From Paracyclopina nana (Eukaryota > Arthropoda > Copepoda > Cyclopoida > Cyclopettidae): DNA of 64,000 nucleotides. Positions 1 to 64,000 of this stretch are shown here, in pieces. The stretch is from positions 17,174,001 through 17,238,000 of the forward strand of contig JAGUCH010000001.1 in assembly GCA_019096065.1 (NCBI GenBank), in the 5' to 3' direction. A program made the translations under genes and the position numbers. The notes under the pieces were generated by a model that ran no database searches, was not told the DNA's origin, and worked only from the letters and a program-made list of their open reading frames with translations. The first letter of the stretch is position 1. Every line of letters starts with the position of its first letter.

Positions 1-116
1 ATCATTGTTTCAAAGTGCGAATATGACATTGGCCAAGTGCCAAAAAAGTGAATGTAGCGATAAGAAAGCGCGGCTTAAAAATAGCAGTTGATGAGGGCAA
101 AAAAAAGAGACCTTAC

Positions 117-446
117 CTTTGGTATTTGACGCCGAATCCGCAATGCGTTGAAAGCTGTCGAGAAAAGCCCCGAGGGCAAAAATGGTGCCCCTGCAAAAAG
201 CAAAGGAAACATTAGGCAATTATGACGACATAATTAGGGGCAAAATTACTTGAGGTGGGTGTGAAGCTTGGCCGCTTTGCTGACAATATCTTCATAGTGG
301 GGCACGCCAGTCTGGAACAAAGAGGGCTCAAAATTGAAGCCTTTGCCACTGAGGATTGGCCCGCTTACCTTCATTTCGTTGACAACCTGCTGAAAAAGGC
401 CCCCGAGGGCTGAGCATTCCTTGTCTAGGCTTTCGATCGCCTCCAT
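117..446 (-). CDS. mim: MTSS/MIM (missing-in-metastasis) IMD domain, first two coding exons, gene continues off the window
   Basis: Start codon at 446-444. Exon 1 is 446-250 (donor GTAATT) and exon 2 is 190-117 (acceptor TTTTTGCAG, donor GTAAGG). The splice keeps frame across a Lys codon. The protein begins MEAIESLDKECSALGGLFQ and exon 2 reads GAFLDSFQRIADSASNTKG. Both match the start of the I-BAR/IMD domain of MTSS1/MIM, where the N-terminus has the same ECSALGGLFQ block and a LDAFQKVAD-like helix. Family knowledge: IMD dimers bind PIP2-rich membrane and actin and promote protrusions. Exon 1 carries a stretch (about residues 28-48, SGPILSGKGFNFEPSLFQTG) longer than I recall for vertebrate MTSS1. 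Only about 90 residues are visible, and the next exon lies beyond position 1. Confidence 0.85.
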
Positions 447-2120
447 AGTTGTTTATTTGCTTCACTGCTGCATCATGGCTAGCTTAGCTGGATTTTGTGT
501 AGCTAACTGCACACCAGCTGCTAGCCAGGCTCAGCCGAGACAGGTCAACCGAAATCCGCTGCTGCAGAAACGCACACACACACATAGAAAGTCTAGTTTT
601 ACACAGAATGTGTGTACCCCTGGGTGGAGCGCCACCTACCGGAGTTTTCAGGCATTTTGCACACTTCAGTAACTCTTTTACTGTATACATTGCATATGTA
701 TTATAGAGTTTATGTAAGCGGAAAAGAGCAAAAGTAAATTAATACTGAAGTGAATTGTAGATTTTTTTTCAAATAGCGTTTTTGTATGTAGAGTATGATC
801 CGTAAAAAAACATCCTTTGTTAAATTGCGCAATGGGAAATAATGCTATTTTTAAGAGTGACAATCCACTTTTTTCAATTTTCTCAACGCAATTGAAATTG
901 GACTCGTATTGATGTACTTTTACGCACTTATTGCTTTTTTTAACAAAAAAAGGGAGCATTTTGGGGTGTCAAGTTGAGAGAGTTACCTTGGCACTTTGAC
1001 ACAATGGATTATTTCTTACGTTGTCACGCGCATCTTTTGTCTTTGTGTACAAAAAAATGCAGTTTTTCCTCCTTTCATCACTCAAATATCGATGCTAGCA
1101 TTATGCATGAATTGTCTTTATTAAATGTACCGAAGAAAGGAGGAAAAGCGGTTTTTTTGGTCGGCTGCCAAGCTCGAGATTTCCCTGGTGGAAGTTACGC
1201 TCATTATTTGGTTAATTAAAAATAGGACGCGAAATTGCTGTTTGGCTGCTAATGCGAGGATCTAACTCGACTCCTCCTCCCTTCTATCAATTCCCAAAAG
1301 GCATTTTCCGCACCCGATAAAATATCAATGACTGCATATTATTATTTTTTCGTATATGATAAAAAAAGGAAGGCTTGAGCATAATTCTCTCCCTAATTCC
1401 TTGTCACATGTGATATGCATGAATGTAGTAGGTAATCATATGCTAATGTATTCCCACGGTATAAATGAAATTACAAGTTTGCATTACGTATAGCTGCTTT
1501 TTTGTGTGTACTCCGACATTAAATTCTTTTTTTGAAATAATTTTTTTGCTTAGCTCCATTTTACAATTTTCAATGGCGGAAAAATTCAATTAGAACGCAT
1601 GTTTGCTCGCATTTCTGAGATTCTTGTGATTATGTGCTTCAGTTTGAAGTACGGCAACTTTTTTCCATTCTTATATAATGTGAGCTCCATAAATTACCCC
1701 CTCGAAAAAACTTTTGCCATAATGAAGGCCCTTGCCAATCATGAAGGCTTTTGGGCCCAAATCCGCCCACATTTCGCTTATCCTTAACAGCCGCACTTTA
1801 TTAGGTAACTTTGCTGAGATTTTTTTTTGTAAATCCTCAGTTTGTCTAGCCTGAAGCATAATTACGACATCAGTGCCTTTTTTGCTTTAAATTATTCAGC
1901 CTTATTCAATTAGCAAATTGGAGGCCGCGTCATAACTTGGATCCCAATTTTTCTACTCGCATTTTTTATGAATCAGCCTCTATTTTGCAGGCAAAAATAA
2001 TTACTAGAAGTGCTAGATTTTGAAGAAAAAAGAGGCTTTTTGCTATGTATAAAAAATCAATCTCATTGTTTTCGCAAATGATTGGATCCATTGGGAATAG
2101 TAGGTTGGCTCCGGTCGATT
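447..2120. other. intergenic, no gene seen
   Basis: AT-rich sequence between the divergent MIM and CBM14 genes. The first part presumably contains the MIM promoter and 5' UTR. The ORFs here (for example 974-1219) have no recognisable domain and no exon-like context. Confidence 0.6.
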
Positions 2121-2127
2121 TTCGCAC

Positions 2128-2136
2128 TATAAATAG
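2128..2136 (+). promoter_or_regulatory. TATA box of CBM14 gene
   Basis: TATAAATAG lies 55 nt upstream of the ATG at 2191. A start site around 2158-2165 (CACCAGTTTC) would give a 5' UTR of about 30 nt, typical of compact arthropod cuticle or gut genes. Confidence 0.7.
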
Positions 2137-2190
2137 CGGTTGGTGACCCGTACGCCGCACCAGTTTCCTCTTGACCATCGCAGCATCAAG

Positions 2191-3185
2191 ATGAACAAGC
2201 GGATCATCTTCACGAGCGCCATCCTTTTGGTGAGTTTCCTTGGCGAAGTGTCTTCCTTGAGGCGAAAGCATTTTCGGACGGACGATGTCTTGGACGTGGC
2301 TCTGGAGCCAGGCACTCTCACCGCTGACGAGTACACGGAGCTCAAGGACAAGAAATACACGCTTGGAGCCTACTCCAATGAGCTTTTGACCCAATCGTTC
2401 AAGCTGAGCGATCAGGGCAATTGGGACGTGCATGTTTACGAGAACAAGCGCAGGATCGTCAACTACTTCAAGATGACCAAATGCCGCAGAACGAACGTCA
2501 GGTAAATATGTTTGTTTTGATCAGCGCGCCGAGCGAAAATTTCGCGGCCGAGCCGTAGCGAGGGCGGTAAACGCGAAACATCACTTTACGCCCTTCCGGA
2601 GCTGCGAAACAGCCAAATAGGGCATGGATCGAGTGTACTGCAGGTCATGTATTAACTGGTTGTCATTTGCATAGGTATGCCAATCCTCTGAGATGCGATC
2701 GCTTCAAGGAATGCACGGGCATCAACAAAAAGCCGGTGGAACGCGAATGCGTGGGCTTCCAGATGTTTGACACGCATTCCTCCACTTGCCTCAACCAGGA
2801 TCAGGTCAACTGCAAGGGCAGGGACATCCCCGTGGAAAAAGTGGACTTTCCCTTCTGGGAGACCTTCCATGGCCAGTGCCCGTACGCGCCTGGAAATCGG
2901 GACTTTTTGGCTCTCACCACAATGACGTTCGCCCTGCGCATGAATTGCACGCATTATGTGCACTGCAACAACAATCTGGATCACAACGTCATGAAGTGCC
3001 CGCCAAGCACCTTCTTCAACCCGTTCGACTCCACGTGCGTGGATGCAACTGATGACGTGAGGCTTGATTGCAGGACCAAGCCGAGAAGTTACGACTTCAG
3101 GGACTACCTCAGAAAAGTGAATACTCACGAGATGGCTGCCAATTTGTACCAGCAGCAAATGGACGGCCTTAGGCTTCATCACTGA
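2191..3185 (+). CDS. secreted chitin-binding (CBM14/peritrophin-A-like) protein, 273 aa
   Basis: Two exons: 2191-2501 (donor GTAAAT) and 2675-3185 (acceptor TTTGCATAG), joined in frame in an Arg codon. The start is chosen at 2191 because it lies 55 nt after a TATA box and begins a signal peptide (MNKRIIFTSAILLVSFLGE, cleavage near VSS). The mature protein has an unusual N-terminal region of about 75 residues with few cysteines. Two cysteine-rich CBM14-type modules follow: one from about residue 96 (C..RYANPLRCDRFKECTG) and one around CPYAPGNRDF to CVDATDDVRLDC. The six-cysteine spacing and aromatic residues (HYVHC, FFNPFDSTC) fit chitin binding. Likely role: extracellular, in cuticle or peritrophic matrix. 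The family has many paralogues, so no symbol is assigned. Confidence 0.85.
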
Positions 3186-3663
3186 TAAAAATTAGGATCT
3201 ACTTGAAGCATCTAAAAAAGTAGATCTAAGTAATTTTGAATGTTTGCATAATTTTGATCTTTGCACAAAACTGCATCCAAAAATAATTTAGATCCAAATA
3301 ACTTAGATTCAATAAAGTAGATCTTAAGTTGGCCTAAATATAAATGGATCTGAAATTGGCCCAATTAGAATATATCTAATTTAGGCCGAATTATAAAAGA
3401 TATAATTCAAGCCTAAGTAGAATACATCTAATTTAGACCCAAATAGAATAGATCTAACTTAGACCCAAATATAATAGTAGATCTAATTTAGACCTAAATA
3501 GAATAGTTCCAATTCAGGCCAAAGTAGAATCTGTCTTATTTAGGCCCAAATAGAATAGATCTAATTTAGGCCCAAAATTGACCTAATAGATAATTCATTG
3601 TTGTTTCAACCACTCCACAAGTAGATGCATTCTTTGTGTAATTTATGTAGGAATTGAAATAAA
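3186..3663 (+). repeat. 3' UTR with degenerate ~28-bp tandem repeats, ending in AATAAA
   Basis: From about 3290 to 3590 the sequence repeats variants of GATCTAATTTAGGCCCAAAT and AGAATAGATCTAA roughly ten times with drift. An AATAAA at 3658-3663 is a good poly(A) signal for the CBM14 gene, so the degenerate satellite would form most of its 3' UTR. Confidence 0.7.
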
Positions 3664-4778
3664 CGATTTCATTTACAGAACATGTTTGCTTTTCTTACAT
3701 AAGACGAATATACGTGCTTATTTTCGATTGAGGGAGCTTCAATGGCTGTGTATATTTTTCTCAAGGAGTTTTTGTCGTCCAATCCATCCTACTTCCAAAT
3801 ACACGTAAGTGGCTTTGCCCCCAAATCCTGAAGAAAAAGCAGCGACGACAACAACAACACGAAAAAAAATCTTTTTTTAGCCTTTACAAATCTCGCATAC
3901 AACATAAAGAATGCGGGACTCGCATTCAGATTACACACAGAGCTAGCAAACTTTTGAAACATGCTGGCTTATGCATAAATTCTAAACTTTTTGCAGGTTT
4001 CTCCTCCTTGGATTTTTAAAAAAAGAGCCAAATTGACTTTTTGGGAGCCTTTTTTTATTGAGAAAACAATTTATACAGCGGATGAAGTAACAGTGAGATC
4101 TTTTGACGATTTACATAAATTGATTTGGTCCAAGCTGGTCGAGTGCGAGATCCGTAAGAAGACATTATTTCGCCTCGTTATTGTACTGCAATGAGAAAAG
4201 TCTTAAAGTCTCTGACCAAAGAGCTATCAACTAGAAATTATTCGAACCTTGCCGTGCTTATTTTGCTGCTTTTTTCTATTTCAAGCAAGTTCATTTTGAA
4301 AATATAGCTTTTATATTACATTTAATTCAATTTGAAAAGTACGCAAAGAAAGTCTTCGGTGGCTTTCTCCGATTTTTAGGCTTGACCTTTATTATGCAAC
4401 CATTTGTCAGTTTGAGGTTTTTTATGGGCTTTGGCTGGTTCTTTATGCGAAAATTTCCCACGAACCGGGTAACGGTCTTTAAAGACCTTACCACAACATG
4501 AGACTCATTAAAAACCGTTAACTAGATAGCTTTAAGAGGCAGCCAAATTCTATGAAATCCACTCTAAAAAAAGGTTATTTAAAAACCGTTACTAAATTAT
4601 AATGAAAAGTTTGCATAACGAACCAGCCAATTATGGGTACCTAAATAAATCCGTTTTCAGTAGTGTCAAGCCAAAAAGAGGAATTTTGCATTGAATAGGT
4701 TGCGTGACAAACGCGCGAGTTAATTAGGGCCAAAGCTCAGCTGTCAGCTCTTTGTTCAGAGGTGTTAGTAAGAATTGC
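3664..4778. other. intergenic between convergent genes, no gene seen
   Basis: AT-rich DNA between the 3' ends of the CBM14 gene (+) and the TRH-receptor-like gene (-). It would contain the 3' UTR of the GPCR. No domain is recognisable in the short ORF at 3991-4194. Confidence 0.6.
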
Positions 4779-7700
4779 TTACTTCGAGTGCTTGACACAT
4801 TTCTTGAGTCTTAAGCTGCTGGTACAAGACTTGGAGTTTGCTTTACCATTTCCACCAACGCAAATCGCCAAGCTTCCATAAACCACCTGTTTTTGCCGAT
4901 GGCTGATATCATCGACGGATTTTGATTTTTCGATGGTGGCAGGCAATTCCCTTGGGAATCCGCAGTTGTAATTTTTAGGGGGATTTGGCTTGTCGTGATT
5001 GGTCGTTTTGCTGCCTGTCGTCGTAGTCACATCGATTCTCCGATGGTAAACCGTATCGGCGTTTACATCTGAAGCCACAGTCGTCGCAGATTGACGCACT
5101 AATTGCAGCTTTCCACACGCGAGAAAGCTTTTGAAGGACTTTCGAAATTTGTCCGACATGGTGTTGTACAAGATGGGATTGATGGCACTGAAAAATACCA
5201 AATATTTTTTACACTTGGCGGTAATATTCAGAAATCTTTCATTTGGATCAGTCTGTTTAATTCTGTTTTAATCCGTGTCCGCAAAAATCCGTGCTGTTAA
5301 AATCCGCGCTGTTAAAATCCGCGCTGTTAAAATCCGATCAGCAAAAATCCGTTAATTGAATATTCAATGAATAAAAGTTAATTAAATAACACAAAATAAA
5401 GAAATAAATTGTTATTTAGTTTTCTTTGCTCTAAAGTTGAATGCTTTTAGATTGTTTTTACTTGTTGGCTTACCAATTCATGTAGACGCATGTTTTGGCA
5501 AACATTAGGTACCAGAGGTCCAAATATGGCAGGTTTTTGTTCATCGTGGCAAAGCTGTTATAAACCAGCAGGCCTCGGTATGGAACCCAGAGCGTTGCAA
5601 AAATAAACACCACGCATGCCAGCATCTTCACAACCTTTGAGTGATGGGAAAACAAAGGTAATTTATCACTTTAATGCATTTAAGCATTTATTGCCATCAT
5701 GCTACACAATGCTAAACTCAATTCCTCACTGCATAATCTAAACACTCTACTATAAAGAGTGGCGGAAATTTTTCGCGAAAACCATTACAGTTTTTTCATT
5801 CAGCAACCTTCGCTTAACAGGCGTGAGTCGCAGCGGGTGCAACTGCACTCTTGCGCAAACCTGCTATTATAAAACCAGTCAAACCACTAGCAAACAAGAC
5901 AAATCTGCAAAAGCTCAATCTCATTTGCTAAAAAAGGAATTTGATTGCTTTGCCTAACATTATTTCAGGCTTTTTTGGGCACTCTTTGACGAACATACAT
6001 CTAGGCTTTTTTAGTTTCATACAAGAAATTCGGCCACGTTTAAACACAACTTCAGACCAAAATTGCCTCAAAAAAATTGTCTCATCTTTAAAATGCTCCA
6101 ACCTGCATCAAGTAAATTTCAGCTGTTTCTTGAGTCAGCCTCTCTTTACATATGAGTTTTTAGTCTCTTTCGACATAGTATATAAATATGCATCCTTCTC
6201 TGCTCTGAATGTGATAGCCTAATTTTTTTAAGTATGTATATGAGTATAGCCTTATTTTTGGGTCCTATTTAGATAATGGTGTGGCCGGGTAATGGTCGTA
6301 ATAGCTATAAGTGGCTTTTTTGTGCCAGTTTCATCTCGAATATATCATTACAAATGGACGTGTAAGTTCGGGGTGAATAATTCAACAAACAATTGGAGCC
6401 ATTAAAAGTTCTTTAAAGGGCACATGTGGTAAAAATCTATGAAAAAATAATTACCTGCACTCTTGATTGGTTGTTTTTTAATGCTGCAGAAGAAGATAGG
6501 AGATTTCGGCTGCCACCCCCAGGAAACTTGTTTTTCGACTTTGAAAGCAGCGTTTTCCCAATGAGTGAATACAAAATCATGGAAATGAACAGAGGTATGC
6601 AGTAGAAGAGCATAATGTCCGCGAAAAACATAATTAGATATTCGCTCGAGTCTCGACGCAGACGGAATCCGCAAGTGGAAACCTGGAAGCAGCAAAATAC
6701 CATGGTATTAGCTACTAAATAAACTTAGAGAGCGGACAACGAAATCCGCAAGTTTGCGCTGGTTCCTTTCACGTAACCTTTTAAGCAAGTCGGAAAGATA
6801 TCTTTTCTGTCTACAAAACCTAGGAAGCGGCATGGGGAGCGGGAAAAACCAAAACACAATATTAATTGTTTGAACAATTATTCAAATTAATACTTTTGTT
6901 TCGGAAAAATTAAATGCTATATTCTTTAGCTTAGAATTCAGGTTTTTCCTTCGAAAAAATCATTTTAGACTCTAAATCAAGGTACGAAATTGCCTCAGAT
7001 TTCTTTAATCGCATTCAAAAGGAACCACTATTGAAATTGACAGCTGATACCTCAATGCTTGATTTTGGCGTTGGCCACTCTCTAAGTTTATATAGTAGCT
7101 ACATGGTATATATATTAAGGTAAAAAAGTAACTTCATTACAACACACCGCCAGCCCTAGGTATATAAGAGTTTATTAGGTTAACTTGTTGTAAGCTAATT
7201 GAATTCTCCTCTAATGAGCCACAACAAAATTAAGGGCATCTTTTTTCATTATATTGAGACATATTCCCTGCTAATAACACCTTCAAGCAAAGAGCCGACA
7301 CTTTTGATTTTCACATTAGTATCATAACGATAACATTGATGCGGGGCGATCCTGGCGGCCGTTATGGGCAACATCTGGGATTTTCAGCTGACATTACTTA
7401 AGGAAAAAGAAATAAGATATTCCTTTTTTGGGGCTGGAGTGGTAGTTCGAAATAAAGACCCAAGCAAATTAGTGTAATCACACTTTTGTAAGCATTCATA
7501 CATGACGCTAAAATAGGCTGGTTTTAAACATACAATGACCATAAGATACTTAATTTCATGATGTTATTGTTAGAGTCCTAAAGCATGAGTAAAGTAACTG
7601 TTTATAATAACTATTCACCCTAAAAAAAGAGGCTCAACTCATAAAAAAACCAGGATTTTGATCTCAACTCCCACGTGTTTCAAAAAAATGCCGTTAGATG

Positions 7701-8886
7701 GCATGTCTTTGTTATGATACTATTGTCTATAGAAAAAACAAATCACAAATCGGCTGATTGCTTAACCTACTAACTTTTCCCATTTTTGAAAGAGCTGTCA
7801 GTTCTTTGTTTACCTCTCCGATGCCACGAACACACGTGGTTCTGACGGTGGTAAGGAAAAACCAGGGCGAGCAATAGACAGTCGCAAAGAGCCAGCAGCT
7901 CAGAATTATTTTCTTGGCACGGCTCAAAGTGCAGATCGATTTGGACTTAATTGGATGGCATATGGCTATGTAGCGTTCCACTGTAAAAGCTGTCAATGAC
8001 AGAGCCGAGGCATCAATGCCCAAGTACTGGAATGAAAAAACTCAATTAAATCCTGTCAGAACGTTGCATAATTGCTGCTAATTAGATGGCGTCACAAAGT
8101 ACTATGGGCTGCTAAGCAATGTCAGCTGACAGCTGATGCGCGTGATTTGTTTTGATTTGGTAGAGACACTCGACACGGTCTTTTGTTTTCACCCATGACT
8201 TCACACAAAACGCCAAAGTTGCTTAATTAATTGATCCTCACATCTGAAAGCTCTTTCAGCCGTTTAGCAGCGCCATCTTTCCAGCCTCTAATTAACTCTA
8301 TAACTTGCCCTTAGTAACAGTCTTCCAATTTATCTTAAAATGCAATTTACCTCAAAATTAGCCCCTTTCTCTGATAATATCAAGTTAAAAAACTCTAGGT
8401 ATTACATAGGCTGATTCTGGTAATTGTGACCACTTTTTAAATAAAAGAAAGCTTATTGGACAGGTGGCGCCATCACATGACTAAATTAAGCACATATGGT
8501 TTCATTACCTGCAAATAAATCATAAGTGTGCATCCAACTGAGCCCCAAACCCATTGGTCCCCCAAGATGTGGTAGCTGAGGACCTCCTGTGGCACCGAGG
8601 CTACCAAAGTGATGGTGTCAGCCACAGCTAAGCTCACCAAATAGCAGTTGGTGGTGGTTCGCATGGACTTGGTTTTCACCACCACAGCACACACGAGGAT
8701 ATTTCCCAGAACTCCGACGAGAAAAACGATGGATTGGAACGCGGTGCCAATCAGAGTGTACCAATACGAGTAGTATTCCTGGGGTCTGCATGCCTGGCTC
8801 GTGGTACTGCCATTCAGCAGGCTCAAATCAGTCTCATTGCCCATAAATTCACCACTGCTCTCAAGGCTATCGTTGACCATTGACAT
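4779..8886 (-). CDS. rhodopsin-class neuropeptide GPCR, TRH-receptor/EFLamide-receptor type, 462 aa
   Basis: Five exons on the minus strand: 8886-8509, 8026-7814, 6682-6455, 5634-5474 and 5187-4779. All have GT-AG borders and frame is kept throughout. TM1 has GNILVC, TM2 LAVADTITL, TM3 ends ERYIAICHPIK, TM6 is LWVPYR and TM7 is CAINPILYN. The stretch LSLTAFTVERYIAICHPIKS, with the following SRAKKII, is characteristic of TRH receptors. Known: the protostome relatives of TRHR respond to EFLamide/EFLGamide peptides and couple through Gq. The extracellular N-terminus has several N-glycosylation sequons. The start at 8886 (or 8880) is preferred. A more distal in-frame Met would translate a repeat element, and a splice acceptor (TTTTTCTGCAG) just upstream suggests a separate 5' UTR exon. 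The C-tail is long and Thr/Lys-rich. Confidence 0.88.
5284..5350 (+). repeat. short tandem repeat, ~16-bp unit
   Basis: About four copies of a unit like AATCCGCGCTGTTAA inside the last intron of the TRH-receptor-like gene. Divergent units (AATCCGATCAGCAAA) lie at the end. Confidence 0.75.
5744..5867 (+). repeat. dispersed repeat family C, copy 1
   Basis: About 124 bp matching the reverse complement of 17185-17315 over nearly its whole length. Shared blocks include GGCGGAAATTTTTCGCGAAA and TGCAACTGCACTC. It lies in an intron of the GPCR gene. Confidence 0.75.
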
Positions 8887-8928
8887 TTCGACCTGCTTTC
8901 TACCTGCAGAAAAATGAGGCTCATTTTT

Positions 8929-9313
8929 ATAAGCCAGTGGAGGGACAAACTTTTTCGTTAGATGGCGCTTTTTGAGCAAGTGTTTTTTGAAAAACTGCCA
9001 CGCGCGAAACTTGTCACGTGATAACGATAAGCAATTTGATTGGCTGATCGGCCGAGCCAGGCTAGAAAAATTGAGTTTGGACAATGAAAAGCTTGGCAAT
9101 TTGCGTGAATTGCATTTGGTTTTATGGCTTGAAAGGGTGCCATGGTGTCTTTAGATTGCGTCATATTAATGAAGTTTTTGGCACAAGTGCTCAAAATGCC
9201 AAACAATTGCCGATTTTTGATCGCCTATGTAGCGCAGCCATGCCAAATGTACTTGCTCAAGTAGCCGGGCTAGATGGCGCTGTGAATCAAGCGACTTTGC
9301 GCCTTTGGCTTAT
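8929..9313 (-). mobile_element. repeat family A (MITE-like), copy 1
   Basis: About 385 bp in reverse orientation, from ATAAGCCAGTGGAGGG to GCGCCTTTGGCTTAT. Short imperfect terminal inverted repeats (ATAAGCC) are visible, with an AGCGCCATCTA-type motif near each end. It lies directly upstream of the TRH-receptor-like coding start. It shares blocks such as GATCAGCCAATCAAATTGC with the other seven copies. There is no transposase ORF, so it is non-autonomous. Confidence 0.8.
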
Positions 9314-11797
9314 TGTGGGGAAAATAGTTATAGTGCCTTTTGGGATTTTAATTAAAAGCCCTTTCACTTGCAGGCAAATTAGGCTCTACTTACTGTGTGT
9401 CCTAGATAGGAACCATTTCAGTGCAACAGTAAATTATGACTAGCCTTGAAAGCTCCTTCTCCCTTTCTGGTTGCTCCGAAGAGAGCCGCTTGTGAGCGGC
9501 ATCAAGATATAGTAATGGAAGCAGCCTTACTTTGCTTCCACGCAAGAGAACTTTTGATCATTGAATATGGAGATAAATGGCTCCAATTCTTGAGTCCCAT
9601 GCAAAAAAATGCCTGCTATAATTCATCTTTGTACTTTTATGCTTCCTTCCTTCAAAATTTCATTTTGATAGTTTCTCAAAAAGGCACACTACTCAATGCT
9701 TCTCAGTATTTTCAAAAAAGTAAACAAGCATTATTTTTTAATTGATTTGGCTGCAAAACTTGATTGGTTTGAGGCCCAGAAAGTAAAGTTGGCTTTGGTA
9801 CTCATTTCCAGAACTAATTTCAGATTCCTTATCCTTTCTTGCATAACATAGAAGAGTCAAAGAAATTAATCAAGGCTAAAAACTAATTTAGCTCAGCTTT
9901 GTGTCTGGAGCTTAGTTATGTATAAAAAGGCCTCCTAAAACATAAATATGTGCTCAAAATATCATATTTCACCAGGATTAAAAGAAACTTAGCAAACTTT
10001 CATCATGTGCCTTGTTGTGCATTAAAAAACCAAACTTTTTGGTTTTTGGCCAGAAAAAGAACTGAAACTAGCAAACTTGATTTTAAGAGATTTTAAAAAA
10101 GAAAAGGTCTGCTTACAAAACCTGATAGAATGCAACAGAGCTAGAGATTTTTAAAAAGAAAAGGTCTGCTTACAAAACATGATAGAATGCAACAGAGCTA
10201 GGTTATGCAAACATCCCTAATTAACAACTAGTTCAATTATAGGCTTGTGAACTTTGGCACCATAAAATGAATAAGCAAGGGCAGCTAAAGGTGAAATGGC
10301 TGTCATATTCATGATCAAACGCCTCTTTCATGCCAAACCTGTCAATCTCCATCTGAAAAGGTTTGATGCGAAAGCCAATTTGGAGCAACTTATTACAAAA
10401 ACTTTTTTTGAGAAAAGAACCTTCAAATACATACTCAATCATCTTTTTTGTTCAGTAACACAAGTACATCACATCATTGTAAATCATGAATATTTGACTA
10501 GACTTTCATTCCTAGATAAACTTTTAAAGACCTTCTAAAAAATCTCACCCTTCTTATTTTTAACAATAATTCTTTTTAAAAAGTCAGCCATAATTAAACC
10601 CTTTGTTTTTTTCAATTTCACAATTCTCAGCTATCTATTTCTAAATTTCTCAGGAGTTTTTCAGACTCAAAAGTCAGAAATGTAAAAACTTGAATTTTCG
10701 TTTCTCGCGCGGTTTTTAACTGTTCTCTTTATGATTGAGCGCTCTAGTTTCGGGATTAATCTCGCGAGCTCTGCTGAGATTTCGCCTTTCTTGCTCATCT
10801 TCGCTGATCAATCATCTTCGCATCTAACTGAGTATCATCAGCTGACAGCAATAAATGGGGAATTGCGCAGGGCGAAAAGTGTCTGGCAGAAATTTGTGGC
10901 TCATTGTGTTTCTTGGAAATGCCACCCGTTCTTACGTATATTGCATGGAATAAATTCACCGACGACACAGAATGAGGTCGCGAGAACGATTTAAGGCCAT
11001 TAGGACAGAGGAGGATGGAAAGGCCAATGGAGTGACGAGGCCTTTGTCCTTTGCCTCCAGTGTTTCTAATGGGAGAATCAGCCCTCTAAATGAGGAGCCT
11101 CCAGCAAATAAGGTAAGCCCCCAATAAATTGATGCCATTAGTCTTTTCCTGGCTGCTCTCACAATTTATAAAAATACTTGTTGCTTTTTCGGTCAAGTTA
11201 CACTCTCAAGAGCTAAATGAGTTGGTGGGTTTAATTAGAAAATACTGCAGCAACTAGAACCTTTTTAAAGCCTGCTAGCAAAGAGCTGCTAGCTTCAAAT
11301 TCCTATTTAGAAATTTTTTCGAATCATTTGGCAGCAACTTGAAGAAAAACAGTTAAGAGCTGTGAAAACCTGTCATTGAAGGACACTTCTGAAGGAGTAT
11401 CATGCCATACTCAAAAAAATGAGGAGTGTCTTAAAATGAACTTGTAGTTTTCATCAGTTAAATTGATAGTATTTGATCCTGAAGATGTACTTTTTGAAAC
11501 TAAGCTAGAAAGATGAAGAAGCTAACAGGTGTCGAAGGTGTCAATTTTCTAAGGGTAGAACGTAGTTGGAGATCCTTTTTAATAGATGTACTGCATATTG
11601 GCATGCATTCATGCGCAATAAGAGCTCATTACTTTAAAAGGCTTTCTTGCCATGATCAAATGTAGAAAAAAGCATGCAAGAGCACAAAAAACCTACTTAA
11701 AAAACCACTTCAATTTTCTCTAGTTTTGTCCAGTTTTATTTTGACATATGTTGTTTAGAAAATATGCATTGCTGACGTAAAAGCGACACAAATCATA
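9314..11797. other. gene-poor region, no gene seen
   Basis: AT-rich DNA with ORFs of at most about 100 codons (for example 9446-9745 and 10731-10994) that show no domain and no splice-site context. It contains a local tandem duplication, listed separately. Confidence 0.6.
10084..10202 (+). repeat. tandem duplication, ~59-bp unit x2
   Basis: Two adjacent near-identical copies: GAGATTTT, an A-run, then GAAAAGGTCTGCTTACAAAA and GATAGAATGCAACAGAGCTA. There is one clear substitution (CCTG versus CATG) plus a small indel, so the duplication is recent. Confidence 0.85.
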
Positions 11798-12186
11798 ATA
11801 AGCCAAAGGCGTAAAGTCGCTCGATTCACAGCGCCATCTAGCCCGGCTACTTGAGCAAGTACATTTGGCATGGCTGCGCTACATAGGCTATCAAAAATTG
11901 GCAATTGTTTGTCGTTTGGAGCACTTGTGCAAAAAATTCATTAATATGAAATAATCTACATGCCAAACGGCACCTGTTCAAGCCAAAACTCCATATGCAA
12001 TTCACGCAAATTGCCAAGCTTTTCATTGTCCAAACTCAATTTTTCTAGCCTGGCTCGGCCGATCAGCCAATCAAATTGCTTATCGTAATCACGTGACAAG
12101 TTTCGCGCGTGGCAATTTGTCCGAAAACACTTGCTCAAAAAGCGCCATCTAACGAAAAAGTTTGTCCCTCCACTGCACTGGCCTAT
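11798..12186 (+). mobile_element. repeat family A (MITE-like), copy 2
   Basis: Complete copy of about 389 bp, from ATAAGCCAAAGGCGTAAAG to TTTGTCCCTCCACTGCACTG. It has the paired AGCGCCATCTAGC and AGCGCCATCTAACG subterminal motifs and sits in intergenic DNA. Confidence 0.8.
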
Positions 12187-13033
12187 AGTGTAGTAATTTC
12201 GCAAAAATAATATAGCCCACGTCGATGGAAAAGCCAGGATATTTTTTGCCTGGTTTTTCCAGAAAAATACCACTTACAATTACTAACCGCGGAGCATCAA
12301 TTTGCTGGAAGCTACAAAACCTCAGCTTTGCAACAACACTCATAACGAGAAAGCATAAAAACTTGGCGCCTCGAAGCCTCCATTATTATACTTGAGCAAA
12401 ATAGCTCCATTTTTTTCTTTTGTGTGCTCAGCTCTTGTTAAAACCGACTTGACTGAGAATTTCGTTCAAACTCACCAATTTTCTATGCTTGCCAAATGAA
12501 TCTCTCATAAATATGCAAGTTGACATTTACTTGGCTGCTTCTGGGAACATTCACAAATATGGCCCAGAATTCATGTGAAATTGGCTACAGAAGGCAATTG
12601 TGATCTAAAGAAAATTTCCATGATAATCTCTGATTTCCTCTGAAATTACTCGAATTTTGCCAAATGTAATGCCCATTTTTAGCAGGAAATTAGGTTTTCT
12701 GCTTACAGTCTTGATCTGGATGCTCAAAGAGAAATGAAGACTGACTGTTGCATTTTCATGAATCCAGAGCATGAACATAAAAGAAGCACATGTTAGTGTG
12801 TACTACTTGCATTTTTATCATCAGAGTTGATTGATGTTGCTTGCCAGACTATTGCTCTTTTTACCAGCAAATAATTTGGTAGCAAAAACACCAGCATCTA
12901 ATTCCTCATGCCAAAGAGCTGACATCGCTCAATTGAGGCTGATTTCATTTGAGTTATTCTCGAAAACTCAATAATATCTGAAAGTTGAACAAAGAATTGT
13001 GCAGAACTTATGCAAAAAAACCTCATCAACCTC

Positions 13034-13180
13034 GACAAAATGGCACCCTTTCAAGCCATAAAACCATATGCAATTCAATCAAATTTGCAAGCTTTTCATG
13101 GTTGAATCCAAATGTTGTCCAAAAATAATTGCTCAAAAAGCGCCATCTAACGAAAAAGTTTGTCCCTCCTCTGGCTTATA
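13034..13180 (+). mobile_element. repeat family A, copy 3 (truncated and internally deleted)
   Basis: Only the right part of the element is present (TGGCACCCTTTCAAGCCATA to GTCCCTCCTCTGGCTTATA). The block normally containing GATCAGCCAATC is missing. Confidence 0.75.
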
Positions 13181-13931
13181 TTGAATCAAGACAAAGCATA
13201 ATTTATTATTTAAAGAAAATCCGAGTGCCCTAGCTTTTGAATTAGCTATAATATTAAAATAGACCAGGAACCAGCAAGCTATCTCATATGAAAAATCATA
13301 AGAAAAAATTTATCCGAATTATTCGGTAACGATTATCAGCTCTTTATTTGTAGGCTTTACCACAATGCAAAGGAATGGATTGGTATTGAGAAAAAATCGC
13401 TCATGCGTTGTGAAATGATGAGCCTTTCATAATAGCACAACAATCATCTCGAAAAGTTGAGGGCCAAAAGTTTTTCTTCTCCAATTTGTGCGAGAAATGG
13501 GGCAAAAAGCCCTTTTAGTTAACATTGGCATGCCCGAATAAGAGACACAACCTTAAAATGCATTTCAGAATAAGGGCGACCTTTTCCCAGAATATCACGT
13601 ATTTAAACATTTTTATGAGGGCAATATTTTACTATAGCCTGCTTTTTTTAAGTGCGTGCACTTTTCGAAATTCAGCGTTATCTGGCCTGAAATTATTGGG
13701 TAGAAAGATTAGGCACGCTATTTGAGCCCTCGAGCGATGCCCGCGAATTATACTGCACTCTACAAGATTTGGATCTACAAACCGTTCAGAAAAAAGGGAA
13801 TTTTCAGCTAAAACCCTAAAAAGTATAAAATTAAATTTAAGCTCTAAAAAGTATTTTTTTTCGTTCTGCTATGTAATTTCATAATTTCATGGGGAGTAAC
13901 AAAATATAATTTCAAATAAGTATTTAGTTTT

Positions 13932-14318
13932 TTAGCCAAAGGTGTAAAGTCGCTTAATTCAGAGCGCCATCTAGCGTGGCTATTTGAGCAAGTACATTCG
14001 GCATAGCTTCGCTACATAAGCGATCAAAAATTGGCATTTGCTAGGCGTTTGGAGTACTTTTGTAAAAAACTTCACTAATGTGACATAATCTACGGATAAA
14101 ATGGCATCCGTTCAAGCCATAAAACCATGTACAAGTCAAGCAAATTTTCAAGCTTTTCATTGTCGAAACCAAATTTTTCCAGCTTGGCTCCGGTGATCAG
14201 CCAATCAAATTGCTTATCTTAATCACGTGACAAGTTTGGCGCATGACAATTTGTCAAAAAAAAATTGGCCACAAAGCGCCATCTAACGGAAAAGTTTGTC
14301 CCTCCACTGACTTATTAT
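13932..14318 (+). mobile_element. repeat family A (MITE-like), copy 4
   Basis: Nearly full-length copy, more diverged than copy 2. It begins AGCCAAAGGTGTAAAGTCGC and ends GTCCCTCCACTGACTTAT, about 370 bp upstream of the SLC4 start codon. Confidence 0.8.
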
Positions 14319-14687
14319 GCTGGAAAATCGGTGGCTCACACTGTACGTAGTTGTCTACATCTACGAAGAAAGCCGCGAAGCCGGCCATATGACTCGCGGT
14401 CGTCCCGGCACGGTTTTTATAGCGTAGCAAAGCTCACCGGCAGATTCTGGCAGTATACTCGACTACAACTGTTAACTTTGCTCCTTTGTATATTGAAGTC
14501 GTGCCAGCCGGCGGCAAGATATATACCAAACAGCCCCGGTTTTTGCTCTCAATCATCGGTGTGTTTCCCAATTTTTAAAGCAAAACCCCTCTGCAAATAC
14601 CTCGTTTTTGAGGCCAAAAGCCATGCGAAAGCCATCAGTGAATTGAAATTGGCGGATTTTTGGAGCAGCCCTCAAAAAGGCCCAACC

Positions 14688-17600
14688 ATGGAGCCTTCGA
14701 CCACGAAGCCAGACAACGTGTTTCAGTTTTCAGACAAGTAAGCTTTGAAGCTACCTAAAAAAATTCGTACTTTGTTATTAGGAAAAAAAATCAGAATTTA
14801 TGCCGGCTTATCTCGTAGTTTTTTAGCTTTATATGTATATTTTTACAGCTTAATTATGCGAGCCATAAATATTTTTGGGAGGTAGCGGCGCACAAATGCA
14901 GGAGATAAAACCTAGGATTATTTTTCTCGTGAAAACGTGGCAGCATAATTTTGTTTGAGTGCAAAACAAGAGATATACACATAGTGAGAAAGTTACTCTC
15001 GCCAGTGCAGTGTCTTTCATAGGAGCATTTGTAAGCCTAGAGTACGATAGAACAAGGTTAGAGGCGAAGGAAGGAAAGCAGCTGTTTGTGTGTCTCATTT
15101 TGAAAGGCGCGAGGAAATTCAGTACTCAAGTGAATTTCCCTCCCACGCCTGCACTTCTCATTGTCATTCACTTCCATTGTGTAAATTAATTGGCTAATTA
15201 ATTACCTAGGCCCTGGGCCATGGATTTGACCACCACAAGCAACTTTGAGGCTCCCAAGGATCCTGGTGCCTTGAAGGCCCATTCCAGCATAACTGACATT
15301 GAAATTCTGGGTAAGTGCGAGGAAATGGGCAGCTTATGGCCTGAAAAGGCTGATATGTGGCCTTTTTTCAGGACATCGGAATGTTTTTGTGGGCATCCAC
15401 GTGCCTGGCAGTGAAAGGGCTGGTGGCAAAGAGAAAACGAATGGAAGCAAAAGCAGCCGGAGTAACAATCGGTCACACCGTCGAAAAACGAGCGTCAAAG
15501 GAACGAACCCTAAAAGACCAGGTAAAATGACTGGAGCACTTTTTTTGTTTTTGCTGACTTGAGCTAAATTAACGTACTTTGACTTTACTGTTCTTGTCTG
15601 CAATCTTGAATTTGTGCAGAGAAAGCAATCGGACTAGATGCAAGAGAGGAAGAACATTCACCAAGTAAGCCATGTAGATACATAAAAAATTCACATCTTA
15701 AAAAAACATATAATATATTATAGCTAATTTTTTATGGCATTCAAATAGGCTAAGTAGCCTGAAAATATTGAGCTGACTATTTACTATTTTAAGTGGAAAA
15801 ATTATTTTTGGAAGCTAAATTATGTCTGCTAAACAGCTAAGAGATGATTTAAAATGGACTGATACGAGTAAAGGTTTTGTTGCCCGAGCCTGCGAGGGCT
15901 GTAATTTTACTAGTGTTTTTCCATTTTAACATCCAAGTAAACTGAATTATAGCGCGTGGAAATCGTCTTGCATTGTATAAAAACACTTTCAAGCTAAATA
16001 GCATGCTTACAATTAGTTGCTTGGATAAATTATGGATTGTGATAGCTAGCTTTGATTGCAGTACATGCTCTACACAAAAAAATAGGAGAACTGCATAGTG
16101 ATATAATGGCTGACCAACTCTGAAGGGAGTCGTAAATTGGCTGATGACACCAAAAAGACATGAAATGCTTATGAAAAAAAATATTTTTTGAAAAGGTTTT
16201 TCAAAGTAGAACGTAATCCCGTGTGAGTCAGAAAGTTGGGAATGTTTCAAGAATTTCACCAGTGAATTTTTATTCTAGAACAAACTGGCTATCCGGGTAA
16301 ATTATTGTTTGCCTAAAATAGACTACCGAGCCAAACTTTTTAAGGCCGGGCGCGCTATAAAAAAAACCATGTAAATTATACATTCATTTTGATTTATGCT
16401 TTCTACAAGTTAATTTCGGACGCGATTAATTAAGATTTATGCCCTTTTTGAGTCTATTCTCAGTGTTATTTTTTTATCTGCTTGGTTCGTTTTTCGGTCA
16501 TTTTTCCTTGTATGTGCTTTTGACATGATTTCTCCAATTGCCCTTTCTGGCCTTGAAAGGCCTAATTTATTCAGGAAATTGAAGGGAAACAAAATTTTCA
16601 GACCACTTAGAAAAGTGCTATTTTTTCCTCATATCATCATTCTTTAATCACAACCAATTGTTCACGATAAAAAAAACCATACCCATGAAAAAAGAAATAA
16701 TGCATATTTTTCCCATTTAGTCACCCCTCCTGCACAGAGAGTTCAGTTCATTCTTGGTGAGGATCATGATGAAAACTCCCATCAGTCTCATCCTCTGTTT
16801 TCTGAAATGGAAGAGCTCCTCTGTGACGAAGATGGAGAAATGGAATGGAAGGAAACAGCCAGGTATGCCAAAATAGCATGCAGGCTAAAAACCCATGTAT
16901 AAAGAGCGGCGGATTCAAGAAACAGCTGATATGTGAATATATGAAGGTTGGAGTTTTTCAAGACGAGCATATTTTTTTGAGGCAATTTTGGTCCAAAGTT
17001 GAGTTGAAACATGGCCGAGTTTCTTGTATGAAAGTATTATGGCCTCGTTGAATGTTCGTCAAAGAGCGCCAAAAAAAGCCTGAAGTAATTCTCAGCAAAC
17101 CAATCAAATTCCCTTTTTAGCAACTGAGATTGAGCTTTGACAAATCCGTCTTTTTTTTCTGTTGGTTTGACTGGTTTTAAATTTAAATTAGCAGGTTTTC
17201 TCGTGAGTGCAGTTGCACTCACTGCAACTCTCGTCCGTGAAGTGAAGGCTACTGAATGAAAAAGCTCCAATGGTTTTCGCGAAAAATTTCCGCCCCTCTT
17301 TATAGCAGAGAGTTTAATTAAAGCTTAAAAAGCATCCTACTTCAAATTCTTTTAAAAAGGTGGATCAAGTTTGAGGAAGATGTTGAGGAAGGTGGGAATC
17401 GTTGGTCAAAGCCCCACGTGGCCACTTTGTCACTTCACTCCTTATTCGAACTCAGAAGCATGCTTTTAAATGGCACCATTTGTCTGGACATGGCTGCCAC
17501 CAGCTTGGAAGATATCTGCGAGCTCACGCTGGATAGCATGGTCAATAGCAACATGCTGCCATTCGACAAGAAGGCTTTTGTCAAGGATGCCATTTTGAAA

Positions 17601-20600
17601 AAGCATCGCCATCAATACGAGGGAGACAAGAGCACAAACAGCCACAACATGTCGAAATTGCCGCTGATTCGCTCCTTGGCAGAAATTGGACGCAATCACT
17701 CTTCATCCAAAAGTGAGTGAATTTTAGCTGGCTGCTAATAATTTATTTTGGCTGGCATTGAAAAGCCTATGTACAAAGAGCTGACAAATTTTATTGCAAT
17801 GTTCTGATTATTTTAAAAATTCCGAATTTAATTATTGCTTGCTGAAAATGTCTGATTTTGTGCAAGTTGTGCTAAAAGATTTGTCAGTTCTTTGCTTGAA
17901 AAAAACCTAGCTTTAGAACCTTGAAAATGCGCTGTAAGCTTTAAATGCGGGCCAAAATTGATGACAAAATTAAGATGAGAAATGTTGATGATTGTGCTGA
18001 ACAAAAATCTTTGTAGCTGAAGATCATGAGCAAGAGATCCCATCAGCCTTGGCTGCAGCTTTGCCCAATTTTGTTACATTCGGCCTCATCGTGCCCGAGG
18101 GCGTTGAGCCAGCCACAATCGCTAAAATTAAGGCTGAAGTCAGCAACCCAGCGATTCCGCAATTTCAAAATAGTAAATACTGCACACAAAAAAAACTAAG
18201 CTTGGATTTTTTGCCTACCTAATACTAAAATATACCTTAGTACTTTCACGTTTGCACACATCCAAAACGATGATGAAACAGATCCTTAAAAAAATGCCTC
18301 GTAAAATAGGGCCATTTTTAACCAAAAGGCACTCGGAAAAATCCTTACGTGCAAATAAGGACCAAATTTTTTAATAGCTACTTTAGTGTCACTAATTTCT
18401 TTTATATTGCAATTTTAGGTTATGCTATATTTTTATAACGAGCATTGTAATTTAGCTGCACTTTGTAAACTAAAAAATGAATCTTTTTTTGCTTTTAAAG
18501 AGCCAATTTTTGTTAGTGTGCGCGAGGCGGCGGCGGCAAAATAACACGAACTCACGAAAACACAACAACGCAATTTTGACCGCGTTGTTGCAGGTCAAAA
18601 TGTCACAGTTAGCCAAATGGCATTTTAAGCATTTTGTGAATGCAATTTCAATACGTACTTTTGGCTGGTTGAACTTGATGCCTCATCAGGTATGCAAATT
18701 GGCATTAGAAGCCTTTCTATTTCGAGTTTCTGTCGTGAAGCTCGATGGCAGCCCTGAACTTCAAATATCTAGATGCCAAATGGAGCGTTCAGAAAAAAGA
18801 TACGGAAAAAGGCTTGAGGCTTTCCATTGGATTACATGGATGAAAAAGCAGATAATTCCACTAAGGCTAGATTATGCTTTTTGGTTTGCCTAATCGAGGT
18901 CACTTTGTGCGTTTTCATAGACTTGGATAAGTTTTTAATGTGAAAAAGTAAATGTTACCATCCGTTTACGTGAATTTTGAGGCTTTTGCAGTTTCTGCGA
19001 GATCAAAAGGAAAACTTGCATATTTGAAAAGTTCAATCTCAAAGGCGGATTCTTTTCAATTCATTTTGCAAGTTTTTTCAGCTTGAGAGCATTTTTTGCG
19101 TTTGCACTGCGAAAAATGGAATAATCAAGAATTGCCACTGTGACACAATTCCTATTTGGTAAAGTAGTATACAAATAAAAGGCTACCACTAACTTTTGTA
19201 TGGTTTCTTTTGATTGTGACCTGTTTTTAATGACTTTTTTCTTGTGTCATCATCAGGCTCGTCTCAATTTGCGGGAGGACATCATATAGCCGAATCCAGC
19301 CCAGCTGACATGAATCGAACTGGCAGCGAGGTTAACACATGCGATCAGAAAGACGGAATGTCCACCAAGGTACTTTTTAAGAAAAGAATCTTCTGTCAAT
19401 TTCAACCAACGAAATGCAATATAGGTTTTGTTCTACTTAAGCTGGCCTACAACAAATTAATTCCATAGCGAGAAAAAGCTCCTTTTGTCCTTATACTAAT
19501 TTCAAGCTTTCTAGTGAAAGGTTTCAAGCTAGCTAAGCTAGTATCTGAAAAATTTCCTTTAGGATTAAAAATGCGCTTAATTAATCAGCTAGATGGAGTA
19601 TTATTTATAGATTGAAATGCGTGACCGAACCATTTGCGCCACTCAAGAATCAAAAATGCCAAAAACGCAAACAAGCAAAAAATCCACATCTGGTATTTTT
19701 GTCCTCCTCTCCTGTGGCGCCACCTACCTTAAAAAAACGCGATTGATCTTATTGACTAAATCCAGGCCATGGGTAATGAAAAGATTCCTTTTCAGAATGC
19801 TCATTTCATGAAGAAAATTCCCAAGGGCGCGGAGGCGTCCAATATTCTGGTGGGAGAGCTCAACGCTCTGGAGAAACCCCTGTCCGCATTTATAAGGCTG
19901 AGTGAGGCGGCGGTTTTGGGCGACCTGACGGAAGTGCCGGTCCCGACCAGATTTATTTTCATACTCCTCGGGCCGTCGGGCGAGGACCGCGTGAACGTGG
20001 CGAGGTACCACGAGATTGGCAGGGCTGTGGCAACCATCATGTCAGATGAGGTGTTCCATGATGTGGCGTACAAAGCCAAAAAGCGGGAGCATTTGCTGGC
20101 GGGCATTGATGAATTTCTAGACGCTGTGACGGTGCTGCCACCTGGCGAGTGGGATCCCAACATTCGCATTGAGCCGCCCCAAAGCGTGCCCTCCCAGGAG
20201 AGCCGGAAGAATCCCAAGGCCAACAAGGAGCCCGTGGACGAGGAGGAAGAGGAGCAAAAGTTGAGGGCGGACGCGGGCTTGGTCCGCTCCGGAAGACTCT
20301 TTGGCGGCCTCATCAATGATATTAAGCGAAAAGTGCCCTGGTACTGGAGCGACTTCCGGGACGGCATTTCAGTCCAATGCTTGGCCTCCTACATCTTCAT
20401 CTACTTCGCCTGCTTGACGCCAATCGTCACCTTTGGCGGGCTCCTCGGCGATGCCACGGAAAACCGCATCGCCGCCATTGAGTCGCTCGTCTCCGGATTC
20501 GTGGTCGGAGTCATTTACGGGCTCTTCTCCGGCCAACCCCTCACCATCATGGGCTCCACGGGGCCCATTTTGGTGTTTGAGACCATCATGTACGACTTTT

Positions 20601-23600
20601 GCAAAAATCAGGGCTGGGAGTATTTGCCCTTCAGATTGTGGACGGGCGTCTGGTCGGGTGTCATTTTGCTGATTTTGGTTGCCACTGACGCCTCCGCTTT
20701 CGTGTGCTACATCACGCGATTCACGGAGGAGAATTTCGCATGCCTCATTGCTTTCATTTTCATCAAGAAAGCCTTCGAGAAAACCATGCATATCGGCGAT
20801 GAGATGCCCATCTATGAATCGCCTTGCTACTGCGAGCCTCGAAATAGCACACTGGCCGAGCTATATGGCAAATCCCCCGAATTCATAGGTAATAATATAT
20901 ACATATAATATCTATTTATACTCGAGAACATTATGTAAAACAAGCATGTAAACTCTTGGCAATCCTAAAAGCTACTTTATTTATTTAAGGATGATTTAAA
21001 ATTGATATTAAGTATAGTGCCTGCCGTCGAGGGTAAACAGCGCCCCCTATGGTTAAAATTGAGCTGGTATCAACGCAGCGGCGTAGCAAAGGGAAATCAC
21101 GTTTTTTGAGTTTTTCTTGAAACCTATGCAGCATTTTAGAAAATGATGAAAATAAACTCATTAGTATTTTTCTCAACAACAACTTTGGTGAAAAAATCTC
21201 CGATTGTGCATGGCATATTCACCCAAAAACTCAATATTCATTGGAGCTATGCTTGTGGCAAAAAGAAAATTCTGTAAAAACAGGAACATCTTCAAATGAC
21301 AGCTCATGTTTTGGTTTTATGCAGCAATATCATCAGTTTTTATATGAAAGCAATAGGAAAAGGTGCTGCATTCAGAGGTTGATTATTTCCAATGTTTCTG
21401 TTGCAGGTTTCAATGCTACGAAACCTCATAGGTACCCTTGTGAATTCACGAGTGAAGACGGGCTCACAATTCAAGGGCTGCAGTCAGTGGGCTGCCATTA
21501 CCATCCAAATGCTTTCCTCATGAGCTGTCTCCTATTTTTCGGCACATTTCTCTTGTCTTGGCACCTGAAGAAATTCAAGTTCCAAAGCTTCTTTGGCAAC
21601 ACCGCGAGGAATCTGATTTCCGACTTCGCTGTCATCATCGCCATTCTCACCATGACCTCTGTGGATTACTTTGTCCACGTGGACACGCCCAAGTTGACAG
21701 TGCCCGAAGAGTTGAGGCCCACGTGGTCTGGACGAGGCTGGATCATTTCACCCTTTGGCACCAATCCATACTACACATGCGTGCTGGCCATATTGCCAGC
21801 CATTCTGGCCACCATTTTACTTTTCATGGACCAGCAAATCACTGCTGTCATTGTCAACCGCAAGGAAAACAAGCTTATGGTAATATTCATGAATAATTGC
21901 GTAGATTGTTCGCTAGGTGGCGCTGCTATTTTAAGTTTTGTTTGTTTTGGCGGAAATATTTCCGCCGCTTACTCATGAAAAGTGCCAAATAACAGTAACA
22001 GCCCAAAAATCCAAATCTGGTATTTTCTATGGTGCCATCTTATAAATAATTGATCCAGATCCAAGATAATGCATGATATTTTTGCAGAAAGGAGGAGGCT
22101 ATCATCTTGATTTGTTCGTGGTTGCAATCCTCATTGTGATTTGCTCTCTGTTTGGACTTCCCTGGTTTGTGGCAGCTACAGTCCTCTCAATCAATCATGT
22201 GAGGTCGTTGACAAGAGAATCCGATTGCTCGGCGCCAGGAGAAAAGCCTCAGTTCTTGGGAATCAGGTACTGATCAACTTTCATCACTTTTAAAAAAGTT
22301 AAAACAATTTGCAATACTTGCCATTTTTTAGGGAGCAAAGGTTGACTCATGTGCTGATCTTCCTCACCATTGGAATCTCGGTGAAGATGAATTTCCTGCT
22401 GAAATTGATCCCAATGCCCGTCCTGTACGGAGTCTTCCTGTACATGGGCGTGGCATCCTTGAATGGCATTCAATTCTTCGATCGTATCCTGCTTTTCTTC
22501 ATGCCCAAAAAGTACCAGCCTGACGTTCCCTACTTGAGACAAGTGAAGCTGTTCAGGGTTCATATGTTCACCTGCGTCCAACTGACGTCCCTTGTTTGCC
22601 TTTGGGTGGTCAAGGATATCAAGCAGACCTCCATATTTTTCCCAATCATGCTGGTGGTCATGATGGGTGTGCGGAAATTGCTGGACTTTGTTTTCACCAG
22701 GAATGAGTTGAAGATCCTGGACGATGTTCTGCCTGAGCACAAAAGGGCTGAACGTCTCAAGGATGATGATGGCTCCAAGTCAGATGAGGCCAGCAATGAG
22801 GAGAGAAGAGGGAGCCTCAGGTATACCGATTCCGGATTAGAAGTACCTTTAGCCAATGGGAATGTGGTCAAGATACCGCTGCTGAGTGATCAAGACATCA
22901 ATATATCAGAAGAGGTGAACCGGTCCGGCGTATGGAAGAGCCTTGAGGCCAACTCGTCCAACCCGAAATTCGAGGAAAGCTCCGAGGTCACCAAGTCCTC
23001 TTCTATGTAATTGAACTTGATGTTTTAAACGGGTATACTGGTTAAAGGCTAATCAGTAAAAGGCTATTTGGTGTAAGGCTAATAGGTTAAAGGCTAATTG
23101 GTGAAAGGCCAATCGGCAAGATTGGTAAAAGGCTATATAAAAAAGGCAAATAGGAGATGTTTTTTTTGTGATATCCCTGCCAGAAATTCTGAGCCCTCAT
23201 ACGCCAAAAAACTCTCAGTGAAACTTATATGTTTTATCAACATTGAGTTTAAGTCATTATGTAACATTAACTACCTTGACACCTATTTTCCGTGTCACCT
23301 TCGATTTTTTTCAATTTTTTTACGTAGGTGGTACTGAAGGTAATGTTACATAACGACATAAACTCAACCTTGGTAAAACGAAGGAGTGCTAACTCGTTAC
23401 AATAACTTTACAAAAAAACATGGGAAAATTTCTGGTTGGGAGTGGTTGATTGGTAGACAACATATCTCAATTTTTCATTTTACAAACAAGACTTACTTGT
23501 CAAGACTTGGCTGACCAAGCTGATCAAAATTGTTAAGACTAAGCAAGATTTGATCCTTTAGCCGCCATGGAACTTCCCTAAATGTTCCTTTCCAAATCAG

Positions 23601-24316
23601 TGAAGTATTTAAAGAACAGGTAGCCACTTATATGAAGCTGAGCATGCAAGATAGCTTGACCAGGGCCATCTCTACCGAGCAATCAATCCTGACAGACAAT
23701 TCTACTTAAGAATTACAAAACTTCTGGCAGTTTGAAAGAGCTTTTGGGGATATTACTGAATCCAGACATTATAAAGATTAGTTTAGTGCATATACATATT
23801 TCAATTAACCATCAAAGTATGGTGCAGATGAGCAAACATACTTGCTAGGACCTAGCTTATTTTCAATGCTGGAACTTCAATGATCAAAATAGATGTCATT
23901 GAATATTTTTTGGCTCTTCAATCATTCCCAATTTAATCCCAATTTAGCCTTTATGTTTGGTAGCCTTTGGCCAATCTAGCCTTTGGCCAATTAGCCATTC
24001 ACCATTTAGCCTTTAACCAATTAGCCTTACACCAAATTGCCTTTAACCAGTAGAGCCGTTTTAAACAGGCAGCAATTTTAGTATATATTTCTTTAGAAAA
24101 AAGAGGAAGAAAAGGATGAGCATAGTGGATGAAGATGACGCCGAAGACACTGGAATAACAATTAAGGTGAATTATTTATGGCAATCCAACTACAACATTT
24201 TAATGATATATTTCATAATTTAGTTGGACAGCAAAAAGAGCCAGGAAACTGGCACTGGAGAGGAGATGACCAAGTTGGTGTCCAAAGGTGACTCCTCGGG
24301 CGAGTCCAATGTGTAA
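14688..24316 (+). CDS. Ndae1: SLC4-family Na+-driven bicarbonate/anion transporter, 14 exons, two possible C-termini
   Basis: Exons: 14688-14737, 15210-15310, 15372-15521, 15620-15664, 16721-16862, 17360-17712, 18017-18172, 19257-19369, 19766-20888, 21407-21879, 22088-22266 and 22332-22820, then 24097-24166 and 24224-24316 (1178 aa). Alternatively exon 12 reads on to a stop at 23010 (1187 aa). All borders are GT-AG with continuous frame. The cytoplasmic domain has [47 protein letters not shown] and [17 protein letters not shown], all hallmarks of the NBC/NDCBE/NDAE branch. The membrane domain starts near residue 570 after [12 protein letters not shown]. It has [19 protein letters not shown], the third-loop cysteines with glycosylation sites, and [20 protein letters not shown]. 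Known role: Na+-coupled bicarbonate transport at the plasma membrane for pH regulation. The insect single-copy orthologue is Ndae1; which ions this copy carries cannot be read from sequence. Confidence 0.93.
17185..17315 (-). repeat. dispersed repeat family C, copy 2
   Basis: Reverse-complement match to 5744-5867, including TTTCGCGAAAAATTTCCGCC and GAGTGCAGTTGCACTCACTG. It lies in intron 5 of the SLC4 gene. Confidence 0.75.
19640..19732 (+). repeat. dispersed repeat family B, copy 1
   Basis: Shares CAAAAATGCCAAAAA, AAATCCACATCTGGTATTTT and a terminal TGGCGCCA motif with 21912-22052 and 40975-41095. It sits in SLC4 intron 8. Confidence 0.65.
21912..22052 (+). repeat. dispersed repeat family B, copy 2
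   Basis: Located in SLC4 intron 10. It has AATCCAAATCTGGTATTTTC followed by a GGTGCCATCTT end, plus an internal hairpin (GGCGGAAATATTTCCGCC) that is a perfect palindrome. Confidence 0.65.
22821..23010 (+). CDS. Ndae1: alternative (read-through) C-terminus of the SLC4 transporter
   Basis: If the donor at 22821 (CTCAG|GTATAC) is not used, exon 12 continues in frame for 62 more residues to a TAA at 23008-23010. The tail contains [19 protein letters not shown] and GVWKSL, which resembles the [16 protein letters not shown] C-terminal segment found in SLC4 bicarbonate transporters. It therefore looks coding rather than a retained intron. It ends KSSSM. The spliced form replaces this with a Lys/Arg-rich stretch ([18 protein letters not shown]) and a different tail ending GESNV. 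Confidence 0.75.
23031..24057. mobile_element. Mutator-like (MULE-type) non-autonomous TIR transposon with 9-bp target duplication
   Basis: A 1027-bp element lies between identical 9-bp direct repeats GTTTTAAAC (23022-23030 and 24058-24066). The ends are inverted: left GGGTATACTGGTTAAAGGC, right reading inward GGCTCTACTGGTTAAAGGC. The arms continue for about 100 bp as degenerate repeats of GGTTAAAGGCTAATT. A second inverted pair lies inside (about 23231-23277 against 23335-23379, containing TTATGTAACATTA). There is no transposase ORF. A 9-bp duplication with long repetitive TIRs fits Mutator-like elements. It sits just past the alternative stop codon of SLC4, inside the intron before exon 13. 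Confidence 0.85.
24097..24316 (+). CDS. Ndae1: SLC4 exons 13-14, alternative C-terminal tail ending in a PDZ-type motif
   Basis: Exon 13 (24097-24166, acceptor TTTCTTTAG) is open in the needed frame only when joined to a donor with two overhanging bases. The internal donor at 22821 supplies exactly this. Exon 14 (24224-24316) ends with stop TAA. The tail is [17 protein letters not shown], then [15 protein letters not shown], ending ESNV. Ser-Asn-Val fits a class I PDZ ligand (S/T-x-hydrophobic), as known for some SLC4 C-termini. AATAAA lies at 24416-24421. Confidence 0.8.
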
Positions 24317-24421
24317 CATTGATGTGAAAAATGTAAAATGTTGTCAAAAAATGTACTAGGTCAAAAAAGAAGATGGTAAGCTGGAGCTAAAGAATACCTT
24401 CCAAAACAGATGAGAAATAAA

Positions 24422-25195
24422 AGCTATAAAAGTACGCTATGGAAGTGGCAAAAACACAATTTTTTAACCAGTCTGTAGTGAACTGCGTAGAGCTAATTGG
24501 GGATCAACCCTGAAATAAGGTTGTCTTCAAAATATTGAAGTCTCTGGTTTTCATATCAAGACAAAAGTATATGAGGAGATTTTTCAACCATCACCGAGAA
24601 ACTCGAGAGTAATTTATTAATGGAAGTTTTGACGGTCTCTAAATGTGTGTCAAATGCAGATCTTAAAGCCCAAGTGGTTAGATCTTGGAAAATATCCAAA
24701 ATATCGCTACTTCACCAAAAGTAAAACCTAGTAAAACCTGTCGGACATTCTGAAGGGTAAATAAAGAAGAAAATCTCTGACATTTTGCATTTTTCAGCTT
24801 GATTTTCGATCAAAAGTCAAACCGCGGTAAAAAGCCATGTCAAGTTGAAAAATTATAAATTGGAGTTAGGACAAACCGCTTGGGCTTCTCAGTTCTCTGT
24901 TGGCTTTTTTTGTTTTGTTGCTTTTTTTGGCGCCACAATTCAAGCGCCTGGTCTGTTGTTTTGATTCGGTCGTGCGAGCCAATAAAATTCCGCGTAACAT
25001 CAGAGAAGAGCCAATGAAAAGTCGTCAAATCGTCACGTGACGCGCGAGGCGTCTCAGCTTCTCAGCGAATCAAAACATTCGTTTCAGCGTCAGACCAAGC
25101 TTCGCCTCCATTTTGCCGCAACCGAAATTGGTAGTGAAGCCTCTTGAGAAAAGGCCGTTTTAAGACTTCAAGGAAGGCGTGTGACTCCACAAGAG
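24422..25195 (+). promoter_or_regulatory. upstream region and probable 5' UTR exon of the BTB gene
   Basis: AT-rich DNA to about 24980, then a more GC-rich stretch (CACGTGACGCGCGAGGCGTC) likely to be promoter and 5' UTR. A donor AAGAG|GTAAGTG at 25195/25196 followed by the acceptor CATAATTCACAG (exon from 25253) would define a 57-nt intron in the leader. No TATA box is obvious. Confidence 0.5.
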
Positions 25196-25264
25196 GTAAG
25201 TGTGTGCTGATTGAAAGGCCGAAGCAAGGTTGTCATAGTGCATAATTCACAGCTGTTAATCGCC

Positions 25265-26084
25265 ATGGGTGCGTCCGGCACCGACAACTTTTGCCTTCGG
25301 TGGAACGATTTCGCCGAGAACGTGAGCGGAGCCTTCAAGGATCTGAGGGCGGAGAATGACTTTTTCGACGTGACGTTGGCCTGCTCCGACTCTGGAGCGC
25401 GGACCCTGCAAGCCCACAAAGTGATTTTGTCCGCCTGCTCGAACTTTTTCAAGACCACCTTTCGCCAGCAGAGCATCAAGCACCCCAACCCCTACATCTA
25501 CCTGCGTGGGGTGAGCTACACCGATCTCCTGTCCATCCTGGACTTCATCTACAACGGCGAAGTCAACGTGGCCCAAGAGGACCTCAACTCGTTCCTCGCC
25601 GTCGCCGAGGAGCTGCAAATCAAAGGACTCACCAACCGAGACTCGTCCTCCAATGACAATCACACGACAACCTCAACGACCACCTCGTCGTCGTCCTCAG
25701 CCGTGGCAGCCTCAAACGCTTCATCTTCCGCGAGGAAATCCGGGGCCGGTGGCCGCCCACCCAAGCCTGTCATTGTCGATCATCCCCCACCCGTGAAAAA
25801 GGCCAGGCGGTCCAGCCCTGCGCCCACCCCGGCCTCCGTGGTGGCGGCCGCGGCCGCCGCTCCCAATGTTGTTGACATTGCCAAAGATGTTGTCAACATC
25901 AAAGATGACCCCGAGGCCATCGCCTCGACGTCGTCGGCTGTGAATCCGGACGAGGCGTCCTCGGCTGATTTTGGTGGAGATGACTACGACGAATCCTACG
26001 ATGGCTACTATGAGGATGACGGAGCTGACATTGGCGAAGGCGGAGAAGAAGGCGGAACTGACGGTGGCACTGACGGTACCAAAG
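25265..26084 (+). CDS. common exon of BTB transcription factor (TTK-type BTB, lola/broad-like), 273 aa
   Basis: Start ATG at 25265. The BTB/POZ domain covers about residues 7-122: NFCLRWNDF at its start, FFDVTLACSD, LQAHKVILSACSNFF, YIYLRGVSYTDLL, FIYNGEVNVAQEDLNSFLAV and ELQIKGLT. These are hallmarks of the TTK-type BTB subgroup (lola, broad, fruitless, tramtrack, mod(mdg4)). Residues about 126-273 are low complexity: Ser/Thr-rich, a PPPVKKARR basic patch (possible NLS), an Ala run, and an acidic Gly/Tyr-rich end. The exon stops at donor AAAG|GTAGGC with one base of overhang. All 25 downstream exons supply the two bases needed. BTB domains dimerise and recruit chromatin regulators; the alternative tails would set DNA specificity. 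Orthology to lola specifically is an inference, because several paralogues share this design. Confidence 0.9.
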
Positions 26085-26668
26085 GTAGGCATGCCCTTTT
26101 TATTACTCATAAGCTTTTGTTGGCGCCGCCACGGGTCACTTGTTCTGGATTGAGGCTGCCAAATCTCTTTCTCCTTTTTTTCGACGATTTTTTTTTGGGT
26201 GTTTGGTCATGTAGTATATTGCAGGCATGAAGCTTCAGAGAGAAGCCCTTGCTTCTCTCGGTCGATTGGCTGCTCTATATTGGATCGGTGGCTCTTAGCT
26301 TACATGTTTTGGTTGATCCAAAATAGGGCGGCCACTCGATTTGCTTACCGAAGTAACGAAGAAGGTTTGTATGATCCTCGGTTCAATATGGAGCAGCCTT
26401 TCGCCTTGATCTGTCTTACAAAAGTAACCTTCAATCTTGTTGTGCCTCTTGCAATCCAGAACAGGTCGGCCCTCTTTCCATCACTAATTCAACTATGTGC
26501 TCGTCGGCTAGGCTCTCTTGGTTGGTGACGTTGGCTAGGTTTTGTAGGCTCGGTCGCGTGTCTGGTGTCCGCATCCTGGAGACAAGTGTGGCAGTGTCGT
26601 CCCGTGCTGCCGGACTTGCCATGCAATTGGGTAGACTAAGGCTAATCCAAGGCTGCTTATATTTGCAG
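26085..26668 (+). other. first intron of the BTB gene; one doubtful short tail exon
   Basis: No zinc-finger exon is seen here. A good acceptor TATATTGCAG at 26224 would open a 24-residue in-frame tail (26225-26298, GMKLQREALASLGRL..., stop TAG) in the same phase as the others. It has no known domain, so it may be a decoy or an isoform without a DNA-binding part. Confidence 0.4.
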
Positions 26669-27009
26669 CTTTGGCAAGGTCGCGGTCGTCGCATCATGCT
26701 CTTAAAAAGAGGCGTAACGAGGATCGTTACGCCCACCTGATCAAGCTTCCGGACGGCAAGGTGCGCTGCTCGTTGTGCAACTCGATGTACTCGAGCAACG
26801 TGAGTGCGCGAGCTCACACGGTGCGCGTTCACGAGTTACCCGAGTTCTTCGAATGCTGCTTCTGCAAACGCATCTTCCGCACCAAGCTCAACTTCCGCTC
26901 GCATCTCAACTTGTCTCACGGTGTCAAGGGCTCCAATCTAGTCGCTTCGTACGGCCGTCTCGTGGACGAGTCTGAATTGCAGCAGTCCTCGTCGTCTCAG
27001 ATTGACTGA
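26669..27009 (+). CDS. BTB gene alternative 3' exon T1: two C2H2 fingers (113-aa tail)
   Basis: Acceptor ATATTTGCAG. The first codon completes GCT. A basic stretch (SRSSHHALKKRRNEDR) precedes finger 1 (CSLCNSMY...HTVRVH) and finger 2 (CCFCKRIF...HLNLSH). The tail after finger 2, GVKGSNLVASYGRL, is shared in form (KG-x-x-LV-x-x-YG) with T2-T5, marking one duplication subfamily. It ends with a Ser/Gln-rich stretch. Confidence 0.88.
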
Positions 27010-27057
27010 AAACCGCCTCTTCGTCGTTATCTTAGCTATAAAACACCCCACTTTTAG

Positions 27058-27356
27058 GGCTGACCAAGTTTGACCCCAGTATGGTGGCCGTGGGCGGAGA
27101 TGGGCGGGCTCAGTGTATAGTTTGCGGCTCGATGTACTCGAATCAGGGCGTGGCGAGGATGCACGTGATTCGCATGCACCTGGAGCCAGAGCTGTTCCAG
27201 TGCAACCTCTGCAATGCTGTCATAAGGCATAGGTTGGATTTCGCCAAGCACGTCAATAGGAGGCATGGCATCAAAGGCGCGAAAAACATTGTAACCAATT
27301 ATGCTCGGCCACTGGCAAACAACCCAATGATGACGACTTTGAAAAAAGCCAAGTGA
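27058..27356 (+). CDS. BTB gene alternative 3' exon T2: two C2H2 fingers (99-aa tail)
   Basis: Acceptor CACTTTTAG, 48 nt after the T1 stop. Fingers CIVCGSMY...HVIRMH and CNLCNAVI...HVNRRH are followed by GIKGAKNIVTNYARPL. This is the parent-like copy for the four decayed units that follow. The first AATAAA after its stop is at 27374-27379, which is inside the first decayed copy. Confidence 0.88.
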
Positions 27357-28533
27357 TGCTTAGATCCTGCTTCAATAAAATGCTTGTCATTCTGCTTGAT
27401 GGTCACTTTTTGTGCATAGTTCAAAGCTCGATGTAAATCAGGATGCATGTTATCCGGATGCACCTGGAGCAAGAGTTGCTGCTATACAGCCTCTGCTGAG
27501 CTGTCTTGAAGGAAATAAGTTGGATTTTGCAAAGCACATCAAAAAAAAGGCTGAGCTTCAAAGGTGGTAAAAACATAGCAACCAATTTTGCTCGACCACT
27601 GCTGACAAACCAATGACGATGAAAGCCAAATGAAAGCCATGTAGTCCTTCTATTCTGTCTGCTTCAATAAAAAGCTCGTCATGTTGCTTGATGGTCCCTT
27701 TTTGTGCATAGTTCAAAGCTCAATGTAAATCAGGATGCATGTTATCCAGATGCACCTGGAGCAAGAGTTGCTGGTTACACCCTCTGCTGAGCTGTCATGA
27801 AGGAAATACGTTGAATTTTGCAAAGCACATCAAAAAAAGGCTGAGCTTCAAAGATGGTAAAAACATAGCAACCAATTTTGCTCGACCACTGCTGACAAAC
27901 CAATGACTATGAAAGCCAAATGAAAAAGCCATGTGGTCATTGCGTTCTGTCTGGCTCAATAAAATGCTTGTCAGGCTGCTTGATGGTCACTTTTTGCACA
28001 TAGTTCAAAGCTCGATGTAAATCAGGATGCATGTTATCAAAATGCACCTGGAGCAAGTGTTGCTACTATACAGCCTCTGCTGAGCTGTCAAGAAGGAAAT
28101 AAGTTGGATTTCGCAAAGCACGTCAAAAAAAGGATGAGTTTCAAAGGTGGTAAAAACATAGCAACCAATTTTGCTCGACCACTGCAAACAAACCAAATGA
28201 CGATGAAAGCCAAATGAAAAAGCCATGTAGTCCTTGCGTTCTGTCTGGCTCAATAAAATGCTTGTCATGCTGCTCGATGGTCACTTTTTGTGCTTAGTTT
28301 AAAGCTCGATGTAAATCAGGATGCATGTTATCCGGATGCACCTGGAGCAGGAGCTGTTACATTACAAACTCTGCTAAGCTGTCATGAAGCATAAGTTGGA
28401 TTTCGCAATAAGAGGCTTGGCATCAAAGGCGCTAAAAAGATAGCAACCAATTAAGCTCGGCCACTGGCAAACAACTCGATGATGATGATGATGACGACGT
28501 CGCTGAACAAGGCCAAATGATCCGTACTTTCAG
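27357..28533 (+). pseudogene. four tandem decayed zinc-finger exon copies, ~292-bp period
   Basis: Four degenerate units follow T2, each with TTGATGGTCACTTTTTG, then ATGTAAATCAGGATGCATGT, TGCACCTGGAGCA, TTGGATTT and CAACCAATT, matching T2 and T3 in order. All are broken by stops and small indels. An AATAAA in each unit falls at 27374, 27666, 27958 and 28252, and the homologous one in intact T3 at 28542, so the spacing is 292, 292, 294 and 290 bp. In T3 those six bases are the coding Asn-Lys pair. The units are relics of the same exon array that no longer encode fingers. Confidence 0.85.
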
Positions 28534-28799
28534 ATAAATTCAATAAAACGCTCGTCGTGCTGCCCGACGGCCGCTTTTTGTGCTCCATTTGCAACTCGTC
28601 GTATTTGACCAAGGCGATTTTGCAGCGGCACTGGGAGATCCTCCACGGGCCCAAGGAGTACTACGAGTGCCGCCTCTGCAAGGCCGTCATCAAGTCCAAG
28701 GCCTACTTTAGAAAGCATATCAGCATGAAGCACTTTAAGGGCGGCCACGATCTCGTCAAGAACTATGGCATCCGCCTGCTCTACCACCGATCGACGTGA
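28534..28799 (+). CDS. BTB gene alternative 3' exon T3: two C2H2 fingers (88-aa tail)
   Basis: Acceptor GTACTTTCAG. The tail starts DKFNKTLVVLPDGRF; the Asn-Lys codons here are AATAAA (28542-28547). Fingers CSICNSSY...HWEILH and CRLCKAVI...HISMKH, then FKGGHDLVKNYG. Its second half is very close to T4 (SKAYFRKHIS identical). The stop is 19 nt before the T4 exon, so it has no private 3' UTR. Confidence 0.9.
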
Positions 28800-28818
28800 T
28801 GCCATTTGATCCTTTCAG

Positions 28819-29060
28819 GCCTGTATAGTAGGAGCAGCAGCAAGACGAGGGTGACGTGTCCGCTCTGCGGGCTGCACTACGCGAGCAGAAACACGCTCCG
28901 GTCGCACATGGAGACTTTGCACGGTCCGGAGGAGCTGTACAAGTGCCGGCTGTGCGAGGAGGTGATCAAGTCCAAGGCCTACTTTAGGAAGCACATTTCC
29001 ACTAAGCATTTCAAGGGCGGCTCCGACCTCGTCCACTGTTACGCGATCAAACTGACCTGA
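28819..29060 (+). CDS. BTB gene alternative 3' exon T4: two C2H2 fingers (80-aa tail)
   Basis: Acceptor GATCCTTTCAG. Fingers CPLCGLHY...HMETLH and CRLCEEVI...HISTKH, then FKGGSDLVHCYAIKL. The stop TGA overlaps a CTGAT branch-point-like sequence, and only 15 nt separate it from the T5 exon. Confidence 0.9.
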
Positions 29061-29075
29061 TGAATAACATTGCAG

Positions 29076-29329
29076 AGCATCTCTTTTTCGTGGCTGACGG
29101 GCGGGTCCGGTGTGTGACGTGCAACAAGCTGTTCAAATCGTCCATAACCGCCAAGCAACACGTGATGCTCCAGCACGAGCCGCAAACCGAGTGGTACGAG
29201 TGCTGCTTCTGCAAGCAAGTCGTCCGGGGAAGGCTCTACTTCAGGCAGCACATTGGCAAGCGGCACTTCAAGGGCGGGACCAATGTGGTCGAATCCTACG
29301 GCAAACTCGTGCGAGCTCCCAAACAATAA
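29076..29329 (+). CDS. BTB gene alternative 3' exon T5: two C2H2 fingers (84-aa tail)
   Basis: Acceptor AATAACATTGCAG. Fingers CVTCNKLF...HVMLQH and CCFCKQVV...HIGKRH, then FKGGTNVVESYGKL. The stop TAA (29327-29329) lies inside an AATAAA poly(A) signal (29325-29330), so the stop codon and the polyadenylation hexamer overlap. Confidence 0.9.
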
Positions 29330-29349
29330 AACTCCACTCGTTGTTGTAG

Positions 29350-29600
29350 GAAGTGGCGGCGACAATGATTCCGGAATCGCCTATGAGCCGGCCACCAACG
29401 GATTCAAGTGCCTCGAGTGCTCGAAAGCATTCATGCACGCGAGCACGGCCAGGCGCCACTTTAAGGACTTCCACCTCTACGGACCTCAGAGCATTCGGTG
29501 CGAGTTTTGCGAAAAGGTCTTCAGCCGGCTGCGATACATGAAAGAGCACCTCGCGAACGTCCACTACGGCAACCGCTGCCGGCCTCGGAGGCCCAATTGA
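29350..29600 (+). CDS. BTB gene alternative 3' exon T6: two C2H2 fingers (83-aa tail)
   Basis: Acceptor GTTGTTGTAG, 20 nt after the T5 stop. Fingers CLECSKAF...HFKDFH and CEFCEKVF...HLANVH, with a basic tail NRCRPRRPN. It starts a second subfamily (T6-T10, T12, T13) whose fingers are closer to canonical C2H2 and lack the KGG-LV-YG tail. Confidence 0.9.
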
Positions 29601-29642
29601 AATGGCATCGATGATTAAGCCACCACTGAAATATACTTGCAG

Positions 29643-29851
29643 ATGATCAGCAGCAGGATATTAAGTACGTTAGCGGAGTCGGCTTCAGGTGCGGCGTGTG
29701 CCGCAAGGTGTACATGCACCTGAGCACCGCGAAAAGACATTTAGTGGAGGCCCACACTGAGGCCGGGCAGAAGGCGTATCCCTGCCACTTGTGTGAAAAA
29801 CTATTCACCCGTGATCGCACGCTCAAACGGCACCTGACCAAGTGCCACTAG
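29643..29851 (+). CDS. BTB gene alternative 3' exon T7: two zinc fingers (69-aa tail)
   Basis: Acceptor ATATACTTGCAG. There is no internal ATG near the start, so the exon is visible only through the splice frame. Fingers CGVCRKVY...HLVEAH and CHLCEKLF...HLTKCH; the stop TAG follows at once after the last His. It is the second shortest intact tail. Confidence 0.88.
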
Positions 29852-29876
29852 ACTCACGTGTCTTCTATATCTTCAG

Positions 29877-30136
29877 CTTCAAGCGGCGTCGTCGTCGTTG
29901 GCAAGAGCTGCAGCTTTGCCGAGATCGACGTCAACCTGGCGAGGCTGAACAACGGGAGGATCAAGTGCCTGAGTTGCGGCAAGCTGTTCTCCTCGTTGGG
30001 CACCTCGCGCCGCCATTTCCGAGAGGTCCACCTCAACTTTGGCGGCGAGTGCCAGCGCTGCGGCCTCGCCTTCAAGCGCAAATACAAACTTGAGCGCCAC
30101 TCCGAACAATGTGCTGTTGACGACGGGCCCAAATAA
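29877..30136 (+). CDS. BTB gene alternative 3' exon T8: C2H2 plus C2HC finger (86-aa tail)
   Basis: Acceptor CTATATCTTCAG. Finger 1 is CLSCGKLF...HFREVH. Finger 2 is CQRCGLAF...HSEQC, with Cys as fourth ligand. The stop TAA (30134-30136) is embedded in AATAAA (30132-30137), a second case of stop and poly(A) signal overlap in the array. Confidence 0.9.
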
Positions 30137-30153
30137 AGCGTTTCATGCACTAG

Positions 30154-30401
30154 GTGGCCACCACTTCGTAAAACTGCCCAACGGCCGGGTGAGGTGCTCG
30201 CGGTGCGCCAAGTCCTACGCCCAGTCCGCCTCCGTCATTCGCCACTATAAAGAGATCCACTTGAGCGAGCCCGACTCCCGCTACGTGTGCCGACACTGCG
30301 GCCAGGTCAACAAGAGGGCCCGATACTTCAGGGAGCACCTCAAGAGGGCCCACGGCTACGATGGCAGCATGATGGATGCTGAAGGCATTCCTCATCTCTG
30401 A
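30154..30401 (+). CDS. BTB gene alternative 3' exon T9: two C2H2 fingers (82-aa tail)
   Basis: Acceptor TTTCATGCACTAG, 17 nt after the T8 stop, with almost no polypyrimidine tract. Fingers CSRCAKSY...HYKEIH and CRHCGQVN...HLKRAH. Gly-His-His and KLPNGRVR precede finger 1, echoing the PDGR motif of T1 and T3. Confidence 0.9.
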
Positions 30402-30415
30402 ATTGCATTTTCCAG

Positions 30416-30663
30416 GGGCGAGGGCTGGCGTCGTGATGCTCTTCGATGATGATGACCACGAGGTGCTCTTGCGCAACCACCAGCTTTGGTCGTGCGCGAG
30501 CTGCGGCAAAAGCTTCAGCCAAAAGCCCAGCCTGCGCAGGCACGAGCGGGAGGTGCATCGGAGGGCCGGATTGGCCTACCCCTGTGATAGCTGCGAGGCT
30601 CGTTTCGTCCGGAAAGAGCACTTGACGCGACACCGCTTGCGAGTGCACTCCATGATGCTCTGA
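30416..30663 (+). CDS. BTB gene alternative 3' exon T10: two C2H2 fingers (82-aa tail)
   Basis: Acceptor GCATTTTCCAG, 14 nt after the T9 stop. An acidic run (DDDDHE) precedes CASCGKSF...HEREVH and CDSCEARF...HRLRVH. Only 9 nt lie between its stop codon and the T11 exon, the tightest gap in the array. The stop TGA sits in CTGAT. Confidence 0.9.
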
Positions 30664-30672
30664 TCATTGTAG

Positions 30673-31154
30673 GCCTCCTCCGGATTCGCAACCACTTGTC
30701 CTCCGCTGAGGACGAGTTCACCAACATCATGTTGGAGCGGCACGCGGCGGGCAGGCTGCGGAGGGCGTTCACCCTCGACGAGTACACGGCCATCATTAGC
30801 CGCCTCGAGGCCGTGCGCGCCGGCCTCGAAAAGCCCAACTTCAACGACATCAAAATGCTCAAGATGTACTCGATTGCCACGTACCCGAACGGCGAAAAGT
30901 TCCTCGTGAAGCTGAGCAAGTCGGAGGCGGCCTCCGGCGGCGCCGGCCTCTCCGACGAGGACCTCCTCAGCGCCGAGCGGTTCATCCCCATCGAGAAGCT
31001 GTTCCCCTTCATCATCACCGCGCATCTGGAGACGAAGCATGGGAAGCGCGACACGCTGATGAAGCGCCTGCGCGAAATGAAGGTGGCGAACGCGGGCCGC
31101 GACACCGTCCTCCTGTTCCTCAGCCTCTGCGAGTCCTGTGCCAATGACCAATAA
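30673..31154 (+). CDS. BTB gene alternative 3' exon T11: integrase-type HHCC zinc-binding domain, no C2H2 finger (160-aa tail)
   Basis: Acceptor GATCATTGTAG, same phase as all the others. The tail has no C2H2 motif. An N-terminal helical part contains FTLDEYTAIISRLEAVRAG and IKMLKMYSIATYPNGEKFLV. Next comes an acidic/Gly linker, then ERFIPIEKLFPFI, AHLETKHGKRDTLMKRL and LLFLSLCESC. The last part gives H-x4-H-x29-C-x2-C, the zinc ligand pattern of integrase N-terminal (H2C2) domains. The LEVxH..H-GxRD...YLSLCExC style is that of KRBA2-like/transposon integrases as I recall them. No catalytic DDE core follows; the exon ends at TAA. Inference: a transposon integrase N-terminal domain co-opted as an alternative BTB tail. 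The composition (about 60% GC) matches its neighbours, so the capture is old. Confidence 0.8.
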
Positions 31155-31191
31155 TAACAACGTGTGTAAAGATAGTAGTATGCTGTTGCAG

Positions 31192-31424
31192 ATTTCGTGC
31201 GGGCCGTGGGCGTGAAGGGGCAGTGCTTGAGTTGTAGTAAGATATTCGCCACGCCCGGCTCCGCCCGGCGGCACGTGAAGCAGGTGCACCTGTCCGGATC
31301 CTCGCTGACCTCGCGGGTCTGCCTGCTTTGCGGCAAAACGTTCAAGCACGTCGAGACGCTGAAGGACCACCTTCGGAGGAGGCACAACGTGTACCAGAAC
31401 CAATACATGGACATGTATACCTAG
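31192..31424 (+). CDS. BTB gene alternative 3' exon T12: two C2H2 fingers (77-aa tail)
   Basis: Acceptor TGCTGTTGCAG. Fingers CLSCSKIF...HVKQVH and CLLCGKTF...HLRRRH, with a Tyr/Met-rich end (YQNQYMDMYT). T13 ends with a similar HLRRKH and YKDMYKS, so T12 and T13 are sister copies. Confidence 0.9.
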
Positions 31425-31447
31425 TATGTGATGCGATCTTGTTGCAG

Positions 31448-31695
31448 ATGAGTGCGAGGGCGGGATCGAAAAGCTCGAGGGCGGCGGTGGCCAGTGCAAC
31501 GTGTGCGGCCGCGTGTTCTCCGGACTGCGCAATGCCAAGAGGCACTTCTCCACCGTGCACCTGCAGGAGAACTCGCCCTGCCACTGCCCCGTCTGCAAAA
31601 AGCTGTTCATTCGCAAAGAGCTCATGAAGGATCACCTGCGGCGCAAGCACAAGATGTACAAGGACATGTACAAGTCGCTCTTCAACCACCGCTGA
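31448..31695 (+). CDS. BTB gene alternative 3' exon T13: two C2H2 fingers (82-aa tail)
   Basis: Acceptor TCTTGTTGCAG, 23 nt after the T12 stop. A Glu/Gly-rich lead precedes CNVCGRVF...HFSTVH and CPVCKKLF...HLRRKH. The stop TGA lies in CTGAT, 13 nt before the T14 exon. Confidence 0.9.
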
Positions 31696-31708
31696 TTTCT
31701 TTTCGTAG

Positions 31709-32148
31709 GCACGCGAAATCGTCGAAGCAGGCTGCTCTCTCCGGACTCCGCCGCGCTCATGCACAAGATCGACGGAGCGTGGACATGCCTCGCCTGCCAG
31801 CAGCAGTTCCGAGACAAGACCGACCTCCGGAGGCACGTCGAGTCCAAGCACCTGCCGAGGACCGTGGCTCCGGAGGACTTGGCCGTGCACATGGACAAGA
31901 TCGACGGGGCCTGGACGTGCCTCTCCTGCCAGCAGCAGTTCAGAGACAAGACCGACCTCCGGAGGCATGTCGAGTCCAAGCACCTGCCCACGACGGTGCG
32001 CTACAGGTGCAACCTATGCCCCTGGAGCGCCAAGACCACCTACGCGTTTCGAAAGCACCAGCTTATGCATGAGAAAATGTCCATGCGGTCAGAGCCGATT
32101 TCCGTGCCCATAAATCAGCAGCAGCTTCAAAATGACGATCTATACTGA
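31709..32148 (+). CDS. BTB gene alternative 3' exon T14: three C2H2 fingers with an internal 132-bp duplication (146-aa tail)
   Basis: Acceptor TTCTTTTCGTAG. Fingers 1 and 2 are almost identical (KIDGAWTCL, C-x2-C, QQQFRDKTDLRRHVESKHLP), 44 residues apart. Finger 3 is CNLCPWSA...HQLMH. The tail is Gln/Asp-rich (QQQLQNDDLY). It is the only exon with three fingers. Confidence 0.9.
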
Positions 32149-32259
32149 ACAATTGATTCTTTTACCCTCCTTGTGCGTGTTGGATAATAATGATAGGAAA
32201 ATATAGTTTTCTATATGCCAATGAAATGGAAAAAAAGAGGCTGACCCGGCCTTTCTTAG

Positions 32260-32522
32260 CTTCTTGTAGGCCGGTCTCGTATGACAACCGCCATGAGCTG
32301 TACCAGTACATCGACAAGCTGGCCTCGGGCGAAGTCTCCTGCGGCCTCTGCGGAAAGGTCTCCAAAGACAGGAGCAACATGCGCAGGCACCTGGTCCTCG
32401 TCCACTCCCAACCCACCAATGAACGCTGCTTAGCCTGCAACAAGGTGTTCACCTTCAGGCACTACTATCTCAGGCATTTGCGAGCTCCTGGCGAGTGTGT
32501 CACTCCCATGGATCACTTCTAA
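32260..32522 (+). CDS. BTB gene alternative 3' exon T15: C2H2 plus C2HC-like finger (87-aa tail)
   Basis: The acceptor CTTTCTTAG at 32259 gives the phase used by all other tails; the nearby TTGTAG at 32269 does not. Finger 1 CGLCGKVS...HLVLVH. Finger 2 CLACNKVF...HLRAPGEC, with Cys as last ligand and longer spacing. A Tyr-rich lead (HELYQYIDKL) precedes it. Confidence 0.85.
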
Positions 32523-32584
32523 CCAGCAAGGAAAAATCCAGTATTGTAATGACAGCATCACAAGCGTTTCAACCATGATTGCAG

Positions 32585-32832
32585 GAGGATCGGGGTCGAA
32601 ATTCTATCGCGAAATGTTCGATCGCGTGAGTGGCAAGCGAGTGTTCCAGTGCGAGCTTTGCCACATGTCCACCAACTTCGTCAACTCGATCCAACGGCAC
32701 TTGGTGCTCAAGCACACCCAGCCCACTGGGAAGCACGTGTGCAAGTTCTGCGGCAAGGTGTTCAACAACAAGTTCTACCTGATCAATCACACCTCCTCCA
32801 CCTGCTCGTGGTCAAAGCAACATGCTAAATGA
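32585..32832 (+). CDS. BTB gene alternative 3' exon T16: C2H2 plus C2HC finger (82-aa tail)
   Basis: Acceptor CATGATTGCAG. Fingers CELCHMST...HLVLKH and CKFCGKVF...HTSSTC. HLVL-x-H and the QPT linker are shared with T15, so the two are sisters. Confidence 0.9.
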
Positions 32833-32894
32833 TTTTTTTTCTCCGGATGCTCAATGGCTGCCTGAAATATTGAGAAGTATTGATGCTCTTGCAG

Positions 32895-33076
32895 ATGATC
32901 TCGCACTGGCTGAGGACTTTGTCACCAAGGCTGTAGACTCTGTTGGAGCAACCTCGTATCAGTGCCACCTCTGCAGCTATTCCGGAGCCCATAAAGGCAC
33001 TGCCAAAAGGCACGTTCGCAATGTTCACTTGATGAAGCTCAAGGCTAGACCTGCTGCTGCTTTCCTGCCCAAATGA
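32895..33076 (+). CDS. BTB gene alternative 3' exon T17: single C2H2 finger (60-aa tail)
   Basis: Acceptor ATGCTCTTGCAG. Only one finger (CHLCSYSG...HVRNVH), preceded by an acidic helix (DDLALAEDFVTKAVD) and followed by an Ala-rich end. It is the shortest intact tail and has lost, or never had, the second finger. AATAAA lies at 33096-33101, just after the stop. Confidence 0.88.
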
Positions 33077-33118
33077 TCGTCGTGATGACTTGGCCAATAA
33101 AATCTGATATTGTTGTAG

Positions 33119-33402
33119 GCAAGTCCAGCGCTGTGATTGCGATTGGACGCAAAAAATTCGCGCAAGTCTGGTATCAGTATGTGAAACTGGATCGAGGATG
33201 GACTTATCAGCAAAATAAGGAGCATTTTTGTAAACTCTGCCCGTACAAGTCGAAGAAGAGGCTGAACGTTGTGAGACATAATGCAATCACTCACTTGATG
33301 AATGGTGGCTTCTCAAACCAAAAGTGCGCCCAATGCAGCATCACCTTTTTCGCATCCGAAGATCTGAACAATCACTTGTGCATGCACACTTCTTACAACT
33401 GA
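33119..33402 (+). CDS. BTB gene alternative 3' exon T18: two zinc fingers (94-aa tail)
   Basis: Acceptor TATTGTTGTAG. Fingers CKLCPYKS...HNAITH and CAQCSITF...HLCMH. T18 and T19 are close paralogues: KLDRGWTYQQNKEHFCKLCP here, KLDRGWAYTQNKEHFCKLCP there. Confidence 0.9.
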
Positions 33403-33610
33403 AAACAATAAGAATTTCAAAAAAAAATTATACCTTTTGTTCAAAAGTTTTTTTTTCACGACTCCGGTAGCTTTAGATGGCGCCACTGACGAATAGGGCA
33501 GAGGTGCCAGAATTGGATTTCATTGATATTACTCCATTTGGCATTTCTTCAATATCATAGGAGACAAGTTGTAAAGTAGGTTGTCAGTAAATTATGGTGT
33601 ATTGTTGTAG

Positions 33611-33894
33611 GAAAATCCAATGTTAATCCAAGTCAGCCAAAACTTTGGAAGGTTTGGTCGAAGGAGATGAAGCTGGATCGGGGATGGGCTTACACTCAAA
33701 ATAAGGAGCATTTTTGCAAACTTTGCCCGTACAAGTCAAAAAAGCGGCTGAACGTTGTGAGACATAATGCGCTCACTCACTTGTCACATGGTGACGTGAC
33801 AGGCGAAAAGTGCGGCCATTGCACCATCATCTTTTTCTCTCGCGAAGACCTGGACAATCACACCTGCACCTACAAATACTACAACCGAAATTGA
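33611..33894 (+). CDS. BTB gene alternative 3' exon T19: two zinc fingers (94-aa tail)
   Basis: Acceptor TATTGTTGTAG. Sister of T18 and equal in length (284 nt). The first finger is near-identical. The second is CGHCTIIF...HTCTY, where the normal last His is replaced and the nearest Cys lies one residue after the first His, so finger 2 may not fold normally. Confidence 0.88.
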
Positions 33895-33905
33895 TGTTGT
33901 TGCAG

Positions 33906-33976
33906 GTGGTGTCACTGTCACTACTCTCGAGGAAAAAATACAAATCCACTTTTCCGCCTTTATGCAATCCGCTTGA
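33906..33976 (+). pseudogene. relic zinc-finger exon (acceptor kept, fingers lost)
   Basis: A good acceptor TGTTGTTGCAG, 11 nt after the T19 stop, opens a 24-residue tail starting GGVTVTT, then stop TGA. The start resembles T20-T22 (GGVKV..., GVVKV...), but no Cys/His ligands follow. It could still be used as a finger-less tail. Confidence 0.6.
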
Positions 33977-34418
33977 CCGCGATCAGCTTTTCCACAATTT
34001 TTAAAGCACTGATATTATGATCAGAAAAGTGCTTGCTTTTTTCCCATATAAAACTTTGATAAAGCTTATAATATTTCTTGAGAGAAACTTGCAATTTTTT
34101 TTGGGCTTTAAAAATGAAAAGAGTACAAAAATAGAGTCTCCTCATGTGTAATTTTCTCTGAAGCAGACATTTTAAAAGTTGACTAAAATAAACTCTGAGC
34201 AAAAATAATGCCAATGCAATGTTTTATTTACGATTTTATTAGTAGGAGCAGAGCCTCTTTTTATTCAGATTTTAGTTGGTAAAAGGTAATCAGAAGTGAT
34301 CAGAAAATGAATATGATTTCTAAGGCAGGTCAAATAGAAACCATTGTTGACTTGAATGTTATTTGATAACTGTGTGAAAATCGTGAAAGAATCCTCATAC
34401 GGATTGATGTTGTTGCAG
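33977..34418 (+). other. intronic spacer, no exon seen
   Basis: AT-rich DNA between the relic exon and T20 without a zinc-finger motif in any frame that I can recognise. Confidence 0.6.
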
Positions 34419-34660
34419 GTGTTGTCAAGGTGGTGGACGACTGTATCATCAAAGTAGCTGGCAGCAACAAGTTTGCTTGCAAATTGTGCTCGTATCAAGG
34501 AGGTCGAAGGACCTCAGTTCGCAGACATTTGATGACCAGACACAGTGCTGAAGATGGACTAGGTTGTGATTTTTGTGGCAGGTCTTTTAAGAACCGATAT
34601 GCATTCAACACTCACTTTAGGCGTACCAAGTGTAAAGGGCCCAAAATTGCCCCCATTTGA
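34419..34660 (+). CDS. BTB gene alternative 3' exon T20: C2H2 plus C2HC finger (80-aa tail)
   Basis: Acceptor TGTTGTTGCAG. Fingers CKLCSYQG...HLMTRH and CDFCGRSF...HFRRTKC. First of a recent trio (T20-T22) sharing SAEDGL-x-CDFCGRSFKN. AATAAA at 34673-34678. Confidence 0.9.
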
Positions 34661-34708
34661 CTTGATGGATAAAATAAAATATGATGATCCGGATTGATGT
34701 TGTTGCAG

Positions 34709-34944
34709 GTGCAGTCAAGAGGATTGACGATTGTATCACCAGAGTAGCTGGCAGCAAAAAGTTTGCTTGTAAACTGTGCCCATACCAGGGAGCTGATAAG
34801 TTCATGGTTAAGAGACATTTGATGATGCGACACAGTGCTGAGGACGGATTAGAATGCGATTTTTGTGGCAGGTCGTTTAAAAATCAGTATGGATTCAACA
34901 GGCACTTTAAGCGAACCAAGTGTAAAGGCACTCAAGTTGCCTAG
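34709..34944 (+). CDS. BTB gene alternative 3' exon T21: C2H2 plus C2HC finger (78-aa tail)
   Basis: Acceptor TGTTGTTGCAG. Fingers CKLCPYQG...HLMMRH and CDFCGRSF...HFKRTKC. Its second half and about 70 bp of 3' flank are nearly identical to T22. A premature TAG (GTQVA, then stop) shortens it by two residues relative to T22 (GTQVASI). Confidence 0.9.
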
Positions 34945-35086
34945 ATTTAAGTGGGGAAAAAATCCGGATTGCTATTGGAAAACTATCATGGCATCATTTT
35001 TGCATAAAAAAAGCTCCAAGTGTAAAGACAGAAGACAAGTTGGACTTGAGTAAAAAAAATCCAGATCCGGACTCATGTTATGGCAG

Positions 35087-35285
35087 GTGGTGGAGCAAAG
35101 AACCTGGCACTGCCTGCAAATTGCATCCCTATCAAGCAGCTAAACAAATCTTGGTCAAGAGACTTTGAGACTTTAGATGACCAAGCACAGCACTGAAGAT
35201 GACATAGAGTGTGATTTTTGCGGCCGGTCATATACGAACCGAAATGGACTCACTTTAAATATACCAAGTGTCAAGAGCTGTCCTC
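35087..35285 (+). pseudogene. decayed zinc-finger exon of the T20-T22 group
   Basis: Acceptor-like TGTTATGGCAG, then a recognisable but broken copy of the T20-T22 unit: CAGCACTGAAGATGACATAG and GAGTGTGATTTTTGCGGCCG match SAED-x-x-ECDFCGR. The region of finger 1 has deletions and frame breaks (for example an early TGA after AGAGACTT). Confidence 0.8.
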
Positions 35286-35341
35286 ATGTAACTTGAGTGA
35301 AATATAATGTACGAATTATGATGATCGATATGTTATTGCAG

Positions 35342-35583
35342 GTGGTGTCAAGGTGCTGGACGATTGTATCACCAGAGTACCTGGCAGCAATAAGCATGCC
35401 TGCAAATTGTGCCCCTATCAAGCAGCTGATAGGTTCATGGTTAAGAGACATTTGATGATGCGACACAGCGCTGAGGACGGATTAGAATGCGATTTTTGTG
35501 GCAGGTCGTTTAAAAATCGATATGGATTCAACAGGCACTTTAAGCGAACCAAGTGTAAAGGCACTCAAGTTGCCTCGATTTAA
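35342..35583 (+). CDS. BTB gene alternative 3' exon T22: C2H2 plus C2HC finger (80-aa tail)
   Basis: Acceptor GATATGTTATTGCAG. Fingers CKLCPYQA...HLMMRH and CDFCGRSF...HFKRTKC. Nearly identical to T21 from about residue 35 onward, including the region after the stop, which shows a very recent duplication or gene conversion. Confidence 0.9.
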
Positions 35584-35641
35584 GTGGGGAAAAATCCGGA
35601 TTGCTATTGGAAAACTATCATGGCATCATTTTTGCTTGCAG

Positions 35642-35976
35642 ATATCAGGATCTCAGCAGCAAAAAAGATGTCGAAAAAGTCTTCCTCTTCTTCTTCGGTT
35701 AATATCACTGGTGACTATTCCTCTTCAGAGTCGTACATCATTGAGGATCATGACATGAATGGCTCGAAGCAGTACAGGTGTTCAGCCTGCGGATTCGAAT
35801 CGCACTGGAGGTCCTCCATGAGCAGGCACATGACCACTGTGCATGCCCCGAATTGCGACCTGAAATGCGACGTCTGCCAAGTCACCTACAAAAATATGCT
35901 CGCGTTTCAAGAGCATCTGCGTCGCAAGCGTTGCAACTTGACCACTTTTGATCCCCTCAAGCCCATCATGCATTGA
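35642..35976 (+). CDS. BTB gene alternative 3' exon T23: C2H2 plus C2HC finger (111-aa tail)
   Basis: Acceptor TTTTTGCTTGCAG. A Lys then Ser-rich lead (KKMSKKSSSSSS) precedes CSACGFES...HMTTVH and CDVCQVTY...HLRRKRC. AATAAA (35977-35982) follows the stop codon directly with no spacer. Confidence 0.9.
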
Positions 35977-36033
35977 AATAAATTCCACGGCTTTCTAATT
36001 CCTTCTCACCAATGTTGATCTGTATTCTTGCAG

Positions 36034-36281
36034 GAGGTGCTGCGAGGCGCGTAGATTTCATTAACGGAGTGACTACCTTAAATGAAATGATTGGCAGTGA
36101 AGATGGGAAAACTTTCACGTGTCTGGCTTGCTTTTTCTCCTCCAATCGGAGAGACACAATCAAGCGCCACCTAAAGCTGGTCCATGTTGAGCACCAACCA
36201 GTCACGTGTCCGTCTTGCGACAAGTCGTTCAAAAACGAGTACAACCTCAAAACTCACCTAAAACGAGCCCACAAGAAATAA
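36034..36281 (+). CDS. BTB gene alternative 3' exon T24: two C2H2 fingers (82-aa tail)
   Basis: Acceptor TGTATTCTTGCAG. Fingers CLACFFSS...HLKLVH and CPSCDKSF...HLKRAH. Three TAA codons in a row end the frame, and AATAAA (36283-36288) overlaps them. Confidence 0.9.
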
Positions 36282-36410
36282 TAATAAAAATCCTTCTTAC
36301 CGTACATGATCTGTCAAAATTATCATTTCCCTTCAGTTTCTATCATTTTATGATTTCTTCCTATTTTTTTTTTGGTTTTCTTTTTCATTTTTTTCCTTTG
36401 ATTTTTCCAG

Positions 36411-36658
36411 GTCCTGGACCTTATGATTATGCTTTACGCTTTGTTCGCACGAAAGAGGGCGAGTTGACGTATCAGTGTGGCTTGTGCGGATATTTGCCCA
36501 ATTCCACCAACAAATCCATCGGATATGCCAAGAACCGCGTCCAGATGCACATCAAAAACGTCCATTCCGGACCGGAGCATGTGGAGTGTCCGGGATGCAA
36601 GAAGCAGTTCAAAAACAAAGAAAGCTTACGCGTGCATAAAATCAAATATTGCAAATAA
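36411..36658 (+). CDS. BTB gene alternative 3' exon T25 (last): expanded C2H2 plus C2HC finger (82-aa tail)
   Basis: Acceptor TTGATTTTTCCAG with a long pyrimidine tract, the strongest acceptor of the set. Finger 1 (CGLCGYLP...HIKNVH) has 20 residues between Cys2 and His1 instead of 12, including NSTNKSIGYAKN. Finger 2 is CPGCKKQF...HKIKYC. AATAAA at 36737-36742 ends the locus. Confidence 0.88.
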
Positions 36659-36742
36659 TGACAGGTCTTCCTCGACACCAATTGTTATACTACTTGAGAA
36701 AAAAATAGTATTAAAACATATCTACGGATAGCGGCAAATAAA

Positions 36743-37353
36743 AATCATGTCACAACAATAATAAGTAGTTTCCTTATATTTTTTGCGTCTTTTCCTGAAT
36801 CTCCTTTATTGCAAAAATAAGGCATGAGATTTTCGCAAGCAATTTAAAATTTGGATTTTCAATTCAATTTGAGTTGCAAAACTTTCCAGATTTCATCTAG
36901 ACGAGTTGCTTTCATGGCCGAAAGGTCAAAAGCAAGAATTGTGTATAAATAGTGTTTATTTGATTTACCGTAAGTTCTTCTAACTTGAGTAAGTTATGTT
37001 TTTAATAGGTTTTCAGGATTTTTGCGCCAAAAGTTTATATTTTATATTTAGAGCTGAAAATTTCGAGCGTCGCTCAAATTAGGAGAAAGTACGGTAAATT
37101 TCATAAACATGCAAAAAAGAAGGTAGTTTTTTACCGTACACGTGAGCTTTTTGTTCTACCCGACTATTTGAGCTTGCCGAGATGTCTAACGAAAAAGCGT
37201 AGGAAGTTTGCCTGAGTCATGCCCGGAAAAATCCGGCACCTGTTTTAATTTCCAATTCCTCACTTAAAAAATTATTTTTCACTCCACTCATTCAACAAAT
37301 TTTTGCTATATTTAATCAGCGGAAAAATCTGGCGAGAAAGTGGAAATCCACGG
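36743..37353. other. intergenic, no gene seen
   Basis: AT-rich spacer between the BTB locus and the next GPCR gene. Confidence 0.6.
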
Positions 37354-37363
37354 TATATAAAGG
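37354..37363 (+). promoter_or_regulatory. TATA box of the atypical GPCR gene
   Basis: TATATAAAGG about 160 nt before the ATG at 37516. A TSS near 37385-37390 would give a 5' UTR of about 130 nt. Confidence 0.6.
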
Positions 37364-37515
37364 AGTTTTCTTGCATTCCAGGGAGATTGGCGAGTGCCGT
37401 ACAGTATACACATTGTATATAGTAGAAGTCATGCAGCTCTCGCAGGTAGCAGCAAAACATAGCAAAGCTTATAGCAGTTGGCCAGGAGAGAAGTGGGCCA
37501 GTTGCCAAGATCATC

Positions 37516-39530
37516 ATGGCGAACTTCAACAACGATTCTTTCCTGGGCCAAATGGATCTGGATGCAGATGATGATCCAGACCTGCTTGAAGAATCCGACC
37601 TTTTGGCCTTTGAGCCCGTTGAAATCATCGTGGCCAGGGTCCTCTTTGCCCTCCTCGTGTCAGTGTCCTTGGTGATGAATTTGCTCCTGGCCATGGCTGT
37701 TGCCCGACGATGGAGCACCGTTCACCTGATCTACATTTTGACTGCGGCCATGGCTCTGCCAGATCTCGTCTTCTACTCCAAATTAGTGGCAGAGCTCGTG
37801 GATAGCTACGGCCAAAAAGTCCCCTCGTGGGCCTCATCAGGTAACAAAATATTAAAATGAACCGAGCGAAACTTGACAAGTCCGAGCGTCACCGAGGGAT
37901 GTAATTTGACGGCCTGGTTTGATATGTTGTATAATTTAAGCGGCATAAGCCAGGGGAGGGACAAACTTTTTCGTTAGATGGCGCTTTCTGAGCAAGTATT
38001 TTTGAAGAAACTGTCGTTCCCAAAACTCGTTATGTAATTGCAAGCGGCAATTTGATTGGCTGATCGGCGTAGCCATGCTAGAAAATGGTTTCGACAGTGA
38101 AAAGCTTGAAAATTGCTGAAATTGTTATAAGTTTTATGCCTTGAAAGGGTACCGTTTTGCTTGTAGGTTATGCCTTATTTGTGAAGTTTTTGGCACAAGC
38201 GCTCCAAAAGCCAAACAATAGCCAATTTTTGATGGTCTTTGAAGCGCAGCCATGTCAAATGTAATTGCTCAAGTTGAATATCTAGATGGCGCAGCGAATC
38301 GAGCTAATACTTTGCATAATTAGCTTATGTACATAAATAGATATGCTTTTTTCAGATTGGGCTTGCGGAATGTGGCTGTTTTCGCATCACTTTCCTCCAT
38401 TGCTCTACTCCTGCCTCCTTTTGGCCATTGTGTACCATGCATTTATCACACTTTTCCTCGACTACTCTGGTGGCTATGAGGACTCTGCCAAAAGGATGTT
38501 CCCTGTGATCCTGGTCTCGCTAATCACCATATGTACGCTAATGGCTGCACCTTCCGGGTTTTTTGGCCAAAGTGCAACGCTAACCAAGTTGGGCAACCAC
38601 AAATTGTTCCATTTCAAACGACATTGTGGCCTGGATGTGCCAAGCCTCACTGCTTTCCAGCCAGAAATGAGCCCAGACATGAGAATTGAGGCGGAAGCCT
38701 CTTACAGGCTCGTTTACGAGCTTGTCTTACCGTATCTTCTCCCACTTCTGCTACTAGGTATAAGCCAAACGCGTAGAGTCACTAGATTCACAGCGCCATC
38801 TAGCCCAGCAACTTGAGCAAGTACATTTGTCATGGCAGCGCTTTTTATACCATCAAAAATTGGAAATTGTTTGGCTGTTGGAGCACTTGTGCCAAAAACT
38901 TGATAAATTTACAGTAATTTACAGACAAAATGTTACCCTTTAAAGCCATTAAACCGTTTAACTTTAATGCTAATTTTCAAGCTTGTCATTGCCGAAACTC
39001 AATTTTTCCAGCCTGGCTTTAATAATCAGCCAATCAAATTGCAGTTTGTAATCATATGACGAGTTTTGGGAGCGATGGTTTGTCCAAAAATACTTGCTCA
39101 AAAAGCGCCATCTGGCGAAAAAGTTTGTCCCTCCGCTGCCTTATGACCTAAATTGAAAACCATGTTTATAATCAAGTAAATTGTTTTTTTAGGATTTCCT
39201 TACATTACACTTTTGGTGGGTCTGATGAAGAGTGTTCCAGCTGCCAGCCACAGTGAGCACTCGACGAAAATCACAGTGGTGGTGACCCTTTGGCTGGTGA
39301 CCTCTTACCTCATGCTCCATGTGCCCACCATTTTGCGAAATGTGTTCAGCATCTTCAACGTGTGGGATCGACTGGTGATCATGTTCAATGCACAGGAGGA
39401 CGAACGCGTCCCCAGATTCCAGACCTATATCCACATTTTGGCCTATGTCTGCACCTGCATTTGGGCCATTGTGCGAGCCTCGCTCTGCTTCAAGTACAAC
39501 CACAAGCTCAGAAAAGCCCTGGGACCATGA
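37516..39530 (+). CDS. atypical seven-transmembrane receptor (class A-like, orphan), 354 aa
   Basis: Three exons: 37516-37840, 38356-38757 and 39193-39530, with continuous frame. Seven hydrophobic helices are visible: IIVARVLFALLVSVSLVMNL (TM1), HLIYILTAAMALPDLVFYS (TM2), CGMWLFSHHFPPLLYSCLLL (TM3, with the conserved Cys), FPVILVSLITICTLMAAPSG (TM4), LPYLLPLLLLGFPYITLLVG (TM5), TVVVTLWLVTSYLMLHVPTI (TM6) and YIHILAYVCTCIWAIVRASL (TM7). The usual class A signatures are absent: no GN in TM1, no LAxxD in TM2, no DRY after TM3 (TLFLDYS instead) and no NPxxY in TM7. The N-terminus is acidic (DLDADDDPDLLEE). The ligand is unknown. I do not recognise a named orthologue. It could be an arthropod orphan GPCR or a non-signalling relative. 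Confidence 0.75.
37945..38328 (-). mobile_element. repeat family A (MITE-like), copy 5
   Basis: Reverse-oriented copy filling most of intron 1 of the atypical GPCR gene (ATAAGCCAGGGGAGGGAC to AATTAGCTTAT). It is diverged but keeps GATTGGCTGATCGGC and AGATGGCGC motifs. Confidence 0.75.
38760..39144 (+). mobile_element. repeat family A (MITE-like), copy 6
   Basis: Forward copy starting two bases after the exon-2 boundary, so that the splice donor reads GT then ATAAGCC of the element. It makes up about 385 of the 435 bp of intron 2 of the GPCR gene. Confidence 0.8.
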
Positions 39531-40003
39531 CCATAAATCCAATCTTAACATATTTAACATTTATATAACAAATACATGCTTTGTCTGCCAAACTGCACTA
39601 AAAATCAACTACAAGAAATCTACAAGACTTGAAATTCATTCTGGTAATTCTGGACTTGAATTAGGGCGCGCACGGTAAATTCACCTGTTACCTGTTTTTT
39701 GATATGAAAAGCCAAAAATGTGCCAAAATACTATGGAAATCAGACCATATCCCAATCAAATTATCACCAATTTTGATAGAAGAGAAGGACACACGTGTTT
39801 TCCGGGACAGTGATTTTATTGTTTGCGTTTTAAAGCCAAATGGAGGATGACTGCGGGTAATTAGGATAAATAAGTGGTATAAATACATAAATAAAGAGCT
39901 GGTAAAGTAATGCCCTCAATCAAGTCGAATTTTGGGGTGTAGGTGTCATAACCATTATTATCTCGTTATTATGGCACAACTTCTAGGTCAGAAAATCCAT
40001 GAT
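39531..40003. other. 3' flanks of two convergent genes, no gene seen
   Basis: Between the GPCR (+) and cuticle protein (-) stops. AT-rich; it would contain both 3' UTRs. Confidence 0.6.
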
Positions 40004-40573
40004 TTACCCATAGACAGGAGTGGGGTGGTATGGGGCGGGAGCGGGGTGATAGGGGGCGGGTTTGGGGTGATAGGGGGCGGGCTTGGCGTGGTAGGGAGCT
40101 GGGTGGTATGGGGCTGGCTCTGGGTGGTATGGGGCGGGCTCAGGGTGGTAAGGGGCGGGTTTGGCGTGATAGGGGGCGGGTTTGGGGTGGTAGGGCTCGT
40201 AATGGGGCTCTCCCTCGTATTTGACATCGGCGACGTATCCGTTCTCGTGGTCGGCGTGGTAGGTCACGATTTGGGTTCTGCCATCGGGCAGAGCCACCCT
40301 GTATTCGCCGGTGACCACCCCGTAGTCGTCCTGGGTCTCCTGCTTGTTGAAGTAAGCTCCGGAGTACTCGTCACTCACGCCATACTCGTATGCGAAAGGC
40401 CTGGGTGGGATTTTGTACTCGTCGTGGTGGTAGGCGGGAGCGGGGGCGTGGTAGGGAGCGGCGGGGGCGTGGTACGGGGCGGGGGCGTGGTAGGGGGCGG
40501 GGTGATGGTAGGGGTTGTCGGCGTTGGCGAGCACCACGCTGGCAGCGAGCAACACAGCAAGTTTGGAATACAT
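40004..40573 (-). CDS. R&R cuticle protein (chitin_bind_4) with Pro-Tyr-His repeats, 189 aa
   Basis: Single exon; ATG at 40573-40571, stop TAA. Signal peptide MYSKLAVLLAASVVLANA. The R&R domain is central: PFAYEYGVSDEYSGAYFNKQ, then DDYGVVTGEYRVALPDGRTQ, VTYHADHENGYVADVKYEGE. This resembles the crustacean pro-resilin-like type. Both flanks are AP-x-PYH repeats: HHPAPYHAPAPYHAP before, and about ten AKPAPYHPEPAPYHP-type repeats after. Role: structural extracellular cuticle protein binding chitin. An earlier in-frame Met would lie upstream of the TATA box and is rejected. Confidence 0.93.
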   Translation of the reverse strand: MYSKLAVLLAASVVLANADNPYHHPAPYHAPAPYHAPAAPYHAPAPAYHHDEYKIPPRPFAYEYGVSDEYSGAYFNKQETQDDYGVVTGEYRVALPDGRTQIVTYHADHENGYVADVKYEGEPHYEPYHPKPAPYHAKPAPYHPEPAPYHPEPAPYHPAPYHAKPAPYHPKPAPYHPAPAPYHPTPVYG

Positions 40574-40628
40574 ATTCACTTGTGTATCGAAGAATGTGTA
40601 TTGATACGCATTCGGAAGGCCGCGAATC

Positions 40629-40636
40629 CTTTTATA
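40629..40636 (-). promoter_or_regulatory. TATA box of the cuticle protein gene
   Basis: TATAAAAG on the minus strand, 56 nt before the ATG. Upstream (40650-40740) lies an alternating CG/CA stretch with repeated GTGCGCACGTG-like palindromes. Confidence 0.8.
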
Positions 40637-40974
40637 GTGGAAAACAACAACGCGCGCACGTGCGCACGTGTTGTTGTTTAGATGCGTACGCACTGTGTAC
40701 GCGGATGCACTTATGCATATACGCGCGCGTATCTTGCGTATTTTCAGTGTGCACATTTTAAGGATCGTTATACTCCGAATTGGAGTAGCATCATCCGTCA
40801 TTTTTCATTGTTCTGCTCCGAGTGAAGATTCCCTAATTCACTGCTTTTGAATTTTGAATTAATACAACGCACTCTTAATGCATTTCCTGAAGGATGTATA
40901 TATTGAAGATATGAAATATGAAACGTGCGCGGCACTAATCCGCGAGATGGAGCGGCGATCTTTGTTGTGGTGCG

Positions 40975-41095
40975 GAAACCGCCGCTTTTCGCCATTCTAT
41001 CGGCAAAAATGCCAAAAAGTAACAGCTTGGGTAAAATCCACATCTGGTATTTTCTCTGAGGACGCGAATAGGCGACGGTGGCGCCATCTTTATAA
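40975..41095 (+). repeat. dispersed repeat family B, copy 3
   Basis: CAAAAATGCCAAAAAGTAAC, AAATCCACATCTGGTATTTT and GGTGGCGCCATCTTTATA, matching 19640-19732 and 21912-22052. It lies upstream of the cuticle gene. Confidence 0.65.
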
Positions 41096-41153
41096 AGGGA
41101 AACGGCTGAAACTGAATTTCTTGATGCTTGGCAGCCATGAAAACCTCGTTTAA

Positions 41154-42740
41154 TCGTTTTAATGGATGTGCCCTTTTTGATAATGCAAAGTGCTCGCGTC
41201 ATATTGAATGGCAACCTTTAAAAAGGAGACATTTTTAAAAAGTCATTGGATTATTATGCGGAATTGTTGAGGGCGTCGTGCATAATATCGTTGTCTCCTA
41301 ATCCAAATCATTTCAGATCGAGAAATGATGCTTTACATTTCAGAAAACACTTCCTGTCAACTCTGCGGGGGTTTCAGCACCGATCTAAAGTTCAAATGTT
41401 AGGCTGCATTTCTAAATGAATTGAGACCCCCACGTTTTGCAAAGAAGTGCACTATGATCGTTTTTTGACTCAATCTTTCCCCCATGCTAATTTAAGTCGA
41501 CGCATCACGACACATCTTCTTCATTTATGCACTTTTATCAGCTGGAGCCGTCAAAAGATGTTCATCTACGTCATGTTTCCTTATCATGAGAAAACCATTA
41601 ATATTTTACTTTTTTTCAATCGTGGCTTTTTCAGATAAACCAATTTAAAAATACTACTCTTCAATTTTCGTTCAGTACTTACTTCATATTTAAGTCTAGC
41701 TTTTGTTCAAAGAGTCAATTTTTTTTGTTGGCAAAACAACTCGGCCAAATCAAAGTACCGTAGAATTTTATTCTCACTTCGTTCAACTTTGAAGTCAATG
41801 ATTTTCATCCTAAAATCCACCAAAATTCCATATTTCTTGCACTTAGTCATTTTTGGCAAATAATAATAATAAAGAGACACTCAAATAATATTTTTCGTTT
41901 GAATAATTGTTTGTCATTAATTTAGCAAATATATAATTAATCTTGGGCCACTTTAAAAGTTAATCAAATATCTGGCGGATTCTTCTTCAGCTGATTAAAA
42001 GTGATCATCGTCATCACTTTTCAGGGGCGTGGCTCAGCATTGCATTGGTGATCGATGGGTAGGTCGGTGATTTAAGCCTGAAAAATATGGAGTACGAAGG
42101 CAATTTGAGCTCGCAAAAATTCAGACCCATTTCCTACTGTTGTTCGCTCAAGCCCAAATCAATTGAAATAGGTCATGCTTCTATTAAAGTCTGCAGCCCA
42201 CAAAACCACGCCGCACACACCATTAGTCATGTCGGAAAAACTTGGCTGAAGATCATGAGTGCGTGTATATAAAAATTAAAAAGGAAGTTAACCTGATATC
42301 GTGGATAAATTAGCATTATTTGGTGTGTAGATCAATTTTTTCCGAAATTGTATTAGTGAATCCCAAAGGTGGAATGAATAAGATGGCGCAACGTGGGAAA
42401 TGCAACTTCCTTGCCAAATATAGAAGATACTCGAGTCATCTGATCCATTTTTGCTGCCTGCATGCGCGCGCAAACAGTTTTCAAAACACATGTACAATGC
42501 AGCCATTTAAATAGGTGTCCAAAGCTTAGGTTCTTTTAAATCAGTTAGTTGCAATAGAAGCGCTAAAAAATTCATCATTTGCAGGATACTACGCTTGTAT
42601 TTCACCTTATGGGGTTAAGTATGCATGCATCTCCCTCCGCTACACCCGCTTCATAGCGTCGCTTCACTTCTCTTAACTTTCTCAATGAAATTTCGTTTTA
42701 GTAAAATCCGCTCTGTTTGCAAATTTCATTTTTCTACTGC
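41154..42740. other. intergenic, no gene seen
   Basis: AT-rich sequence without recognisable coding domain or RNA gene. Confidence 0.55.
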
Positions 42741-43185
42741 GCCTCTCTCTTTATTCCGCTTCACGCCGCTTCATGCCGCTTCATTCCGCTTCATAACGCT
42801 TCAAGCAACTTTCATCCGCATCGCGCCTCTTCACGCCGCTTCACGCCGCTTCACGCCGCTTCACGCCGCTTCACGCCGCTTCACGCCGCTTCACGCCGCT
42901 TCACGCCGCTTCACGCCGCTTCACGCCGCTTCACGCCGCTTCACGCCGCTTCACGCCGCTTCACGCCGCTTCACGCCGCTTCACGCCGCTTCACGCCGCT
43001 TCACGCCGCTTCACGCCGCTTCACGCTGCTTCATGCCGCTTTATGCTGCTTCATGCCGCTTCATTCCATTATATGGATAAACATTAAACTATGCTTGTTT
43101 TTCACTGACTCCGCTACATAGCTGAACATGAGGAAATTCGCTTATTTCCGCTTCGCTCCATTTCGCTCCACTTCACTCCACTTAA
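42741..43185 (+). repeat. decamer minisatellite (CACGCCGCTT)n with degenerate edges
   Basis: About 20 perfect head-to-tail copies of CACGCCGCTT run from 42831 to about 43024. They are flanked on both sides by decayed variants (CATTCCGCTT, CATGCCGCTT, CTTCATTCCA). Because 10 is not a multiple of 3, the array stays open in more than one frame and creates a false repetitive peptide (RFTPLHAASR). It is not a coding gene. Confidence 0.95.
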
Positions 43186-44757
43186 TTCCACTTCATTACA
43201 ATTCATTCCACTCTTAAAAACTAGAATCCTATTTTTGTTTAATTACTCCGCTACAAACTAAAGCCCAGTTGATTCCGCTTCATTTGAGGAGCGCTCCGCT
43301 TGGCAATTCCGCTCCGCTCGAACCCAATGTTAGAGCAGCCCCAGACTCAAAGATTCGATGCCATATCCTGCTCTTGTTCTTGGTGTTGCCCTATATCCAA
43401 AGATCACGACGATGCCTTCCTCGTCTTCTTCTTCAAAGTGATGATGATCATGCATCCTCATCGCATCACAGCCAATGCGTACCATTACCGAATTGGATTG
43501 AGCAGAACCAATTTGACTACTGCTAGGTCTAAATATATGTGTGCCCACAATCTGACTGACATCTAAATAATACTTTTGATTCAGATGACAGTCTGCTTTT
43601 CTGGAGCATGAAAAACCAGGCACAATCATGCGACCTGACATTTAGCTCAAAGTTCATCTCGTAGCACACATTATTACGATCATTTTGTGCCAGTAGAAGG
43701 CATTTATGGGCGCCCAGCCTTTTTATTGCCAAGATGCCAAAGCCCACAGTTTTAAAGGTTACTTTACCATTTTATGCTGAGGCGCACAAAAAAATCAAGT
43801 ATAGCAATTAGAGCCTCATTTGTAACTTTATAACAGCTTTGCACTTTAAAGCTAATGTTAATTGATTAGCATATTATGTAGCATGAAGAAGATGCTTTTT
43901 GGACACAAAAATGTGGATCCTCATGATGATTTGCCTTTGTTGCCTGATTGACTACTCACAATGATCGCCATATTGGAAGCAGCAATTTTGTTACAATATT
44001 TGAGAAAAATACGGTATACATCTAACAAGAAACATCTTCCATCATCTTTTGTGTCAGCAGTTCGGTTTTCATGTATGGTTGGCTAGATTTGTCCATCATT
44101 ATTTTCACACCCGGCCTTGAATAGCTCCTCCAGTTTGCATGGATGATCTGACTATTTATGTTATAGCAGAATTTCCGTCAAATCGCAGCGCGTCAACACA
44201 TAGATATGACACAAACTATGAGATAATTTTAATTCAAGCTTCAATGTCAAGCGATTTTTCGACCATATCCGAAAACAGACAAAGGCAACTGAAAGTGTGA
44301 ATAAACGGAAGCAGATGAGCTCATTTTCCTTGAGTTTAACCAGTTTGAAGTACTTTTAAAATCAATCATCCATGACATAAACGTTTGAAAACAATGCCCA
44401 AAAACTTGCTTTTATGCATTTTTCGTTTGCCTTTTTTAGTTCGAATTCAAATTTGACATGTTAATTCCATTCAATGTTGGCTTTTGGCAATATTAGTATA
44501 AGTAAACTTAGATTATCAGAAATATAAAAAATATAAATAATTATAAAAGTTAAGGAGCAATAATTGTAATTAAGTTGATAATAATTGCTGAAATGTTTCA
44601 GTTGTTGACATCTAGTTCAAATGCAATCTTTTATTTTCTTCCTTTCAAGTAAATGATCGAGAACAAGGGAAGCTAAAAACTAGCATGTAGGCATATACAT
44701 AAATCACAAAATGAGGGAACATTGCAAGAAAACAATAAAACGTAGGTCATTCATAAA
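43186..44757. other. intergenic, no gene seen
   Basis: AT-rich sequence leading to the 3' UTR of V-ATPase subunit B. No coding domain is recognised. Confidence 0.55.
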
Positions 44758-46452
<1,695 letters not shown>

Positions 46453-47106
46453 TTTCCTCAATGCTCAAAGCTCGATGTCATATGACTGGACTGACAACTC
46501 AAGAGAGGAGGATTTTGCAGCCGATCACATGACAGAGCATGTCAGTATCGAAAACCAAGTCAAGCCTTTTTTTAATTTACACATTTCATTGTTTACTACA
46601 TAAATATGTTTTGTGAAAAGATTGTGAAAAACTCATTAAACTAAACATTGAACCGTAATTTGTCAACGATGTCAAAAATCTATAGAATTAGGCAAGATTT
46701 TGGCTGATTTTGAAAAGCAATTTTGGCCTCAATATTTGCGTTTCAACTCTATCTTGTCAACCACAGATGTCTAAGTTTGCGTAGTCTAGAGAGCTATGGA
46801 ATGTAAGGCTGACTCGGCAGGAAAAACAGAGCCGAAAAGCAAACTGAGCATACATTTTTAAGGCAAATTGTATCAACAAAATCGGAATTGATAAAATCAA
46901 TTATAGTTTTTCAGAGAGAGTTTGCGCTTAAAGTCTCAACAAAAATAATTAAAATTCATTATAATTCAAAAAAGGCCAAGAAAAGGGCCAATTGTAGAAA
47001 CGTTAATGAAATGGGCTAGATCAGTTAAAGTTTCGATCTCGCAACAAAAATAAATGAAGTTGGAGACTTGAATGATAATTATTGGAGGTGAGAAAATGAG
47101 GCTGCC
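46453..47106. other. divergent promoter region of V-ATPase B and SOCS genes
   Basis: About 650 bp of AT-rich DNA between the two starts. No TATA box is convincing on either strand. Confidence 0.55.
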
Positions 47107-48395
47107 ATGACGGTGGAGACGACGAAAACGCAAAGCGCAAACGGGGATGAAGCCCCGATAATTATCGGCGGCGAAGCTTCGGCCACTTCGTCCACCATGA
47201 ATTTGCACACCATCCGCAAATCCTTGTCCAGACTGCTCCACATGCAGAGACCTTTGACAAAAGAGACGACTCGAAAGAGGCACAAATTGGTGGGCTGGCC
47301 GCCACGGTGGGTAAGGTGGCGGGGCTCGTCTCATTGCTCGGCTCAAAGGGAATTGCCGCCTGTGCCTCCTTGCCCCAGTGAGGCCATGGAGCCCTCCGAG
47401 GTTGCCAGCAGGGTGACAACTCCTGAAATGCGACCTGATGAATTTCCCCCTGGTGTGGCTTATTTGCCCGATGGCGACGACGACCCAGAAGAGCACACAC
47501 AATCAGACGAAGTCATCGACTTTGCTGCTTCCATAGAAACTGTCAAAAACGTGAGTGAAAGCAAAGAATTTTGTAGCCGGGCTTTGTCGTTTCAAATGTG
47601 GCTTTTGCATAGCTTGGGCAGAATCCAAGACTCACTTTGCTGAGGATTTCTTGAAGCAATTATTTCTTTTTCTTTTCAATTACTTCATTGTTTCTTGTTG
47701 TATGTCTTTTAGTGCGACTGGTATTGGGGACCCATCAGTGGATCTGCAGCCGAGCAAGTGCTCCTCTATGAACCTGATGGCTCCTTTTTAGTGCGTGATA
47801 GCAGCGATGATCGCTACATTTTCAGCTTGACTTTCAAGCTGAGTGGAACTGTCAGACACGTCCGGATCGAACATGATCAAGGTGACGCATAAATGAACCT
47901 CAACGTTTTACATCTTCTTAATTTAGTATCATTGTAGGCAACTTTAGCTTTGGTAGCTTCACCCGCTTTAAAAGCAATACAATTGTTGATTTTGTGGAAA
48001 ATGCTGTGGAGCACTCGAGGTCTGGTCGATACTTGTTTTTCCTGAATCGAAGGCCAACCAATGGACCGATGCGAGTGCAACTTTTGCACCCGGTGTCAAG
48101 AGTGAAAAAGGTGCAAAGTCTGCAGCACATTTGCAGGTGGGCTACAATGACTATCATCATTCGAATTGGAATTACATTTATATCTTATAGATTTGTGATA
48201 CTCAAATTGGTGCCAAGGGACCACGTGGGTCTGCTGCCTGTGCCAAAAAGAATCATGGATTATCTCAAGACGCCAAATTACTACTCTGAGAGTATTCAAT
48301 TGTCGAACGAAGAGGATGAGTCAAATCATGATCAAAATGTCAGCCATGAGGAGGAAAACTTGTATATGCCTTCAGCCAACGCAGAAGAGAGCTAG
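47107..48395 (+). CDS. suppressor of cytokine signalling, SOCS6/7-like, 338 aa
   Basis: Four exons: 47107-47550, 47713-47881, 47938-48136 and 48191-48395, in frame. The N-terminal 148 residues are low complexity with a possible basic patch (KETTRKRHK). The SH2 domain starts at CDWYWGPISGSAAEQVLLYE, with the phosphotyrosine-binding Arg in GSFLVRDSSDD, then YIFSLTFKLSGTVRHVRIEH. The SOCS box is SLQHICRFVILKLV to LLPVPKRIMDYLK, with the Elongin B/C-binding Leu/Cys positions. WYWGPIS is typical of SOCS6/7 rather than SOCS1-3. Known role: substrate receptor of a Cullin-5 ubiquitin ligase, damping receptor tyrosine kinase signalling. The N-terminus is shorter than in vertebrate SOCS6/7. Another upstream exon cannot be excluded. 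Confidence 0.9.
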
Positions 48396-49079
48396 TAGAG
48401 TGCTATGATATTTAAAATATCCCAAGTACATGCCAAAAACAAATCATGAAATGAACGTTCACTCTCTTCATAGCTGAAAATTCAAAACAGGTGATCTGGT
48501 TAGGTCCACTTTCAAGGTTGCCATATACAGTATATGCTTTCGGGATAGCCGAGTGTTTGCGCTGTGACAGGACTCAATTATGCATCGATTTATGCAAAGC
48601 CAACAAGTGCGAGAAATGCATAGCATTCCTAGCTACGACGACTCACTACTACTCATGCATGCGTAAACAACCAGCTTTTTTTCAAGAGCACGACCACGTG
48701 ACTCATTTTGGCAGAAATTAATTTTTCACGCTGCAACACTCCTTCGAATAACTATATTTTATATTTCACCTCGAAAAATATCCCTTTTTTTCACTTGCTC
48801 AAATAGTGAAATTCCCATCGATCTTTGAATTGTGAATTTTCAGAAATATTGTAATCAATACGAGTTTCGAGCAAGTTTACAATTTATGCGCTTCAAAAGC
48901 CATGAAATTACTTTCATTTTTTGTCTGCAGACGAAGCTTCGTGAGTTACGCATATAATTCCCCGCGCGTGCTCCAATGTTATGACTTAATAATGAAATAT
49001 GGGAGTCTCCATAGCACTATTATAATATTAAGTGTCCGCATGCCAGTTTGTGCGCGAAAGTCGCGAGGACAGCAACGCT
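48396..49079. other. intergenic, no gene seen
   Basis: Spacer between SOCS and the Ly6-like gene. Confidence 0.55.
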
Positions 49080-49493
49080 ATGAAAGCCATTATAATTTCT
49101 GTCCTAGTTACGCTCGTGTCAAGCCAAAACATACTCAAGTGTTTCGAGTGTTCGGAGCGAGAGGTGGAGGATGCGAAAAAGTGCAGCAGAAACGAGTCGA
49201 GAACGAGTGCAGCACCTGAACCAGGGCCTGGTTACAAGTGCAGAATTTGGGCCTTGAATGGGGTGGCCAAGCATAAAAGCCTCGTTCCAACCACCTCGTG
49301 CACACCCGAAACCCTCAAAGACAATGAAGATACCAACTTCTTCAACCAGTTCCAGGGAGATCCGCCAGCTCAGGCCAAATGCTGCGATTGGAACTTTTGC
49401 AACCTCAATTTAGATTTGGCTGGCTACAGCAGTGCTACAAAATTGGAAATCCTCAGTTATTCAATATTTTTGTGGATTATTTCATTTATGTGA
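49080..49493 (+). CDS. small secreted/GPI-anchored Ly6/uPAR-like protein, 137 aa
   Basis: Single open frame from ATG 49080 to TGA 49493. Signal peptide MKAIIISVLVTLVSSQ, followed by LKCFECSER, a Cys-containing middle (KKCS, GYKCRIW, TTSCTPE) and the Ly6 signature CCDWNFCN near the end. A final hydrophobic segment (LEILSYSIFLWIISFM) fits a GPI signal. Ly6 proteins form three-finger folds on cell surfaces. Only eight cysteines are visible in the mature part rather than the usual ten, so a short intron or a divergent fold is possible. Upstream Mets are rejected because they precede the signal peptide. Confidence 0.75.
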   Translation: MKAIIISVLVTLVSSQNILKCFECSEREVEDAKKCSRNESRTSAAPEPGPGYKCRIWALNGVAKHKSLVPTTSCTPETLKDNEDTNFFNQFQGDPPAQAKCCDWNFCNLNLDLAGYSSATKLEILSYSIFLWIISFM

Positions 49494-52400
49494 TGGAAAG
49501 CAATATTCGCATGTATAATTCAGTTTATAAATTAGTCTCTGTTTTTTCAACCACACATACATAAATAGATATTATAGGTACATTTTGAGGTTTTTGTAAA
49601 GCGGTACAATTGCCTTTTTTCTCACGCAACCTCTCATCCCACATTTGCCTTTTTTCACGAAAAAAGTCTCTGTACGTTTGAGTTTTATGCAATTTTCTAA
49701 GCATTAATAAAACTAGATCATTTTGTTGTTTAAAATCAAGAGTGGTTCTTTTTTTCCATGAGAGAAAAAGCCCCGCCCACTGGCGCTTCTTTGTCAACTT
49801 TATTTTTCGCGAAAAGGCGTGATGAGCATTTGTTGCTCACTTCCTTTAATTTAAAGCTTGTCCATAATATTTCCCCCGTTTTCCCACATTCATCTGCAAT
49901 AAAACTAGGGATCACAGGTAAAATTGAAATTGAGACCAGAAAATTACAAAGTTGCATACAAAAAATAAAATAAATAGGAAAACAATATTGACTGCTTTTA
50001 ATTGAAAAGGGATTGGAATTTTTTTAATAGGAAAACAAGATAAAAAGGGCTTTTTTGGCAGGATTTCCCCAGTGTGCACGGTCATAATGCAGAGGAAGTG
50101 ACTTTGGTTTCAAGGGGATGTTTTCATCCTGCTTTTCTCTGTCTCTCTGCTGTTGCTCTACACCTGTCCTAGCTAAAACTTTGGTAATTTTCATTTCCGT
50201 CCCAAGCCAAACACATCCAAATGCTCTACGTATTTGCTAATAAATCCCAATTTCAATGGCTCGCCCTGCATAAAATGTAAGGATAATTGTCTTGAATTCA
50301 CCATAGATCTTGGCAATTACTTCCTTGCATTCATTCCATAATTGAAATAATTATCCTCCCTTTTTTCCAAATATTCCATGCTATTTTTCACTGCTACCAA
50401 AAAAGGAGAAGGATTATCGAAATTCCGCTATAATCATATTTCAGTAGCATCATGCAGAAGAATTTGTCCAATTTTAGCACCTCTAAACTGACTGAATAAT
50501 GGGATTAACAAATGCCACTCTCGGTTTTCAATAGGCTACAAATATTTGCGAAATCACAAAGCGTTCCGATCTAACAACAACAACAGGGTGTCAAATTTGG
50601 GAAACCTTAGCAAAAACCCAGCGTGAAACTACTCCAATTCATATCAGAGTTGTAAAAATAGCAAACTTTGCTTAAATGGCATGAATCGTACTATTTTTAG
50701 CAATGAATGCCAAAAGTCAGCTGACGTTCAAGCGTGTTAGCAGGAAAGACGCGCCGCGCCGCGACCGCCGCACTGCTTTGTTTACATTGGCTTTTTTGAC
50801 AGAAATCTCAACAGAGAATCACGATCAGAATTGCCAGATATGGTGGACCACACCCTGTAATTAAGCGACGACAAAAAAGTGAGGAAGATTAGCTCCAAAG
50901 GAAATGGCTCAAACGGATAAATAGATAAAAAATGGCTATTTTCGATGGGCAGTCAAACCATTCAAAAACGTGACTTGACCATTCACGGAAAAAAAGGATA
51001 GCAAAATATTGCGTGAAATGGCAGAATGTTGAAGTATGAGAGATAATTGCTTCAAAAAAGTGTGGCTTGCTTCTTGATTCCAACCATGAATCGTTTTGTC
51101 TCTGGTTTGAGCTGTAGTACGTGTTTCCTTTTATTTCAGGTCAGTAATGACTAGGCACTTTTCTTTTGATTGCCTCTAATATCTCTGATAATCTAGATAG
51201 CTCGGAATTAAACCACATAGAGCATTCGATCGAAAAAAATACTTAATCTTATACATAATTTTCAAGGCTTTCTTATAATTTCTCACGAAAAGCTAAGAAT
51301 GGCCGAAAATAGACATAAATGGCCATAATGGCCAGTATTAACAAAAAATGGACAAAATAGCCAAATATGGCTAAAATTAGTCAAAAATAAGTCAAAAATG
51401 GCTAGGATTAGCAAAAATGGATAAAATAGCCAAAATTAGTCCAAAAAGGCCAGTATCAGCAAAAATGGACAAAATGGTCAAAAATGAATTATTATCATAA
51501 AAATGGACCAGGTATAAATTAAAAGAATGAGCTAATTTGTTCAGTGGGCTGAATTATCAACGGCTTTGACAACATTAATGCGCTAGTGAAAGCGTGGAAA
51601 AGTATTGACAATAACAAACTTCCTCTGCTGTTACACTTTAAGCTCAATTAGGTCTTTTTACACAAATCATGCAGTTGGGTCATTTGCCGTCAAAGCCCAC
51701 TTCCTTTTTATGCAATGATTAAGCTGCAAGTTCCGCCATTTTCATTCAGGGCTCTTTAAAAAAACATAATACACCTGCAGAAAAAAAAATCGAATTATGC
51801 TGAAAAAAAAACTAGACAGCCAAAGACGGACGGACGTTGTCTGGGATTATTCGAGCGGTCTATCAATTTACGCCTTTTTCATGTTTCTTTCTGACAATTT
51901 TTGGCCTTTTCGTGTGCTAAGAAGGGAAGTTGACAGCCAAATGTGCTATCAAATGATGGTTGTGATTATTCGAGCGGAGCGACATCCGCTTCCTCAGATT
52001 TGATTGGAAAATTGCTTTCTTCATAAATATATAAGCGCACATCTTTGGACAGATAAATTGCTGAATTTTTGCTGCTCCATTGCAAAGTGTCCACCAACCC
52101 CATTATCAGTACATTTTTGTCCACTCGAGTGGAATGCCAATTTTGCAGGATTTTCACTTCAGTAGCACCAACCTGATTTACGGTTCGCGCGTCGGCGTGG
52201 CTCTTTGATTTATTTGGGCCACTTTTACAATTTGACTAATTTGACCCCGAGGAGAGGAAGTTTGGAGTTAATCCACTTTGCACCGAAATTCGGCCATATA
52301 CTGAAACACCTGTGAAAATCTTCGCATTCAAGAGATTTTAACCCCTGCTCGAATAATCCGAGGCATATCACTTACCATGAATTCAAGAATGAAAAATAAT

Positions 52401-53180
52401 CAGATTGCATTTTACAATCCAGAAAATTAACCAAAAAAATTCAATTCAACAAAAGCTTTTTTGAAAATAATTTCATAGACTTTTTTTCACAGAAAAATGA
52501 AAAATTAGCTTTTTTAAAAAAGTGCATATTTGCTATTGAAAAATGTCAGTATTTTAACCCTAAAAAAACAATGAGATATTTGGAAATATAAAATGTGAGC
52601 ATTAAGTTACCATCAAAAAAAATTTTGGTTTTTTTTCCAAAGCGGTTTTTTTCCACTGAAAAGAAGTGAGCTATAGGTGAACGTCACATAAAGTTGGCGC
52701 CATTCAAAAAGGGAAAAATGTTTTTTTTTGAAAAAAAGCGATTTTAACGGCCGAGTTGGAAATGGTGAAAATTGGCATGATGCCTGCTACTTGGTTTGAC
52801 CGATTTCCTGCCTTATTTTGAAAGAACGTCAGAGTTTGGCTTTTTTCCCATGCTGGAGACTAATGTGGAAAAGAGACAAAGCCGTACGTTCTTGGCTGTG
52901 TAACCGGGTGGTCGGTCGTTAGCTAATGAAACCTAAGCTCACAAATCGGCTTTTATTCTGCATTTCACCTTAAGGACGTCGTCTGCTACTGCTTGGACAC
53001 GGTGGGAACGCTGACGCATTTCCCGATAGAGTCCAGGTGATTTTGGCCCAGTGTGCGCACCTTCAGCGCCGGAAATGCGAGAGCGATCCCAACTGAAGCC
53101 AGTGTGCGAGCAACACCGGCACACCACATTTACTAATGCACAACTTCAACTCCATAGATGCCTACGACTTGCAGAGAAAG
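49494..53180. other. large intergenic region, no gene seen
   Basis: AT-rich. 51300-51520 is a degenerate satellite-like stretch with repeated AAAATGGACAAAATAGCC and GGCCAGTATTA blocks. A GC-rich patch occurs at about 50745-50780 (GACGCGCCGCGCCGCGACC), and a second one at 52970-53110 with an open frame on the minus strand (52939-53127) that I cannot assign. Confidence 0.5.
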
Positions 53181-53202
53181 GTCATTTCGCATCCATCAAA
53201 AT

Positions 53203-53519
53203 AAAGTCGCTGGGTTAAGTTACTTGACCCTTCCAAAATTGGCAATTGTTTGGATTTGGGAATAAACTGCATCAATATGATATAATGATATAATATAAAG
53301 GTAAACTGGCACCCTTTCAAGCCATTAAACTTTGTGCAACAAACGCAAATTTTAAAGGTTTTATCCGAAACCAAATTTTTCAAGCCTGGCTCCAGCGATC
53401 AGCCAATCAAATTGCCTCACGCGATCACGTGACGAGTTTATTTTTTTGACAGTTTCTCCAAAAATACTCGCTCGAAAAGCGCCATCTGAAGAAAATGTTT
53501 GTCACTCCGCCGGCTTATA
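53203..53519 (+). mobile_element. repeat family A, copy 7 (5'-truncated, diverged)
   Basis: Matches the family from AAAATTGGCAATTGTTTGGA through GATCAGCCAATCAAATTGCC to AAAGCGCCATCTGAAG and GCCGGCTTATAG. The left end is lost. Confidence 0.75.
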
Positions 53520-55924
53520 GTTCATTCTTCTTTTTTTACATAATAAACTATCAAATTCACGTAGCAAATTATCCACCTACTTACTATTTCAATTTTTTGA
53601 TGTCGAAACAAGTTTTTTAGCCTTTTTTTTAGAATTTGCAATTTTTCGTGATTTATCATTTCTAGCATCTTGCTGTTTTTTTCCTTCGATGCTCTTTGAC
53701 AACATAGGATTTCCCATCAAAACATGTAATGATGGCCCAAAAAGCGAGCGTAGGTAAACAAAACGTGTGAGAAAAGTTCCCATGGCGGTTCTCTGCCGCG
53801 GAGCGCTCTAACCTTTACACTAGCGGCTCCCATCCGTTATTATGGAAAAGGTAAAGTAGTCTTCGTTGTTGTGGCTACTGGAGAACACTCACTGTTATTA
53901 TTGAACCTATTGAGAAAATCGCATCAAAATCCCCACGGGTGGCCAAAAATTTGTTCTGCGCTCAATTGAAAAACTGACCACCAGCAAAATTCTGCAGTGG
54001 AAGTGTCAACGCAAAAGTTGGCAGTTGCAACCCTGCAGTGAAAGCAGACGGACGTTAAATGGTTTTTATTACGGTGGGGGAAATTATTGACAGCCGAAAA
54101 ATAGATACACAGGTAGGCTTTATTTAAGTAATAAGGAGAAATTTGACTAACATCTGCTGGCATTTCTTTGTTTTTCACTCCAATTTCTGGAGCTTTTGCG
54201 AGCTGTTTTGACGGACAAAAAATTACAATCAGATTATTCGAGTGCGCGCACAGTGGACTATTTTGCCAATTGAAAGCGCATGCACGGAGATTTTTTTATT
54301 ATATGTTAAAATCGCGCAGATTTTGGCGGATTTTTGAAGATGCGCGAAAAGAGTCACAAAGAAATATTTACTTGATTTTTTATTGCCTTTTGTTTGCCAA
54401 TTGGCTGCGTGAATGACAACAAAGCAATGGCTCAATTTTGGCACCCTGAATAGTTCACGCAATTATCATGCGCAATTGTATCCCGGTTGATAGGTCACAT
54501 TTCTGGGAATTTTTTTATTATTTGGCAAAATACTCCACTATATGCTCAATTAGTCATATGCAGCATAATAGTGCGCTACCATTGAGGGTGAATCAAGCAT
54601 TAAATTCCCAGAACTTTTTTCGATGCTCTCTCAGATTACTCATCAAATGTGGAAAAAATTGAAGGGAACTCAAGCAAAGTAAATAACGTGAAATGCCAAA
54701 TTCACTTTCTCTCATAATGCAGCTCTTTGCTTAATTGGCTTAATTAAAGTGTCTGCATATAAACATATCATTTAAAATACCGAAAATGACACGAACATCA
54801 GTCATTTTCCTTAATAAAAGCCAAAAACAGTGAATTTTTACGCCAATTGAATTTTTCTTTTAGTAATTACGTTAACGTAAAATGCAACTTTGGCCAATTC
54901 ATAATTTTTTTGATAAGTGAACTTTTTAAATTAAATTAATTCGAAAATGATGCGCTGCTGAAATAGTCCACTGTGCACAAGAGTTTTACCGTATTTAGGA
55001 GCTATTTAGAAACTCATACTATTATTCCAGTATTCAACACACGTGTTTTCCAAAGGTGTCGTGTTTCTCTCCTGGCAAGAACGTTGACCCTTTTATCAAA
55101 ACTAATCTGAGCTGTGAATTTTTGAGTCCACATTTTCCGTATTTTGGCCATTGATCAATATCGAATTATTATTGTCAGAAACCACATGTGGACACTTTGT
55201 CCAATTTCCCCCGCTGAGAATATCGAATTTTTGTCCACATGTTTTTGCGCAAAAATGCGAGCATTTCCTTTCACCCCTGCGGAGCCAAAAAGAGCTCATA
55301 AATCTTGTCAAATTGCAATTGATTAGCTATGCTCAATATCAGGAAATCCTTTATTCATATTCACCTTGGCCCATTTAATACATTTATATTTTTCCTGCAT
55401 TTTTCCTCATTTCTTGATTTTAATTATATATTCAATGAGATTTTACTGCATATAATTGCGTTTCTCTAACTTTTTTCCCAATTGCCTTGAAAAAGCCATA
55501 TCCTGCAGTGTCAAAGTTTTTGTGGTCGAAATATATTGCACCTGTTTCCTTTAGGCGAGTTTTAAAGTCGAGTGGTTATTGTCCAAACAATAATCAGTTC
55601 CACCGAGATTTCCTCTATTATAATGTGTAACCATCGGAGATCTCAACGCGCGGAGCAACAACAACAAAAAAGGCTCATCTGCAATAAAAGAGAATTTTGA
55701 TACTTTTACGATTTCTTATCAGGGAAAGTTGTGATTTTACCAAGATTTCCAACCGCAAATGGCAGTAAAGTAGACAAACTTCTGATGCAAAAATACTATA
55801 TTTGGCTTGAAGTGAGTGAGCTTATAATGTGCTTTTATCTTTGCAGGATCGCCGAATATGTTTGAATTAAGATAAGCACGGCTAGGGTTGCTGACCCTTT
55901 TGCAGTGATCAAGAAGCTCACAAC
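53520..55924. other. intergenic upstream of CLCA, no gene seen
   Basis: AT-rich DNA; no protein domain recognised. A GC-rich patch near 53780-53830 (GGCGGTTCTCTGCCGCGGAG) could be a 5' UTR or promoter but has no supporting exon. Confidence 0.5.
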
Positions 55925-58900
55925 ATGAGTTGGACCAGTCAAGTCATATTTCTGGCCATTATTGGCGCATTAGCTGCCATTAAAATTGAGCCTGACGGTG
56001 GGTACACCGACATTGTCATCAAAATCCGGGATGAAGTTCCGGAAGACAAATGCCCGCAAATTTTGCAAAACCTCCAGGTAAAACTTATAATTTTTTACAA
56101 GCTAATTAAAATCATACTAGAAAATTTTTTTGCGATGTAGAAACTTTTGGTGGAGGGCTCGCATGCCCTGTTCGAGGCCCTGGATCACCGGGCCTACTTC
56201 AAGTCAGCCACAATTGTCATTCCCAAGACGTGGAGAGACAGCATGTGTCAAACTGTCATTCACAGCCCCAAGGGAAACACAGCGTACAGAAATCCAGCTT
56301 TCTACGTGCAAAACAACGACCCCGTCTTTCGCAACCAGCCGTTCGCCCAGCAGAGTCGAGGCTGTGGCCAATCCGGAGATTTTGTGGCTTTGCCCCAATC
56401 CTTCCTCTCAGCTTGGAACGCCACGTGGGAAACATTCGGCGATCCGGCCAAGCTACTCGTCAAGGAGTGGTCCAAGTTCAGATATGGCATCTTTGACGAG
56501 ATCGGATTCAGCGGGGACCTCCTGTACCCGAATTACTTCCAATGGCAGGGGCAATTGCTGCCAACAGCCACCACAGACAAGCGGCTCACAGGGGAGTGGA
56601 AGAAGGCGGATCAAAAGTCCGGGTGTGACCCGAGGGCCGACAACGACTGCTTTTTCTTCCCTGGGCCCAGAAATCCGGCCACCTGCTCCATAGGCTACAA
56701 GCACTTTTTGCCCGGCATGAAACGCTTCTGTGCTCCGGACGAGATCCTCGCCATGGGCCCAACCAAGCATAATGTGCTCTGCAGGGGCAAATCGGCCTGG
56801 GATGTCATTTTCAGCCACGAGGACTTTTCGCAAATGCGGAGCAGATCCTTGAAGCCAGCAGTGAGTGAGTTGGACGTCCAGAAGCTGAGGACTGCCATCA
56901 CGGTGGTGAGAGATCCGGAAACGCAATATGTCCTCATCATGGAGACGTCTTCCTCGATGGATGAGAGCAACCAGTGGAAGTGGATCAACAAGGCAGCGCA
57001 AAAGTTCATCCGCTACGATTTGCCACTCCATGCCAACTTGGCCATCGTGACATTCAGCAACAGCTCCAGAGTGGCTCATTCCATGGCTGCCATCCACTCG
57101 GATGAGGCCAGGGCGAGGCTGGCGGACACGGTGCCTGACAAGTACCACTTGTCCCACACTGATGTCAAGTGCCTCCTCTGTGGAGTCCAGCAAGCCATCC
57201 AAGAGGTGCTGAGGGGCAACATGGCAGGTGCCCATTTGGTCCTGCTCACCAGAGGCAGCCCTGACACCTTGTCCATCAGTGACGAGCAGACCATTGAGGA
57301 CTACGTCAAGTACTACCACATCAAGGTCTCCTCCATCCTCGTGCCAGAGTCTGAGAAGCTGCCATTGGCCTTTTACGACTCCATTGCCCAGGCCTCCAAT
57401 GGGATCAGCCACGTGGTGCCATATGCCAGTCGCAAGTCCATGGAGGTGTACGTGGACATGATGCACGCGTTTCGAGGCCTGCTCAAGCATGAGCACAATT
57501 TGCCCATTGTGGTGCACGAGGAGCTGATCCCCATGACTGGCTACTCCACCTCCCTTGGAACCTTCACCATTGACACCACGCTGGGGCGTGACACCTCGTT
57601 TGGCATCTATGTTGACGATGAGGAGGACCACTTGATCAAGTCTGTGACCTTCACCGACTCCAAAGGCTTCCTCTTTGGCCCTTACACTTCCATGTCCTCA
57701 TTGTATGACATCATCAACCTGAAGACCATCAATTTCCCAGTGGGAGAAATTCCACCCTTCGACGACGTAATTATACCCTTATATTAATTTAATTAATCAA
57801 TTTTAATTGCAATATTATTTTATACTATAAGCCTGAAAAATTGGGGAGTGAGTGGCAGTATGTGATCGAGTGGTATCCCGGAGGCTCCAATGAGCAACGA
57901 AGCCTGGTCAAGGTGACTTCTCAGCCTCGGTATGGAGAGGATGACATCAAGGTCCACATCTGGACCAATTCCAACTCCCCCTCGGACATTGTCAACAGCC
58001 AGCATCCCCTGGCCATCTATGCCCAAATCATCAAGGGCTCGAGTCCAGTGTTCAACGCAGACGTGACCGTGACCATAACTGTGACCAAGCCGGACGGATC
58101 CGGAAACACGTTGAACCTGCAGCTCCTGGACAACGGATCCGGAGGTATGACCAAAATAACCTATATAGTATAAATATTCATTTTTAATCCATTTTCAGGA
58201 TGTGATTTGGTGGCTGGTGACGGGATCTACTCCAGATTTCTCACTCAGTACCATGGAGCTGGCAGATACAGCTTCGATGTGCGAGTGCATGACAACCAGA
58301 AAAGAGCCTTCACCCTGAGGAACTCTTTGGCGGATGAGCAGCAGAGCTTTCCAATGATGCGAGAGTGCTGTGGCAGCTCGATCAACCTGAAGATCGAGGA
58401 CCAGATCCCAAGTGGGGCCTTTTTCAGGCAGGCCAAAGGCCCAGTGATTCACTTGTTGTCGGTGCCACCTCCGGATGTGGATCTGATGCCACCAGCTCCC
58501 ATCAGGGACCTGAAGATCCAGGTGCTGCCCAAGTCCGGCCAATTGATGGCAACTTGGACGGCTCCAGGGGATGACTACGACGTCGGAGCAGTGACAGGCT
58601 ACAGATTTGTCATTGCTGACAACTACTCCACTCTTCTGGATCCGATGGCCGAGGCTCAAACCCTGGTTGGGTTTCAGCAGCCCGACCAAGCTGGCGTCTC
58701 CACTTCGTACCAGTTTGGCCTCGCCAGGATTGACAGCCACCACGGCAAAGATCTTTTCCTAGGTACTACAAAAAACAAATTATAATCATTATAAGCCAAA
58801 GGCGGAAAGTTGCTAGATTCGCAGCGCCATCTAGCCAGGAAACGTGAGCAAGTACATTTGACATGGCTGCACTACATAGGCAATCACAAATGGGCTATTT

Positions 58901-60198
58901 TTTGGCTTTGGGTGCACTAATTCGAAAAACATTATTAATATGACATAGGCTTAGTCTTTCGCAAGTTTTGCATAGTCACGCTATTTAAATAGCTCATAGC
59001 ATAAAATGTATTTAAATAGCCTCTGGATGTATTTAAATAGCTGCTATTTAAATACGTTTTATGTTATGAGCTATTTAAATAGCGTGACTATGCAAAACTT
59101 GCGAAAGACTAAGCCATGATCTACGGATAAAATGGCACCCTTTCAAACCATAAAAGCATGTACAACTCACGCAAAATTCCAAGCTTTTCATTGCCAAAAC
59201 CAAATTTTTCTAGCCTGGCTCCGCTGATCAGCCAATCAAATTTCAGATCGTAATCACGTGACAAGTTTTTCGATTGACAGTTTCTCCAAATATACTTGCT
59301 CAAAAAGCGCCATCTAGCGAAAAAGTTTGTCCCTCCAATGACTTATTGAAAAATGTAGGCTAAATCATTTTTCCTAGGCATTTTGGCCTTTGATGAGAAG
59401 GACAACGAGGGAAGCATGTCAAACATAGTGACACTCCATCTGGCTCCGAATAACAAGGACTACTCCAATGAGCCCACCAATCATCCAGTCAAGTCCGAGT
59501 ATGAAGGGGAGGACCAGACCATCTTGATCGGCTCCATATGTGGCACTCTCACCATGATTGCCATCATTTTGTGGGCTGGCATTTGGTACTTCCGCAACCA
59601 ACGTGGGCCGTCCTCCTTCAAGAGTGGGGCCATAGAGATCGGTCTGGTGCCAGATCCGGATCTCGATCCCAGCCCACCTTCCACCATCCAGAGAGAGTCG
59701 GAGACGCTCAAAAGGAGTCTCATGCAACCCACCATGACTGTGATAGAGCCGAGCACACCTGTCTACTGGAGTGCCTCGCAACTACTAGACAATAATAACT
59801 TGATCCATAGCAGAGGAGTGAACACCACGCTGGATCCCATCTCTGAAGAGTACACTGAAGAAGATCTCACCACCGCCTCCGCCAATCCTCATCATGAAGA
59901 GGATGAGGAAATCTACGCCAGAGGCCTGGCCAATTATGGCCTGCAGACGCAGGCGCAAATGCGTCAATTGACGCAACACCTCCATGAGCCCATTTATGTA
60001 GGGTATTCTCCGGATACTACCACGAGTAGCATATATGGCACTGCCAGGAAGAAAGTGCCGCCAAAAGTGCCTCCAAAGCCCTCCATCAATGCTCTCCTCG
60101 GTATTGGAATTGTGATACCCCACGGCTCGAATAGTAGCAATAGTCAGCCAAGCACGACTGATATTTATGGCACTACCCGACACATTTCACATGTTTGA
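55925..60198 (+). CDS. CLCA: calcium-activated chloride channel regulator (CLCA) family protein, 1158 aa, degenerate protease motif
   Basis: Five exons: 55925-56077, 56141-57766, 57832-58144, 58199-58762 and 59378-60198, in frame. Signal peptide MSWTSQVIFLAIIGALAAI. The CLCA N-terminal domain follows: residues about 52-330, with SATIVIPKTWRD, WGVFDE-equivalent YGIFDEIGFSGD, and the Cys-rich KSGCDPRADNDCFFFPG. Next a VWA domain from about residue 355 (QYVLIMETSSSMDESN), then beta-sandwich and fibronectin-like regions (APIRDLKIQ...TWTAPGDDYD). One TM segment lies near the C-terminus (GSICGTLTMIAIILWAGIWY), followed by a cytoplasmic tail of about 200 residues with a PPKVPPKPS proline motif. In family members with protease activity the HEWAHLRWG sequence is the zinc site; here it reads KEWSKFRYG (from residue 159), so both His ligands are gone. 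The VWA metal site has Glu in place of the first Asp. AATAAA at 60207-60212. Likely a type I membrane protein modulating chloride conductance or adhesion; the catalytic role is lost. Confidence 0.92.
58791..59347 (+). mobile_element. repeat family A (MITE-like), copy 8, interrupted by a palindromic element
   Basis: Family A copy filling CLCA intron 4 (58763-59377). Without it the intron would be about 58 nt, the size of its neighbours (63, 65 and 54 nt). The copy is split at 58948-59115 by a second element. Confidence 0.85.
58948..59115. mobile_element. 168-bp near-perfect palindromic (foldback) element nested in family A copy 8
   Basis: Left arm GGCTTAGTCTTTCGCAAGTT, TTGCATAGTCACGCTATTTA and on; the right arm is its reverse complement up to AACTTGCGAAAGACTAAGCC. 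Arms are about 72 bp with only two mismatches seen (CTCATAGCATAAAATG against CATAACATAAAACG). The centre has repeated ATTTAAAT boxes. The host repeat, which elsewhere reads GACATAATCTACGG, is cut at this point. The target duplication is not resolved (3-4 bp at most). Confidence 0.9.
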
Positions 60199-60212
60199 GC
60201 TTACTCAATAAA

Positions 60213-62626
60213 TATACCAAAGCTGCATACGTACCCACTTTTACTTTCTTCTGTGTAGAAGTTGCCCTTTGGTCGTTTTTCCTGAGATTTTCAAGCTGAG
60301 CATCTATTTACTTTATTATATGGAGGTGCTCAGTTACTCAGTGCTTGCTTTTAATTTTCGGAACATTATCAATTACAATCACGCAACCTTTCAAGACCAA
60401 AATCCAGGATAAAAAAACAGTATGGTTCTGTGATGTGAAGGGTGATGGATAAATACGAGAATTTTATGAAGATGACCTCAAAAATGCTTTTGCGTCGTAA
60501 CCTTCACGGTTTGAAAGCCAAGGGCACCAAAAGGACAAATTCTCCTTTCTCCGAGAATTTACTCTCCTTTCCTGCAGATCATAAAGAGCTTTATATGCTA
60601 TGTAAAGAGTATGTCTGGTTTGCCAAATGCGAGTTTGTGCCCTTCCTTTTATCTCACAACAAACTCATTAGGCAGGAAAAAATGAATAATTATTCTACCT
60701 AAATTTTTATGCTTGCTGAAACCTCAAGTTGTTCTGTCCACTTTTCTTGCAGCAAGAAAAAATGTTTACAATGATTTTTGGCATTGAAAAACGTACTTTG
60801 ACCATTTTTAGTGTGACCGTCTTTTCAACTAATCATTTCAAAATGTTGCTCCATCAAGAAGAATTGCTTCTAAATATTGTTCCTCAAATTGATGCCCTGT
60901 AAGTCAACCCTGATGCTTTTATTTTTTTGTTGGGCGAAAAAGGTCAGCCATTAAATGGGGTTAAGAACGCGTAGAATTCGTGGCCTCACGTGCATTGAAG
61001 TGAGTGTACTTTCTTCAATTAAAAGAACTTTGCCAAGGGATGAAGAAAAGAATAAAAAAAAGCTTATCTGAATGGATCTGAGGCAAGTGCCTCAGTCATA
61101 TTTCTCGGCTTTGCTTCAAGGGTGCTTTTAGCATGCTTGCATACAATTTAGCTCAACTATGGAATGCTACGTTGCATACGTACTTTGAGAGACTGTCTAG
61201 AAATGCCAAGAAACGAGGCGCATACACTGCTTGAAATTTTATGTAGCAAACGTACTTTCGTTCATTAGATCTCTTCGTTCTCATCTAGGACATACGCGTA
61301 TGAATACTTTTGAAGTCTAATACAATGGCGGTGTTCATAAGTGCTTGGTGGGAGCTGGCTTAACTGACAGCAGAAGTATGCATAATGCCAAGAGACTGCC
61401 ATGCATGAGAAAGGACACCAATGGTTCATCTCCTGAGTATCCATCATAGATAACAATGTTAAGCTAATATAAGGTACATAACTATCTGCTAATGAACCAA
61501 AAATGATCATATACTTTTCTTGTGAACCAGCAGCTGCAAGCAGAGAGAATAGAAACCATCTCCATCCTTACACTTTCCTTCTGTCCTGCAAGCTGCAGAC
61601 TTGCAGAGCATAGCTGTCTGGCGAGCAGCCTAGCTAGTATGGCTTCAGAGGATGCTGTAAATCAAGTGGAAAGCTCAATGAAAACTCCTTATAAACTATT
61701 TTTCTTACGAGTTTCCTCATTCTTAGGCTTTGATGAACTGATAAGAAGGCTGTTTATCAACGCCTAATTACTCCATTTTTCTCATCTGCTCTTTGAGCTA
61801 CTTCATGCAAAGTTATTATTCTCAATGTTTAATCTACCTTTGGCTTAAACTTTGAACCGGCCGAACTCGCTCACTTTTGTTGCCTCAGCAGTTCGAAAAA
61901 CTACGTCGATCTCAGTCTATCTTATTAGGAGGCAATCACGAGATTCCTTCAGAAAATCTCTTGTTGTATGCATGTACAACAACTATGGCCAAACTTCAAA
62001 GGTGCCACAAAACTGCTTATTTAATTCACGACAAATCACCGGGTTAACTTCATAAAGGCTAAAAATGAGCCCTAAATCGAGCTTTCCGGTTTCTCCTCAA
62101 ATTTTAAATTGGCAAATGGCAAAGAAAATTCGCTAAATCATCGGTCGTTAAAGAAAACGTTAAAAATAAAAACAAATATTTTTTTCGTCAAACCAACGTT
62201 GGAAAATGGACGGCTGTGTATCAGAAATCGTACGAAATCTCCAACATCTTGGCTTTTGTTGACACTGTCGCTCAGTTTTGACGCAGTCAGTCCACCAGTC
62301 AGCAAAATTCGCAGGCGGCAGGCTAGAAGAAAAGCCCCCTAATTTTTCCTCGTTGTTACAGCCGCGAAGATCGAAGTTGAGCGAGCCGGCAGCCGGGTGT
62401 GTTCGTTGCCGCATTTTAAGCGTGCGGAGGGGCCGTACGATCTCCAGAGCTCGTCGTTTCACCGTTCGTCCATTTGCTCTCTCAGCTTTCGCAGAAGCGC
62501 GACAAGGCTGGTTTCTGCTCCATCTCAAGTCTGAAGGTGACCCCGACTTCTTTCGGCCTCGCGGCTGCAAAACTGCAATCCTCAGTCTCGCTGACGACCT
62601 CGAACCCTTTGGACCCATCCGGAACC
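60213..62626. other. intergenic region and 5' UTR/promoter of the NDUFA4-like gene
   Basis: To about 62250 AT-rich without a recognisable gene. 62270-62626 is clearly GC-richer and is probably the promoter and 5' UTR of the mitochondrial gene. Its long overlapping ORFs on both strands look like effects of composition. Confidence 0.55.
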
Positions 62627-63815
62627 ATGCCCGACATCGTTGGAACGCGTCAAGGCCAAAACCTGAAGCCCAAGAGCTTGTCTTTGGCTGGCATCCGCCA
62701 TCACTACTCCCTCATCCCGCTTTTCGCTTCGCTCGGTGTGGCTGTCGGCTTGGCCACGCTCTTTTCAATGCGCATGTTGACCAAGGCCACTGACATCTCT
62801 TGGAAAAAAGAGGTAATTTCAATGAGCATTTTTAATTCTTCAGGAGAAGGAAAATCCCCGTTTCGAATGCTTCTTAGAATTCTTAGTGCGTAGTTGCAAG
62901 GTGGAAAGTACGTTCGCTGCTGTAGTTTACAGGGTCATGCAATTGAGGAGAAAAGTAAGCCGCATATGATCATTGCAAACGTGGGCAGTTTTAGCTAGGT
63001 GTGTTTATTTAGTCTAGCATATTTGATTAATTGGCAAACCGCACGCGTGCAGCTTAATTCGCTAAAAAATTACATTAGCACGACTAAGACCACAAAGCCT
63101 TATTATCTCGTCTAGCTAGTGTGGTGAAAATTGCTTTTTTAAAAATAGCTTTTTGTTTGCGTAGGCTTTTACGTGATCAAATGTCGACACTCGACAGCTC
63201 TTGGGATTCAGATTACTCGCACTAATTCATCTTCGTCAGTAAATGCGTCTTAAATATTGTTTTGATCTTTTTGTTGGATCGTTTCAGTGTCAGGCTCTAT
63301 TATGGGACCGTTTTCGTTCCCACCAATAAACCTGGGCTAAATATAAAGCAGCGTCTCCATTCCATAGCCAGAAGTCGAACGTACTTTGGAACTCTAATGA
63401 CGTAGCTCCAGCTTTTGAGCTAAAATCGTGTCTCCTGTTTCAATTTGAACTTTTCGTGGTCCCTTTCTATATAAATCAATTTTATGCTTTTAATTGATGA
63501 AAAATTATTGCTACAGCTCTGCAAATTTGAAAATCAATACGTTTTTAAAAGCTAGGCTAGTTTTGACTAGTTTAGCTGATCATCGGTTTCCCATTTATCA
63601 AATTCCAATTTTGGCATATCAGACTAAATCGATCGATGCATTTCTGTTTGCAGACTATTTATAATTGACATCAAATGTGAAATGTCTTTTTTCAGGAGGC
63701 TCCGTACAACTACTACGCCAACAAGCAATACCGTTTTATCAGTGCAAGCCGAAAATCCGAGGAGCACGTTCTTTCTCCCGAGGCCAGAGTTGCTCTGAGT
63801 GCACTTCAAAAGTAG
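62627..63815 (+). CDS. NDUFA4: mitochondrial NDUFA4/B12D-family protein, 101 aa
   Basis: Two exons: 62627-62812 (donor GAG|GTAATT) and 63696-63815 (acceptor TTTTTTCAG), phase 0. The protein has SLIPLFASLGVAVGLATLFS (single membrane helix with the family's SLIPL start), then DISWKKEEAPYNYYANKQYR and FISASRK. This matches the NDUFA4 layout (HPSLIPLF...GA.LY.LRLA..NPDV.WD.K..PW......QYKF.S). Known role: a small inner-membrane subunit, first assigned to complex I and later to cytochrome c oxidase. The N-terminal extension (MPDIVGTRQGQNLKPKSLSL) and the C-terminal extension of about 20 residues make it longer than the usual 80-85. The B12D/NMES1-type paralogue is the alternative. Confidence 0.85.
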
Positions 63816-64000
63816 ATTTTTTTGTCCCAGAAGACAACGAGCGTTTGTGTTTCAGTATCTTGAATCGTTATGAATATAAAAATACCGAAGGGGTCTTTAT
63901 TGTAAAAGTACCTAAGTACCTCTTTATATTCTTTTTGTAGAGCTTCGGTGAGTTGTAGATTTTTGGCTGAGAGGTTTTGTTTTACTCCTGGGAATTATTG
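63816..64000. other. 3' flank of the NDUFA4-like gene, no gene seen
   Basis: AT-rich. ATATAAAAAT near 63876 is a poor poly(A) signal; the true site may lie beyond the window. Confidence 0.5.

Follow-up and report, generated by a model that had tools for sequence, protein, structure and literature searches.

A BTB exon followed by 25 phase-matched candidate last exons within 10 kb

Described BTB hubs and the kinship of the locus

In Drosophila, both mod(mdg4) and lola are reported to be trans-spliced, and mod(mdg4) has exons on the minus strand. The lola gene of Drosophila is described as having one BTB part and alternative last exons numbering about 20, with C2H2 fingers present in 17 of these (PMC10551640, PMC11426971); the last exons are said to have separate, non-overlapping 3′ UTRs, and how a single donor selects one of them is presented as an open question (PMC10551640). 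The mod(mdg4) locus of D. plexippus is reported to comprise 24 acceptor genes across 550 kb (PMC4667647). A U1-binding sequence is said to sit in the last common introns of both mod(mdg4) and lola (PMC10645366), and a structured terminator is described in that of mod(mdg4) (PMC11727487).

The window analysed here is a stretch of 64,000 nucleotides containing a locus which resembles both systems in having a BTB hub and many alternative last exons. As in lola, these are mostly of the C2H2 type (24/25), and as in mod(mdg4) the last common intron is structured. Unlike lola, non-overlapping 3′ UTRs are unlikely given the gaps of 9–62 nt between most exons. Unlike mod(mdg4), the tails are C2H2, with no FLYWCH match listed at the locus, there are no exons on the opposite strand (where a regex search of the window for finger exons gave chance-like hits only), and the array is far denser than that of D. 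plexippus. In those parts of the open-access literature that were available, we found no report of an array of this kind from any copepod or other crustacean.

In a tree of BTB domains, the window sequence falls into one clade with the BTBs of four loci of the same genome, C9, C4, C3 and C8 (support 97/91). This tree is built on 120 columns, its deep forks are open, and its lola and mod(mdg4) BTB sequences are provisional. With the provisional lola sequence and these 120 columns, a grouping of the window clade with lola was rejected (p-AU 0.005), and the grouping with the provisional mod(mdg4) sequence was absent from the tree and not rejected (p-AU 0.175). The first-pass annotation had likened the locus to lola and mod(mdg4), which holds for the design; on BTB sequence, a grouping with the provisional lola is rejected.

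The sister loci differ in their endings. C9 carries FLYWCH endings (31 of the 36 FLYWCH matches listed in the genome) and has an intron motif and fold in common with the window, while C4 has C2H2 endings like the window, but neither the motif nor the fold. C3 consists of a BTB, a short intron and a few FLYWCH exons, and in C8 the BTB and FLYWCH lie in one open frame. The donors of C9, C4 and C3 are in phase 1 after AAAG, as in the window. Arrays were rejected at three further BTB loci, each inspected over 8 kb: there are two small look-alike one-finger segments and one chance-like segment at C1:14.92M, a single two-finger segment at C1:13.43M and one chance-like segment at C2:6.09M.

The common exon and its array

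The coding part of the common exon (25265..26084, plus strand; 820 nt) encodes a BTB domain (Pfam PF00651, E 6.4e-26), a low-complexity linker and an acidic stretch. It ends one base into a codon at a phase-1 donor (AAAG/GTAGGC), leaving the single overhanging base that had been claimed for it. A PDB match of the domain is to the BTB of CG6765 (E 2.4e-10), described as a TTK-type protein (PMC11426971); together with an FCLRWN-like start, this is only consistent with a TTK-type BTB. A 57-nt intron is predicted in the 5′ UTR (25196..25252, plus strand), with donor caagag/gtaagtg chosen by donor score and acceptor cacag/ctg by eye.

Within the 10 kb 3′ of the BTB exon lie 25 exons, all on the plus strand. 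The array opens with E01 (26669..27009) and E02 (27058..27356; AATAAA at 27374), which are followed by tandem decayed copies related to E02 (27420..28520, plus strand; self-matches of 82–85% at steps of ~290 nt, frames broken by eye). It then runs through E03 (28534..28799), E04 (28819..29060), E05 (29076..29329; stop overlapped by the AATAAA at 29325), E06 (29350..29600), E07 (29643..29851), E08 (29877..30136; stop overlapped by the AATAAA at 30132), E09 (30154..30401) and E10 (30416..30663) to E11 (30673..31154), and on through E12 (31192..31424), E13 (31448..31695), the three-fingered E14 (31709..32148), E15 (32260..32522), E16 (32585..32832) and the one-fingered E17 (32895..33076; AATAAA at 33096). 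Duplicates are frequent in the remainder: E19 (33611..33894) is a near-duplicate of E18 (33119..33402), E21 (34709..34944) a duplicate of E20 (34419..34660; AATAAA at 34673), and E22 (35342..35583) a duplicate of E21, with a decayed copy of the E20–E22 type at 35081..35310 (plus strand; self-matches, frame broken by eye). The last three exons are E23 (35642..35976; AATAAA at 35977), E24 (36034..36281; AATAAA at 36283) and E25 (36411..36658; ATTAAA at 36710 and AATAAA at 36737). Duplicate exons show dN/dS values of 0.25–0.38, and the array would grow by tandem duplication and lose copies by decay.

All were first taken for finger exons, which is right for 24 of the 25, each having C2H2-like fingers, and wrong for E11, which has no C2H2 finger and instead the spacing H-x4-H-x29-C-x2-C. 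Pfam gave nothing for the E11 tail of the window up to an E value of 10, and its structure model has a pLDDT of 49. Aligned by hhalign with three near-identical retroelement pieces of the same spacing it gave P 0.07; the likeness to the integrase HHCC zinc-binding domain is one of spacing only. Searches for relatives of the E11 and E25 tails, in which shared 5-residue words were needed, returned 5 proteins (79–82% identity) and 11 proteins (76–83% identity), respectively, and none outside the group, so that these searches did not connect either tail with insect lola endings.

Each exon opens at an acceptor of matching phase, measures 2 modulo 3 in length and runs to its own stop, and the predicted isoforms are 333–433 aa long, all as the first-pass annotation had reported. 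Choosing a frame already builds in part of the phase match, and length modulo 3 follows from phase; we therefore scored AGs without frame information, using a simple consensus score of our own to rank, for each exon, all AGs in a stretch preceding its first regex finger. The top-scoring AG had the required phase for 21/25 exons (binomial P 2.6e-7 against 1/3), coinciding with the listed acceptor for 20 of them. It was out of phase for E12, E15, E19 and E21, where the listed site came second; E15 is in frame from 32260, and the stronger-looking AG before 32270 does not fit. For E25 the listed acceptor lies outside the scanned stretch and another AG, in phase, ranked first.

The exons are tightly packed. 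Stop-to-acceptor gaps are 9–62 nt in 18/24 cases and below 30 nt in 9/24, so that, coding sequence aside, most exons have no room for a separate promoter and the 3′ UTRs of neighbouring exons probably overlap. A single AATAAA would serve several exons. Seven of the 13 AATAAA sites fall between −5 and +40 relative to a stop (P 0.0001 under uniform placement), a clustering which is only marginal once coding places are excluded (P 0.04). The density had been called unusual; it is high, and not unique, as C4 has ~17 plausible C2H2 segments in <6 kb.

The last common intron

The last common intron (26085..26668, plus strand; single copy in the genome) folds better than all of its shuffled versions (z −3.88, 0/100). 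Its strongly folded core (26220..26410, plus strand; z −6.83, 0/200 shuffles) has an arm, 26262–26287, that can pair with either 26315–26339 or 26379–26403. The corresponding intron of C9 has the lowest z of the 73 stretches scored. Nearer the acceptor of E01 lies the motif CCGCATC-N-GAGACAAGTGT (26569..26589, plus strand), which has two occurrences in 92 Mb, this one and another in the corresponding intron of the C9 FLYWCH array; its reversed control has none. The C4 array intron has neither fold nor motif, and no Rfam family reaches the gathering threshold within 24000–37500. A strong donor-like U1 match is present inside the C9 intron; U1 pairing of the shared motif does not stand out, the match of the window motif being middling (rank 64/583).

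Joining of the endings

Joined forms are found among relatives. Of 120 relatives listed, in a source that does not state whether its joined sequences are RNA, 103 pass out of the common region with no intron read-through, with the junction at the same residue, and this residue is GNN-codable (G, D, E, A or V) in 103/103. The tails of 100/103 match a window exon, in keeping with the claim that one BTB exon feeds 25 alternative last exons; E16–E20 and E22 are without a reciprocal tail among the relatives, E21 being the exception in this run. Two groups of near-identical common regions carry 33 and 20 different tails among the relatives listed. Every relative's tail has at most 2 regex fingers, and each message would take one of the many endings, so "combinatorial", the word first used for the locus, overstates the design.

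We lean towards a reading in which the locus is one gene, whose shared BTB exon is cis-spliced to one of 25 competing last exons with shared 3′ ends. A single exon would code for the shared N-terminal part (BTB and linker), and the spliceosome would join its phase-1 donor to one of the competing acceptors, each opening a stop-bearing last exon, mainly in cis along one pre-mRNA. Exons between two AATAAA sites would end at the next downstream site, their 3′ UTRs running through later exons, and the folded intron and its rare motif may help to choose the ending. The products would be 25 transcription-factor-like proteins with a common interaction surface and differing, mostly zinc-finger, tails, predicted to bind DNA and to multimerise. 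Splicing of the array exons to one another is unlikely, because none of the 565 GTs in the array reaches the score of the common donor on a simple donor score (the best is 0.5 lower). The single strand of all 25 exons, the short gaps, the AATAAA sites near stops and the dN/dS of the duplicates speak for this reading too; the marginal P of the AATAAA clustering at noncoding places and the exons that lack a reciprocal tail speak against it.

The folded intron and its motif count against plain cis joining, because they recall elements reported for Drosophila trans-splicing. It is quite possible, if short of an even chance, that the same proteins are made in trans, the BTB transcript ending or pausing in the structured intron and its donor being joined to separate precursors from the array, with the AATAAA-bounded exon groups as acceptor transcripts; trans-splicing of this kind is what has been reported for the two Drosophila genes. 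The strength of the fold in the window and C9, the restriction of the motif to these two introns, the U1 match within the C9 intron and the intron elements described for the Drosophila genes all favour this; yet most exons lack space for a promoter, fold and motif are both absent from the C4 array intron, the window motif matches U1 only middlingly and minus-strand exons like those of mod(mdg4) are absent from the window. That the array is instead a row of small zinc-finger genes or pseudogenes, each separate from a neighbouring BTB gene and matching in phase by coincidence, is very improbable: tandem clusters are common for C2H2 genes and decayed copies do exist in the array, but in relatives the BTB region and the tails are joined, where separate genes had been named as the finding that would speak against a shared hub, the frame-blind acceptor test argues against coincidence and most gaps are too short.

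Beyond the preferred cis-spliced gene, we tentatively suggest, as a possible but rather doubtful wider picture, a BTB family of the one-of-many-endings kind that is this lineage's own and apart from lola, in which C2H2 and FLYWCH arrays have been exchanged under one type of BTB. Its two largest arrays would keep an intronic control element (20-nt motif and strong RNA fold) by which the donor is tied to the array, probably through trans-splicing, having evolved separately from the Drosophila loci or being anciently shared with them; unlike in lola, neighbouring mRNAs would have 3′ ends in common. An array of 31 FLYWCH matches beside a BTB exon would matter if this genome is, as we suspect, that of a crustacean. 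The sister locus, which has another type of tail but shares the 20-nt intron motif, points to a candidate control element, and the window locus would offer a compact, 10-kb natural case for the choice that a single donor makes from about 20 last exons.

The common exon and its endings

The coding part of the common exon (25265-26084, + strand; 273 aa plus one base) encodes a BTB domain (PF00651, E 6.4e-26), then a low-complexity linker and an acidic stretch, and ends in DGTK/G at the donor AAAG/GTAGGC. A putative 57-nt intron in the 5' UTR (25196-25252), placed by eye and donor score, precedes it. Downstream, a 584-nt intron separates the exon from 25 alternative last exons (E01-E25) on the same strand, which occupy 26669-36658 and hold 6833 coding nucleotides in 9990. 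As the first-pass annotation had proposed, all 25 have an acceptor completing a GNN codon, a length of 2 modulo 3 and their own stop, with predicted isoforms of 333-433 aa. Length modulo 3 is not independent evidence, because it is set by the phase. When AGs were scored without frame information and the best then compared with the required phase, the top AG was in phase for 21/25 exons (P 2.6e-7) and was the listed acceptor for 20. For E12, E15, E19 and E21 the top AG is out of phase and the listed acceptor ranks second; the listed acceptor of E25 lies beyond the scanned stretch, its top AG being another, in-phase one.

The same annotation called these finger exons, which holds for the 24 with C2H2-like fingers by regular expression but not for E11 (30673-31154), where that pattern finds none. 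A Pfam scan took in nine of the 25 protein endings, or tails. Among the eight finger tails scanned, E01, E14, E15 and E23 reach the cut-off for a C2H2-type family and E17, E18, E19 and E25 give sub-cut-off matches only; the ninth, E11, gave zero matches. Within E14 (31743-32002) one finger unit is duplicated (88%), which gives three fingers, whereas the tails of the listed relatives never exceed two by regular expression.

The E11 tail is about 80% identical to those of the BTB-joined relatives P0114 and P0098, part of it stands behind a BTB region in P0123, and it has one match in the genome. It carries no C2H2 finger and ranks among the best conserved tails (79% to P0114). Its spacing, H-x4-H-x29-C-x2-C, follows the HHCC pattern of an integrase zinc-binding domain and is that of integrases in this genome's retroelements; profile and fold comparisons gave no support for integrase identity, and a domesticated integrase finger is no more than a lead, suggested by sequence spacing.

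By eye, the neighbouring genes resemble an SLC4-type anion exchanger (19760-23010, +), a seven-helix receptor (37450-39530, +) and a chitin-binding cuticle protein (40004-40804, -).

Relatives joined at the same place

Of 7993 proteins scored against the common region, 4209 reached E <= 0.001, and the joint analysis rests on 120 of these, as listed. Seventeen run on with GRH, as does the unspliced window; 103 do not. The joint residue in all 103 is G (60), D (24), E (8), A (7) or V (4), the set codable by GNN. The natural reading is that these relatives are cDNA, because their open frames cross the intron place uninterrupted, the sequence source itself being silent on RNA. Tails of 100/103 match some window exon at E <= 1e-3, the exceptions at that threshold being P0003, P0057 and P0113. 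In P0057 the BTB region leads, again through G, into a Tyr-Gly-Pro-rich, cuticle-like tail; it may be an assembly chimaera or an unusual ending. When common regions were clustered at 97% similarity, the largest cluster (52 rows, perhaps from more than one species) carried 33 different tails and the second (20 rows) carried 20.

Among the relatives listed, a reciprocal best tail exists for 19/25 window exons (33-84% identity) but for none of E16, E17, E18, E19, E20 and E22. The weak matches need not imply orthology, since C2H2 tails look alike. Reciprocal tails exist for all of E01-E15, for 3/9 of E16-E24 and for E25; from their scarcity in E16-E24, turnover seems to be faster in the downstream part. 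Decayed tandem copies occupy 27420-28520, with another at 35081-35310, and the young duplicates E18/E19 and E20/E21/E22 have dN/dS of 0.25-0.38.

Sister loci and the BTB tree

The genome searched (92 Mb, 10 contigs) contains at least 62 places similar to the common region. On contig C9, 6113581-6147328 holds 31 of the 36 FLYWCH matches listed for the genome. These 31 share the strand of the BTB exon that immediately precedes them and form an array like that of mod(mdg4) within this genome; the locus (G000:C9:6113581-6148587; entries L013, L048) has at least 31 same-strand matches in 34 kb. In the piece of C4 read, a BTB exon is followed by 19 C2H2 rows by regular expression, about 17 plausible by eye, within less than 6 kb and with some near-identical copies (G000:C4:1008427-1015000; L012, L049). 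The top AG is in phase in 9/19 rows there against 16/17 in the C9 piece, where two segments are double-counted; with so many best acceptors out of phase, the C4 array may be partly decayed. Two further loci combine BTB with FLYWCH, in one open frame at G000:C8:4587733 (L017) and with three matches nearby at G000:C3:1573094 (L011). The donors of the window, C4, C9 and C3 are all phase 1 after AAAG.

A tree was built from two sets of BTBs: 22 from this genome, picked among the listed places after dropping partial and redundant ones, and eight from Drosophila in provisional sequence. The window, C4, C9, C3 and C8 form one clade (97/91), in a tree of 120 columns with 16/27 inner branches open and a clade named after the tree was seen. 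Placing the provisional lola sequence inside it was rejected (p-AU 0.005), as was placing lola and mod(mdg4) together (p-AU 0.004); the grouping with the provisional mod(mdg4) sequence added is not rejected (p-AU 0.175).

3' ends, the last common intron and the route of joining

Gaps from stop to next acceptor range from 9 to 1177 nt (upper median 48), with 18/24 at <=62 nt and 9/24 at <30 nt. Many exons must have their branch point and pyrimidine tract inside or beside the coding end of the exon before, and a 3' UTR exceeding its gap enters the next exon. Seven of the 13 plus-strand AATAAA in the array fall within -5 to +40 of a stop (P 0.0001 under uniform placement; P 0.04 when only noncoding places were drawn); those at 29325 and 30132 overlap the stops of E05 and E08. 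Another four stand after decayed units or at the opening of E03, and other poly(A)-signal variants stand beside some stops. Judged by the next downstream AATAAA, the exons within each of the groups E01-E02, E03-E05, E06-E08, E09-E17, E18-E19 and E21-E23 would use one signal in common. Lola is described as possessing 20 last exons with non-overlapping 3' UTRs (PMC10551640); shared 3' ends here, if real, would differ.

The last common intron (26085-26668) folds better than its shuffles (z -3.88; 0/100 as good), above all in its core, 26220-26410 (z -6.83; 0/200), where one arm has two alternative pairing partners. Among 73 stretches the C9 intron ranks lowest (-5.1), followed by the 500 nt from 26101 (-5.0), the 40501 stretch (-4.4) and the whole window intron (-4.0); 3/71 controls fall below -3.5, the 26101 stretch being one. 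The C4 intron has no excess over shuffles (0.45) and a 300-nt C3 piece from the donor little (-1.87). Compared with each other, the window and C9 introns share at best a 22-nt match (E 5.5e-4). A motif derived post hoc from comparing them, CCGCATC-N(1-6)-GAGACAAGTGT, occurs at two places in the genome, 26569-26589 and C9:6147415-6147434 (-), against about 0.02 expected by our own arithmetic and 0 for the reversed pattern; GAGACAAGTGT by itself has 81. Two papers report a U1-binding sequence in the last common introns of Drosophila mod(mdg4) and lola (PMC10645366) and a structured terminator in that of mod(mdg4) (PMC11727487). As a U1 match the shared motif is middling (rank 64/583 in the window, 27/469 in C9). 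The C9 intron contains a strong internal U1 match, besides its strong fold and the shared motif.

At the level of sequence, a hub exon with phase-matched endings is established, one ending per joint in the relatives. We lean towards the hub being joined to its endings mainly in cis; the main rival, trans-splicing, is plausible though less probable. The likeness to lola and mod(mdg4) that had been suggested stands in design and probably not as identity with lola: the locus is of their kind, and a real new variant of it.
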